The position numbers and the translations under genes are program-made. The notes under the pieces were generated by a model. That model was not told the origin of the DNA and did no database searches. It was given only the letters and a program-made list of their open reading frames with translations. Positions 1 through 40,369 of a stretch of DNA of 40,369 nt are shown here, piece after piece. How positions within the stretch are numbered: the stretch's first letter is position 1; the number at the start of each line of letters is the position of its first letter. The stretch covers positions 1-40,369 of IMG/VR virus record IMGVR_UViG_3300046008_001187. One strand, given 5' to 3'. Source of the DNA: a virus.

Positions 1-640
1 TCCATTGCTTCAACTCTGTCAAAGTTGGTGGTCGTTTGCGAATTTTATCAGGGATTTTGGAACCGCCTTTTTTATCCTCAATAAAATCGATATGCCGTTT
101 TGCTTTCTCAACTTTTATCCACGCTTTGAAGTCTTCGATGAGTTTTGCATCCGAATTCCATAAATTTACTTGAGCAAAAGCAGTTCCGCCTTGCTTCGAT
201 ATATCGACATCCCAAAAATACTTGTCACTTAATTTAGAATTGCGCGGACGGATAACAATTTTTGATGTGCAGTTTTCAGTTAATTCTTTAACAAAATCTT
301 GATAATTTTCTTCGTATTCAAAGTTTGTGTACTGAAGTAGAGTGAAGAAGTCTTCGTTTTTCAGCGTAACAACTGCGTCGTCTTGAAGCCCAAATAGCGA
401 ACTGTTGCTTTCTTCAATCGGAACAATCGGATTTTCGAGTAATGCTAAAACTAGTTTTTTTGTGCTAGCTTGCATATTAGCAATGGTATCTGCATCAAGA
501 AGATTCAACGGTAAATTACAGAAGTTAAACAATTCATAACGTTTTTCAAGATTGACAAACCATTCTTTGCTGTCAAATTGAGCAACAGCATCGTATTTGG
601 CAAGTGAGAACTCGCTTGGTATTTTGGTTAATTTTTTCAT
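1..640 (-). CDS. DUF6387-like protein, C-terminus off the left edge
   Basis: An open frame starts at an ATG (MKKLTKIPSEF) and runs off the left end of the window; about 213 residues are visible. The N-terminus (IPSEFSLAKYD, then KEWFVNLEKRYEL) resembles, from memory, the DUF6387 family of roughly 260-290 aa proteins commonly encoded next to phage or island integrases. I see no signal peptide, membrane segment or catalytic motif, and the molecular function is unknown. It lies 75 bp downstream of the integrase on the same strand, which supports membership of the same integrative element. The family assignment is a recollection of sequence style and context, not a search result; the open reading frame itself is secure. 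Confidence 0.55.
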   Translation of the reverse strand, partial: MKKLTKIPSEFSLAKYDAVAQFDSKEWFVNLEKRYELFNFCNLPLNLLDADTIANMQASTKKLVLALLENPIVPIEESNSSLFGLQDDAVVTLKNEDFFTLLQYTNFEYEENYQDFVKELTENCTSKIVIRPRNSKLSDKYFWDVDISKQGGTAFAQVNLWNSDAKLIEDFKAWIKVEKAKRHIDFIEDKKGGSKIPDKIRKRPPTLTELKQW

Positions 641-715
641 GTTATTCGTCTGAGGATGTACACATTAGGAAAACTAGCGCAGCAACTAATTGGGAGTTCC
701 GCGCCAGGACGGCTT

Positions 716-1756
716 TTACAGCGTAAGAGATTTTTCCATTGTATCGTTTAGGACGGCTCTCTTGTGGTCAGTTCCTAGATGAGCATAGCGATCAGTGCTT
801 GCAAGGCTTTTATGACCTAAAATCTCTGCGATTTCCTTCAATGTTCTGCCGTCACGCGCCAATGTTGAAGCCGTATCGTGCCGCAAGTCATGCCACCGAA
901 ATTTTGTGATATTAGCGGTTTTTAAGCAATTCGCCCATTGCTTTTTATATTCCATCGTCTTTTCTGGATTTGTCGTCGAGGGAAACAATAAACCGTTGCC
1001 AACAGCGCGATATTTTTTCAGCTCGCTGAGAGTAATGTTCGGAATAGGAGTGTGTCGTGGTTGCCCATTTTTGGTATCCGATAAAAGTGCTAATCCTTTA
1101 TCGAAATCAATATCGCACCATCTCAATCGCTCCAGCTCACCTTTTCTCATGCCTGTTGTGAGTGCCATCAGAACTTTGATGTAAAACTTACCGCCTATCC
1201 CTTGAGCCGCACGAATTAACCTTGGTTTTTCATCGTCTGATAAATAACGCACAATTTTGTTATCGAGCTTGAGTGAGCGAACTTTTTTGCAGGGATTTTC
1301 ATCAATGTATTGCTCCGATACTAAATCATCTTCTTGTTGCAAGCAGGCATAGTCCATTACTGCGGATAATACGGCAAGATGTTTGTTGTAGGTTGCAGGA
1401 GCTTTGGCGCGTTTGAGTTTGAGCTTTTCGCGGATTAAATCAGGTGTGATGTCGTTGAGTAGGGTTTGTGAGAGCTGATTCGTCCACCATGTGACTAATC
1501 GAGCGCGATCATGATCTTTTCCAGACCACCATGACATATACTCGTCTGCAAGACGACTAAAAGGGATATTGCAAGGATGAATGCCTTTAGCTTCGCATTC
1601 TTGGTATTCAATGACTGCACGATTACCCCAAGTACGGGCATCTTGTTTGCGTCGGAAGGTTTTGGTTTTGAAATCTTTACCAGATTTGGTAAGAACTGAA
1701 CGGTAACGTAATTCGCCGTTTTTTAAAACGGTTTTACGAATGTAAAAATTTAACAT
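716..1756 (-). CDS. tyrosine recombinase / phage integrase
   Basis: A 346-aa site-specific recombinase of the tyrosine (lambda Int) family. It would catalyse integration and excision at the adjacent tRNA-Lys site. The catalytic set is visible: R204 in TTGMRKGELERLRW, K229 in the beta-hairpin TKNG, H289 and R292 in WHDLRHDTAS, H315 in LGHKS, and nucleophile Y324 in STDRYAHLG. Residues 1-60 form an arm-binding-like segment, and about 65-160 the core-binding SAM-like domain. Length is normal for the class and no residue is missing, so it is probably active. The gene is transcribed away from the tRNA fragment 120 bp upstream, the usual layout for an integrase beside its attachment site. The next gene downstream is the DUF6387-like one. 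The phage genes to the right carry no integrase of their own in this window, so which element this enzyme serves is uncertain. Confidence 0.96.
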   Translation of the reverse strand: MLNFYIRKTVLKNGELRYRSVLTKSGKDFKTKTFRRKQDARTWGNRAVIEYQECEAKGIHPCNIPFSRLADEYMSWWSGKDHDRARLVTWWTNQLSQTLLNDITPDLIREKLKLKRAKAPATYNKHLAVLSAVMDYACLQQEDDLVSEQYIDENPCKKVRSLKLDNKIVRYLSDDEKPRLIRAAQGIGGKFYIKVLMALTTGMRKGELERLRWCDIDFDKGLALLSDTKNGQPRHTPIPNITLSELKKYRAVGNGLLFPSTTNPEKTMEYKKQWANCLKTANITKFRWHDLRHDTASTLARDGRTLKEIAEILGHKSLASTDRYAHLGTDHKRAVLNDTMEKSLTL

Positions 1757-1826
1757 TTGTGTACCTCGAATAAAGGTAAAAACTAAACTACCGTGAAAAT
1801 CACCGTAGTTGACCTTTAGTACACAA
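1757..1826. repeat. nested inverted repeat in the integrase leader
   Basis: Three nested inverted repeats share a centre near 1798. The outer arms are TTGTGTAC (1757-1764) and GTACACAA (1819-1826). The middle arms are AAAGGT (1772-1777) and ACCTTT (1812-1817). The inner arms are AACTACCGTGA (1786-1796) and TCACCGTAGTT (1800-1810), with one mismatch. The block abuts the integrase start codon, so it could be an operator or directionality-factor site, or a leader hairpin controlling integrase translation. The arms are visible in the sequence; the role is inferred. Confidence 0.6.
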
Positions 1827-1876
1827 TTACTAAGATTTTCTTATCCTTGAAAATCTCTTTAAATTCAAATAGTTGA

Positions 1877-1922
1877 TGGTGGGTCGTGCGCGATTCGAAC
1901 GCGCGACCATCGCATTAAAAGT
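1877..1922 (-). other. attachment site: 3' portion of tRNA-Lys(UUU), no 5' half
   Basis: Read on the minus strand, the segment contains the anticodon loop CTTTTAA, the 3' anticodon stem strand TGCGA, a T-arm with stem GCGCG/CGCGC around TTCGAAT, the acceptor strand ACGACCC and an encoded ACCA. This is the 3' end of a tRNA-Lys(UUU). Upstream of the loop there is no D-arm or 5' acceptor strand, and the expected pairing strand TCGCA is replaced by TGCCA, so it is not a working gene. Such fragments are att scars left when an element recombines into the anticodon loop and 3' part of a tRNA gene. A second copy of ATTAAAAGT lies 20 bp away (1934-1942) and might be another core-type recognition site. 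Confidence 0.85.
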
Positions 1923-2013
1923 GGCATTCTTAAATTAAAAGTCCAATACAATCAATAGATTAAACCTTCCCTGTTTTCAATCTGCGTCAAATCACACCAC
2001 AAAAAACTATGAA

Positions 2014-2047
2014 ACAAGTTCTGGTATGACAAACTTGTGTCATACCA
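2014..2047. repeat. two overlapping inverted repeats in a non-coding stretch
   Basis: TGGTATGAC (2022-2030) and GTCATACCA (2039-2047) form a perfect 9-bp inverted repeat with an 8-bp spacer. ACAAGTT (2014-2020) and AACTTGT (2032-2038) form a second one interleaved with it, so the two stems are mutually exclusive. The stretch from 1757 to 2190 has no gene. It holds the integrase leader repeat, the tRNA fragment, these repeats and the operator before the toxin gene. The role could be an accessory protein site at the element end or a terminator without a clear T-run; this is not decided by the sequence. Confidence 0.5.
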
Positions 2048-2153
2048 CATAAAAATCAAAAAACAGAAAATTCCTTATTGTTTATAGCCCGCATGTTATA
2101 GTTCATGACGCAGAAAATTGATATTTCTTTTGCTCACTTGATGTTTTACAATC

Positions 2154-2166
2154 AACCATTATGGTT
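2154..2166. promoter_or_regulatory. putative MqsA-type operator upstream of the toxin gene
   Basis: The palindrome AACCA-TTA-TGGTT lies 25 bp before the toxin start. Escherichia coli MqsA represses its own operon by binding AACCT-N3-AGGTT palindromes, and this site has the same half-site length and spacing. The position fits overlap with the promoter, with a possible -10 within or just after the palindrome. Autorepression by the antitoxin encoded downstream is inferred. Confidence 0.55.
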
Positions 2167-2190
2167 ATCCATATAAATTTATTTTATTGA

Positions 2191-2496
2191 ATGTCTTATT
2201 ACTTACTAGAAAAAATAATTGATGCTGCTAAATGCAAGGAAATAATTTACGGTGGGAGAAAAGTTAGCATAGACATAAATAATTTATGTTACACGTTGGA
2301 CGATGTTGCTGATTGTATTTCCAAATTGAAGTTACAACATTTTGAAAAAACAATTGAATATTCCAATGGTTTTTTTGATGTTTATCAAATTGAGTACACA
2401 CCAAAAAGTAGAGAAGAAGCCGACACTATTTATCTTAAACTTCGACTGTTAGAGAACGATAAAATCCAAGTCAGTATAGGATCGTTTCATTTGTGA
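2191..2496 (+). CDS. mqsR: MqsR-family toxin (mRNA interferase)
   Basis: A 101-aa protein aligning by eye with MqsR over most of its length: YTLDDVADCISKLKLQHFEKTIEYSN and later DTIYLKLRLLENDKIQVSIGSFH correspond to the LDFDGMCNVI...FYKSMTTYSD and QVYLKITV...LIVSFKEK parts of the E. coli toxin. MqsR is a RelE-fold, ribosome-independent endoribonuclease that cleaves mRNA at GCU/GCA-type sites. The gene is first in a two-gene operon with the MqsA-type antitoxin, the order seen in E. coli. No good Shine-Dalgarno sequence precedes the ATG, so translation may be weak. It is on the opposite strand to almost everything else here and converges on the last tail gene, the usual position of an independently expressed prophage or island maintenance module. 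Confidence 0.8.
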   Translation: MSYYLLEKIIDAAKCKEIIYGGRKVSIDINNLCYTLDDVADCISKLKLQHFEKTIEYSNGFFDVYQIEYTPKSREEADTIYLKLRLLENDKIQVSIGSFHL

Positions 2497-2519
2497 AAAA
2501 TTATATCGTTGGACAAATA

Positions 2520-3002
2520 ATGAAAACAACACAATGCCCTATTTGTAATACTGGTCAGTTGCAACTTTTAAAAGCAACAGAATCTATCCAATACAAAGGT
2601 TGTCTTTTGTCTGTGGATTTAGAATACGCCTTGTGTCCAAATTGCAACGAGGAGATGATTTTGACCGAACAAATCAAACGTAACGATTGTCGTACTAGAG
2701 ATGCGTGGCGTAAATTTGACGGTTTACTAACAAGTAATGAAATAATTACGTTACGAAATAAATTAGGTATAACGCAACAACAGGCGGCTCAAATGTTTGG
2801 TGGAGGGGCTAATGCTTTTTCCAAATATGAACGTGGCGAAATAACTCAGAGCGAAGCAATGGATAAGTTAATGCGCTTGGCTTTAGAAGAAAGCTCTGTT
2901 GATGTTGCTACATGGTTAAAAAGCAAAGCTGGTGTTAAATCAACAGTCAGCACGAATTACAGCAAATCGTTCCATTCAATACCGTCTGTTATCCTTCAAT
3001 AA
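2520..3002 (+). CDS. mqsA: MqsA-family antitoxin (zinc finger plus Xre-type HTH)
   Basis: A 160-aa antitoxin that would bind and neutralise the upstream MqsR-like toxin and repress the operon. Residues 1-45 hold two CxxC pairs (C6/C9 and C39/C42) that would bind zinc, as in the MqsA N-terminal domain. Residues about 70-125 form a helix-turn-helix with the MqsA signature FGGGANAFSKYERG at 93-106. The C-terminus carries about 30 extra residues compared with E. coli MqsA. I chose the ATG at 2520 (MKTTQCPIC, preceded by GGA) rather than the in-frame GTG at 2493, which overlaps the toxin stop and adds residues not seen in the family. The gene ends 14 bp from the convergent tail gene, with no clear terminator between them. 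Confidence 0.88.
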   Translation: MKTTQCPICNTGQLQLLKATESIQYKGCLLSVDLEYALCPNCNEEMILTEQIKRNDCRTRDAWRKFDGLLTSNEIITLRNKLGITQQQAAQMFGGGANAFSKYERGEITQSEAMDKLMRLALEESSVDVATWLKSKAGVKSTVSTNYSKSFHSIPSVILQ

Positions 3003-3016
3003 AGATGATTCAACAA

Positions 3017-5536
3017 TCAAATCACAATTTCACTTTGCACTAAATTTGGGGCTTCGTTTTCGATTCTTCCAGCGCGAACATAATACTTTGCCCCTGTCGT
3101 TCCAGTGCCACGCACGCTAATAACCCCGCCGTCAATTAGCGTCACCAACGATGTATTGCCATCGGTACTTGAAAGCGTCCCGACCAGCAACGGTTCGCGG
3201 GGCAAAATTTGTTTAAATGCAGACCAAACATTCGCTGTTTCCTCGCCTATTAATATTGTTTGCCAGACTTCTTTCAAATTCGCGGTAATGGACACCGAGT
3301 TTACAATTCCGTGAACCAGTGAGCCACCGACATTAACTCGAACCAAATTACCGACATTCGCCAGTGGCATATCTGTTGCGTTCATTGGCAGCGTGAACGC
3401 TTGTAACGATGGCTGCGTGAATTGCCCCGCTAAAATCCGCTCACCCAACGCACGGCAACCAATCGCATCAGTCATTAGCGAGTTTGTGACCGTTTGCGAT
3501 AATCGCCCACCGTCCGTTTCTGTTAAGCGACACCAGCCAATCACCCCGCCCACTTCGCCGCCGTGAATATAAACGCCGTTTGCTTGGGCAGGGGTAACTG
3601 CCCGATAAGTTAGTGATTGCAACGCGCTGTCTGGAATTACCAGGTTTGGTGTTGCTTCTGTAAATTGCCACGGAAGTACAGGGTAACGCGGCGCAATTTT
3701 TAGCGTTCGACTGTTTCGGGACGGAATAACGATTGCGCCAATGTCAGCAGCAATTTCAGAAATAACCTGTATCGGTGTTTTTGCTGTGTATGAAAATGCC
3801 CCAGCAGGGACATTCCAGTTTTGCGCCTGCCAATCAATCATCCACCCGTTCGGAAGTTCTAACTCGGCTAATTGCTGCACGGTAAATAAATCGGCTTGCG
3901 TGGCGGAATGTGGTTGTAAAAACGGTGGCGCGAGCAAAGCGGACAAGCTATGACCCGACAGCCCGATTTCGTCTTTGGCGAAGGTTTTGGTGTGGGTAGT
4001 TTTCTCAGCCAGCACGCGCCACTCAAACCCGTTGATGGTGATGATCATTTCGATAGGCGTGTCGCCCGCTGAAACCAAAAGCGGCAACTGGTCAACGTCG
4101 AGCAATTTACAACTGAACTGCCACGCCCACGAATCAGCGTCGAGCGAAAGCGAAATGCCAGCCACGTTTAGCGGCGTTAAATCAACCAATGTTGCTGTAA
4201 TGGTGTGCTGCATTTGATAAACCGTTTTTGTTGGGATTGTGAATGTGACGACATCGGTTGGCGGCAAAGGTGGTCGTGGTGGGTCGATAACTGTGCCACC
4301 ATTACCGCCTCCACCTCCGCCACTGAATACTTGCCTTTGACTATAAAGAACCTTTGTTGCTTCGGATTTAAAACACGATTTGCGTCCGTTTGACGTGGCT
4401 TTTTTAGTCGCAACGGTTGTCGATAAACGGAAGCCACCACGTTGCACCGATTCAGTTAACCGTTTTTTTGCATCGGTGAACGAATAAACAAAATCGGGTT
4501 CGGCGGTGTAAATTGAAACACTGTCGAAAATGGTGCGAACCGTTGTCACAGGCTTAACGTCAATCAATCCCAAGTCAAAAGCGGGCGTATTTGAAACGCT
4601 CGAAACCAAGTTAAACGCGACGGGAGATTCAGCTTGATAAACGGATTCCGTCAGTGAAAAAATACGCGATGGCGGCTGGGCGGCAATCGTGAACGCGGCT
4701 GCTGGCGTGTACAAATACTCTGACGGCATTTGTTTGTTAAGCGAAACATTAAAAACGTGCGTGGCATCATTCACATCTTCGACAACGAATTCAAAACGTG
4801 AACCAATCGGAATTAACTGCTGCAAATCTGCATTTGTTTTTGAATTGAGCGGTGTTGCTGTTTCAACGACAGATGATAAAACCATCTTTTTTGGAATAGC
4901 CTGCTCATGTTTAAAACTGGTTTTCGCACTGATTTGAAGTGTCGAATCTTGCAATGACACTTTTTCAGTTGATATTTTTAACGTATTTTGCTCAACGGAT
5001 ACCGTTGCTGCGCTGATTTGGTTTGTCGAGTCCTGCTGCGCCTTGACAGAAACGACATTTTTCACGGCGTTCAATTGCAAAAATGCGGCGTTTAGTCGCG
5101 CAGATTTCATTGTTTCCAGCTTTGAATTCACGCCGCGAATAAGTGAGCGTTTGACGTTGGAATCATATTTGCCGTCAAAGAATCCAACACAACCGTCGAG
5201 TACGGTGTTGAATTTGCCAAATATCGGGACAGTTTTACCACTAAAAGTTCCCGTTACGTCATCAAGTTGGACATTAAAACTCCCAATTGCGGGAATGGCG
5301 ATACTGCTGCTAAAAACACCAACACAATCACCAATCTGGGCGCGAAATAATCCAATAATCGGCGCAGGTTGCTGTCCAGCTCCAAAATGAAACGAAACAG
5401 GCGATTTAGGCGGATTAACGCCTTCGTATAAGTCGAATTCAACATTGTAGAATTGAAACTTTATCGGACTACTTGGCGCGGTGTAGCCCGATAAAAACTC
5501 AAATGAAACCTTTTTATCTGGCGGCGTGTAAGACAT
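3017..5536 (-). CDS. phage tail tip / hub-like protein with N-terminal repeats
   Basis: An 839-aa protein, the last gene of the tail operon. Residues about 57-122 contain three short repeats of the type IGxFxxxxDxCVGxF. A low-complexity region rich in Ser, Thr and Gln follows (about 125-230), then a Gly-run linker near residue 405. The C-terminal half (TFTIPTKTVYQMQHTITATL onward; EWRVLAEK, APRYPVLPW, VGNLVRVNVGG) has the feel of a baseplate-hub or late-control domain, as in central tail-tip proteins of siphophages. It probably forms part of the distal tail structure that contacts the host. Its start overlaps the previous stop as TAATG, so translation is coupled. The assignment rests on position and style; no catalytic motif is visible. 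Confidence 0.6.
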   Translation of the reverse strand: MSYTPPDKKVSFEFLSGYTAPSSPIKFQFYNVEFDLYEGVNPPKSPVSFHFGAGQQPAPIIGLFRAQIGDCVGVFSSSIAIPAIGSFNVQLDDVTGTFSGKTVPIFGKFNTVLDGCVGFFDGKYDSNVKRSLIRGVNSKLETMKSARLNAAFLQLNAVKNVVSVKAQQDSTNQISAATVSVEQNTLKISTEKVSLQDSTLQISAKTSFKHEQAIPKKMVLSSVVETATPLNSKTNADLQQLIPIGSRFEFVVEDVNDATHVFNVSLNKQMPSEYLYTPAAAFTIAAQPPSRIFSLTESVYQAESPVAFNLVSSVSNTPAFDLGLIDVKPVTTVRTIFDSVSIYTAEPDFVYSFTDAKKRLTESVQRGGFRLSTTVATKKATSNGRKSCFKSEATKVLYSQRQVFSGGGGGGNGGTVIDPPRPPLPPTDVVTFTIPTKTVYQMQHTITATLVDLTPLNVAGISLSLDADSWAWQFSCKLLDVDQLPLLVSAGDTPIEMIITINGFEWRVLAEKTTHTKTFAKDEIGLSGHSLSALLAPPFLQPHSATQADLFTVQQLAELELPNGWMIDWQAQNWNVPAGAFSYTAKTPIQVISEIAADIGAIVIPSRNSRTLKIAPRYPVLPWQFTEATPNLVIPDSALQSLTYRAVTPAQANGVYIHGGEVGGVIGWCRLTETDGGRLSQTVTNSLMTDAIGCRALGERILAGQFTQPSLQAFTLPMNATDMPLANVGNLVRVNVGGSLVHGIVNSVSITANLKEVWQTILIGEETANVWSAFKQILPREPLLVGTLSSTDGNTSLVTLIDGGVISVRGTGTTGAKYYVRAGRIENEAPNLVQSEIVI

Positions 5537-6015
5537 TAGGTGGGCGTAAGTTTGTCGAAGATTTGTGCGTTAAACTGCTGGTCTGTAATCGCCACCGCGT
5601 AATAATCCGCGACGTTACGATTCAAACCGCATTTGAACAAAAACACCCCGTCGGCATCCGTGAACGTTGATTGAATCAACTGCCCCGACTTTCTGTAATA
5701 CAAATTCACCCGCGATTTTACCTGCAACACACCCAGCACTTTGACCGTTCCAGTAATTACGCCGATTCGGTCTTCGGTCAGGTTTAAATCAAGCCTTCCA
5801 AGCCACCAAGGCATGAATTCACGACGAACGACAATGTCATCATTTTTTTGAATTACGTTTCCAAAAGGAATGAACGCCCCAGGAACGGGGAGACTAATAT
5901 CTCGAATTGAATCGTTGCGCTGTGACGGCAATCCAAACGGCACAACTGCCCCAGCAACAGGATTCCGAAAGTCTTTGATTTCGTCATTGACGATTCCTAT
6001 TGTGATTTCAGTCAT
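5536..6015 (-). CDS. small tail-tip protein with beta-sandwich-like domain
   Basis: A 159-aa protein between two tail-tip genes. The N-terminal half contains two related segments, NPVAGAVVPFGLPSQRNDSI and LPVPGAFIPFGNVIQKNDDI, a visible internal duplication of about 32 residues. The C-terminal half (GVITGTVKVLGVLQVKSRVNLYYRKSG...TFTDADGVFLFKC) resembles the carboxypeptidase-regulatory-like beta-sandwich fold, in which a substituent string is followed by a T-D-x-D-G-x-F turn. That fold often mediates protein or sugar contacts in phage tails. Its stop codon overlaps the next start as TAATG. A structural role in the tail tip is inferred from neighbours; the specific function is unknown. Confidence 0.55.
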   Translation of the reverse strand: MTEITIGIVNDEIKDFRNPVAGAVVPFGLPSQRNDSIRDISLPVPGAFIPFGNVIQKNDDIVVRREFMPWWLGRLDLNLTEDRIGVITGTVKVLGVLQVKSRVNLYYRKSGQLIQSTFTDADGVFLFKCGLNRNVADYYAVAITDQQFNAQIFDKLTPT

Positions 6016-6020
6016 GTCTG

Positions 6021-7103
6021 TTACCAGGTATTTGAAATTTCAATAAGGCATTGGTAAGAATCGCTATAACCGCCATTCACTGCTAAAAATTTCTTACTCG
6101 TAAATTCACCTGTCCCGATGACTATATCGCCATTAACAAACGGGCGATAATGCAATGGACACCATAATCCAGGGGCAGTGCCGCGAATACCTGATGGTTC
6201 TGTAATCATAACGGGCGATAAATGTAACGCGCCGTCAATGGTCGATGGATAGGCTTGCGGTATGCTGTTTCCCATAGCCGTACCACCTAAAGCAGAGCAT
6301 TTTCCCGCTGCAATGGGCTGTCCTGTTTGAATATGACTTCTCATTAAAAAGGTGTGTGATGTAATTGTGAGTGTGTTTGTCATTGTAAAAAATTCAGCTA
6401 CGTTGTAATTGTTTGAATTTCCAAAAATGGCGGTGTTAAACGCATCGCCCGATTTCTTTGACGGGAAGTCACCAAAAAAGAACGGATTAAGCCCCGCTCC
6501 AGAGTGAATGATGAGATAAAAAGCCTTCTCTGTTGCCACGACTATCCATGGTTGAACTGGAGTGGCTGACATATTAACGGGTATGTAAGTTTCAGGAGTA
6601 GCACCGTCACCTGTATTGATGTCAAACATCGATGCGTAGGCTTTGACTCTTGGTTCATTGTTTGAACCAACCACAAATGAATTATCAACTCGCAAATAAA
6701 AACCATTCGAGCCTGTGCCTTGTTTGTAAGCAGCAAGCCCCGTTCCTGAAAACGGCTTAGTCCAATCAGCGGGCGCGACTTTTGAAGTAATTGTGCCAGT
6801 GGCAGGGCTGACTGGTGAATTCGCCACTTGATAAGTGAAGGTGTTTGCGCCCGTTACCGTGATGACAAAATCGCCGTTGTAATCGGTTTGGGTTGCGCCT
6901 GCAATACGCACGAACGTATCGCTTTTTAACGTGTGGGCAACTGGCAAAGTAACGGTTGCTGTGGTATCGGTTCGCGTAATCGTCGCAGTTTGTGAACCAT
7001 AACCTGTGACCAAACATCCGTCTAAAATCGCTATCAATGCACCCACCACATTCGTGTTGGTAGGTGCGCCAAAATCGGTACTTCTAAAAACTTTTACAGT
7101 CAT
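6021..7103 (-). CDS. predicted tail-tip structural protein
   Basis: A 360-aa protein starting MTVKVFRSTDFGAP, with an ATGA overlap with the preceding gene. Residues about 35-110 (ATITRTDTTATVTLPVAHTL...DYNGDFVITVTGANTFTYQV) look like an Ig-like or bacterial tail-fibre beta-module. The rest is Gly/Ser/Thr-rich with no recognised motif (HSGAGLNPFFFGDFPSKKSGDAFN). It sits in a run of six translationally coupled genes downstream of the tape measure, where siphophages encode distal tail proteins. I do not recognise the family, and host-receptor or assembly roles cannot be separated from sequence alone. Confidence 0.55.
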   Translation of the reverse strand: MTVKVFRSTDFGAPTNTNVVGALIAILDGCLVTGYGSQTATITRTDTTATVTLPVAHTLKSDTFVRIAGATQTDYNGDFVITVTGANTFTYQVANSPVSPATGTITSKVAPADWTKPFSGTGLAAYKQGTGSNGFYLRVDNSFVVGSNNEPRVKAYASMFDINTGDGATPETYIPVNMSATPVQPWIVVATEKAFYLIIHSGAGLNPFFFGDFPSKKSGDAFNTAIFGNSNNYNVAEFFTMTNTLTITSHTFLMRSHIQTGQPIAAGKCSALGGTAMGNSIPQAYPSTIDGALHLSPVMITEPSGIRGTAPGLWCPLHYRPFVNGDIVIGTGEFTSKKFLAVNGGYSDSYQCLIEISNTW

Positions 7104-7855
7104 GATATTTTTCTCGTTGGAATTAATGGAAATTGGGTAATAGGCTGATTGAAACGCTCGACAACTTCCCAGAAGCAGCCGCTATCTAGCGTGAAAACTT
7201 CGGGATTTGTTGACCATGTGGGTTCGATTAAATCTGAAATCGCACCGACACGATTGCGGTAATAAAACGGTGTGGTTTGTGGATTAGTTGGAATGACTAA
7301 CGAGCCTGATTTGTAATAACGCCCCGCTTTCCAAGTGTCGCCGCATTCTTGCGATACAGTCACGCTGACGGCGTTTTGGTTGGGCATTAGAATTTCAGTG
7401 TTACCGTTTTGAACGGTTTTTTTTGTGACGAGTTCGCCCTGCAAATCATGAACGAAAATATTGAACGATTGCGCGGCATTCGAGCCATTTATCTCAACGT
7501 TTATCGAATGCAAATCGGCGATAAAATAACGGACTTCGCCTGTTTGCCAGCGAATTTGCGCGTGTTCAATGTGGGCGATTGACCAGTTCACGCCGTTGTC
7601 TGAAAATTCAAGCCGCCACGCCTTTGGAGCGGTCGCGCCTTGTGCTGCAAAGGAATACGCGCCGACGATTATCGCCGTTGCAAATTCAAACGTTTTTTCA
7701 TGTGCAACAGCAGGCATTACGCCGCTAAAGCCCACGCCATTCGCAATCAAATTAAGCGTATGCGGGTGGGTTGAAAGCACGATGTCAGACACGCTAACTA
7801 TGTCGCCGCCGTTGTTATCTGTGAAAACTAATCGCCAGTATTTATGGGGGGTCAC
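7100..7855 (-). CDS. tail-tip protein with discoidin-like segments
   Basis: A 251-aa protein starting at a GTG (MTPHKYWRLVFTDNN) that overlaps the upstream stop as GTGA, preceded by AGAGGGAA as ribosome binding site. Residues 5-130 contain YWRLVFTDNNGG and, about 80 residues later, KAWRLEFSDNGVNWSIAHIE. Both resemble the strand pattern W-x-L-x-x-S-D-N-G-x-x-W of F5/8 type C (discoidin) carbohydrate-binding domains. A role in recognising cell-surface sugars would fit a tail-tip gene. The assignment is inferred from pattern only. The remaining C-terminal part (CGDTWKAGRYYKSGSLVIPT) resembles repeats found in phage fibre proteins. Confidence 0.55.
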   Translation of the reverse strand: MTPHKYWRLVFTDNNGGDIVSVSDIVLSTHPHTLNLIANGVGFSGVMPAVAHEKTFEFATAIIVGAYSFAAQGATAPKAWRLEFSDNGVNWSIAHIEHAQIRWQTGEVRYFIADLHSINVEINGSNAAQSFNIFVHDLQGELVTKKTVQNGNTEILMPNQNAVSVTVSQECGDTWKAGRYYKSGSLVIPTNPQTTPFYYRNRVGAISDLIEPTWSTNPEVFTLDSGCFWEVVERFNQPITQFPLIPTRKIS

Positions 7856-8265
7856 AGGTTTCCCTCTGTTAATGAACCGCTTGTAATACTGATTAAGCCG
7901 CCAGCCTGCACGCTTAGATTATTGAAAATCATAATCGCGCTCGAACCCGCTACGCCGCAATTCATATCCGCCACGAAAGTACCGTCGCCGTTCAAGAGTC
8001 TCGCCCAGCTAATTATTCCTGTGTTGTCAGCAATCGGGTCATCAGCAATCGGTTGAAACGTCACCACACCTTCAATCGCAATGGCGCATGGCTTTGATAA
8101 CGCGCAAGTTCCAAGCAAAACGTGAGTGGTAATCGCCGCGCCTGTGATAGCGGGTTTTGTTCCTGAATAGAGTTTAATAGTTGCGGGTGTTACGCCTGCA
8201 TCAAGGGCAGAAATAATCGCCGAGGCTCTAGCATTTCGCAGGGCTGTTGAAAAGTTAAGCGACAT
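7852..8265 (-). CDS. small predicted tail protein
   Basis: A 137-aa protein beginning MSLNFSTALRNARASAI. The start at 8265 overlaps the end of the previous gene by 11 bases and fits the compact, coupled operon; the longer open frame adds 22 residues that overlap the upstream gene. The sequence TALRNARASAIISALDAGVTPATIKLYSGTKPA is characteristic, in my recollection, of a small protein family in tail operons of siphophages in Proteobacteria, with a short N-terminal helix followed by beta-strands. It has no catalytic motif. It is probably a minor structural component of the tail tip. Confidence 0.6.
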   Translation of the reverse strand: MSLNFSTALRNARASAIISALDAGVTPATIKLYSGTKPAITGAAITTHVLLGTCALSKPCAIAIEGVVTFQPIADDPIADNTGIISWARLLNGDGTFVADMNCGVAGSSAIMIFNNLSVQAGGLISITSGSLTEGNL

Positions 8266-11200
8266 TATCAATATCTCCGCGAGCCTCGATACAGAAAGTA
8301 AAATCGGGGTCTGTTGCCGCACCTTGACCAATGGACTGGATTAACCAAACGGGGGCGTTGGCAGCGTAAGTGTTGAACCGCATGACATTACCTGCTGACC
8401 AACCGCCGCCCCAACCACCCGCAGGAATCGTGAAATAAGGCTGCGCGGTGTTGGGATTGATAGGTGCTGTGTTTGTGTTGGTATTTGCCCCCGTGACAAT
8501 TTGCCCGACGTGTTCGCCAACAACGTTAAACAGTGTCGATGTGGTAAAAATCAGTACCCACCGTTCTTGAATCGCGCTGTTGTTATCAACGAAAATCGGG
8601 TATTGCGTGCTGTTATATTGCGCTGCAACGGTTGAACCAATCACGCTGTCGCTCCACACGTTTGACCACGTCTGCTGGTCAAAAGGTAAGGACACGCGGG
8701 CGTAAATCGTGCCGTTAATCACGGCGTTTGAAACGAGCGTGTTTTGGATTGGGAAGGCGTGTGTCAGCGGTTGCGAAAGTGTGAGTTGCCCCGTGATTTG
8801 AACGTCCGTGACCACGCCCATATCTTCGATTCTATCAATAATGGTAATGGGTTGTGAAACGCCTGAAAGGTTAATCCAAGAGACCGTTCCCGCGTCCAAA
8901 TTCGCGCTGTATCGGTCAACCGCAATCATGTTTCCAGCCGCATCTTTGATAACCACTTTCGCTAAACGAACTCGACCTAAATTAGTTGTAGTGCCATTTG
9001 AAAATGTACCGACGGTGGTTTGGTCATTCAAAATTACCGCCACGTCGCCCGTTGAATAAATCGGCACACGTCCGTCGGGCGGTAATCGCACAGGGTCAAG
9101 TCCTAAAATTGCGCTCGAAAGTGGAATGTAAACATACGACACGGCGTTATAAACAATCGTTTCTGCCATAACATGAGCGGGTTTAAAAATACGCGCATCA
9201 GCACCAGTGCCAACGATTGCGGCTGGGTCGAACCAGCTTTCGGCTTCATGACCCGTTGGCACAACCCACGCGCCGAATCGAATTTGTGCCACGCCTGTTT
9301 CGTAATTGATATAACCAAACATCGCGGCGGTATTGATTACACCGTCGTTATTGGCGGTGGCGGTTAAATGCGCTCCGCCTTCAAATGCGGTCGCACGAAC
9401 TTGAAACGAACCTTGGCGAATCGGCGAAGTCGGCAAGCGAAATGTCACCATATCGACTGGCTGAATTGAAATATCGGTTAGCAGTGATTTGAGCGCGACG
9501 GTATTTGAGCCATTAGGCGACCAAAGGCTTAACGTTGCCGTGCCTGTTGAATAATCAAGCGTTCCCGCGTAATTGCCTGCGCCTGTGTCGGGTTTGATGT
9601 TGGTGAATAATTGCCCGTTTCTATCAACGTAAGTGTTGCCAGCCAAATCAAAACGCACGCTGCCATAAACAATGGTTTCGGCGAAGTCTGGTGTGAGGTC
9701 AATTTTAATGCTGGTCATTGTTTGTGTTTCGGTTGCGGTGTTAGGTGAATCCGAAACTCTGTAGCTCACTTTTACCCAGCCTGAATCGTCGTTCGGGTAA
9801 ATTTGCGGAACGTTCAGATACTGAAAACCAGTAAATATGTTTCTATACGTTGACACAGCGGTGGTTGTATTTGTTGATATACCGCCCACTCCGACTCCAG
9901 GAGTGAACTCACTTGAACTCGTGTAACCAATGAGCGATTTTGAAAGATTTGGTATTGGCAATTTCGCGGTTCTATCAGGATTAAACAAAATCGTTCCATT
10001 TGCTAAACTGATAACAGATGCGGAATCTACCACGTCAGTTTTTATATGCCCGCTCGATTCCGTTGCTGATATTATCGGGTCAACCCATGTGCGTTTTGTA
10101 ACCGTAGTTTCTTGGAACGTGTCAAGAAGCGATAAATCCTGCACGGTGTTCCATTCAATTTGCAATGTTCCTGGTAGAATGTTTTGGTCGGGGAGTGTTA
10201 AAAATAGCAGCCCTGCGGTATTTCGTGCTGGGTGCGTAAATTCCTTCGTAATGGGCAGCCCAAAGGAATAATTGAACGTAAAAATAGTGCCACCAGCAGG
10301 CAAAACTGCTGGGAAGAATTCAACCAATCCAGTGCTGTGCTTTACCTTTCCTGTTGCGTGTCCCGAAATGTTGCCGTTTAAATCCGAAGCCGCCGTTCTT
10401 GGTGTAATACCGTCCGACCACGTTATGACTAACGTCCCTGGTGCAACTCCCGCGTGGGCTAATTGCTGAGTAATTTTGGGCGGCTCAATAATGGCGGCTT
10501 GACGATTAAAAGTATTCGCGTGCGCTCCCCATGAAAAAATAATCTCACTGCCCACATCTGGCAAAACGGCTGTTGTCACCGTCGCAGTCCCACTCACATA
10601 ATTCACCGTTCCGCTGCCAAGCCCCGCTTCTAATCCAACGATGCCACCTGCTGAATTGTCGCGTAATGAATACCACTTGCCGAGCGCACGGTAACTAACT
10701 GTCAAACTTCCAGGAGCGGGTGATGGTGCGATATTTATTGACCAAATGTAACCTCGATTTGCAGCGTTCACCGCTAAAGACGCGGTGTCAGCAATCCGAA
10801 CAGGTACGGCGGCGGGCGTGTAATTAACCGTTTTTGAGCCTGAATAAGTAGGGCTGGTTATCGCAAAGTTAATCACGCCCGCAATGTAATCAATCGTTCC
10901 AATAACGGTTGTGCCGCTTTTAATTTGCCCCGCTTCATCTGTTATTGTCGAAGCACCCGCCGTAATCGTTAGCGAGCCTGGCTTGCACGGGTTTCCTAAA
11001 TGCAGAGATTTTCCCGCGCTAATTTCGGTGCTTGTGGTGAGCGAAAACGGCACACCCGACTCAATAACGGGCGTGGTATAACCGCCCGCGTTCAAATCCA
11101 ACAACGCAACTTCGGCTTGCGAACTTGGTATGACTTGCGAATAAACGCTGTCTACTTTGACCATGACATCACCCATCGCCGCCGCTTTGTCCAGCGGGCG

Positions 11201-11896
11201 TGCGCTGTAGTATTTTGCGGCGTTGGCAACCACCGTCGTGAACAGACGGGCATTGGGGATGATGCTGTCGTCTTTAGCTATTTGTGCGCCGATGTAATCA
11301 AACAGCAACGGTGTGGCGATTTCAATTGAGATAATTCGTTTTTGATACGATGTTTCGCCCGCTTGAAACGTTTGTATTGCATTCGTCACCAGCTTGGAAA
11401 CTCGGACGTACTGCGATTGACCGACGTTCATCGTGTTTGAAATCATAAATACATCGCCGATAGCAGGTACGATGTTGGACGACGTGTTTTGGAATAGCGT
11501 TAATTGACGGCTGCCCGCGTACTGCGTTGACCAAACGAAACCTTGGTAAATAGAAGCCTGCACGCGATACGCTTCAACGCGCCCTTTTGCTGCGTCCCGA
11601 CGGTCAAACCAATCGCCAGTGCTGAATAAATTCACACCGATTTTTTTATCCTTTGGCAGCTTTGAAAGCATCACCATTGAACCGAAGAATTTATCCGTCG
11701 TAATGGTTTGAATGGCGGCAAACAACTTTCTCATGTGAACCGCACCATAAACGCGGTCGAGCGTCGAAATGTCGTCAAAGATGTTATTACTCACGCCGTC
11801 CAGGATAACGTTTGCCGTCATTGCGCCGCCACCGTCTGCAACGTCGCTCATGTTGTCGGATTGGAGTAATTTAATGTCGCTGGCTAGGATTGTCAT
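8255..11896 (-). CDS. large tail structural protein, repeated beta-modules
   Basis: A 1213-aa protein directly downstream of the tape measure. The first 210 residues (KLLQSDNMSDVADGGGAMT...LDRVYGAVHMRKLFAAI) look like a conserved head domain. The rest is a string of beta-rich modules sharing the motif G-x-I-x-Y-x-x-G-x-x-x-I/F: IDYIAGVINFAIT, VNYVSGTATVTTA, VKHSTGLVEFFPA, LDYSTGTATLSL and INYETGVAQIRFG. The same motif (VDYVAGQIFVLP) occurs in the tail-tube gene, so the tube and tip appear to share a building block. The position and size suggest a distal tail or central tail-tip protein of a siphophage. No hydrolase motif was noticed, and the exact role is unknown. Confidence 0.6.
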   Translation of the reverse strand: MTILASDIKLLQSDNMSDVADGGGAMTANVILDGVSNNIFDDISTLDRVYGAVHMRKLFAAIQTITTDKFFGSMVMLSKLPKDKKIGVNLFSTGDWFDRRDAAKGRVEAYRVQASIYQGFVWSTQYAGSRQLTLFQNTSSNIVPAIGDVFMISNTMNVGQSQYVRVSKLVTNAIQTFQAGETSYQKRIISIEIATPLLFDYIGAQIAKDDSIIPNARLFTTVVANAAKYYSARPLDKAAAMGDVMVKVDSVYSQVIPSSQAEVALLDLNAGGYTTPVIESGVPFSLTTSTEISAGKSLHLGNPCKPGSLTITAGASTITDEAGQIKSGTTVIGTIDYIAGVINFAITSPTYSGSKTVNYTPAAVPVRIADTASLAVNAANRGYIWSINIAPSPAPGSLTVSYRALGKWYSLRDNSAGGIVGLEAGLGSGTVNYVSGTATVTTAVLPDVGSEIIFSWGAHANTFNRQAAIIEPPKITQQLAHAGVAPGTLVITWSDGITPRTAASDLNGNISGHATGKVKHSTGLVEFFPAVLPAGGTIFTFNYSFGLPITKEFTHPARNTAGLLFLTLPDQNILPGTLQIEWNTVQDLSLLDTFQETTVTKRTWVDPIISATESSGHIKTDVVDSASVISLANGTILFNPDRTAKLPIPNLSKSLIGYTSSSEFTPGVGVGGISTNTTTAVSTYRNIFTGFQYLNVPQIYPNDDSGWVKVSYRVSDSPNTATETQTMTSIKIDLTPDFAETIVYGSVRFDLAGNTYVDRNGQLFTNIKPDTGAGNYAGTLDYSTGTATLSLWSPNGSNTVALKSLLTDISIQPVDMVTFRLPTSPIRQGSFQVRATAFEGGAHLTATANNDGVINTAAMFGYINYETGVAQIRFGAWVVPTGHEAESWFDPAAIVGTGADARIFKPAHVMAETIVYNAVSYVYIPLSSAILGLDPVRLPPDGRVPIYSTGDVAVILNDQTTVGTFSNGTTTNLGRVRLAKVVIKDAAGNMIAVDRYSANLDAGTVSWINLSGVSQPITIIDRIEDMGVVTDVQITGQLTLSQPLTHAFPIQNTLVSNAVINGTIYARVSLPFDQQTWSNVWSDSVIGSTVAAQYNSTQYPIFVDNNSAIQERWVLIFTTSTLFNVVGEHVGQIVTGANTNTNTAPINPNTAQPYFTIPAGGWGGGWSAGNVMRFNTYAANAPVWLIQSIGQGAATDPDFTFCIEARGDIDNVA

Positions 11897-11905
11897 GGTG
11901 TGTTT

Positions 11906-14900
11906 TTAGTTTAATGAGGGAGGTAATCCGCGTGCGGCGGCTTCTTTTAGAATGTCCACAACGCTCGCAACGTCAGCGCGGGCGAAACTACCTGACGCTT
12001 CGCGTCCTGTTGGCGATTGAAATTTAATGGTAACGGTGTTGCTGTTGTTTGATTGAGTTTGCGGCGTTTGATTTGTAACGATTTCGCTTGAATTCGTGTT
12101 GTTATTTGAGGCGGTTTCTTTTGCTTTTTCTGCTTGAATTGCCGCGACTTTTTTGGCGTGGATTTGTTGCGCGATGGGTTGTGCAGAGCCATCTAACCCT
12201 GCCTGTTGTTTTTTGAAACGACGATTTTCAACGCCGAGCGTATTGCCGTTCATTTGGTCAAGCTCATCTAACAAGCTGTCGCGCTGTGATTCCGCCGCGT
12301 TTTTATCTGCGATTTGCTTGTCTTGCGCCGCTTTGGCATCGGAGGCTTGCTTTTCACTTGCAGATTTAGCGTCAGCCGCAATCTTGTCTTGAGCGACTTT
12401 AGCATCCGATGTTTGCTTATCGAGTTTCGCTTTCGCGTCGGCTGCGTCTGCGTTGGCAATGTTTTTTAAGCGAGTGTTGTGATTTTCGCGTGCGATTGAT
12501 AAAGCAGCCGCGTTACCAGCCAGTGCTTGTTCTTCCTTCGCCCAGGCAGCGTTTTCTAAACCGACTTTATCACCCGCAAGTTGTAGCTTTTCGTTAGTTG
12601 CGGCATCGAGCTGGTTTTTGTATGTTTCTTTGGCTGCTCTGGCATCGCTGATTAGTTTGTCATTTGCGGCTTTTGTGTCCGCCTCAATCTTGTCACTCGC
12701 CGCCTTTGCATCGGCGACTCGTTTGTCGAGTTTCGACTTGGCATCAGCAGCATCAGCATCTTCGATATTTTTCAGGCGCGTGTTGTGGTTTTCGCGTGCG
12801 ATTTTTAACGCGGCAGCATTACCTGCTAAACCAGCTTCTTCTTTTGCCCACGAGTAGTTTTCTAATCCGACCTTATCTCCCGCGAGCTGTAGTCTTTTAG
12901 TAACCACCGCGTCAAGCTGTGACACCTGCTTTTCTTTTGACGCTTTAGCCTCGGATTCGTATTTATCAAACGCCGCTTTATCGTCGGCGACTCGCTTGTC
13001 GCTTGCTGCCTTGGCATCAGCGACCCGTTTATCGAGTTTCGATTTCGCGTCGGCAATATCCGCGCTGTATATGTTTTGTAAGCGTGTGTTGTGGTTTGTT
13101 CGCGCTATTGATAAAGCAGCGGCGTTGCCCGATAAGCCAGCTTCCTCTTTAGCCCACGCTTGATTTTCTAAACCAACCTTGTCGCCGTCAAGTTGCAGCT
13201 TTTGAGTTACGGCAGCGTCCAGTTGCGACACCTGCTTTTCGTTGAGCGACTTTAAATCGGCGTTACTTTTGGCGGTCGCCGCATTGCTATCGGCAGTGAT
13301 TTTAGCCGCCGCATCTGTTACTGATTTAGCGATTTTGTCGGCGGTATCTTTCGCACCTTTTACGTCTGCATCTAAGATGTTTTGTAAGCGCGTGGCGTGA
13401 TTTTCACGCGCAATTTTTAACGCTTCCGAGTTCCCTTTTAATTTCGACTCGATGTCCGCAAAGGCTTGATTTTCTAAACCGACTTTATCGCCCGCAAGCT
13501 GCATACGCTCCGTGTTTTGACTGATAACGCCTTCGTATTCCGCTTTAACTTTTACCTGCAAATCCGTTAGGTGGTCTTTTGGTAAAGCATCAAGTTTCGC
13601 TCTCGCGTTATCAACGGCGGTTGAATCAACATTGATTTTTAAATTGATGCCGCCGCCAGACACGCCAACACCAAAACTGCCGCCAGCTTGTGCCTCGCCG
13701 CCGTCCGCAAAGTGCTGAACACCCACCGCCGTGCCAACAGAACCGCCGTTTTGATATTTTGGCAGTTCGTTTTGTGGCACTTGCATCGCGTTAAGTTTCG
13801 ACATGAAACCGCTGCCGTATTTTTGCACTGCCTCTTTTTTGACGATGTATTCACCAGGTTCGAGCATCGCAGGGACGGTATCGCCGCCGCCAAAACCACC
13901 TAACTGACCACTCATTCGCGTAAAAGTCGGCATTCCGCCGTCAGCGAAGTGTTGAATTTCGCCGCCGTTTTGGTTGGTTTGAACGGTTGTGACGTAAATC
14001 GTGTGCTGACTAAATGTAGGCTGCTGGTTGTATGAAATAGCAGCCGAAGGCGCAGAATTATCCGCGTTCAGCGTGTGCAAACTATCTGTTGGTGTTTTTA
14101 TTTGTGCAATATCATCAAACGGTTTTGATGCGTCGCTGCCGATTGTGTGCAAGCTGCTCGTATCTTTTTTATTCTCGGCAATCGCTTCTGAAACGGCTTT
14201 GTTTTCAGGTTTTACTTCGTGCTTGCTTTCGGTGTCTTTTTTGAGTTCAGTAATTTCGCCAGCCACCGCTGCCGTATTGCTGATTACGTTGTGGTGGGTT
14301 TCAATGGCTTTTTTGATTTCATTTAACTGGTCTTGCGTTTGCGCTACGTCGCTATAAACCGTGTGCTTGCTAAACGTATCGGCGGTAATTGTCTGCTTGA
14401 AGATTTTAGCTTCATTGGCTTCGAGATTAACCGTGTGCTTGCTGACCGTATCGACTTTTAACTCGTCGATTTTCTGCTGAATGGTGGTTATTTGGCTGCC
14501 ATCCACGTTCATTTTCAACAGGTGGTCTTTGCTGATTGCGCTGTCGATTTTGTCGATTTCGTCTTTTAGCCCCGCCATCTTTTCGATTTGGGTTTTGGCG
14601 TTGGTTTCGAGGGCGTTGGCTTGGCTCTCCTCGGCGGATTGCAGTCCTTTTGTTGCTGCTTCGGTTTGCCCGATAACGTCAATGTACTTTCTTTTTAGGC
14701 TTGAAACTTCGCTTGATTGCGTTTTTTCAGTGGACGCAAGGCTTAAAATCAGCCCTTCGTTTTCTTTGGATATTCTTTGCGCTTCTTTAAAATCGCCTTC
14801 CGCCAGTGCTTTTTTGTAGTCCGATATTCCCGTTTCGATTTCTTTTTTCTTACTGGCAAACAACTCCTTGTCGCTCATGCCAATGCGTTCGAGTTGAAGG

Positions 14901-16969
14901 ATTCCGTTTGCTTTTCTGTCCTCAGCGTCCAGGATTTCCTTGGCGTAACCGATAGCTTTATCGCGGTGCGATTGAGCCGCCGCCGTCATTTGGTCAACGG
15001 TACTGCGATAGGTGTTTAGAACATCGATGTCGATTTCTTTTTTTGCGTTGGCGTAGTCCTTCTCGTACTCGGCACGCTTTTGTGTATCGCCTTCAGACTT
15101 TGCGATTGCATCGTCATAAACCGCTTTTGCTAGAACCTTTTTGTTGTTGGCTGCTTCGGTTAATACACCCATGACCTTATCGCTGGCGGCAATAATCAGG
15201 TCGGTTTCTGATTTCTCACGCTGCTCGGCACTTTGAACAATCGAGTGATTTGCCTCGATGTCGAGTTTTAGGTTTTGAGCAATTGCTTCATTTGCTAATT
15301 TGTAGCGGGCATCAATCGCGGCGGATTCATTTTTGAGTGCTTCGATTTTTATGGCTGAGAATTGTTCAGCTTGTTGGCGTGCCGTCGCCAAGCGTTCAAC
15401 TTCTTTTGCGGTGGCGGCGTTCTTTTCGGCTTCTACGCCTTTGATGCCTTCAATCTTGGTAGCGTTGTTTTTTTGTTCTTCTATCGTGGCATTACTGGCT
15501 GCGGCTCGTTGCTCATCAAAGGATTTCGCTAAAAAAGCAATTTCAGCTGCGTATTTCGCCCGTCCTTCTGCCGTTAAAACATCACCGTTGAACACGCTTT
15601 TTATGGCAATGCCCATGCCGATAACGCCCTGTGTGATGTTCAGCGTGCCAATCCTAAAGCCCTCGAATTTGGTAAGCCAATCACCGACTGTTTTACCCAC
15701 TTCAAATGCTAAAAATACAGGAATCGCTCTGCTTAAAAGCCCGACGGCTGTCGCGGCACGGGTTGTTGATGTAGCAAAAATATCAGTTGATAAAGCCGCT
15801 CGTGCCGCTGCCAGTTGGGAAGCACCAAACGCAACCGCAGAACCCGAAAGCGAGGCAGTCATGTTAATAACCGCCTGAACTGCTTTGATTCCCATCACGG
15901 TTGCAAGGGTTTCAAACATTGTCACCAGCAACGGAACGTGTCCAGTTACGAATGTTGAAAACTTATTAAACCCGTTCGTTAGCGGTTCTAAAATTGGCGT
16001 GCCGAGGGTAGTTTTCAGGTTCTCGAATACAGCGAGCATTCGTCCTTTTGCACCCTCGAAATTCGCTGTCATTTTTGCAGCGGTTTCTTTTGATGCACCG
16101 CCCGCGCTTACGAGGTCTTCTTCAAACTTTTTTAACGCTGGCGAGCCTTCTTTCATTAACGCCAAAACGGTGGCTTTCGCTGTTTCGCCAAACGCCAAAA
16201 CGGCGGACGCACTACTTACGCCCGCCTTTTTCATGCCGTCCATTGCTGTGCCAACATCGGACGTATTGATGCCCAACTTTGAAAGCTCAACACGGGCTTT
16301 AGATGTCGGGTCGTTTAATGCGGTTAATGTTGCACCAAGCCCCGTGCCTGCAACTTCGCCCTTGAGTGCGTACTTTGCCAGCACATCGAGCATTGCAGCG
16401 GTTTGTTCCACAGAATAACCAGCCGCAGCCGCTTGCGAACCCACGCCTTTGAATGATTCGTTCAATCCAACAACGGAAGCGTCTGAAAGATTGGCGGCTT
16501 TGGTTAAAACGTCGGCAACACGGGCTGTGTCGCTAAACTTCAAGCCCATAATGCCAACGGTAGCAACCAAGCCCGACGCTGCAACTTCCATCGACACCGA
16601 TTCCGATGCCGAAACAGCTAAAACGCTGGGGAGTGCTTTCATTGCCTCGGACGCAGACAAACCCGCCCCCGCCAAAATGGTCAAGCCTTGAGCCGCTTCC
16701 GTTCCTGAACGCCCAAATTCAACACCAACCGTGGTAGCAAACTCGGACAGTTTTTTCATTTCCTCGGAGGTGTAACCGCCTTTTGCCGCGACCGCATCGA
16801 GTTCTTTTTCAAACTTTGCCGCGCTGTTAACCAGGTCTTTGAAGGTGTCGAAGGTGAAATATGCCGCCAATGCAGTCGCTAACTTGCCCGCATTTTCCTG
16901 AATTGAGCCTAATGTTGCCGACGCATTATCGCGGGCGTTAATGATGATTCGTGTGATTAAATCAGCCAT
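11906..16969 (-). CDS. phage tail tape measure protein
   Basis: A 1687-aa protein that spans the tail tube and sets tail length. Residues about 1-330 form the TP901-type tape-measure core (ITRIIINARDNASATLGSIQ, then GVEFGRSGTEAAQGLTILAGAGLSAS). About 450-810 is long coiled coil. About 813-993 carries six to eight short repeats around S-x-H-T. A Gly-rich block (GGFGGGDTVPAMLEPGEYIV) near residue 1020 is typical of siphophage tape measures. Residues about 1150-1560 consist of four 102-residue repeats. It overlaps nothing but is spaced by one base from the preceding stop. At about 1.5 angstrom per residue the protein would imply a tail of roughly 250 nm. Plus-strand open frames inside it are artefacts of its codon pattern. 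Confidence 0.93.
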   Translation of the reverse strand: MADLITRIIINARDNASATLGSIQENAGKLATALAAYFTFDTFKDLVNSAAKFEKELDAVAAKGGYTSEEMKKLSEFATTVGVEFGRSGTEAAQGLTILAGAGLSASEAMKALPSVLAVSASESVSMEVAASGLVATVGIMGLKFSDTARVADVLTKAANLSDASVVGLNESFKGVGSQAAAAGYSVEQTAAMLDVLAKYALKGEVAGTGLGATLTALNDPTSKARVELSKLGINTSDVGTAMDGMKKAGVSSASAVLAFGETAKATVLALMKEGSPALKKFEEDLVSAGGASKETAAKMTANFEGAKGRMLAVFENLKTTLGTPILEPLTNGFNKFSTFVTGHVPLLVTMFETLATVMGIKAVQAVINMTASLSGSAVAFGASQLAAARAALSTDIFATSTTRAATAVGLLSRAIPVFLAFEVGKTVGDWLTKFEGFRIGTLNITQGVIGMGIAIKSVFNGDVLTAEGRAKYAAEIAFLAKSFDEQRAAASNATIEEQKNNATKIEGIKGVEAEKNAATAKEVERLATARQQAEQFSAIKIEALKNESAAIDARYKLANEAIAQNLKLDIEANHSIVQSAEQREKSETDLIIAASDKVMGVLTEAANNKKVLAKAVYDDAIAKSEGDTQKRAEYEKDYANAKKEIDIDVLNTYRSTVDQMTAAAQSHRDKAIGYAKEILDAEDRKANGILQLERIGMSDKELFASKKKEIETGISDYKKALAEGDFKEAQRISKENEGLILSLASTEKTQSSEVSSLKRKYIDVIGQTEAATKGLQSAEESQANALETNAKTQIEKMAGLKDEIDKIDSAISKDHLLKMNVDGSQITTIQQKIDELKVDTVSKHTVNLEANEAKIFKQTITADTFSKHTVYSDVAQTQDQLNEIKKAIETHHNVISNTAAVAGEITELKKDTESKHEVKPENKAVSEAIAENKKDTSSLHTIGSDASKPFDDIAQIKTPTDSLHTLNADNSAPSAAISYNQQPTFSQHTIYVTTVQTNQNGGEIQHFADGGMPTFTRMSGQLGGFGGGDTVPAMLEPGEYIVKKEAVQKYGSGFMSKLNAMQVPQNELPKYQNGGSVGTAVGVQHFADGGEAQAGGSFGVGVSGGGINLKINVDSTAVDNARAKLDALPKDHLTDLQVKVKAEYEGVISQNTERMQLAGDKVGLENQAFADIESKLKGNSEALKIARENHATRLQNILDADVKGAKDTADKIAKSVTDAAAKITADSNAATAKSNADLKSLNEKQVSQLDAAVTQKLQLDGDKVGLENQAWAKEEAGLSGNAAALSIARTNHNTRLQNIYSADIADAKSKLDKRVADAKAASDKRVADDKAAFDKYESEAKASKEKQVSQLDAVVTKRLQLAGDKVGLENYSWAKEEAGLAGNAAALKIARENHNTRLKNIEDADAADAKSKLDKRVADAKAASDKIEADTKAANDKLISDARAAKETYKNQLDAATNEKLQLAGDKVGLENAAWAKEEQALAGNAAALSIARENHNTRLKNIANADAADAKAKLDKQTSDAKVAQDKIAADAKSASEKQASDAKAAQDKQIADKNAAESQRDSLLDELDQMNGNTLGVENRRFKKQQAGLDGSAQPIAQQIHAKKVAAIQAEKAKETASNNNTNSSEIVTNQTPQTQSNNSNTVTIKFQSPTGREASGSFARADVASVVDILKEAAARGLPPSLN
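12290..13520 (-). repeat. four tandem 306-bp repeats inside the tape measure gene
   Basis: The codons for the landmark KVGLEN recur at 13479, 13173, 12867 and 12561, exactly 306 bp (102 residues) apart each time. Each unit reads QLAGDKVGLEN, then a segment like AWAKEEAGLAGNAAAL, ARENHNTRLKNI, and an Ala/Lys/Asp-rich helix. A fifth, degenerate landmark follows about 327 bp later near 12235. The constant period with sequence divergence between units suggests old duplications held to a fixed helical length. Recombination between units would change the length in steps of 102 residues. Confidence 0.88.
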
Positions 16970-16970
16970 A

Positions 16971-17345
16971 TTAAACCGCCAATAAATTGATTTTTAAGGT
17001 GTAGAAATCCGCATCGTCGGGCGTTGAATAATCAATCCACGGTTTGGCTTCAATCGGATTTTTTGCGTGATTGAAAAGAACAGAAAAAACGCGCTCATCA
17101 TTGAGTGTTAGAACCATTGGAGAGTTAATGGCGAGCTTTGCACTCAATGACTTTAAAGTAGCGCGACTGATTACGCCGTAATCGTTACCACCTGCCAGCG
17201 TAATGGGTCGCCCCGCTTGTTTCGTGCCGCTTTGGATAATCAACGCCCCCGTAATCGAATAGGATTGTGATTGTTCAATCGGTGTCCAATCAAACTCATC
17301 AACCCAAATCAAGTCCTCTGGAAGCGTCAAATTATCCAGTTGCAT
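16971..17345 (-). CDS. conserved small tail protein before the tape measure
   Basis: A 124-aa protein (MQLDNLTLPEDLIWVDEFDW) between the tail-tube gene and the tape measure. In siphophages this slot often holds tail-assembly chaperones made by a programmed frameshift. Here there is one intact frame and I see no slippery sequence or second overlapping product. The text QSYSITGALIIQSGTKQAGRPITLAGG is beta-rich and reads more like a structural protein than a chaperone. It is separated from the upstream stop by two bases and from the downstream start by one, so all three genes are co-translated. The family is not recognised by name. Confidence 0.6.
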   Translation of the reverse strand: MQLDNLTLPEDLIWVDEFDWTPIEQSQSYSITGALIIQSGTKQAGRPITLAGGNDYGVISRATLKSLSAKLAINSPMVLTLNDERVFSVLFNHAKNPIEAKPWIDYSTPDDADFYTLKINLLAV

Positions 17346-17347
17346 AA

Positions 17348-18112
17348 TTAAGCGTTTGCGAAGTTGGTTAAAATCTCAAACGGTTCAGGTCTGCCTTCAG
17401 GAATAACCATGCGACCTTTTAATTTGATGTCAATCGGCTTTTCAGACAGCCAATCAATCGCCGATTCAGAGGTTAAAACCGCGTCCCAGATTTTGATTTC
17501 GACTTGCGCGTCATCCGCGAATACGTTTTGACCTTTCATGTGAATGATGCCGCGAACCGACGCTTGCGTGCCGCCTTTGATTGATTCCGCTGTGACCGCG
17601 TTGTAGGTGTAAGACACTTTCAACGATTGCGCGTCGGTAATGGCTGACGTTGGCAATACAAAAATCTGTCCCGCTACATAATCGACCGTGTAATCCGTGT
17701 CTTTGACGTAGGTGACTGCGCCTGCGGTGTTTTTTACCGCTAAACCTGTCGCCGCTAAGTTGCGGAACGCTAAATCAATCCAGCCGCCTTTGACTGCTGT
17801 TGCCACTTCATCAACTGCCGCGCCTGACGCTTGGGTAAATGGCACAACTGAACCTTGAAGTCCCATTGCCAATGCTTTCGGCGATGCTTTGTTGAATTCA
17901 AGCGTTAAATCAGACGGTTCTGGCAAGATGGCGGTTGCGCGTGGCATACCGTAATTGGCACGACCTTTTGAAATTGCGTCAAGTTGTTTTGAGTTCATTT
18001 TGATAGATAACGCGCCTGCGTTTAAATCAACAAAACCTTGGTACACGCCGTTTAAAAGACGGTTAAAAAGCACGTCGCCTTTTAATAAAATTGCTTCTTG
18101 TTGTGCTGCCAT
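17348..18112 (-). CDS. major tail (tube) protein
   Basis: A 254-aa protein (MAAQQEAILLKGDVLFNRLLNG) in the position of the major tail protein: after the gp37-like gene and two genes before the tape measure. It is beta-rich, with GALSIKMNSKQLDAISKGRANYG and SVRGIIHMKGQNVFADDAQVEIKIWDAVL consistent with a siphophage tube subunit. Residues about 145-175 contain an extra module (YTVDYVAGQIFVLPTSAI...LKVSYTYNA) matching repeats in the 1213-aa tail protein. No sheath gene lies beside it, which argues for a non-contractile tail. An excellent purine-rich ribosome site is not evident, but the start agrees with the family style. Confidence 0.72.
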   Translation of the reverse strand: MAAQQEAILLKGDVLFNRLLNGVYQGFVDLNAGALSIKMNSKQLDAISKGRANYGMPRATAILPEPSDLTLEFNKASPKALAMGLQGSVVPFTQASGAAVDEVATAVKGGWIDLAFRNLAATGLAVKNTAGAVTYVKDTDYTVDYVAGQIFVLPTSAITDAQSLKVSYTYNAVTAESIKGGTQASVRGIIHMKGQNVFADDAQVEIKIWDAVLTSESAIDWLSEKPIDIKLKGRMVIPEGRPEPFEILTNFANA

Positions 18113-18129
18113 TGGTAAATCCTCGGTGT

Positions 18130-18570
18130 TTAAAATTGGTTACTTTTGAAAATGAATTTTGTTTGAAAAACGTCACTCCAATAGGTGGTGAGGTTTTTGT
18201 AATAGGTGGCTTTACCAGCCATGAATGTGACCCGCGCCGTTGTGCCTGGGGCTTGCCAACCGCGCAATGCCTCGTGGGTTTCGGCGCGAATCTCTTGCAG
18301 CAAATTGTTATTTTCTGCCCCGCGTAAATCTTTGACGCTTTTGACCGCAATCACCACGCCGATTTGCCCCGTCATCTCTTGGGAATAACCGCGCTGATTC
18401 AGTTTGCCGTTGGTGATTTCGCCGCCGTCTTCGTGCATTTGAATAACGAACGCATAAGGCGGTTGGATTGATGTTGGCATTTCAATGTCAAAATCAGACA
18501 CCACATAAACCTTGTCATTCAATGACGGACATTCGTCTTTTAAGCGTTCAACGAAATCGTTAATGTCCAT
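18130..18570 (-). CDS. Mu gp37-like protein (DUF1834 type)
   Basis: A 146-aa protein, MDINDFVERLKDECPSLNDKVY, with the pattern of the Mu gp37/DUF1834 family: an N-terminal helix, then a mixed region with PYAFVIQMHEDGGEITNG, QRGYSQEMTGQIGVVIAVKS and an ALRGW segment near residue 110. In transposable phages this gene follows gp36 (DUF1320) and is thought to act at head-tail joining or tail completion. The same order is found here. Its start overlaps the gp36-like stop as TAATG. No catalytic residues are apparent. Confidence comes from both sequence style and synteny. Confidence 0.75.
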   Translation of the reverse strand: MDINDFVERLKDECPSLNDKVYVVSDFDIEMPTSIQPPYAFVIQMHEDGGEITNGKLNQRGYSQEMTGQIGVVIAVKSVKDLRGAENNNLLQEIRAETHEALRGWQAPGTTARVTFMAGKATYYKNLTTYWSDVFQTKFIFKSNQF

Positions 18571-19007
18571 TACATTCTGTCCAACAAATCGTTGGTGAAT
18601 ACCTGCGCTGGGGCTGATAACTTTGGTACTTGCAAACCAACAGCAGGCGGTGCATCAAGCGGCGGGACACCAAGCAACGCCAATAAAGACGACTTGTGCA
18701 AATGCACCTGCTCAAAGAAAGCAATTGCCTCCTCGTAAGCCAGCCGCACATTTGGAATAACGCCGATGTCATACAAATAAAACCGCGTCATGTCGCACGC
18801 GCACCGAACAACATAAGGACTAGGTGTTGCAATGGGGATGGCAATCAAGCCGACAAGATAGCTGTCGATTTTGGCACTGGCATCCGCGATGGCTTGATTT
18901 AAAATCGCCTCGTTGACATCACCACCCATTTCGCCTGTCTTGTCGGATAATCCTGCGACCTCCTCACCCCAACCGCGAGCGATTAAATCAGCTTCGGTGC
19001 AGTACAT
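18570..19007 (-). CDS. Mu gp36-like protein (DUF1320)
   Basis: A 145-aa head-tail connector-type protein. It starts MYCTEADLIARGWGEEVAGLSD and continues with ILNQAIADASAKIDSYLVGLI and VRCACDMTRFYLYD, the typical DUF1320 helical pattern (Mu gp36, gene J). In Mu-like phages it lies between the major capsid protein and gp37 and is believed to act as a head-completion or connector protein. The start codon abuts the capsid stop (TAA followed at once by ATG), giving strict translational coupling. The C-terminal part is Pro/Leu-rich (LGVPPLDAPPAVGLQVP). Confidence 0.85.
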   Translation of the reverse strand: MYCTEADLIARGWGEEVAGLSDKTGEMGGDVNEAILNQAIADASAKIDSYLVGLIAIPIATPSPYVVRCACDMTRFYLYDIGVIPNVRLAYEEAIAFFEQVHLHKSSLLALLGVPPLDAPPAVGLQVPKLSAPAQVFTNDLLDRM

Positions 19008-19991
19008 TTACGCTTCCGTTAATTTGATAACCGCCGCTGGGCGGGTGCATAAGTTCAACGTGTTTGATTGCGCTTCGATGTTCACGCCTTTGTTCATTTC
19101 GAGCGGTTCAATCTTTGCGTAAAACGGTAAGCCGATGGTGTTCACGGTTTCCCAATAGTTAGCTGGTGCGAAACGCGAAATAAATAAATCCGTCACACCT
19201 TGTGGCACAGCGTAGGCTTCGTTATCAGGAATTTTTACCGCTGATGTACCTCGATAACGCTCGAACGAAACACCGCCAAAACTAATCGGGTTGCGTGGGT
19301 CGTTGCGTAAATCAGCCGCCGCGTTCCAATTCAATACGGTAGATTTGAGCGCGTCGTGTTCGATTAAGTTCTTCCAAAATGTCGCACCGCAATAAACCTT
19401 AATGCCGCTAAACGATAAGCCGTCTAATGACAATTCGATGGCATCAATCACTTCTTGAACCTTTATGCGAACTTTTGTTGTTGACGTAGCTAATGCAAAG
19501 CTAACAGTAGTTTGTGATACGCCAAATTCAGTAAATAACGATGATTGATTCCCCGCCGCGTCGTAATAACTACCCATGATGGCTGCTAAACGGTGCGCTT
19601 CGATGGTGTATTCGATCTGACGCTTCATTTTGGCAAGGCGTTCATCACGAATTGTGTTGATTGTCTGCACTTGGCTTTCGCTACCAAAGGCACGGACGCT
19701 CTGAACCTCATCCGCCATAATCGTCGCACGCTCAGGCAAATGCGGTACTTTGAAAGAACGGATTAAACGCTTATCGCCAAGCACGACTTGTGGCGGCGCG
19801 TTACGCGGCTGCACCGAAACCAAACCGATAGTTTTGCCATCAGATTCAATGGTAACGTCGAGCGTTGAAATACCCGCGCTTTGAAACAAACCGTTCTCGG
19901 CGATAACTGTTGGCGTGTAAGGGATGTTGTTAATTGCGGCGGTAAGGCTTGTAAGCGTAAAACCGTCGGCTTTAAATGGGTCAATAATCAT
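19008..19991 (-). CDS. major capsid protein, lambda gpE family
   Basis: A 327-aa major capsid protein that forms the HK97-fold shell. The N-terminal text MIIDPFKADGFTLTSLTAAIN and SVQPRNAPPQVVLGDKR, then KVPHLPERATIMADEVQSVRAFG and RDERLAKMKRQIEYTIEAHRLAAIMG, are the familiar blocks of the capsid E family. The length agrees with lambda E (341 aa). It follows an HDPD-type decoration gene, as in lambda D-E. Combined with a Mu-type portal, MuF and gpG, the head module is a mosaic. Three bases separate the decoration stop from this start. Confidence 0.92.
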   Translation of the reverse strand: MIIDPFKADGFTLTSLTAAINNIPYTPTVIAENGLFQSAGISTLDVTIESDGKTIGLVSVQPRNAPPQVVLGDKRLIRSFKVPHLPERATIMADEVQSVRAFGSESQVQTINTIRDERLAKMKRQIEYTIEAHRLAAIMGSYYDAAGNQSSLFTEFGVSQTTVSFALATSTTKVRIKVQEVIDAIELSLDGLSFSGIKVYCGATFWKNLIEHDALKSTVLNWNAAADLRNDPRNPISFGGVSFERYRGTSAVKIPDNEAYAVPQGVTDLFISRFAPANYWETVNTIGLPFYAKIEPLEMNKGVNIEAQSNTLNLCTRPAAVIKLTEA

Positions 19992-19994
19992 TTT

Positions 19995-20357
19995 TTATCT
20001 CACGATGATGTTTTGAGTTGCCAAAGCGACAATCGCAGCGGTTTTGTTTGGTGCAGTGATACCTGCTTTAAAGATTAGTTTCGCGCCAGCCACTTCGGCA
20101 ATGCGCGTCAACACGGTGCAGGCTGTGTCGGCGGTGGTCGCGTCGGTGCTGTTTCGCAAAATCGCGCTGGCAATTTCGCTACCGTCGGTCGCCGCATTGT
20201 TGTGCAGCGTGTATTTTCCTGACGCGGTGATTTTGCCAAGCACGGTGCCAACCACTAAGTTTTGCCCAGTGATTAAAGTCACTTTTTCAACTGACAAAGT
20301 TTCCTCGCTCGAAAGCAAGAACTCCGCGCCATAAACGCCTTCTGTTTTAGTAGCCAT
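19995..20357 (-). CDS. head decoration protein (HDPD family, lambda gpD-like)
   Basis: A 120-aa protein: MATKTEGVYGAEFLLSSEET, then GTVLGKITASGKYTLHNNAATDGSEIASAIL, which is the conserved core of the lambda-gpD/HDPD capsid-stabilising family. The protein would bind the expanded capsid surface as trimers and stabilise the packaged head. Its ATG overlaps the protease/scaffold stop as TAATG. The position directly before the capsid gene is the expected one. The length is close to lambda gpD (110 aa). Confidence 0.88.
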   Translation of the reverse strand: MATKTEGVYGAEFLLSSEETLSVEKVTLITGQNLVVGTVLGKITASGKYTLHNNAATDGSEIASAILRNSTDATTADTACTVLTRIAEVAGAKLIFKAGITAPNKTAAIVALATQNIIVR

Positions 20358-20746
20358 TAGTTAGAACCTCTTGCGTTCATTTGGTGGTAAATTGCCGACG
20401 TGTTAATCGCTGGCTCGGTGGTTTTTTCTGCGCCGTCAGCGGCTTGTGTGCCGAATAAATGCGCGGGCAGGTTGGGTTTTTGTTCACCTTTTTGCGCGAT
20501 TAAATCGGCAGAAATGGTTTTGAATTGCTCTGCGTTAAAACTTAAATACGGTGCAGCAGTCAATTCGCTGTATTCACGACCTAATGCGGTGAACAACGAT
20601 TTAATCTCTGATTCACGAGCGAATTTCACGGCTTTTTTTGTTTCCGCTTGCAGTTCATCGAGCTGGGTTTTCATATCAGCGCATTGTTTTTTTAACGCCT
20701 TGTTTTCGTCTTGCAATGCAGTAATTTGTTCGGGGGTTAATGCCAT
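20357..20746 (-). CDS. nested scaffold protein from an internal start (Mu Z-like)
   Basis: Within the protease gene, an in-frame ATG at 20746 (MALTPEQITALQDENKALKK) is preceded by AAAGGA seven bases upstream, a strong ribosome site. The product would be 129 aa: a coiled coil of about 60 residues plus the C-terminal capsid-binding tail, and no protease domain. Mu (I and Z) and lambda (C and Nu3) make scaffold from exactly such nested starts. The site is seen in the sequence; that it is used is inferred. Confidence 0.72.
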   Translation of the reverse strand: MALTPEQITALQDENKALKKQCADMKTQLDELQAETKKAVKFARESEIKSLFTALGREYSELTAAPYLSFNAEQFKTISADLIAQKGEQKPNLPAHLFGTQAADGAEKTTEPAINTSAIYHQMNARGSN

Positions 20747-21283
20747 TTTTGAATCCTTTGGTGGTAGTTTGGGTTGAGAATTAAAGACGGTGGCAGAGGT
20801 TTTGTCGTCAGCACCCATCGTGACAAACGACACCTCTCTTATGCGATTGTTTTTCAAAAGGGCGAGTTCGCCTGTGTACGATTGCCCATTGATGCTGTGG
20901 GTTTGTGTTCCGTTGAGGTTTTCAGTTGATGCGGGAAAGATGCCGACCGACAGCTGCCACTTGATGCCACGGTCTGCCTTGGCTGCAATGTCTTTGGCAA
21001 CGTCGTCAATGTCAGCGAATAAACGCCCCGCAATTTCGATTTGTGTGCCGATTGACACGGTTTCGATTACGCCAATGGGCGAGCCGTGATGATTGAATAG
21101 CAATGGGAGTGGTGCTTCTGCGGTGGTGGTTGATAAATCAAAGGCAACCGCGTTAAACCATGAATGGTCAGTAATAACACCACCAGCATAGGCAACACCG
21201 CTAAAGGTGCGCTCACCTGTGGTTGTAGGTTTTGAAAGCTGGAAGTCAGCTAAGAAATGGAGGATTTGATTTTGTGTTTTCAT
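20357..21283 (-). CDS. prohead protease with C-terminal scaffold (Mu I-like)
   Basis: A 308-aa protein. Residues about 1-165 resemble the Mu I protease: LPLLFNHHGSPIGVIETVS (probable catalytic His region), KWQLSVGIFPAS and REVSFVTMGADDKTSATVF, which probably includes the active Ser. Residues about 180-240 form a scaffold-type coiled coil (LTPEQITALQDENKALKKQ), and the tail is flexible. The protease would mature the prohead and degrade the scaffold. It is the first gene after the candidate late promoter at 21321-21345, and it is followed by decoration and capsid genes with overlapping stops and starts. Mu has the same fused I/Z arrangement. Confidence 0.88.
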   Translation of the reverse strand: MKTQNQILHFLADFQLSKPTTTGERTFSGVAYAGGVITDHSWFNAVAFDLSTTTAEAPLPLLFNHHGSPIGVIETVSIGTQIEIAGRLFADIDDVAKDIAAKADRGIKWQLSVGIFPASTENLNGTQTHSINGQSYTGELALLKNNRIREVSFVTMGADDKTSATVFNSQPKLPPKDSKMALTPEQITALQDENKALKKQCADMKTQLDELQAETKKAVKFARESEIKSLFTALGREYSELTAAPYLSFNAEQFKTISADLIAQKGEQKPNLPAHLFGTQAADGAEKTTEPAINTSAIYHQMNARGSN

Positions 21284-21320
21284 GCGCGTTAGATTGCCCG
21301 TCGTGTATGGGGTTTTCTAA

Positions 21321-21345
21321 TCGCATGGTTTAGTAAAGTACGCGA
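21321..21345 (-). promoter_or_regulatory. candidate late promoter / activator site (PI-like copy)
   Basis: On the minus strand the site is TCGC-N4-TTTACTAAA-N4-GCGA, a 25-bp dyad with a perfect 9-bp palindromic core. The same architecture recurs only at 33790-33814, and both are followed by the shared GCGATTAGAAA. A weak -10-like TACACG lies about 28 bp downstream of the dyad centre, as expected for an activator-dependent promoter. It starts just after a terminator and drives toward the protease gene. In Mu the late promoter PI lies upstream of gene I and is activated by C. The Mor/C-like protein at 33.8-34.1 kb is the likely activator (inferred). Confidence 0.7.
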
Positions 21346-21358
21346 AAAATAGGCAACA

Positions 21359-21385
21359 AAAAGCCCGACAGTTCGTCAGGCTTTT
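21359..21385 (-). terminator. bidirectional rho-independent terminator
   Basis: A stem of AAAAGCC and GAC (21359-21369) pairs with GTC and GGCTTTT (21375-21385), with one internal mismatch and a loop of about five bases. On the minus strand it ends in GGCTTTTTG, a T-run fit for termination. It lies 20 bp beyond the stop of the 144-aa gene and just before the candidate PI-like promoter. It would insulate the small-gene cassette from the capsid operon. Confidence 0.8.
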
Positions 21386-21405
21386 GTGTTTTTACATCGG
21401 TGGTG

Positions 21406-21840
21406 CTATTGGCTTGCCATAAAGGCTTGGTAGCACTCATCGCTCACTTCGATTTCGTCTGGGATAAAGTCGCCAATGTCGCGTCCCATCATAAAACGCT
21501 GGGGCTGGGCGTTGATGTAATAAGGTTCGCCATCCTCGTTGAATGGAGTGGCATAGACAATCCAATCACCCATGCCGCCAAGGTAGCAAAACCCCGCATC
21601 TTCTTTGATGACGAAGCCTGCATATTTTGGGTGGTTACTTTCGTAAATTCCGCCAATTGGCGGATTGGTTGTTTTAATTGTTGCCTCAATCTCGTTGTGT
21701 GGTGGGTCATCGACCTCAATCCAATCGACCACTTCACCTTCTATTTCGCCGTCGTGGTAAGGGCATTCAATGTATTTTTCTAAGCGTTTTTCAAGTGAAA
21801 TGTTGCCGCAAGTGCAGCAAGCAGGATTTCTGATTTTCAT
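21406..21840 (-). CDS. unknown 144-aa protein, last gene of small-gene cassette
   Basis: I do not recognise this protein. It starts MKIRNPACCTCGNISLEKRLEKYIECPYHDGE: three closely spaced Cys and a later Cys/His pair suggest a small zinc-binding head. The remainder is very acidic (EIEGEVVDWIEVDDPP, DGEPYYIN, DIGDFIPDEIEVSDECYQ) and rich in aromatic residues. Small acidic phage proteins can mimic DNA or occlude nucleic-acid-binding sites, which is one possible role but not shown. The ribosome site AAAGGAAAG is strong and matches the sites of its cassette neighbours. The gene is preceded by a GC hairpin at 21863-21882 and followed by a terminator. Confidence 0.7.
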   Translation of the reverse strand: MKIRNPACCTCGNISLEKRLEKYIECPYHDGEIEGEVVDWIEVDDPPHNEIEATIKTTNPPIGGIYESNHPKYAGFVIKEDAGFCYLGGMGDWIVYATPFNEDGEPYYINAQPQRFMMGRDIGDFIPDEIEVSDECYQAFMASQ

Positions 21841-21862
21841 TGTCTTTCCTTTTTGTTGGTTT

Positions 21863-21882
21863 GGCAGGGCTTTCGCCCCGCC
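21863..21882 (-). repeat. intergenic GC hairpin, copy 1
   Basis: On the minus strand GGCGGGGC-GAAA-GCCCTGCC, an 8-bp stem with a GNRA-type tetraloop, lies 9 bp after the 71-aa gene stop and about 20 bp before the next start. Related hairpins lie at 22308-22328, 22761-22782 and 23024-23043, always between small cassette genes. There is no T-run, so it is more likely an mRNA-processing, attenuation or stability element than a full terminator. Confidence 0.75.
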
Positions 21883-21891
21883 GCTGGTTGT

Positions 21892-22107
21892 TTAGGCGAT
21901 ACCCAAAATGTGAAGTTCGTTGTTTGTGTTTGCGTCAACGTTCACCCATTTGCCTTTTAAAAGTCTTTTGTTAACGAGGTCGCTTAGTTCGTCGTAGCCA
22001 AGTCCGCAGCGTCTTACCGTTCTTTCGATGTCTTTGCCAAGGCTGTTGTAGGCAGCCATAAAGGTTTCAAAGTTTCTTTTTGTTTTGTTGCTAATTCTTG
22101 CGCTCAT
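21892..22107 (-). CDS. small winged-helix-like protein A (paralogue 1 of 3)
   Basis: A 71-aa basic protein, MSARISNKTKRNFETFMAAY. By eye it shares a framework with the proteins at 22792-22998 and 23052-23270: a conserved early Phe, a helix ending A-x-R/RR, a Leu-rich helix with L(x)2-D/Q-L, the segment LLxGK/LITGK/LVTGE, a beta-hairpin-like stretch, and a final GI. This is suggestive of a compact winged helix-turn-helix. The ribosome site AAAAAGGAAC is good. It is transcribed behind the second copy of the duplicated leader. A possible role is autoregulation, like Aca proteins of anti-CRISPR operons, but this is inference. Confidence 0.72.
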   Translation of the reverse strand: MSARISNKTKRNFETFMAAYNSLGKDIERTVRRCGLGYDELSDLVNKRLLKGKWVNVDANTNNELHILGIA

Positions 22108-22120
22108 GTTAGTTCCTTTT

Positions 22121-22272
22121 TAGTTCGTTGTTTTAAAAGGCTTTTTTATGCCGTCGGGACACACATTGCCATTGACCATCGTGGTCAGCAAGTTATGAAA
22201 ACCAAAAAGCGCACAAAGCCTGCAACGCTTGGGCTACATGGCGTTTGAAATAGTTTTTTTAGTACCGCACTG
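22121..22272 (-). repeat. duplicated leader, copy 2
   Basis: About 150 bp upstream of the 71-aa gene repeats the leader at 23281-23450. Shared blocks, on the minus strand, include GCGGTACTAAAAAAACT, TTGCTGAC, AATGGCAATGTGTGTCCCG, then ACGGCA and TTTTAAAACAACGAACTA. Between them lies a degenerate version of the hairpin found intact in the other copy. TTGCTG and the AATGTG that follows about 18 bp later might be a promoter. No open reading frame is conserved in the repeat. Confidence 0.75.
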
Positions 22273-22328
22273 CCCACCCTGTTTTTGTTTTCGGTGGGCT
22301 TTGGGTTGGACGGGACTTTCGCCCCGCC
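22272..22328 (-). repeat. two adjacent hairpins after the 134-aa gene
   Basis: GCCCACC (22272-22278) pairs perfectly with GGTGGGC (22293-22299) around a 14-base T-rich loop. Beside it a degenerate member of the cassette hairpin family occupies 22308-22328, immediately after the stop of the 134-aa gene. Together they separate the 134-aa gene from the second leader copy and may reduce read-through. The stems are seen; the effect on transcription is inferred. Confidence 0.55.
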
Positions 22329-22335
22329 ACTGGTT

Positions 22336-22740
22336 TTATTCGGTTATGTCCTGCGCCGCTTTGGCAGCACACAATGCCGTGATGACCTGTGCCAGCGTTT
22401 CGTTTAGGTTCGGCGTGCCTGGGAACTGCTCTTGGTGCAGCCCGCTGGTTGCGAGTTCAAACAAGATGGCGTTGATTACCTGGGTCATTGTCTTTGCGCC
22501 AAACTCGTCGGCGATTTCAACGACCGCCTGTCCAACTTCGCCGAACTCTGTGGCGGCTTCTTTTAATTCGCCTGCCGAAACTTCGTAATTTTCGCCAAGC
22601 ACCGCAACGACCTTTTTTGCCGCCTCGAAAATTACGTCGTTTGCGCGGTCGGTGTCGATGTCGCCATTTTCGTCGAGTTCAAATTCGATGCTTGTCATCA
22701 AATCCAGTTGTTTTTTAGCTTCTTCATTTAATTTTTTCAT
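22336..22740 (-). CDS. unknown acidic 134-aa protein in the small-gene cassette
   Basis: Not recognised. MKKLNEEAKKQLDLMTSIEF is followed by ELDENGDIDTDRANDVIFEA, which may form a helix after an acidic loop; ELDENGDIDTDR has the spacing of a possible calcium-binding-type loop, but this is a weak resemblance. The rest is predicted helical and strongly acidic (GELKEAATEFGEVGQAVVEIADEFG). The ribosome site AAGGAAAGG is good. The gene sits between paralogues B and A, in the position where anti-CRISPR proteins of 50-140 aa lie in related phages. Function is unknown. Confidence 0.68.
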   Translation of the reverse strand: MKKLNEEAKKQLDLMTSIEFELDENGDIDTDRANDVIFEAAKKVVAVLGENYEVSAGELKEAATEFGEVGQAVVEIADEFGAKTMTQVINAILFELATSGLHQEQFPGTPNLNETLAQVITALCAAKAAQDITE

Positions 22741-22760
22741 TGCCTTTCCTTGTTTGGTTG

Positions 22761-22782
22761 GGCGGGGTGTTTAAACCCCGCC
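22761..22782 (-). repeat. intergenic GC hairpin, copy 3
   Basis: GGCGGGGT (22761-22768) and ACCCCGCC (22775-22782) form a perfect 8-bp stem with a six-base AT loop. The flanks (TGTTTAG on one side, TTTCCTTG on the other) match those of the hairpins at 21863 and 23024, although the loop differs. The stem is therefore conserved while its loop varies. Confidence 0.75.
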
Positions 22783-22791
22783 GCTTGTTGT

Positions 22792-22998
22792 TTAGTTAAT
22801 GCCCCAGATTACAAATTTCGCTTTGTTTTGGTTGTTGTAATACATCTTGCCAGTTATCAATTCCGCGAATTTCAAGTCTTCCGCTTGGTTTGCGGTAAGT
22901 TTCGATTCGCGTTGTGCTGCTGCGATGTCGTTGGTTTCTTTAAATGCCAAGATGAGCGATAAAAATTTGCGGTGTGTCGATGCTGTTAATGTTTTCAT
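22792..22998 (-). CDS. small winged-helix-like protein B (paralogue 2 of 3)
   Basis: A 68-aa protein, MKTLTASTHRKFLSLILAFK, with the same framework as A and C: early Phe, helix with AAAQRESKLTANQAEDLKF, LITGK, a short beta-like stretch and final WGIN. The likely fold is a small winged helix, which would bind DNA or a protein partner. A Shine-Dalgarno AAAGGAAAAG precedes it. It lies between hairpins at 22761-22782 and 23024-23043. Divergence from its paralogues is high, which suggests an old duplication or repeated acquisition of members of one family. No database identity can be given. Confidence 0.7.
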   Translation of the reverse strand: MKTLTASTHRKFLSLILAFKETNDIAAAQRESKLTANQAEDLKFAELITGKMYYNNQNKAKFVIWGIN

Positions 22999-23023
22999 GG
23001 TCTTTTCCTTTGTAGTTTTGGTT

Positions 23024-23043
23024 GGCAGGGCTTTCGCCCCGCC
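23024..23043 (-). repeat. intergenic GC hairpin, copy 4
   Basis: Identical over its 20 bases to the hairpin at 21863-21882 (GGCAGGGC-TTTC-GCCCCGCC on the plus strand). It lies between paralogues C and B. The identity over both arms and loop, while the genes beside it are strongly diverged, suggests selection on the hairpin or recent copying. Confidence 0.78.
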
Positions 23044-23051
23044 GTTGTGGT

Positions 23052-23270
23052 TTAAGCCGCGATGCCTGTGAGTTTAAAAATGAATCTTGGTTGGCGTGAG
23101 CCGATGTCAAATTTTGCTTCGCCTGTTACCAAACCCGCTTGTTTGAGTTCTTTAAGCTGGCTGAATGTCAGGTTGGTAGCGCGTCTTGCTTTAGCCAAGC
23201 AGCCTGTTTGTGCGTGTGCGTCTTTCAATTTTTGAAATTCTGCTTTTGTTGCTTCGTTTAATGCGCTCAT
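23052..23270 (-). CDS. small winged-helix-like protein C (paralogue 3 of 3)
   Basis: A 72-aa basic protein, MSALNEATKAEFQKLKDAHA. The start at 23270 was chosen because AAAGGAAAAG precedes it; the longer frame would include the repeated leader. ARRATNLTFSQLKELKQAGL followed by VTGE and a final beta-like segment (RFIFKLTGIAA) is the clearest winged-helix candidate of the three paralogues. It is the first gene of the cassette, directly behind the first leader copy and a terminator. The role is unknown; a regulator of the cassette is a reasonable inference. Confidence 0.72.
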   Translation of the reverse strand: MSALNEATKAEFQKLKDAHAQTGCLAKARRATNLTFSQLKELKQAGLVTGEAKFDIGSRQPRFIFKLTGIAA

Positions 23271-23280
23271 GGTCTTTTCC

Positions 23281-23450
23281 TTTGTAGTTCGTTGTTTTAA
23301 AAGGATTTTTCGTGCCGTCGGGACACACATTGCCATTCAATTTACGTTGTCAGCAAGTTAAGAAAATAAATCGAATCTTTAAAACGCAGAAAGCCCCGTA
23401 GCACTGGGGCTACGAGGCTTTCAGAAAGTTTTTTTAGTACCGCGCTGGCT
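23281..23450 (-). repeat. duplicated leader, copy 1 (with terminator)
   Basis: This copy spans from just after the gpG gene to paralogue C. It contains the intact terminator hairpin at 23389-23422, then a candidate promoter and leader that match copy 2 at 22121-22272. The match runs over most of 150 bp with gaps. It marks the start of an independently transcribed unit inside the head operon. Confidence 0.75.
23389..23422. terminator. terminator-like hairpin after the gpG gene
   Basis: GAAAGCC, CGTAGC pairs with GCTACG, GGCTTTC around a six-base loop, with one internal mismatch. T-runs flank it: seven Ts on the plus-strand side and TGCGTTTT on the minus-strand side. It lies about 30 bp after the gpG stop on the minus strand and would end transcription of the packaging and head-assembly genes before the small-gene cassette. 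Confidence 0.75.
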
Positions 23451-23452
23451 GC

Positions 23453-23914
23453 TTAGTGCATGGTTAGGTGCTGCTCGATAATGTCCACGATGTCCTCAGA
23501 CCACTGGTTTGGCAAAGCCGCCGTTGGCATAAAAGGACGGGCGGGAATATCCCCCCACAAATTTGGGAATTGCGCCTTCTTGCCACCGAAGCTCATCATC
23601 GCGGCTTGCGGGGCGTTTGTGCCAATCGTGACCGACTGTGCGCCTGCCTGAACCGTGAACGAGTTTTTTAAAACGCCCGTGTCGCTCAACGGAACACTTG
23701 AGCCTTGGCGGCGGTTTGCAATCGTGACGGGCGACAACGCCGCCCAGTTGATGCCGTCGGGCGATTTGGTGTCAACGAAACAAAGACGGATGTTCGATTT
23801 TAAACTTTGCCCGATTGAGCGCATTGCTGGTTGCAAATTGGTGACGGAGTTGCCTAGCTGCTGCAACCTTGCGTGCATCTCTGCGTTTTCAATTTGAACG
23901 GTGATGTCGCTCAT
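23453..23914 (-). CDS. virion morphogenesis protein (Mu gpG-like)
   Basis: A 153-aa protein of the Mu gpG / P2 gpS tail-completion family. Family-like features are SPDGINWAALSPVTI, LSDTGVLKNSFTVQ, SVTIGTNAPQAAMMSFGG and IPARPFM near the C-terminus. In Mu it follows the MuF gene (gp30), and here one small gene separates them. It is believed to act in head or tail completion. Its start overlaps the preceding stop in ATGA. It ends just before a terminator, so it closes the first part of the head operon. Confidence 0.88.
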   Translation of the reverse strand: MSDITVQIENAEMHARLQQLGNSVTNLQPAMRSIGQSLKSNIRLCFVDTKSPDGINWAALSPVTIANRRQGSSVPLSDTGVLKNSFTVQAGAQSVTIGTNAPQAAMMSFGGKKAQFPNLWGDIPARPFMPTAALPNQWSEDIVDIIEQHLTMH

Positions 23915-24321
23915 CCGAAAACGTCCTCAAACGACTCAACTTTCCTTGTTACGGGTGGGTTTTTTAGGAGTTCAAGCCTGCTTATCTCGTTTCTAGCATC
24001 CACCTTAGCTTGTGATGCTGCCATCATGTCCTCTAGGTTTTTGAGTGCATCGCCCTCTAAATAAACACGCGGTTCGAGGTCGCACATTCTTTCGGCGAAT
24101 GCCCGCTCATTGCTGGTCATAATTGCAAACGGGTCGTCGCTATTTTTAAGCTCAATAGCGCGTAGAACCCACCCGTATTTCTCGTCTACATACTCATCGA
24201 TGTCTACTTCCATATTCCGCGCTTCGGACTCCCACCCACCGAGTACAATAATCGCAAACTCTTCCCTTCCTTCATCGGCGCGGCTATCAACCCACGCCTG
24301 TGCTTTTTCTAAATTAGTCAT
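23911..24321 (-). CDS. unknown 136-aa acidic protein; candidate immunity to the MuF-linked ART
   Basis: Not recognised by family. MTNLEKAQAWVDSRADEGRE is followed by a mainly helical, strongly acidic sequence (EARNMEVDIDEYVDEKYGWV, FAERMCDLEPRVYLEGDAL). The start is two bases after the MuF-ART stop (TAAAATG), and its ribosome site GGAGG lies inside the last codons of that gene, so the two proteins must be produced in step. The MuF-gpG order of Mu is interrupted by this gene only. A small acidic protein coupled to a toxin-like domain is the expected form of an immunity protein; this is an inference from context. Confidence 0.65.
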   Translation of the reverse strand: MTNLEKAQAWVDSRADEGREEFAIIVLGGWESEARNMEVDIDEYVDEKYGWVLRAIELKNSDDPFAIMTSNERAFAERMCDLEPRVYLEGDALKNLEDMMAASQAKVDARNEISRLELLKNPPVTRKVESFEDVFG

Positions 24322-24322
24322 T

Positions 24323-26461
24323 TTATACCTCCTTCAATTTAACAATCTGCCTGTTCTCTTTTTTGTCGAACTCGTTTGATTCGATAACAAATTTGCGTCC
24401 GCTTTGAATAAGGATTTCGCTTTCTGTACCGCCATATTCTGACAACTTGCTTATGTCCGAACCTGAGCCGTTTTTCAAGTCAAAGAAAAACACAGTATTT
24501 CCATCGTCCCTGAAATGCGGTATCCCAGTCATTTTTTTCGTTGTGCTTGAGAAGTGGTTTTCAGTAACTTGCTCTCCTACGGCGTATTTTTCAAGTTGTT
24601 TTGGCGTAAGCGACAGGTCGCGCCTGACTTCTCCAGAGTGAACATCTAGCTTTTTCAACGCTTTGTTTAGCACGTCCGTGAACATTGCGGCGGCATCTGA
24701 TTCAGCTTTGGTCACAACGTGTGTTGCCCACTTACCATTCACAGCGTTCAGTCTTCCGAACACTTTGTTTTCAGTGTATGAATAAACCACCTTATGCTCA
24801 AGCTCTGACAAACCCATCGCTCTCGCGTATTCCACTCCGTTTCTATATCTTGGTCTATCGAAATATCCGTCATCGACATCATAAAAATTGAGTGCGGTCT
24901 GGAGTTCTTTCGCATCAGCTGAGGTGTAATTTTTATAGTGAAGGTCGCCATACTCTTTGGCGATTGTCGCTTTAATTTTCGCCATTGATGGCGTTGGGTC
25001 GGATAATGAAGGATTGACCCAGTTTCCTTTGTCATCAAAGTTTTCTGGGAACTTCCATTTCATCGCTTTTAATGTGCCACTGTCCCACGTTGCGGCGATT
25101 GGGTCTTTTTGCGCCCCTTTGAGCTTCGACTTGGGGTTTTGATAACTTCCAGGGACGATTTCCTTTTTTACGTCGTCCCAATCCCAGCTTTCCTCAGTTA
25201 CTGAGTCTTTGATTTTGTTGCCAGTCTTCACGATTTTTGTATTTAACACGCCATCTTGGAATTTATATGGGTGCGAGATTTGAAGTTTGTCGAGATTCTC
25301 TGCCGTAACATACTTTGTGTCTGGGTCTGTTTGTGGCGTTTCGCTGGCTAATTTTTTCGTTGGTGTTGAAACTTGTGCTGGTTTCGGTGCAGGAACAAGA
25401 GCTGGCTTTTTCAACACTGTTTTTGGTTTTGCGCCGCTTCCAGGGGACGCTTCTTTTTTCACATCGTCCCAATCCCACGTTTCGCCCGTTTTTGTATCTT
25501 TGATTTTGTTGCCCGTTTTTACAAGGTCGGGATTAAACACGCCGTCTTGAAATTTATACGGGAACGCTTTTTGAACTTTATCAATATGTTCCTTTGACCA
25601 CGCCTTAGTTGATGGATGGTTTTGTGGCGTTTCGCTGGCTATTTTTGATGCTGGTTTTCCTTTGGGGATTGCCTTTGGCGGAGCATCTGCTGGAGTTTTA
25701 GCGACAATTTTATCAGCGTGCAGCGGGTCGTCTTTTGGCACAACGATTTTCTTTTTGAGTGTTTTCGCCAGCTTTGGTTCGACTGCTTTCGTGGCGGCTT
25801 TCGCCATCTTATCGGCGACCGCCTTGTTGATACCAGCCGTAATATCAGAGCCGCAGTTATAGTCCCAGCCCTTGTCTGGCTTCATTTTGTCGGGTTCGAC
25901 TTTTTTGTTTAAACCGTTGTCGCCGTTGGAGCGGGCTTGTGCTTGTTTTTCGCTGAGAGAAACCACGGAGCATCGACACCTGTACCCGTTGGCGGGGTAA
26001 TGTGCGTCCCAAAATGGGTCGTCAATGCGACGGATAATCCCATCGAGAGCGCGGTGGCTAGGACGAGTACGACTATCGTTAATCGCATCGTACATAAGGT
26101 AAGGTTGGTATTTTTCATTTTCTTTGAACTGCTCCCAATGCCCACGGTTGTAGGCGTTCTGAATGTTTGTGCGAAAGATGTTGTCGAGGCGGTGTTTCGG
26201 CAAACCTAAGTCTTGTACGGCAACTGAATCTTGCCATTGCTTGAACGATTGCCCATCCGCTAATTTTGCGGTCAGCGAATCAAGGACGGCTTGAAGTTGG
26301 TCAAGGCTTGCCACGCCAGCGATTGAGAAGTTTAACTGCCGTTGGATGCCTTGAAATTCACCGTAGTATTGCGCGGGCAACGCAATCCCTCGCGCTTCCA
26401 TTGCTGCAATCGCTTCTTCAAACGGGACGTTAAACCCAACGGACGCTGGACTATCTGGCAT
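24323..26461 (-). CDS. MuF head protein fused to an ADP-ribosyltransferase-like toxin domain
   Basis: A 712-aa protein. Residues about 70-170 are the MuF (Mu gp30 / SPP1 gp7) domain, ending in the conserved WDAHYPANGYRCRCSVVSLS. Residues 272-341 and 370-439 are two copies of a 70-aa repeat (IASETPQ...WDWDDVKKE). Residues about 500-712 resemble a mono-ADP-ribosyltransferase of the R-S-E class: R613/R614 in GEVRRDL, S638-S639-T640 in ENHFSSTT, and the E-x-E pair E680/E682 in GGTESEILI followed by GRKFVIES. MuF proteins are carried in the head, and some temperate phages fuse toxins to them. The start at 26461 overlaps the portal stop by 11 bases; an upstream start at 26488 is possible. Enzyme activity is inferred from motifs. 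Confidence 0.82.
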   Translation of the reverse strand: MPDSPASVGFNVPFEEAIAAMEARGIALPAQYYGEFQGIQRQLNFSIAGVASLDQLQAVLDSLTAKLADGQSFKQWQDSVAVQDLGLPKHRLDNIFRTNIQNAYNRGHWEQFKENEKYQPYLMYDAINDSRTRPSHRALDGIIRRIDDPFWDAHYPANGYRCRCSVVSLSEKQAQARSNGDNGLNKKVEPDKMKPDKGWDYNCGSDITAGINKAVADKMAKAATKAVEPKLAKTLKKKIVVPKDDPLHADKIVAKTPADAPPKAIPKGKPASKIASETPQNHPSTKAWSKEHIDKVQKAFPYKFQDGVFNPDLVKTGNKIKDTKTGETWDWDDVKKEASPGSGAKPKTVLKKPALVPAPKPAQVSTPTKKLASETPQTDPDTKYVTAENLDKLQISHPYKFQDGVLNTKIVKTGNKIKDSVTEESWDWDDVKKEIVPGSYQNPKSKLKGAQKDPIAATWDSGTLKAMKWKFPENFDDKGNWVNPSLSDPTPSMAKIKATIAKEYGDLHYKNYTSADAKELQTALNFYDVDDGYFDRPRYRNGVEYARAMGLSELEHKVVYSYTENKVFGRLNAVNGKWATHVVTKAESDAAAMFTDVLNKALKKLDVHSGEVRRDLSLTPKQLEKYAVGEQVTENHFSSTTKKMTGIPHFRDDGNTVFFFDLKNGSGSDISKLSEYGGTESEILIQSGRKFVIESNEFDKKENRQIVKLKEV

Positions 26462-27938
26462 GAGCGAAACCAATGCAATCAGCAGCAAACGTGGCTCGCT
26501 CTAAAACTTGGCGAAATTTGGCGGTGTCGGTTTCGTCAAAAAGTACCGCTAGACGATTGGCGAGGTCTTCATAATCGCTCGCCGCTTTGATGGCGTTAAA
26601 AATTGAACCTTCGGGAATCGGGCTTTTTAGATTTGCCAACACGTCGTCGGCGAGCGTTTCAATTTCTTGTTGGTTGGGTGTGAATTTGGGAACAATTGTT
26701 CCCAAAAATACGTCACGCTCTGATGTGAATTTAATCGGCTGGTTGGATGCGGCAAAGTTCGTAGATTTCGTTCCGCCAATTGGCGGATTGGAGTTTGGCA
26801 AAACGGCTGGTGGAATCTCAAAATCACCGTCTTCGTAATCATAAACACGCAACAAATAATCAGGCGTGAGTTTCAATATCCCCGCGCTTACCAGTCTTGC
26901 ATCACGCTCGGAACGGTCAACCTCCAAGCCCGTGTTGTCTTCCATGACAAACGTCGGTGGCTCGCCCGTAAATCCGTTTAACGTGTGCAGTGCATTGACC
27001 AACGTCTGCACGTTTTTTGAAACCAACCGAATGTCTGCCCGTTTTCTGTCCTCGAGTACCGATTGATGCACTTTCGCTGCTGCAAATGAACCGCTTGAAC
27101 CTACGTCGCTCGTGAGTGTTTGACCAAGAATGACCTTTTGAATTCTTTTTAAAATTGCGGTTTCAAATTGTTCAAAGGTCGCGCCGTTTTGCTGCACGCT
27201 CATAAATTCTGCTGTCCAACCATCGGGCAATGCCAGCGTGGCGTTTTGCACCGCCGCATTTAACACCGTCGATAATCTATCAACGGCAGGCGTGCCGTCG
27301 GGCAAAGGCATATCAGGCGCAGTCCCTTTTAAAAACGGAATGCCAGCGCGTTCAAGATTCTTCGCCCAGAATTTCCATCCGTTCACGCGAAATAACCATG
27401 CCCAATAAAGCCGCGACAACAACGCTTCGCCGTAAGGTTGGCGGTAAGTTTCGTTGCGAATCGTGAGTAGGAATTTGTATTGCGTATCAACCGCTGTTCC
27501 CATTGGGTCGAGCATCGAACGGTAAATCAAATCGCCATTACTTTTAGGTTCAAACCATTCAAACGGTTTTTCGCTAACTTCTTTTAAGCCAATTCTGCCA
27601 TCAGGTAATTGCTGATAAATCACCTCCTGCACGCTGTAGCCGTATAAAACCGCGTTAAATGCCCCGCGTAATGTGGCGGTAATCACTCGTTCAATTTCAC
27701 GCCATAGAAAGTTATTTTGTCGAACCAGACCCGACTCTAAACGCCACGGCGTAGCAATTAAGGCTTCGCGGCGAGTTTCAATCGCGGCATAAATTTCGTC
27801 ATCGGATTCAAGGGCGCGGAGTTCTTTGCGATGAATGCCCAGCTTTTTTAGTGTCTCGTCGGTGTCCGCCATTTGCAGCAGATTGTTGAGTAAATAATCA
27901 ATCGCTTGTTCGTTATAAAGTGCTTTCGGTGCTGACAT
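26451..27938 (-). CDS. portal protein (DUF935, Mu gp29-like)
   Basis: A 495-aa portal protein that forms the dodecameric ring at the head vertex through which DNA is packaged. Typical DUF935 blocks are TLKKLGIHRKELRALESDDE, ETRREALIATPWRLE, RGAFNAVLYGYSVQEVIY, FEWFEPKSNGDLIYR and YGEALLSRLYWAWLFRVNGWKFWA. The start at 27938 (MSAPKALYNEQ) is preceded by GGAGG and follows the terminase stop by one base; the longer frame runs into the terminase gene. The C-terminus continues the MuF start, so packaging and head genes are coupled. Confidence 0.93.
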   Translation of the reverse strand: MSAPKALYNEQAIDYLLNNLLQMADTDETLKKLGIHRKELRALESDDEIYAAIETRREALIATPWRLESGLVRQNNFLWREIERVITATLRGAFNAVLYGYSVQEVIYQQLPDGRIGLKEVSEKPFEWFEPKSNGDLIYRSMLDPMGTAVDTQYKFLLTIRNETYRQPYGEALLSRLYWAWLFRVNGWKFWAKNLERAGIPFLKGTAPDMPLPDGTPAVDRLSTVLNAAVQNATLALPDGWTAEFMSVQQNGATFEQFETAILKRIQKVILGQTLTSDVGSSGSFAAAKVHQSVLEDRKRADIRLVSKNVQTLVNALHTLNGFTGEPPTFVMEDNTGLEVDRSERDARLVSAGILKLTPDYLLRVYDYEDGDFEIPPAVLPNSNPPIGGTKSTNFAASNQPIKFTSERDVFLGTIVPKFTPNQQEIETLADDVLANLKSPIPEGSIFNAIKAASDYEDLANRLAVLFDETDTAKFRQVLERATFAADCIGFAHAR

Positions 27939-27939
27939 T

Positions 27940-29205
27940 TTAAAACCTCCGTGTGGTCGAACTAATTGGACTGGATTGCGCCATACCTGCTGCGCCGTGC
28001 CACGCAATTGCCAATGACATAACGGTGTCGTCGTGTTGCCCGTGCGGTGCGGAATAACGAATCGAACCGCCAGCCAGTCGTTCTTGGTCAAAACACATCA
28101 GCTCGTTAATCAGCGGTTCATAATCGGGAATTGAAATCGTGCCTTGCTCAAAGGCGATGGCTAGTTTTTCGATAATTTCGGATTTGCTGGCGTTGGTGGT
28201 TTGAAAAGGGCGGACAGGCAAACCACGACGGTGCGCCAATTCGATAAACGGAATGCCCGTGTTGTTGGATTCAATCAGTATCGGTGCGCCTTTGAAGCGT
28301 TGCGACATAGCAACCAGCCGTTCTAATTGCATGACGTATTCGACTTGGTTAAATCGGTCGATTGCCACGATTTTGCGGTCACGGGCATCGACAACAGTAA
28401 TCACTGTGAAATCTTCGACCCGTGCCAAATCCACGCCGATAACATAAGCTCGCCCATCGTTTTGTTTTTGTTCAGCTCTCCACCAGTCCGCGCCTTTAAT
28501 TTCATAAGTACAGGCTCGAATGTTGCGAAACACGCCGCCTGCATCGTCTAGGAACTGAGCCAAATACTCCTGCTGGAAAGTCCGCTCAGGTAAATTAAGC
28601 CGCGCTTCTTCTATTTCGGCGGGATTGATAAACGGATTGCAGGCGGTGGGCATTTGCCACGATGCCCAGTTGTGCTGATTGTTGATGCCGCGTTGGTAGC
28701 AATCGTAAAAATAATTACGCCCTTTGGGTGTCGATAAAAACCATGCGTCGCCGCCTAAATCCGTCAACGTCGGGCGAATAGCATTCTCCCAAGTGGGCTG
28801 CAAGCGTTTGGCAATGCCCGCTTCGTCGATAATCACTCGCGCATATTTACGCCCACGCCCCGCGTCTTCATCTTCGAGTGACCAGAAATCAATCGTGCCG
28901 CCGCCCATGATTTCGAGGCGTTTGGATTGTTCGTTTTTGTTCGTGATAATCGGATTTAACCGCTGTTTTGATTCCCGCCACGCCAAATCTAAAACCTTGT
29001 AAGTCGGCGCAAACCAACCGACTGGCACGCCTTGTAATGCGCCCATCGCTAAATCGCAGCAACCACTCGCACCCAACGCTAACATGATGCCGAGCGCGGT
29101 TTTTCCGCTACGTCGCCCTAAACAAACCACGTTATAACGGGCGCGACCTTCCCAGACCTTCTGTTGCGCGATGTGCAACGCAGGCAATTTGAGTTTTTTT
29201 GTCAT
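27940..29205 (-). CDS. terminase large subunit (Mu gp28-like ATPase/nuclease)
   Basis: A 421-aa packaging motor. The Walker A motif GRRSGKT is at residues 30-36, Walker B VIIDE at 124-128, and STPKG at 158-162 is the coupling motif. The nuclease domain has D259 (GVDLAR), E312 (LIESNNTG) and D392/D393 (HDDTVM), all present, so both activities should be intact. I prefer the ATG at 29205, with GGGG six bases upstream, to the one at 29217, which lies in the T-tail of a terminator-like hairpin. Its stop leads into the portal start by one base. The small terminase is about 2.1 kb upstream rather than adjacent. Confidence 0.95.
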   Translation of the reverse strand: MTKKLKLPALHIAQQKVWEGRARYNVVCLGRRSGKTALGIMLALGASGCCDLAMGALQGVPVGWFAPTYKVLDLAWRESKQRLNPIITNKNEQSKRLEIMGGGTIDFWSLEDEDAGRGRKYARVIIDEAGIAKRLQPTWENAIRPTLTDLGGDAWFLSTPKGRNYFYDCYQRGINNQHNWASWQMPTACNPFINPAEIEEARLNLPERTFQQEYLAQFLDDAGGVFRNIRACTYEIKGADWWRAEQKQNDGRAYVIGVDLARVEDFTVITVVDARDRKIVAIDRFNQVEYVMQLERLVAMSQRFKGAPILIESNNTGIPFIELAHRRGLPVRPFQTTNASKSEIIEKLAIAFEQGTISIPDYEPLINELMCFDQERLAGGSIRYSAPHGQHDDTVMSLAIAWHGAAGMAQSSPISSTTRRF

Positions 29206-29222
29206 TTTTAGCCCCATAAAAA

Positions 29223-29253
29223 AGCCGTCTCGCCATTCAATGACAAGGCGGCT
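29223..29253 (-). terminator. rho-independent-like terminator at the terminase start
   Basis: On the minus strand AGCCG pairs with CGGCT, and the stem continues with one mismatch and a few G-U pairs to a TGA loop, followed by TTTTTT. It sits 30 bp beyond the stop of the fibre-like gene and directly before the large terminase. If it terminates partially it would lower packaging-motor expression relative to upstream genes. Confidence 0.72.
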
Positions 29254-29282
29254 AGTTCCTTACAACAAACTGACAGTTTCGG

Positions 29283-29981
29283 TTATAAACCGTTGCTTAA
29301 ACGCAAGGCGGCTAAGTCAGGTGCATAAGTGTATTGGATTTTGACAGTCAAACCGACCACCGCACCGACTTCGGTTTCGTAGCCAGTAAAGTCAACAAAA
29401 ACGCCTTCACCCAAAACAACAGGTAATTCATAAGTCACGCCAGTTACAACATTAGTAAATCGCGCATCACCGTGGTTTAAAACCGTATCAATAGCGAAGG
29501 TTGGTAAAATCCCAGCCAAAGAATCGATTGGGTTAATTTCCGCAAGCACTAAATTTTCTGTTGTCGTTTTACGAATCGTTGACGCGAACAAATTATCAAG
29601 ATAGGTTTTTTCGGCACTAACAACGCCAGACAACGCATCTACGTTGGCTTGAACTGTTGCGACAGCGGCTGTAATCGCATCGGCAACCGTCGCGTTTGGA
29701 TTGACCGTGATGTAATCCGCGATTTCTTTTAGCGTGTCAAACGCCGCTGGTGCTGAACCAATAACTGTCGCAATCGCGGCATCAATCGCGGTGTTGCGAT
29801 TTGTGACTTCGGTTGCAATCGCTGTGCTGATTGCACCGTTGCGAGCCGTAACTTCTGTGTTGATTGCATCGATTAAAGCCGTTGCGCCGCCTGTGCCAGC
29901 GTTGGTGACGGCTGTGTTTAACGCTAATAATGCCGCTTCTAAGCCGACAATCGACTTTTGACTGTATTTAATTTGAGCCAT
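29283..29981 (-). CDS. fibre-like structural protein
   Basis: A 232-aa protein, MAQIKYSQKSIVGLEAALLA. Residues about 40-100 contain alternating TEVTARN...ATEVTNRNTAID repeats and the segment IGSAPAAFDTLKEIADYITV, a hallmark of phage tail-fibre repeats (SAPxALDTLKELADAI). The C-terminal half is beta-rich (GVTYELPVVLGEGVFVDFTG). Such a protein would trimerise as a fibre or head-fibre. Its position between the small and large terminase genes is unusual for a tail fibre. The ribosome site GGAT precedes the ATG. A terminator follows. Confidence 0.66.
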   Translation of the reverse strand: MAQIKYSQKSIVGLEAALLALNTAVTNAGTGGATALIDAINTEVTARNGAISTAIATEVTNRNTAIDAAIATVIGSAPAAFDTLKEIADYITVNPNATVADAITAAVATVQANVDALSGVVSAEKTYLDNLFASTIRKTTTENLVLAEINPIDSLAGILPTFAIDTVLNHGDARFTNVVTGVTYELPVVLGEGVFVDFTGYETEVGAVVGLTVKIQYTYAPDLAALRLSNGL

Positions 29982-30070
29982 GATAGTTATCCAATAAGGA
30001 ATGACGGTGTTACTTAGTCCGACAACTGAAAAGTGGTTTTTACAAGAACCAAAGAAACTCGTTTTTATAT

Positions 30071-30304
30071 TCAGGACGTTGTTTTTCGTTCATCGACCCG
30101 CCGATAAGTAATTAAAAGCGAACCCTCCAAATGAACTGCCTCCAAAGCGTCAAGCCGCCGATTTATTGCATCGCTGAGAGTTTCCAAATAGTCGAGGCGC
30201 ACACTAAAGGCAATATCAACCGCGTCTTGGGCAGCGTCAACATTGAGATTGTCCTGTATCGCTTCGGGCAACCCTTCGATTGTTTTAGGGCTGAACTTTG
30301 GCAT
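30071..30304 (-). CDS. small unknown protein, possibly structural
   Basis: A 77-aa protein from MPKFSPKTIEGLPEAIQDNL at 30304; the longer frame from 30352 overlaps the upstream gene more deeply. PKFSPKTIEGLPEAI...DNL has the style of phage fibre-hinge or whisker sequences, in which IxGLxxAI is common. Residues 25-60 form an amphipathic helix (YLETLSDAINRRLDALEAVH) fit for coiled-coil trimerisation. It overlaps the end of the preceding gene by 20 bases. It is probably an accessory to the fibre-like protein downstream. Confidence 0.5.
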   Translation of the reverse strand: MPKFSPKTIEGLPEAIQDNLNVDAAQDAVDIAFSVRLDYLETLSDAINRRLDALEAVHLEGSLLITYRRVDERKTTS

Positions 30305-30500
30305 TTTTTCTCGATTCGCTGATGGTTTTAACAATCCGCTTAACGTGGTCAAAGCTCCGTTTGACTGTGCTGGCGTACTCGACTTTTAACTGGCGCATCG
30401 TCGTTGCATCAACGTGAAGGTCAACCGCGCCGCTTTTGATTTCGTGCGAAATGCCCCGTCCGATTGCCCATGCGGCAAAGTAAAAATCCCGTTCAATCAC
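30285..30500 (-). CDS. small unknown protein in packaging region
   Basis: A 71-aa basic protein beginning at a GTG (MIERDFYFAAWAIGRGI) that overlaps the upstream stop as GTGA. It has a hydrophobic N-terminal helix and a basic C-terminus (SRKNAKVQP). The family is not recognised. It lies among five coupled small genes between the terminase subunits, and a virion-structural or assembly role is likely only by position. Confidence 0.5.
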   Translation of the reverse strand: MIERDFYFAAWAIGRGISHEIKSGAVDLHVDATTMRQLKVEYASTVKRSFDHVKRIVKTISESRKNAKVQP

Positions 30501-30910
30501 GCAAACACTCCAAGATAAGAAACAACGGCAAAGTTGCCCGTGTAATCGTGACTGGTGTCGGTGAATCGCAGCACATACGCGGCATTCACAATATCCAGCA
30601 TGATGTCTTCGTGTATTTCCATCGTTAATTCGCCCGCTGTTCCGTAAGGCACATAAACATTTGCCGTGTTAAAAATAAAATCCCCCATTGGTTTACTTGG
30701 TAAAACGCAAACGTAATCAATAATCGGCATTTTTGCTGTCGTCACGCAGGTGATGTTATTCACACCCCGCACGCCGTTAATAATGACCGAATGCGTCACA
30801 GGCGAAACGGTCACAGAATCCGTAATGATTGACTGATTTACCGATGCTGCTGTCGTAGTGACCGACTGCGTTACAGGCGAAACCGTAACCGAATATTCGC
30901 CACAACTCAT
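30497..30910 (-). CDS. predicted structural protein with V-T repeats
   Basis: A 137-aa protein, MSCGEYSVTVSPVTQSVTTT. The N-terminal 45 residues are repeats of S-V-T-V-S-P-V-T, a beta-strand-forming pattern seen in fibre shafts. The C-terminal part (YVPYGTAGELTMEIHEDIML...YVLRFTD) is globular. It overlaps its upstream neighbour as ATGA and its downstream neighbour as GTGA. It is likely part of the same structural assembly as the 123-aa protein before it; no family name is known to me. Confidence 0.55.
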   Translation of the reverse strand: MSCGEYSVTVSPVTQSVTTTAASVNQSIITDSVTVSPVTHSVIINGVRGVNNITCVTTAKMPIIDYVCVLPSKPMGDFIFNTANVYVPYGTAGELTMEIHEDIMLDIVNAAYVLRFTDTSHDYTGNFAVVSYLGVFA

Positions 30911-31278
30911 ACCGAAGCGTTGGTGACTTGCGGCACGACGGTTATTTTTGACCGATAATCGTCAATCGGCGGCAAGAGCGTTGTAATTTCGTTTGTTGCG
31001 CTTTTTGCCTGCAAATCGAAGTAATAATTGCCAATAGGCAGCGTCGCTGTAACCGCTGACGCAACAGACAAATAACAAATGCCATTCAGTGGGTCGTCCG
31101 TTGGATAATCACCAGCCGTTGTGGTCGCTTGTAAAATGGCTAACGCATCACCGTCCGTGAACTTCGCTTTTAACGTCAGCCAAAATTTGTAGCCCGTGAT
31201 ATTCATGCCGTTGTTGTACTTAATCTCAAGCAAATAATTATCACCAGCACGGATATTCGGAATGTATTTTTTAGCCAT
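30907..31278 (-). CDS. BppU-like N-terminal domain protein (small structural)
   Basis: A 123-aa protein. NIRAGDNYLLEIKYNNGMNITGYKFWLTLKAKFTD, then DDPLNGICYLSVASAVTATLPIGNYYFDLQ, follows the pattern of the small Ig-like attachment domain found at the N-terminus of siphophage baseplate upper proteins and in stand-alone structural proteins. It would attach fibres to the virion. It starts 8 bases inside the small-terminase gene. Assignment is by pattern and not by search. Confidence 0.6.
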   Translation of the reverse strand: MAKKYIPNIRAGDNYLLEIKYNNGMNITGYKFWLTLKAKFTDGDALAILQATTTAGDYPTDDPLNGICYLSVASAVTATLPIGNYYFDLQAKSATNEITTLLPPIDDYRSKITVVPQVTNASV

Positions 31279-31753
31279 TGTCGCGCTCGATGATAATTTT
31301 CATGGGTTCGTTGTTTTGCTGGGCATTGGTGTTGTTAATGACCGCGCTGGTGGGGTAATACGGCACAACGCCTGACACCTTCATTGTTGAAACCAGCGTG
31401 TCGGCGACAATTTTGCAGTCGATGGGCTTCGGGTCATTGCCCATTGATTTCACCGCCATGCTGGCAACTTTTAGCCCCGCCTTACTGAACCATTCCCGCG
31501 TTTTTGTAAGCTCATCAATCCCTTCAACAACGACCTGCTTAACTGTTGATTCCAGTGTTGACAATTCACTCGCAACCCGCGCCCCGTCTTGAATAAGCTG
31601 TTGATAAATTCCTTTCTGCCAACCTTCTTTTTTTGCCTTCCTACTGATTAAGGCGCGGTCGATTCCTGTTGCGGAACTTATTTCGCTGAGGCTTTTGCCC
31701 GTTTCAAAAAGTGCCTTTGCTTGCGCCCATAATTGCGGTGTTGCCTTAGCCAT
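31271..31753 (-). CDS. terminase small subunit-like protein
   Basis: A 160-aa protein. Residues 1-45 form a helix-turn-helix (LWAQAKALFETGKSLSEISSATGIDRALISRKAKKEGW) of the type that recognises phage DNA packaging sites in small terminases. Residues 55-110 are helical and would oligomerise. The C-terminus is flexible and ends MKIIIERDNG. Position, size and HTH all fit the small terminase. It overlaps the methyltransferase gene by 8 bases. The large subunit is not the next gene, because five structural genes intervene. Confidence 0.78.
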   Translation of the reverse strand: MAKATPQLWAQAKALFETGKSLSEISSATGIDRALISRKAKKEGWQKGIYQQLIQDGARVASELSTLESTVKQVVVEGIDELTKTREWFSKAGLKVASMAVKSMGNDPKPIDCKIVADTLVSTMKVSGVVPYYPTSAVINNTNAQQNNEPMKIIIERDNG

Positions 31754-33032
31754 CGCCTAGCACGTTGAATAACGCCCCGTTGCTTTCCAAATTGGCTTCT
31801 TTGCCCGTTAATTCCTGCCAGCGGCGAACAATCACGTCGCAGTATTTCTCGTCGAGTTCCATCAATCGAGCGATACGGTTAGTTTTTTCGCAGGCAATCA
31901 TGGTCGTGCCGCTGCCTCCGAATAAATCTAAAATTGTTTCGCCATTGTTTGAACAATCCAGAATGGCATCGACCACCAGTTGCGTGGGTTTTACGGTGGG
32001 GTGCATTTTGGATTCTGCGTTTTCACCCGTTTGAGTTGCCATTGGATAATCCCAAACATTGGTGCGATAGCGTCCCGTTTGCCCCAGTTGAAAGTTGTTG
32101 GTGTGGGTTTCTGTGCCGTTTTTATAGGCAAAAATCAGCTCGTGTTTGCTGCGGTAAAACGTTCCCATGCCGCCGTTGTTTTTATTCCAAACGCAGAGAT
32201 TTTTGAGTTCGGTGTAAATTTCGCCAGCGGCAGTGAGTTCTTGAATGTGCCGCCAATCCATGCAGATGTAGTGAATTGAGCCGTCTTTTGATGATGCAAT
32301 CAAGCAAGTGAACGCAGCGCGTAAAAAGTCAGTGAATTCGTCTTTGGTCATTTCTCCCGAAGCCATTTTGAATTCACCGTGAATTTTGCCGATGCCCGCT
32401 TTTGACGTGCCGCTTCCAAGCCCCACGATTTTTACGTTGTACGGTGGGTCAGTAAAAACCATGTCAGCTTTATCGCCACCCATTAGCGTGTCCACCGCAT
32501 CAATGCTGGTGCTGTCGCCGCACATCACCCGATGATTGCCACACAACCAAACGTCGCCCAGTTTCGTAATCGGTACGAGTGGTGGTTCTGGCACGGCATC
32601 AAGGTCGGCATCGTCGTCAATTGTAGATTCGTCATCAATCGTCAAATCGAAATCATCAAAGCCTGTCAAATCTAGGTCGAAACCTAATTCGTCGAGTTCC
32701 GTCAATTCAAGACGCAGTAAATCCATGTCCCATTCAGATTCGCTGACTTTATTGTCGGCGATGCGAGCGGCTTTGGCTTGTGCAGGTGTGAGGTCGGTGC
32801 GAACGATGACGGGGATGGTTTCCATACCCAGTTTTTTACAGGCAAGCAACCGTCCGTGACCTTTAATGACCACGTTGTCAGCATCCACCACAATCGGCAC
32901 GTCGTGACCGTATTCCGCAATCATTGATGCTAATTTATCAATCTGAGCTGGCGGGTGTTTTTTGGTGTTGTTGGCGTAAGGAATCACACTTTCGATAGCA
33001 ACCCGAATAATTTGTGCGTCAAATTTGTTCAT
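31746..33032 (-). CDS. ParB-like / DNA methyltransferase fusion
   Basis: A 428-aa protein. Residues 5-115 form a ParB/Srx-like domain with VIKGHGRLLACKKLGM at 55-70. A short acidic linker (122-147) follows, then a beta-class N4/N6 methyltransferase with DPPY at 195-198 and motif I FGGSGTT at 371-377; the motif order IV then I is that of the beta class. Such fusions are widespread in transposable and siphophage genomes and are thought to modify phage DNA against host restriction or mark packaging sites. It lies between endolysin and small terminase, with ATGA overlaps. Its target sequence cannot be read from the sequence. Confidence 0.93.
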   Translation of the reverse strand: MNKFDAQIIRVAIESVIPYANNTKKHPPAQIDKLASMIAEYGHDVPIVVDADNVVIKGHGRLLACKKLGMETIPVIVRTDLTPAQAKAARIADNKVSESEWDMDLLRLELTELDELGFDLDLTGFDDFDLTIDDESTIDDDADLDAVPEPPLVPITKLGDVWLCGNHRVMCGDSTSIDAVDTLMGGDKADMVFTDPPYNVKIVGLGSGTSKAGIGKIHGEFKMASGEMTKDEFTDFLRAAFTCLIASSKDGSIHYICMDWRHIQELTAAGEIYTELKNLCVWNKNNGGMGTFYRSKHELIFAYKNGTETHTNNFQLGQTGRYRTNVWDYPMATQTGENAESKMHPTVKPTQLVVDAILDCSNNGETILDLFGGSGTTMIACEKTNRIARLMELDEKYCDVIVRRWQELTGKEANLESNGALFNVLGDG

Positions 33033-33385
33033 TTGCCCGTCCAGCGTGCTTTTTCTTTTCTCACATCAACGTGAACAAATGTTGGATAAAGTCCCATGCC
33101 GCCAACATCGAATTTTTGTTCGATAAATTTATGTAGCAATTTCGGTGTCAATCCATCAACAAAAATATCTGCCGCATTACCTAAAACGTGCTGGCTGTGG
33201 CGTGCGCCACCAACGTGGTGATTATGGTGTTCACAGCGAACACCGCTTAAAACATGAATCGGTTCATCAACAGCAACTCGTATCTGCTCGAGTAATTCGA
33301 CCAACGCCATGTTGATGTTAGACGCGCCACAGCCACAATGGCAGGTGAATTCAGCACGATTAAAATGCGCGGATAATTGGCTCAT
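33029..33385 (-). CDS. M15 peptidase endolysin
   Basis: A 118-aa zinc peptidase that would cut the peptide cross-links of peptidoglycan at lysis. The M15 motif SQHVLGNAADI gives zinc ligands H66 and D73, and H105 in FVHVDVR gives the third. The N-terminal CHCGCG segment is common in this family. It lacks a signal peptide, so it needs the holin encoded just upstream, with which it overlaps as ATGA. The length is normal for phage members of the family. Confidence 0.92.
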   Translation of the reverse strand: MSQLSAHFNRAEFTCHCGCGASNINMALVELLEQIRVAVDEPIHVLSGVRCEHHNHHVGGARHSQHVLGNAADIFVDGLTPKLLHKFIEQKFDVGGMGLYPTFVHVDVRKEKARWTGK

Positions 33386-33726
33386 TTTTCAACTCCCGTC
33401 GTGGAGCATTTGTTGATGCCGAGTTTTTTGCGTAAAAATAGCTCAATGAAATAAATCGCACGGCTGCCCATGTGACCCGAAAGCCCGACTAATGCGGCGG
33501 TGATGGTTTGGTCGAGGTTGGAGGTTTGGCACAAAAAGAAGGTAATCACGCCAACGAAACTACTGATGACCATTTCACCGATAAGTTCGGTGACGCTGAA
33601 ACGTTTAGTCATGCCTTGTTTGATTTTGCGGATATAGCTGGCAATGCCGCCCCACATGGAAAGGAAGCACACCCACGCAAACGTCATGATGCTATCGGCG
33701 TTGAAATTAAAAGGATTTGGGAGCAT
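33382..33726 (-). CDS. holin (LydA / Phage_holin_3_3-like)
   Basis: A 114-aa membrane protein with three hydrophobic segments at about residues 13-32, 48-66 and 74-94, and a basic C-terminus (RKKLGINKCS). FAWVCFLSMWGGIASYIRKI and TELIGEMVISSFVGVITFFL resemble the LydA-type holin family found in transposable phages. It would form inner-membrane holes that release the endolysin encoded next. It is the first gene after the Plys-like site. The start codon follows a hairpin in the leader (33734-33759) with no free ribosome site. Confidence 0.85.
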   Translation of the reverse strand: MLPNPFNFNADSIMTFAWVCFLSMWGGIASYIRKIKQGMTKRFSVTELIGEMVISSFVGVITFFLCQTSNLDQTITAALVGLSGHMGSRAIYFIELFLRKKLGINKCSTTGVEK

Positions 33727-33733
33727 TGGCGTA

Positions 33734-33759
33734 ACCGCTAAATAGTGAAGTTAGCGGGT
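33734..33759 (-). promoter_or_regulatory. leader hairpin before the holin start
   Basis: ACCGCTAA (33734-33741) pairs with TTAGCGGGT (33751-33759) with one bulged base, and the hairpin ends 7 bases before the holin ATG. No unpaired Shine-Dalgarno is seen; the AGCGG in the stem is the nearest candidate. Sequestering the ribosome site would delay lysis. The role is inferred. Confidence 0.5.
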
Positions 33760-33789
33760 ACATTAAGGATTTGTAGATGAGGTTTCTAA

Positions 33790-33814
33790 TCGCGTGGTTT
33801 AGTAAAACGTGCGA
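33790..33814 (-). promoter_or_regulatory. candidate late promoter / activator site (Plys-like copy)
   Basis: The dyad TCGC-N4-TTTACTAAA-N4-GCGA on the minus strand is the same as that at 21321-21345, with conserved flanks TTTTCGC and GCGATTAGAAA. A -10-like TACAAA lies about 30 bp downstream of the centre. It sits between the activator gene and the holin, the location of Plys in Mu. Binding by the Mor/C-like protein is inferred. Confidence 0.7.
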
Positions 33815-33825
33815 AAACTTGAGAT

Positions 33826-34131
33826 TTATCGAAACAAATCGCCTTGACGTTTTTTACGTTGAAGACCGATGATTTTGCAGATTTGTTGGTAGCTCAAGTC
33901 GTATTCTCGACAAAGCGCAACATGATTTCTCCCATTAAATTTTGACCAGATTTCATCATTACGAGAGGTGAGTTCTTTTGATTTTGGCAGATACAACGGT
34001 ATTCCGCCGTAATTTTTACGGAATTCCCATGTGACCCTCGTGCTTATACTGTCCGCGACTTCCGATTCAATTGCACAGGCTTTGAGTTCACGCGCCAAAA
34101 ACTCGCGCATTTCAGATAAGAAATTCGACAT
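33826..34131 (-). CDS. Mor/C-family late transcription activator
   Basis: A 101-aa activator of the Mu Mor/C family. The N-terminal dimerisation part ends in the characteristic NYGGIPLYLPK, and the C-terminal helix-turn-helix is NHVALCREYDLSYQQICKII. In Mu, Mor activates the middle promoter and C activates the late promoters; only one member is present here. The gene is preceded by GGAGG and a perfect TATAAT -10. It lies directly before the late operon, beside one copy of the 25-bp dyad that is its likely target. It is the rightmost gene with clear phage identity. Confidence 0.92.
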   Translation of the reverse strand: MSNFLSEMREFLARELKACAIESEVADSISTRVTWEFRKNYGGIPLYLPKSKELTSRNDEIWSKFNGRNHVALCREYDLSYQQICKIIGLQRKKRQGDLFR

Positions 34132-34161
34132 AAATCAGCCTCCAAACGTTGCGGGGGCAGG

Positions 34162-34167
34162 ATTATA
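34162..34167 (-). promoter_or_regulatory. -10 element upstream of the activator gene
   Basis: A perfect TATAAT on the minus strand lies 31 bp upstream of the activator start, with GGAGG between them. No convincing -35 is present at the usual distance, as expected if the promoter needs an activator (Mu Pm is such a case). The start point is not known. Confidence 0.5.
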
Positions 34168-34238
34168 GACGATTTAGGATTTAGTGAGTTGAGATTAAGA
34201 AATTATACGTCGCGCTTTCATTCCATTAACTGATTAGC

Positions 34239-34267
34239 GTGTGGGTTTGAAATTTAAAGACCCACAC
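34239..34267. repeat. hairpin downstream of the defence-like operon
   Basis: GTGTGGGT (34239-34246) and ACCCACAC (34260-34267) form a perfect 8-bp stem. It lies 32 bp after the stop of the 418-aa gene on the minus strand and ahead of the activator promoter. There is no T-run, so termination would be inefficient or factor-assisted. The 34132-34298 interval holds only this and the activator promoter. Confidence 0.6.
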
Positions 34268-34298
34268 TTCATAGAATTTATAAAGGATTGTTGAAATT

Positions 34299-35555
34299 TT
34301 ATTTTTCACCTGCTGCTATAAAATCACGATAAGTTTTATCCCATTCCATTTTTGGAAATTTTTCTTTTATTGCAATTAAAAAATCGGACTGATTTAGCGT
34401 TTCAAAAGTAACGTCTTTGTAACGTTTTTCAATTTTCATTTCTTTGATAATAGATTCTGATTTTGGGAAAACCCGCTCCAACTCGCTATCTAGCCAACAT
34501 TCAACATCTTCTTCCGAAAGTGCTTCTGAAAGTAATTGTCCTCTCAGAGAATCGGGAGGGTTTTTCATAACCGTTGGTTTGTAATAATCAATTACTTGCT
34601 TTCGTGAATTATTAAGCAACATTTGAAGTTCTTCTTCTACTTTTGTCTGATGGTTCTTCAGCTTTATTTGAAATTCTTCAATACGTTTTTCAAAAAGTGG
34701 TTTTGCGGCTTTCGATAAAACCCGTCCATGATTTTTACCCAGAGACTTTGCAAAATTATCACGAATTTCGTTAAACTCCCCCTCCAATATTTTTGAGGAT
34801 AATGCGTCATTTTTTTCAATTAAATCGAAAGTAGTCTTTAATCTTCCCTCTAAGTCTTTGCCAGCACCTAATTTTTGAATGCTTATTGGTATTGCCAGTT
34901 TATGCCGCTGTATTGCAACACCAGTTAGGCTAAGTTCAACATACTGAAAATAAGATTCAAATACTCGAACCTGTCTGGCAATATCAAACTTTACAGGAGG
35001 TGCTAGCTTTAAACTTTCATCAACACGCTTGAATCTTTCAACATCCACTTCGATTGAAGTGATTTCGACGGGTAAATTTGATATACGCTCTTTTTCTTCA
35101 ATCGTGGTAGCTTGAGCGACTGCAATGGCTTTAGCGGCTGGCGATAATCTAGTGAGAGCTTCTTTTGTTTGTTCTGGTGATAATCGCAATGCGTTAATTG
35201 CCGTTGTATTTTCAGCTTCTAAATACAACGGAGTTGGCGTGTAGCTATAACCGTCATCATCAACAATTAGCAGGGCTTGGCGTATTCCCTCGGCATGATT
35301 AACAATCATCCCCGCTTCACGAAGTAAATTGATTGCCTCCAAACTTCCATATCCCAAACGCAATGTTCGTTCGTCAAAATCAATCGATACAGTTAGCATT
35401 TCAACGCCGAGTTTTTTTGATGCTTCTACGAGAGCCTGTGCGGGTTCAAGTTGGATGCTTGGCGCAGAGTAGCAAACAGTTGTTTCTGCCTCGCTTATCA
35501 ATTCTGCGATGCGTTTTGAAGTGAGGTTACAAAAGATATTTTCATTTTTAGACAT
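34299..35555 (-). CDS. unknown 418-aa protein, possible PLD-like N-terminus, coiled coil
   Basis: The last gene of the three-gene operon. Residues 1-115 (KRIAELISEAETTVCYSAPS, KKLGVEMLTVSIDFDERTLRLGYGSLEAINLLREAG, RQALLIVDDDGY) have the beta-alpha pattern of a phospholipase-D-like module, but no HxK motif is visible, so any nuclease activity is doubtful. Residues about 230-330 are long charged helices, probably coiled coil. The C-terminal 90 residues (CWLDSELERVFPKSESIIKE) are unrecognised. The start overlaps the ATPase stop as TAATG, so translation is coupled. The family is not known to me. Its partnership with an SMC-like ATPase and a methyltransferase suggests a defence function, by context only. 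Confidence 0.6.
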   Translation of the reverse strand: MSKNENIFCNLTSKRIAELISEAETTVCYSAPSIQLEPAQALVEASKKLGVEMLTVSIDFDERTLRLGYGSLEAINLLREAGMIVNHAEGIRQALLIVDDDGYSYTPTPLYLEAENTTAINALRLSPEQTKEALTRLSPAAKAIAVAQATTIEEKERISNLPVEITSIEVDVERFKRVDESLKLAPPVKFDIARQVRVFESYFQYVELSLTGVAIQRHKLAIPISIQKLGAGKDLEGRLKTTFDLIEKNDALSSKILEGEFNEIRDNFAKSLGKNHGRVLSKAAKPLFEKRIEEFQIKLKNHQTKVEEELQMLLNNSRKQVIDYYKPTVMKNPPDSLRGQLLSEALSEEDVECWLDSELERVFPKSESIIKEMKIEKRYKDVTFETLNQSDFLIAIKEKFPKMEWDKTYRDFIAAGEK

Positions 35556-36922
35556 TATTTCAAACCTTCCAAAGCCATTTCCAATTGTTCAATTACCGCG
35601 ATAGCCTTACCGACTTCATTTTTTGTAATATCAACGATGCGTGAATGGCTTAATGGATTAAGCACTACAGCCCGATAAAGTTCAACATTACTCACCAGTT
35701 CTGGGTCGAGTCCAAATGCTTTCACCGCTTGCCAAAAATCTTCACTTTGTAATTTTTTCGCATCTTTGCAATATCGAACACTTAATTTTTTCTTGTCACA
35801 AAAATTCTTTAACGTAATTTCAAAAGCTGTCCGCGCATAAACCGCCGCCGCTTTATAATCACCATTCAACAAGTATTTGTTTGCTCGCTCTAAATCATTT
35901 TCATAATCAATCGGCAAAATAGGCGATTTCACATCATTCGGGCAATAAAACTCGGCGTACTTCCATTTCCATGCTTTGTTGGCTTCTGTTCGCATTTTCA
36001 TCATGTCAAACCACAGTTTGTCATGCGTGATAAAGAAAATTTGATGCTCAGAAAAATGTTGTTCCAAAATATCAATCACAGGCAAACGATTTGCCATATC
36101 CAAGCCAATTAAAACATCGTCTAACGCTAAAATTCGTAAATCACTTTTTGGTTGTTCTAACAATGACGCAAAATAAATTGATAATGCAATTGCCGATAAT
36201 CGCGCTTCATTTAAAAAATCATGGTGGGTTGGAATTGAACGATTAAAAAACTTTATATCGAGCCACAATATCTGCATCACAACGCTAAATGTGAAATTAC
36301 AAATGATTTGATAATCAAAGAAAGCCAGTAACTCATTGGTTTTATCCGTCAAATTAGCCAATGCTTTTTGAAGTACGTCATTCATGAAATGCAGTTCTTC
36401 TGGATATTCTTTTTTGTAAGTATTTGTGTTCTTTTTGGCTTTTGATTTTTTCTGTACACTTTGCCAAATTTCACCAATCGTTCTGCCCGAACTGGATTCC
36501 GTATAATCAACGAGCAAATTTTCAACTAACAAATGAAACAAATTAACGCTTTTTTCTTCTTGCTTGCGGTGTAAAAAATGTGTTTCCAACAAACTTTTAT
36601 AATCTAAAAAGCCTTTGGTTTTATTGGCATCCAATATAATCGGCGCGTCTGGAAATTTCGCTGGCAACCATTCATAAGCATTTTTGCCAATGGTTAATTT
36701 AACGAAACCATCGTCATCATCTTTAACAAAAATGTTCCGATGTTCTGAAAATTCAGTTTTGGCATTCGCCGATTCTAAAAACAGTTTCAGCGCGTAAAAC
36801 AGCGACGATTTACCACTGCCATTTTCACCATAAAGCAGCAGATTTTTACCACCGAGTTCAATTTCAAAATTACCGTAAAACGCTCTGAAATTTTGGATTT
36901 CAATTTTTTTAATTCGCATCAC
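35555..36922 (-). CDS. SMC-like AAA ATPase with C-terminal HEPN/DUF4145-like region
   Basis: A 455-aa protein (or 454 from the ATG at 36919; the GTG at 36922 gives the longer form). KKIEIQNFRAFYGNFEIELG and the Walker A GENGSGKSS at 32-40 are typical of ABC/SMC-like ATPases. Walker B is ILALDDVLIGLD (D268-D269), where a second Asp replaces the usual Glu. H300 in FFITHD is the switch histidine. Residues about 345-455 (NGDYKAAAVYARTAFEITLK ... YRAVVLNPLSHSRI) look like a HEPN/DUF4145 helical domain with R417 and H426. There is no long coiled coil. The gene overlaps its neighbours at both ends. A role as sensor or effector of a defence operon is inferred. Confidence 0.82.
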   Translation of the reverse strand: MMRIKKIEIQNFRAFYGNFEIELGGKNLLLYGENGSGKSSLFYALKLFLESANAKTEFSEHRNIFVKDDDDGFVKLTIGKNAYEWLPAKFPDAPIILDANKTKGFLDYKSLLETHFLHRKQEEKSVNLFHLLVENLLVDYTESSSGRTIGEIWQSVQKKSKAKKNTNTYKKEYPEELHFMNDVLQKALANLTDKTNELLAFFDYQIICNFTFSVVMQILWLDIKFFNRSIPTHHDFLNEARLSAIALSIYFASLLEQPKSDLRILALDDVLIGLDMANRLPVIDILEQHFSEHQIFFITHDKLWFDMMKMRTEANKAWKWKYAEFYCPNDVKSPILPIDYENDLERANKYLLNGDYKAAAVYARTAFEITLKNFCDKKKLSVRYCKDAKKLQSEDFWQAVKAFGLDPELVSNVELYRAVVLNPLSHSRIVDITKNEVGKAIAVIEQLEMALEGLK

Positions 36923-39900
36923 GCTTTACCTTCAATAATTCTGACCACAGGCACGCTATCTAAGAAAAACAGATTGTTATAAAGCGGATGGTTTTTGTCA
37001 GTTAAGCGTCGAACAATTTGTTTCAACGCGCTAACCTTATCGCCTTCAATGACATCTAAATCAGGCAAATTCTCTTGAACAACCAAACTCATAAACTGTT
37101 TTTTGGCTTCGTGTAATTCCTCTGGGAAATACAACTCATAAACCAGCGCATCAATTAAATTTTCAAAGAAATTCGACATCAAACGTTCTTCGGCAAAATC
37201 TAAATCTGCTGAGGTATAAAAAGGCTGTTGCTTGATAAACAAAATATAATCAACCAATCGGCTTACCAATTGTTGTTGATTTTCGTCCGATTTATACACG
37301 GGAATATCTAACAGCGGTTCTTTGTCGAGTTGATAATTCTGCCCCTGCATTTTGCCTTTGTTTTTGAGCCAAAACGCCACGAGTTTAGAATTCAAAACTG
37401 CCGTTAAATACTTCAAATCAATTCGTTCTGATTTGATGACATAAAAAGTCGCTGACACATAACAATCAAAATCCGTGTAAGTAAAAATCGGCTCACCAAC
37501 ACACTTTCTCAACGCAATAATTTTTTCACCTTGAAAAAAATACTCATTACGCGCTCTGTGCAATCCATAAGGTTTATTGTCTGACGTAATTACGCTTTGA
37601 AATTGGTCGAGATGTTTTTTGATATTCGGATAAGGTTCGATATTCGCCGCATCTTTAAATGTTGAACCCGTGTAAATTATCCATTCTTTGTTTTCTTTTT
37701 TGCCACACCATTTACGCAATTGCTCAGTTGTAAAATATGGTTTTATCAACTCAAGTTCTTTCCCATTTAAATTTAAATCTACTCTTTCTTTTTCACTTAA
37801 AACAAAAATTCCCTGACCAACCTCAAAATTATCTCCTAATACGCTTTGTGTAGCTTTGCTAACGTAGTCGTAATGCGGGTGAATTCCGTTTGCTACTTCA
37901 TTCTTTGTTAGATGAAGATTGCTTTTCTTTTGAATTTTGGACAAAACATTATCAAGCGCGTTATTGCTGAAAGTGAGTGATTTACCATCTAAATCATTTT
38001 TTGAAATTTTGGCAGATAAGAATTCATTTTTAGGTGATTTGGTTTTTGTTATCAAATCCAGTGCATCATTAAACGTTAATTTATCACCGACTAAACGTCT
38101 AAAATCGAAAGTGTAATTGTCGTTACTGTTGTCATTTCTAAACATCATCACGGACGTTTGAATGTCAGCACTTTCAAAAATCATGTAACTACCAAAATCT
38201 AACAGTTTTTCAATCGTGGTTTCTTTCAAAACTTTACTTCTCATTTTGGAAGCACCCGTATTTGTCGTCCAGTTATTGGTTGCAATAAAAGTCAAAATGC
38301 CAGTGTTCTTTTTGGTAATTTCAAGATTTTTGCAAACGAACAAATACCATAAATCCATTTTTCCTTGGTAATAAGGTGAATCTCTTAAACCATCAAAAGC
38401 AGCTTTATTGGTGTATTCTTTTATGTAAGGCGGGTTTCCGATGACAATATCGAAACCACTTTCACCAAACATCCACTCAACATCAAAAAAACTTGCACTT
38501 GCATTTTGGTCGTAAGAATTCCAACTCAACAGTTGTTGTACCGTGTTATTTTCGCCGCCGTGTTGCTCTAGCAAGGTGACAATTTCTTTCCGTAATTCTT
38601 TGTCCTCATCTCGATACTTTTGTTTTTTACTTGGATTTCTCGCACTGAACAGTTTATGTCTAATTTCTTTTAAGTCTTTCTTTAAAATTTCAACGTCTTT
38701 GTTATGAAACAAATCAATTTGTGATTTGGAATTTTCAATACCGATTAGTGTATTTGCGGCAACGAATTTTGTTTCTAAATTTGGAAGTGGTAAGACACCG
38801 AAATTTTTATCTGGTTTATCTCTATCAATTCGTTGGTCAACAATCAACGAAATGAAAAACCGAAGTTTGCTAATTTGAATAGCAATTGGTTGAATATCAA
38901 CGCCATAAATACAATTTTCAATAAGATAAAGTTTTCGAGAATAATTGACTTCATTGTCGGTGAAAGTTTCAATAATACGCTTTTGTAATTTGAAATCTTG
39001 AACACGGTCGATTTGCCGTTTTTTCCATAAAATGTTGTGTGGGTCGATTTTTGTCAGAACAAAAACCAATTTGTGTAAAACACCCATTGGAAATGCTCCC
39101 GAACCACAAGCAGGGTCAAGGATTTGGCAAGTATCAATCGCTTTAATTAAGGTAGTTTTTTCAGTTGCTGAAAATTCAGGCGTAGCCTTTGTATAACTAA
39201 ACAAATCCTCTAATCTTTCAAATAAATCAGTTTTGCGTGAAATTCCAACTAAATCATGGTCGCCAAGTAAATTACTAGCATTCAAACTTTCCAGTTTTGA
39301 TTTGAAATAAGCCTTTAACGATTCATCCACCATGTAATCGACAATTTCGCGGGGCGTATAAAAGCTACCTGTTTGCTTACGCGCTGTGGTTTTGGTTTCA
39401 GGTGTGTAACTGGCAAGTAAATTTTCAAATACTTGTCCAAGCAACTCTGGGTCGAGTGCAATATCTTCTTCAACGGGTGTGTTTTCGGTAATGGTAAATT
39501 TGTAGCTTTTTAAAATATCGATTAAGCCTCTAACCTCAACAGCTTTGTTTTTTGCACCAAGATCATCACTTAAATCGACGTTTTTATATGAACCAAAGAA
39601 AATATAGTCTGGAACGTCGAGCTGATTATTACTGTCATCTGAAAAACTGTCTTCACAAACAATTGCATCACCGCATGGATTTCCTTCAGCATCAAGAACG
39701 TACTTATCCAAGCAATCAAACAAGCCACCATTCATAAACGGAACAATGTTTTTAACTAAATCTAAAAACACTTCCGAATCGTTAAAATACGATTGGTAGT
39801 GCATTAAAGTTGTATCTTTTTGATTATTGGGAGAACAAAATTTTCTTTCTTTAACTACCCGATTAAGTGATGCAAAAAACAAATTTTGCAAAATAGCGCG

Positions 39901-40369
39901 GTAATAATGACTTGTATTCGCTTTAACTGTGTCACTGATTTGAGGTTTGAAATCGTTTAATTGCGATTTAATCCAGTCTTCATTAAATAAATTTTCTGGA
40001 ATTAGATTTTTTTCTTTGATAAACCAAACGAATAACAAACGGGTTAGCAGTCGAATAAGATTTTTTGCGTTATGTTCTCGGACTTTTTTTGAATCTGCAA
40101 AAACGCTTCCCTTTACTGACTCGATTTGTTCGGCATCAGGAAAATAAACTTCATCTATTGCCCAGAAATACCATTGCGACAATTCTTTATAGAACTGTTT
40201 GTTAAGCATTTTGGTATCTAAAATGGCTTGCCAAGCGTTGTGTAAATCAACAAAATTGGCATCGGCTTTCAAATTCAAATTATCAAATGCTAACTCTTCC
40301 AAAATAGCTACATGAGCAGAGTGAGGTTTGTTGATATGAATATCTTTAAGTAAGGTAACTTTTTCTAAA
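36919..40369 (-). CDS. Eco57I-type DNA methyltransferase / type IIG-like protein, 5' end off window
   Basis: At least 1149 residues are visible. The frame stays open to the right edge through KDIHINKPHSAHVAILEELAF, so the real start lies outside the window, and the TTG at 40302 should not be used. Motif order is N-terminal LLTRLLFVWFIKEKNLIPENL, GSFYTPREIVDYM, motif I DPACGSGAF (about 39093-39119), motif IV NPPY (38425-38436), then a C-terminal TaqI-like target-recognition region ending near YQLDKEPLLDIPVY. This is the gamma-class N6-adenine methyltransferase arrangement of Eco57I-like proteins. No PD-(D/E)XK nuclease is evident in the visible part; one could be in the missing N-terminus. Stop and next start overlap, so it is co-translated with the ATPase. 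Confidence 0.87.
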   Translation of the reverse strand, partial: LEKVTLLKDIHINKPHSAHVAILEELAFDNLNLKADANFVDLHNAWQAILDTKMLNKQFYKELSQWYFWAIDEVYFPDAEQIESVKGSVFADSKKVREHNAKNLIRLLTRLLFVWFIKEKNLIPENLFNEDWIKSQLNDFKPQISDTVKANTSHYYRAILQNLFFASLNRVVKERKFCSPNNQKDTTLMHYQSYFNDSEVFLDLVKNIVPFMNGGLFDCLDKYVLDAEGNPCGDAIVCEDSFSDDSNNQLDVPDYIFFGSYKNVDLSDDLGAKNKAVEVRGLIDILKSYKFTITENTPVEEDIALDPELLGQVFENLLASYTPETKTTARKQTGSFYTPREIVDYMVDESLKAYFKSKLESLNASNLLGDHDLVGISRKTDLFERLEDLFSYTKATPEFSATEKTTLIKAIDTCQILDPACGSGAFPMGVLHKLVFVLTKIDPHNILWKKRQIDRVQDFKLQKRIIETFTDNEVNYSRKLYLIENCIYGVDIQPIAIQISKLRFFISLIVDQRIDRDKPDKNFGVLPLPNLETKFVAANTLIGIENSKSQIDLFHNKDVEILKKDLKEIRHKLFSARNPSKKQKYRDEDKELRKEIVTLLEQHGGENNTVQQLLSWNSYDQNASASFFDVEWMFGESGFDIVIGNPPYIKEYTNKAAFDGLRDSPYYQGKMDLWYLFVCKNLEITKKNTGILTFIATNNWTTNTGASKMRSKVLKETTIEKLLDFGSYMIFESADIQTSVMMFRNDNSNDNYTFDFRRLVGDKLTFNDALDLITKTKSPKNEFLSAKISKNDLDGKSLTFSNNALDNVLSKIQKKSNLHLTKNEVANGIHPHYDYVSKATQSVLGDNFEVGQGIFVLSEKERVDLNLNGKELELIKPYFTTEQLRKWCGKKENKEWIIYTGSTFKDAANIEPYPNIKKHLDQFQSVITSDNKPYGLHRARNEYFFQGEKIIALRKCVGEPIFTYTDFDCYVSATFYVIKSERIDLKYLTAVLNSKLVAFWLKNKGKMQGQNYQLDKEPLLDIPVYKSDENQQQLVSRLVDYILFIKQQPFYTSADLDFAEERLMSNFFENLIDALVYELYFPEELHEAKKQFMSLVVQENLPDLDVIEGDKVSALKQIVRRLTDKNHPLYNNLFFLDSVPVVRIIEGKA

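Follow-up and report, generated by a model that had tools for sequence, protein, structure and literature searches.

The window analysed here, 40,369 bases long, corresponds to one complete IMG/VR record. On its minus strand, portal and F are followed by a 136-aa gene and G, then by five small genes, and these in turn by I, the decoration protein and the major capsid protein. The small genes are five minus-strand open reading frames with good ribosome sites that occupy positions 23270-21406, and they fill the slot between a homologue of Mu G and a Mu I-type protease. The features of this slot, together with the late control elements elsewhere in the window, are:

33826..34131, minus strand: Mor/C-type late transcription activator (phrog_532, E 9e-23)
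33783..33806, minus strand: second late-promoter motif, before the holin gene
23453..23914, minus strand: G homologue (Phage_tail_S / neck protein; PF05069, E 2.6e-19; phrog_26, E 5e-28), left border of the slot
23271..23452, minus strand: leader A, from the G stop to gene 1, with A-tract, terminator hairpin, conserved block and the gene 1 ribosome site
23389..23422, minus strand: terminator after G, a scan hit with a 14-pair stem, conserved in relatives
23313..23331, minus strand: leader block AATGTGTGTCCCGACGGCA, copy A, exact match
23052..23270, minus strand: gene 1, winged-helix-like, 72 aa, pI 10.0, weak HTH_34 match, paralogue of genes 2 and 4
23024..23044, minus strand: GC hairpin 1, between genes 1 and 2
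22792..22998, minus strand: gene 2, paralogue of gene 1, 68 aa, pI 9.6
22760..22783, minus strand: GC hairpin 2, between genes 2 and 3
22336..22740, minus strand: gene 3, acidic protein, 134 aa, pI 4.2, charge -16
22309..22329, minus strand: GC hairpin 3, after gene 3
22108..22280, minus strand: leader B, the second leader copy, upstream of gene 4 (repeat families D2, D9 and D11, spacing 1164-1175)
22149..22167, minus strand: leader block AATGTGTGTCCCGACGGCA, copy B, exact match
21892..22107, minus strand: gene 4, diverged paralogue of genes 1 and 2, 71 aa, pI 9.6
21863..21886, minus strand: GC hairpin 4, between genes 4 and 5
21406..21840, minus strand: gene 5, acidic protein, 144 aa, pI 4.3, charge -17
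about 21356..21385, minus strand: terminator after gene 5, read by eye
21314..21337, minus strand: late-promoter motif before I, TTTACTAAACCATGCGATTAGAAA
20357..21283, minus strand: I protease (head maturation; phrog_3244, E 2e-30), right border of the slot

Against their homologues in other phages the cassette genes showed dN/dS values of 0.04-0.40, and we therefore regard them as real. An earlier note on this DNA had listed five unrecognised genes of 68-144 aa between G and I; open reading frames, ribosome sites, profile searches and dN/dS all agree with this description. None of the five proteins matched a family in Pfam, PHROGs, NCBIfam or PDB profiles, and the PDB profile matches that did appear were dismissed as being at chance level only. 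Genes 1, 2 and 4 are related to each other, as pairwise alignments against shuffled sequences gave z = 9.9 (genes 1 and 2), 5.1 (1 and 4) and 3.9 (2 and 4). The AlphaFold2 model of gene 1 (pLDDT 77) has the order H-H-H-E-E, with helices at 6-22, 25-31 and 36-45 ahead of a two-stranded hairpin, which is the winged-helix order. A Foldseek search with this model returned nothing significant (best E 0.44), and several winged-helix regulators were among its top hits. Genes 1, 2 and 4 encode basic, probably winged-helix proteins. In the alignment, gene 5 combines an exchangeable N-terminus bearing cysteine motifs with a constant C-terminal domain of about 84 aa; its model reached a pLDDT of only 40. 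Gene 3 (82-97% identity in eight other loci, dN/dS 0.11-0.29) and the C-terminal domain of gene 5 (dN/dS 0.04-0.20) are strongly conserved and not fast-evolving. A gene 3 homologue was absent from one pattern-based scan of genome contigs and present in G221, a genome from another set.

The leader of roughly 180 bp is kept ahead of the first cassette gene, as seen in an alignment of 12 copies from 10 phages, and the gene behind it varies: gene 1, 2, 4, 5 or an unrelated 98-aa gene. The last of these encodes an unrecognised cysteine-bearing protein and, in the relative L065 (3818-4114), heads the cassette after the conserved leader. Exactly two copies of the block AATGTGTGTCCCGACGGCA occur in the window, with none expected and none found in shuffles, and IMG/VR matches to a related leader-block pattern fell only on contigs of the same phage group. 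In relatives, the terminator after gene 5 differs in its bases and retains the stem and T-run. The late-promoter motif TTTACTAAACCAYGCGATTAGAAA likewise has two copies in the window and no more, one ahead of I and one ahead of the holin gene, and was found in none of 100 shuffles. In Mu, the lys and I promoters depend on C (PMC4461284), and both sites in the window correspond to the places of these promoters. A scan of the cassette region found no sigma-70 promoter, and no operator was identified. The terminators on either side, the ribosome sites and the late-promoter copy just after the cassette bear out the anatomy of an independent unit that had been proposed for it.

At each junction of neighbouring genes a GC hairpin precedes the ribosome site. 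A hairpin was present at all 24 junctions examined in ten phage records, and at 22 of them the MFE z was -2.3 or lower. As variable lengths of stem and loop led MAFFT to misalign the hairpins, pairing was assessed for each of them separately; the stems differ in sequence yet pair, as in GGCGGGGC/GCCCTGCC, CTGGGGC/GCCCCAG and GCAGGGGC/GCCCCTGC. T4-like phages possess comparable repeated, hairpin-bearing intergenic elements (promoter early stem-loop, PeSL) between small, probably host-directed genes, and these are thought to aid gene shuffling. In contrast to PeSL elements, no promoter motif was recognised in the hairpins described here, from which the leader stands apart as an element of its own. 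New beyond the earlier note are the paralogy of genes 1, 2 and 4, the duplicated leader and the intergenic hairpins.

The Mu-type traits found in this phage are the Mor/C activator and the late gene order; in the relative L066 the same Mor/C gene matches PF08765 (E 6.5e-20). The relative L003/L066 is identical to the window over a stretch that starts at the high-coordinate end of the window and includes the cassette and the capsid genes. The window encodes a tyrosine integrase, and the early genes of L066 comprise an integrase, an excisionase-type HTH protein, a CI repressor and an HTH_36 gene. No DDE transposase was recognised in a scan of ten early open reading frames of L066; a PF02914 search on the same question was uninformative, since its control was silent as well. 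The label of a Mu-like phage hence holds for the late module, with its Mor/C gene, gene order and late motifs, but not for the mode of integration: the phage is Mu-like in the late module only and, as far as seen, not transposing. A large defence-like block (window 34299-40302; L066 7294-17075) separates the CI repressor from the Mor/C activator and encodes a helicase with a PLD domain (1073 aa), an Eco57I-type methylase (1307 aa), an AAA ATPase (455 aa) and a 418-aa protein without family match. Furthermore, an MqsR/MqsA-like toxin-antitoxin pair is located between the integrase and the tail genes (window 2191-3002). In the F protein (window 24323-26488) the C-terminal part is only about 35% identical in L058 and L059, against about 77% for the N-terminal part, and this variation among relatives suggests a possible exchange of modules within F.

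Relatives were gathered with the capsid protein, gene 3 and gene 5 as queries. Homologous loci between G and I were found in them, and their contents vary:

window, L003 and L004: gene 1, gene 2, gene 3, leader, gene 4, gene 5
L010: genes 1, 2, 3 and 5
L006: genes 2, 3 and 5, with a HipA-like kinase and a 288-aa gene
L005: genes 3 and 5 (contig start), with a DUF4062 protein
L015: genes 1, 3 and 5, with RnlA/RnlB on the opposite strand
L058 and L059: genes 1, 3 and 5
L065: a new 98-aa gene, gene 2 and gene 5, with a 211-aa gene
G221: a gene 1-type gene at one contig end; on another contig genes 3 and 5, with an AAA ATPase and a 193-aa gene on the other strand
L063: gene 5 only
L014: a Rha regulator gene
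L012 and L013: empty

With more than six arrangements, one of them empty, the genes between G and I are variable and dispensable in the manner of the accessory region RGP G. Between the window and L015, dS was 0.46 for gene 1, 0.66 for gene 3 and 0.87 for the gene 5 C-terminal domain, compared with 2.38 for G, 1.41 for I and 2.02 for the capsid gene; between the window and L065 it was 0.36 for gene 2, compared with 1.45 for I and 1.90 for the capsid gene. Gene 5 is an exception to these low values in the latter pair (1.58). Since cassette dS lies below flank dS in the same phage pairs, the cassette genes probably move between phages. The simplest reading would be an exchange of genes 1 to 3 between lineages, and selection on synonymous sites could also lower the cassette values.

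Defence-type genes stand beside the cassette in some relatives, namely RnlA/RnlB, HipA_2, DUF4062 and AAA_21 with a partner gene. Judged by its gene content, the G-I slot is an accessory hotspot, partly of the defence type. In L100 (9389-11370), an AAA_21 ATPase (464 aa) and an unrecognised 193-aa partner on the opposite strand form a candidate defence pair, in the slot where L015 has RnlAB. In L006 (3907-5564), a HipA_2-like kinase (264 aa) is directly followed by the unrecognised 288-aa gene, and the two are a candidate two-gene defence module. Hotspots that exchange anti-phage systems are described for P2-like phages and P4-like satellites (PMC9122126). Both cases share a variable site in temperate phages with exchangeable anti-phage systems, whereas the exchanged module of the present group has beside it a small-gene cassette that recurs and brings its own leader.

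The JBD30 record has, in this order, a Phage_tail_S protein (G), AcrF1 (PF20829), a winged-helix gene, which we take to be aca1, and the Mu I protease, in agreement with the claim that the cassette sits in the slot of the JBD30 anti-CRISPR locus. The two loci also resemble each other in that small accessory genes accompany a winged-helix gene, a probable one in the present phage, and in that the content is variable and dispensable. In contrast, the proteins are unrelated, with no recognised protein family in common, and the locus described here has three paralogous winged-helix-like genes, a duplicated leader and a hairpin per junction; several of its genes are common across the group, and the phage is one with a tyrosine integrase. 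For the Mu-like phages of P. aeruginosa, the anti-CRISPR genes are described as residing in an accessory region, RGP G (PMC4378225).

Two lysogen genomes from the same family allowed a view on the hosts: G007, the MAG 'uncultured proteobacterium MJ-time_bin-5735', and G221. Each has a gene for a member of the particulate methane/ammonia monooxygenase family (PF02461, E < 1e-115), and the hosts are therefore most likely methanotrophs. G007 has two kinds of CRISPR array with Cas1 genes, presumably I-F-like and I-E-like as typed from their repeats, and G221 has an array of 53 spacers beside a Cas1 gene, whose repeat resembles type I-C. About 100 spacers of these two genomes gave no match to the phages beyond chance. 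Among 594 candidate spacers of the host family, a comparison with the phage group gave one partial match only (window 4198-4229). It was not counted as a target: a 26-base stretch with 2 mismatches is followed by further mismatches at the expected seed end, and there is no CTT flank. Two short matches in genomes of the host family (L087 and L097) were rejected as spacers because they lie outside arrays.

The accessory cassette is real and modular and looks independent, and the slot that it occupies is one known for anti-CRISPR genes. We lean towards an explanation in which the G-I gap would serve a group of integrative methanotroph prophages as an accessory (moron) hotspot with a leader-driven cassette of regulators and host-directed effectors. 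Motif and anatomy place the slot at a transcription boundary, where the late operon from lysis to G stops at a terminator and the I operon restarts from its own late promoter. Directly past the terminator a separate transcript would begin in the fixed leader, behind which small genes are loaded in varying combinations, each set off by a GC hairpin and ribosome site. For the products of genes 1, 2 and 4 the most likely role is regulation of the unit through binding to its leader, comparable to that of Aca proteins in acr operons. The acidic products of genes 3 and 5 are most likely directed at the host, e.g., at a defence system, or at a superinfecting phage. CRISPR is a possible target of theirs and not one specifically indicated. 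Against this explanation speak the negative results of the Foldseek search with gene 1 and of the search for a sigma-70 promoter and an operator; moreover, genes 3 and 5, with no recognised function, could also regulate the phage itself.

That the unit controls lysogeny or superinfection, with winged-helix proteins and acidic partners tuning the neighbouring defence modules or the late operon and no target in host defence, seems rather unlikely to us. Three paralogous, putatively DNA-binding proteins in one slot, the Rha regulator gene that fills the slot of L014 and the late promoter directly downstream would fit such a role, but several phages that lack a defence module have the cassette as well (window, L010, L058, L059), and the close relatives L012 and L013 are without it. 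As a quite doubtful extension of the hotspot explanation, we may speculate that the locus is a docking site, in which one fixed leader serves a series of hairpin-separated one-gene cassettes that prophages gain, lose and exchange, and that these carry new anti-defence families directed against I-C, I-E or I-F CRISPR or other systems of methanotrophs.

The earlier note had named the two larger acidic proteins as the best candidate inhibitors of CRISPR or other host defence. A true anti-CRISPR operon, in which gene 3, gene 5 or both inhibit a type I CRISPR-Cas system of the host and genes 1, 2 and 4 are Aca regulators, appears improbable to us. Of that proposal, the slot shared with AcrF1 and Aca1 of JBD30, the small acidic proteins adjoining basic winged-helix-like ones and the defence modules in relatives stand, and the lysogen genomes do bear CRISPR arrays. 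However, a search for known Acr or Aca homology in Pfam, NCBIfam and PHROG found none, with AcrF1 of JBD30 recognised by Pfam as positive control, and purifying selection has kept genes 3 and 5 conserved. Neither lysogen has a spacer that targets the phages, and therefore nothing demands an inhibitor. The absence of self-targeting removes the strongest supporting signal that was sought and does not thereby disprove inhibition. That these are ordinary small virion or assembly genes, as their place among the head genes might suggest, is highly improbable: L012, L013 and L014 have the G, I, decoration and capsid genes without them, which refutes virion components conserved in all relatives, and the set turns over gene by gene among relatives.

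For the host-directed genes expected in the accessory hotspot, the cassette is a good lead, with CRISPR blocking by its products as a hypothesis. With the constant leader and the hairpins as markers, all cargo genes of this phage group can be located easily. Furthermore, our analysis points to the slot that holds anti-CRISPR genes in Pseudomonas Mu-like phages as a cargo site also in a distant group with another integration strategy and another host. As the slot appears to be reused there for accessory cargo, its position may be used to mine both anti-defence and defence genes.

Follow-up and report, generated by a model that had tools for sequence, protein, structure and literature searches.

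The window (IMG/VR virus record, 40,369 bases) encodes three small basic proteins of 72, 68 and 71 aa that are related by sequence comparison and, as judged from structural models, likely form one winged-helix family. Their genes lie in an island within the late operon, in the same slot as the acr-aca genes of phages JBD24 and DMS3. The arrangement would best be read, at a probability of about 0.4, as small basic autoregulators, functionally Aca-like, beside acidic effectors.

Three related small proteins

The three ORFs were found on the minus strand where the preliminary description had placed a set of diverged paralogues:

23052..23270, minus strand: probable winged-helix (wHTH) paralogue 1, 72 aa, pI 10.0, the gene that opens the island (start codon ATG at 23270, stop at 23052), weak HTH_34 match (E 0.012)
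22792..22998, minus strand: probable wHTH paralogue 2, 68 aa, pI 9.6, homologous to the 72-aa protein
21892..22107, minus strand: probable wHTH paralogue 3, 71 aa, pI 9.6, the most diverged, downstream of its own copy of the leader

An alternative 94-aa frame from 23336 overlaps the 72-aa ORF, and the Shine-Dalgarno sequence AAAGGAAAAG precedes the 72-aa start. With pI values of 9.6-10.0, the three proteins were among the five most basic of the 38 window proteins tested. Searches of Pfam, PHROGs, NCBIfam and PDB sequences gave no family above cut-off for them; the HTH_34 match lay below the cut-off, and SdpR and ArsR were matched at E 0.13. In tblastn searches of 50,697 phage records, the 72-aa protein matched 4 records at E 0.5-1, the 71-aa protein matched one at E 0.1, and the 68-aa protein matched none.

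The sequences of the 72- and 68-aa proteins are clearly homologous, with a local alignment score of 79 against a shuffled mean of 24 (z 11.7, score reached in 0/2000 shuffles) and 34% identity in the alignment. The 71-aa protein gave global z values of 5.1 and 5.0 with the 72- and 68-aa proteins (0/2000 shuffles each), its local scores with them were reached by 5/2000 and 10/2000 shuffles, and its identity to the 72-aa protein was 20%. A combined profile, built from nine 72/68-type sequences of several phages and without the 71-aa protein, placed the latter third of the 389 window ORFs at E 6e-4, the next ORF following at 0.46, while with the 72-group or the 68-group profile alone it was not significant (E 0.13 and 0.35). 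Because the combined profile gave a significant match, the single-group profiles did not and the identity was low, the 71-aa protein is, by these alignments, a real but remote third member of the family. The proposed paralogy was thus borne out by profile alignment.

All three proteins have the early Phe, the Leu-rich helix, the turn Gly and the terminal GI. The shared motifs listed in the preliminary description fit the 72- and 68-aa proteins, but A-x-R and the T of TG(K/E) are absent from the 71-aa protein, which has VRR and LKGK instead. The third helices start with TFSQ, TANQ and GYDE, the last in the 71-aa protein, and these sequences are consistent with the different recognition surfaces that had been suggested.

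Structure prediction showed the same order of three helices and a two-stranded wing in both modelled proteins. The AlphaFold model of the 72-aa protein (pLDDT 66.6), built from an alignment of nine sequences that left out the 71-aa protein, contained helices at 6-22, 25-31 and 36-44 and strands at 48-55 and 60-67. The model of the 71-aa protein (pLDDT 81.0), with helices at 7-22, 27-34 and 38-46 and strands at 50-58 and 62-70, was built from ten sequences and was not an independent test of homology, since its alignment presumes it. The best VIA-align match of both was the LexA DNA-binding domain (Z 6.3, 62 aligned residues, rmsd 2.7 and 21% identity for the 72-aa model; Z 5.1, 59 aligned and rmsd 2.7 for the 71-aa model), and the remaining rows were mostly winged helices by title, including PefI (71 aa) at Z 5.0 and 4.0, respectively, although Z values under 8 may reflect a common arrangement only. 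Neither model had a Foldseek match at E <= 0.001, an absence that does not point to a new fold. Small winged helices such as PefI and the LexA N-terminal domain resemble the window proteins in topology and length, but with 8-21% identity and Z under 8 the resemblance is at the fold level only. The shared winged-helix topology expected earlier was therefore recovered in the models, with LexA first at modest Z. It is very improbable that the 71-aa protein has no kinship with the other two and is similar to them in composition alone, a view with which its 20% identity, the failed single-group profiles and the homology assumed in its model alignment would agree, and against which stand the combined-profile rank, the global z of 5, the matching predicted topology and the copy of the same leader upstream of its gene.

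The island and its slot in the late operon

The late genes follow each other on the minus strand in the order terminase, portal, gpF-like, a 136-aa gene, gpG-like, island, protease, decoration protein and capsid E, with five genes (72, 68, 134, 71 and 144 aa) between gpG and the protease. The features of the island and its surroundings are as follows:

29217-27940, minus strand: terminase (Terminase_6N)
27941-26451, minus strand: Mu-type portal (Portal_Mu, E 3.5e-63)
26470-24323, minus strand: gpF-like gene (Phage_Mu_F, E 1.5e-26)
23453..23914, minus strand: gpG-like virion morphogenesis gene flanking the island (PF05069, E 2.6e-19), homologue of the JBD24/DMS3 gene that precedes acr-aca
23271..23452, minus strand: leader 1, an intrinsic terminator (23422-23389) and then the conserved leader, from folding and comparison
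23024..23043, minus strand: post-stop hairpin GGCGGGGC-GAAA-GCCCTGCC, after the 72-aa gene
22761..22782, minus strand: post-stop hairpin with TTAAAC loop, after the 68-aa gene
22336..22740, minus strand: 134-aa acidic protein, pI 4.2, most acidic of the 38 tested, found together with the wHTH genes, without a family match above cut-off
22308..22328, minus strand: post-stop hairpin after the 134-aa gene
22108..22270, minus strand: leader 2, before the 71-aa gene, 93% identical to leader 1 over 61 nt and about 80% overall
21863..21882, minus strand: post-stop hairpin after the 71-aa gene
21406..21840, minus strand: 144-aa acidic protein, pI 4.3, second most acidic of the 38; its C-terminal 90 aa form the island's constant member in relatives
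21359..21385, minus strand: terminator-like hairpin with a T run closing the island, from folding of the gap between the 144-aa and protease genes
21316..21334, minus strand: late-promoter-like site ACTAAACCATGCGATTAGA before the protease gene, from a site search
20357..21283, minus strand: head maturation protease flanking the island (phrog_3244, E 2.4e-30)
33785..33803, minus strand: second copy of ACTAAACCATGCGATTAGA, before the late operon and downstream of the Mor-family gene, from a site search
33826..34131, minus strand: Mor-family transcription activator (PF08765, E 6.5e-20)
1756-716: tyrosine integrase

In tblastn, the gpG-like protein matched DMS3 and JBD24 with 34.6% identity over residues 4-130 (E 1e-11). 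JBD24 has the order terminase, portal, minor head, gpG-like, type I-E anti-CRISPR, type I-F anti-CRISPR, 'winged helix-turn-helix', a small minus-strand ORF, protease and major head, and in DMS3 the slot holds a type I-E anti-CRISPR and a wHTH gene before the protease. We take this wHTH gene to be aca1, a name absent from the records. Because of the gpG homology and the shared gene order, the window island is in the same slot as these genes. As far as the available parts of the sources go, such plastic sites are termed RGPs, RGP G being the one that bears anti-CRISPR genes (PMC4378225), and the RGP G genes of phage H70 are acrIF7 and aca1 (PMC10155984).

Compared with this locus in the DMS3/JBD24-type Pseudomonas Mu-like phages, as far as it is covered in those parts, the window island has the same slot order, a small-gene operon with an HTH gene and variable content. 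It differs in having between one and three wHTH genes related to each other, most of which open their unit, where the acr-aca locus has one aca gene in the last place, and in having its own terminators, a late-promoter-like site, inter-gene hairpins and no known acr gene. The last point is a weak negative, since NCBIfam, which matched no acr gene in the island, also failed to recognise the two annotated Acrs of JBD24. The Aca proteins (Aca1-10), for which autoregulation has been proposed, are likewise small, have a predicted DNA-binding fold and adjoin a small-gene operon. The window proteins showed no sequence relation to Aca1, the only Aca compared (hhalign probability 0.4%), and their 12 leaders contained no conserved inverted repeat inside a core promoter, whereas Aca families are described, in the part of the source available, with such a repeat within a recognisable core promoter (PMC9410906).

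The transcription signals set the island apart from its surroundings. The terminator behind gpG has 14 pairs (23422-23389). The leader after it was 73-99% identical among 12 leaders; it preceded six kinds of first gene (72, 73, 71, 68, 98 and 96 aa) and was retained in L061, where there is no wHTH gene, so it does not track the wHTH type. AAAAGCCTTTT is an element of this leader. AAAAG-C-CTTTT, near the start codon, was the sole inverted repeat (5 bp) common to most leaders (11/12) and was broken in leader 1 of the window. Rfam gave only a chance match for the leader (E 0.78), and it was rejected as a known RNA family. A search of the region for sigma-70-like promoters found 0, against 2.2 expected by chance. 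The ACTAAACCATGCGATTAGA site occurred twice in the window with 0.09 copies expected, and as its second copy lies before the late operon, adjoining the Mor-family gene, we infer a Mor-dependent late promoter. With the terminator and leader in front, and the terminator and late-like site behind, the island interrupts the late operon yet appears to be insulated from it. These signals of its own inside a structural operon (terminator, terminator-like hairpin and late-like site, with no promoter of its own recognised) mark it as an accessory island.

Phage morons usually comprise a gene or two and a sigma-70 promoter. The window island resembles them in being extra genes between terminators in the late operon, mosaic among relatives, but differs in that several genes form an array in which hairpins recur and no promoter was recognised.

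Hairpins, variation and exchange among relatives

Ten records cover the whole stretch between gpG and the constant gene, and 9/10 contain 1-3 wHTH genes. The islands and island fragments, with gene products in aa, were:

Window and L003: 72-68-134-leader-71-144
L004: the same order as the window (72-68-134-leader-71-144)
L005: 72-68-134-93
L007: 73-134-92
L049 and L050: 73-135-157
L014: 68-134-about 96
L032: 98-68-159
L061: 96 only, without wHTH
L006 (fragment): 73-134
L031 (fragment): 73-aa member, then contig end
L058 (fragment): 135-96
L063 (fragment): 134-241

Beyond the constant gene, a HipA-like kinase (PF20613, E 6e-7) was found in L014 and a DUF4062 protein in L058. Contents that differ among the window, L004, L005, L007, L014, L032, L049/L050 and L061, together with the contrast in dS given below, also identify the region as an accessory island.

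The preliminary description had paired each paralogue with a hairpin. A hairpin does follow all three genes, but the pairing is not specific: the 134-aa gene has one as well, and in the relatives nearly all island junctions do, so the hairpins belong to the island and were rejected as a signature of the paralogues. A hairpin folded at 24/24 junctions examined in ten records, fragments among them, and at 24/25 with the junction of L031 included, where none of this kind lies behind the wHTH gene. The hairpins start 6-12 nt past the stop codon, except for the first of L058 (cut end, +1), have dG values of -11.6 to -20.2 and mostly GAAA or TTAAAC-like loops; the weakest was that between the 134- and 93-aa genes of L005 (z -1.7). 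The exact pattern occurred in the window only within the island, and it had no match on either strand of JBD24 or DMS3. Host repeats were rejected as an origin: the genomes G001 and G002 (2.6 and 2.8 Mb) gave one exact match each, in another island fragment and in the prophage island, respectively. Terminators on the coding strand were rejected too, as no T run follows. In L049/L050 the arms were altered on both sides (CUGGGGC/GCCCCAG) with place and GAAA loop kept, which, in a covariation assessed by eye and from single folds, suggests a role at the RNA level.

Relatives were found in two MAGs, L031 in G001 and L032 in G002. Since the particulate methane/ammonia monooxygenase subunit PF02461 was present in 2/2 MAGs (E <= 8e-129) and in 0/14 controls, we infer that the hosts are aerobic methanotrophs. 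The small-protein profile had matches in 2/237 genomes of the host family and 2/311 of the order, namely G001 and G002.

Nei-Gojobori rates were calculated between the window and five relatives (L005, L014, L007, L032 and L050). The dS of the wHTH genes was 0.15-0.70 in all five and that of the 134-aa gene 0.21-0.66 in the four phages having it, in every comparison below gpG (0.51, 0.70, 2.30, saturated and saturated) and the protease (0.60, 0.96, 1.40, 1.40 and 1.55). The constant gene, at 0.34, 0.55, 1.04, 1.39 and 1.15, was closer to the flanking genes in the more distant phages. Because the island genes fall below gpG and the protease, the wHTH and 134-aa genes look as if they were exchanged horizontally between diverged phages, although the genes are short and codon constraint can also lower dS. 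The dN/dS values were 0.10-0.30 in the 68 group, 0.14-0.50 in the 72 group and 0.16-0.29 for the 134-aa gene, compared with 0.06-0.22 for gpG (pairs with finite dS) and 0.01-0.08 for the capsid. The 72 group lies above the capsid and at its upper end above gpG, and may be under relaxed or locally positive selection; in terms of arms-race selection, the ranges of the 68 and 72 groups gave no support to the earlier idea of diversified inhibitors.

Readings of the island

The autoregulator reading is favoured because the basic wHTH proteins stand beside the two most acidic of the 38 window proteins tested, and acr-aca operons show a pattern of this kind, in which a basic helix-turn-helix regulator adjoins small acidic effectors. 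The phage would be a Mu-type-head prophage of aerobic methanotrophs with a self-contained accessory (moron) island in the acr-aca slot, in which the wHTH proteins would bind DNA and act as small autoregulators of the accessory genes, and the acidic 134- and 144-aa neighbours would be effectors, perhaps anti-defence proteins. PDB sequence searches with the 134- and 144-aa families, PADLOC on these and other proteins (the three wHTH proteins excluded) and tblastn of the 134-aa protein against the 50,697 phage records found nothing. The extra wHTH copies may have come by gain of units, the 71-aa gene arriving with the second leader, and the post-stop hairpins could serve as mRNA punctuation or 3'-end protection between units. 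Against autoregulation, no operator was found, the leader of L061 is kept without a wHTH gene, and the wHTH genes are mostly first in their unit where aca follows acr. The GYDE start of helix 3 in the 71-aa protein is acidic and poor for DNA contact. The missing sigma-70-like promoter, the lack of a significant Foldseek match and the broken repeat in leader 1 weigh on the same side.

Second in rank, with a probability of perhaps a quarter, is that the wHTH proteins are themselves anti-defence effectors against CRISPR-Cas, restriction or other systems, with the winged helix as a protein-binding scaffold and paralogues for different systems. They are mostly the first genes behind the leader, as the acr genes are in JBD24 and DMS3; their copies are gained and lost singly, and the leader can stand without them; evolution is faster in the 72 group than in the capsid, and the helix-3 starts vary between paralogues. 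In the host family, 176/237 genomes gave a Cas1 match, many of these being weak, and G001 contains a CRISPR-Cas operon, which we take to be type I-C-like by gene order, with an array of 54 repeats. The purifying selection in the 68 group argues against effectors, as do the 53 spacers of G001, which matched the phage loci no better than shuffled spacers, and the lack of an Acr family match, in a search too weak to find those of JBD24.

Somewhat less probable is that the island consists of lysogenic-conversion morons without an anti-defence role, whose wHTH proteins regulate host genes or block superinfection. The leader and terminators of its own, and the HipA-like kinase and DUF4062 protein in other islands, would suit this, but related head modules carry anti-CRISPR genes in this slot.

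A more speculative proposal, which we consider unlikely, is a cassette array free of recombinases, in which each unit would consist of a Shine-Dalgarno box, a small ORF and a stable post-stop hairpin, and units or whole islands with leaders would be swapped and stacked by homologous recombination at the repeated joints within one host group. The wHTH family would then supply interchangeable regulator or immunity types, and the combination of 68, 72 and 71 types would decide which incoming islands are silenced.

Quite improbable is a post-transcriptional circuit in which the small basic proteins would control the relative amounts of the island proteins by binding to the recurrent RNA hairpins. 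The 24/24 junctions with the same place and shape and changed arms (CUGGGGC-GAAA-GCCCCAG in L050 versus GGCGGGGC-GAAA-GCCCUGCC), and the absence of further copies elsewhere in the window, would fit such binding; L058 and L063 have hairpins and no visible wHTH gene, though both are fragments, and in L031 no such hairpin accompanies the wHTH gene.

Small HTH genes with accessory genes are already known in this slot; the multigene wHTH family, the units punctuated by hairpins and the insulated double island are new. Titles and abstract openings of the literature, mostly non-subscription, described no such wHTH family and no anti-CRISPR or anti-restriction genes with regulators in methanotroph phages. 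If the slot is anti-defence here too, the island would provide candidates for such genes and their regulators in the phages of methanotrophs. Besides, it is a clear instance of diverged phages exchanging modules of small genes, at whose joints an RNA hairpin recurs.

Additional genes in the islands of related loci

L014 (related phage locus), 4040-5697, HipA-like kinase (PF20613, E 6e-7) with its 288-aa partner
L058 (related phage locus), 930-2330, 466-aa DUF4062 protein (E 4e-30)
L031 (related locus on a contig of the host MAG G001), 12757-13084, 73-aa wHTH member

In L014 the kinase and its partner were inserted after the constant island gene, ahead of the gene for the protease, and the DUF4062 protein represented an additional cargo gene located directly 3' of the constant island gene of L058. 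The C terminus of the wHTH member of L031 differed, and the post-stop hairpin was absent in the sequence up to the contig end, features that could be attributed to either recombination or misassembly.

Mu gpF-like protein, methylase and dyad

Window 24323-26470, (-), Mu gpF-like protein (Phage_Mu_F)
Window 31746-33032, (-), DNA methylase (N6_N4_Mtase, E 1e-27)
Window 21316-21334 and 33785-33803, both (-), CTAA-N9-TTAG dyad, copies 1 and 2

The Mu gpF-like protein carried a long C-terminal extension containing a two-copy repeat, and its C-terminal end, with an SSTT ... ESEIL motif, may resemble an ADP-ribosyltransferase; Pfam at E 0.01 gave nothing besides Phage_Mu_F. The methylase also matched the ParB N-terminal domain weakly (E 0.0018). 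The dyad, found exactly twice in the window versus 0.09 copies expected, is possibly a binding site for the Mor-family activator (33826-34131).

Toxin-antitoxin, CRISPR-Cas and candidate defence genes

Window 2191-3002, (+), MqsR-like toxin and MqsA antitoxin pair (family matches)
L067 (contig C86 of G001), 3741-15190, CRISPR-Cas operon with 54 repeats
Window 34299-40302, (-), three-gene set (family and PADLOC matches)

The antitoxin was matched at E 2e-18 and the toxin at E 3e-5, just short of the cut-off. None of the CRISPR spacers of L067 matched the phage loci compared here above the shuffled control. The three-gene set consisted of a type IIG/PglX-like methyltransferase of 1127 aa (Eco57I, E 5e-34; PADLOC REase_MTase_IIG, E 2e-59), an SMC/AAA-like ATPase of 455 aa, and a third protein, 418 aa long, to which no family was assigned. 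The set looks like a prophage-borne defence locus.
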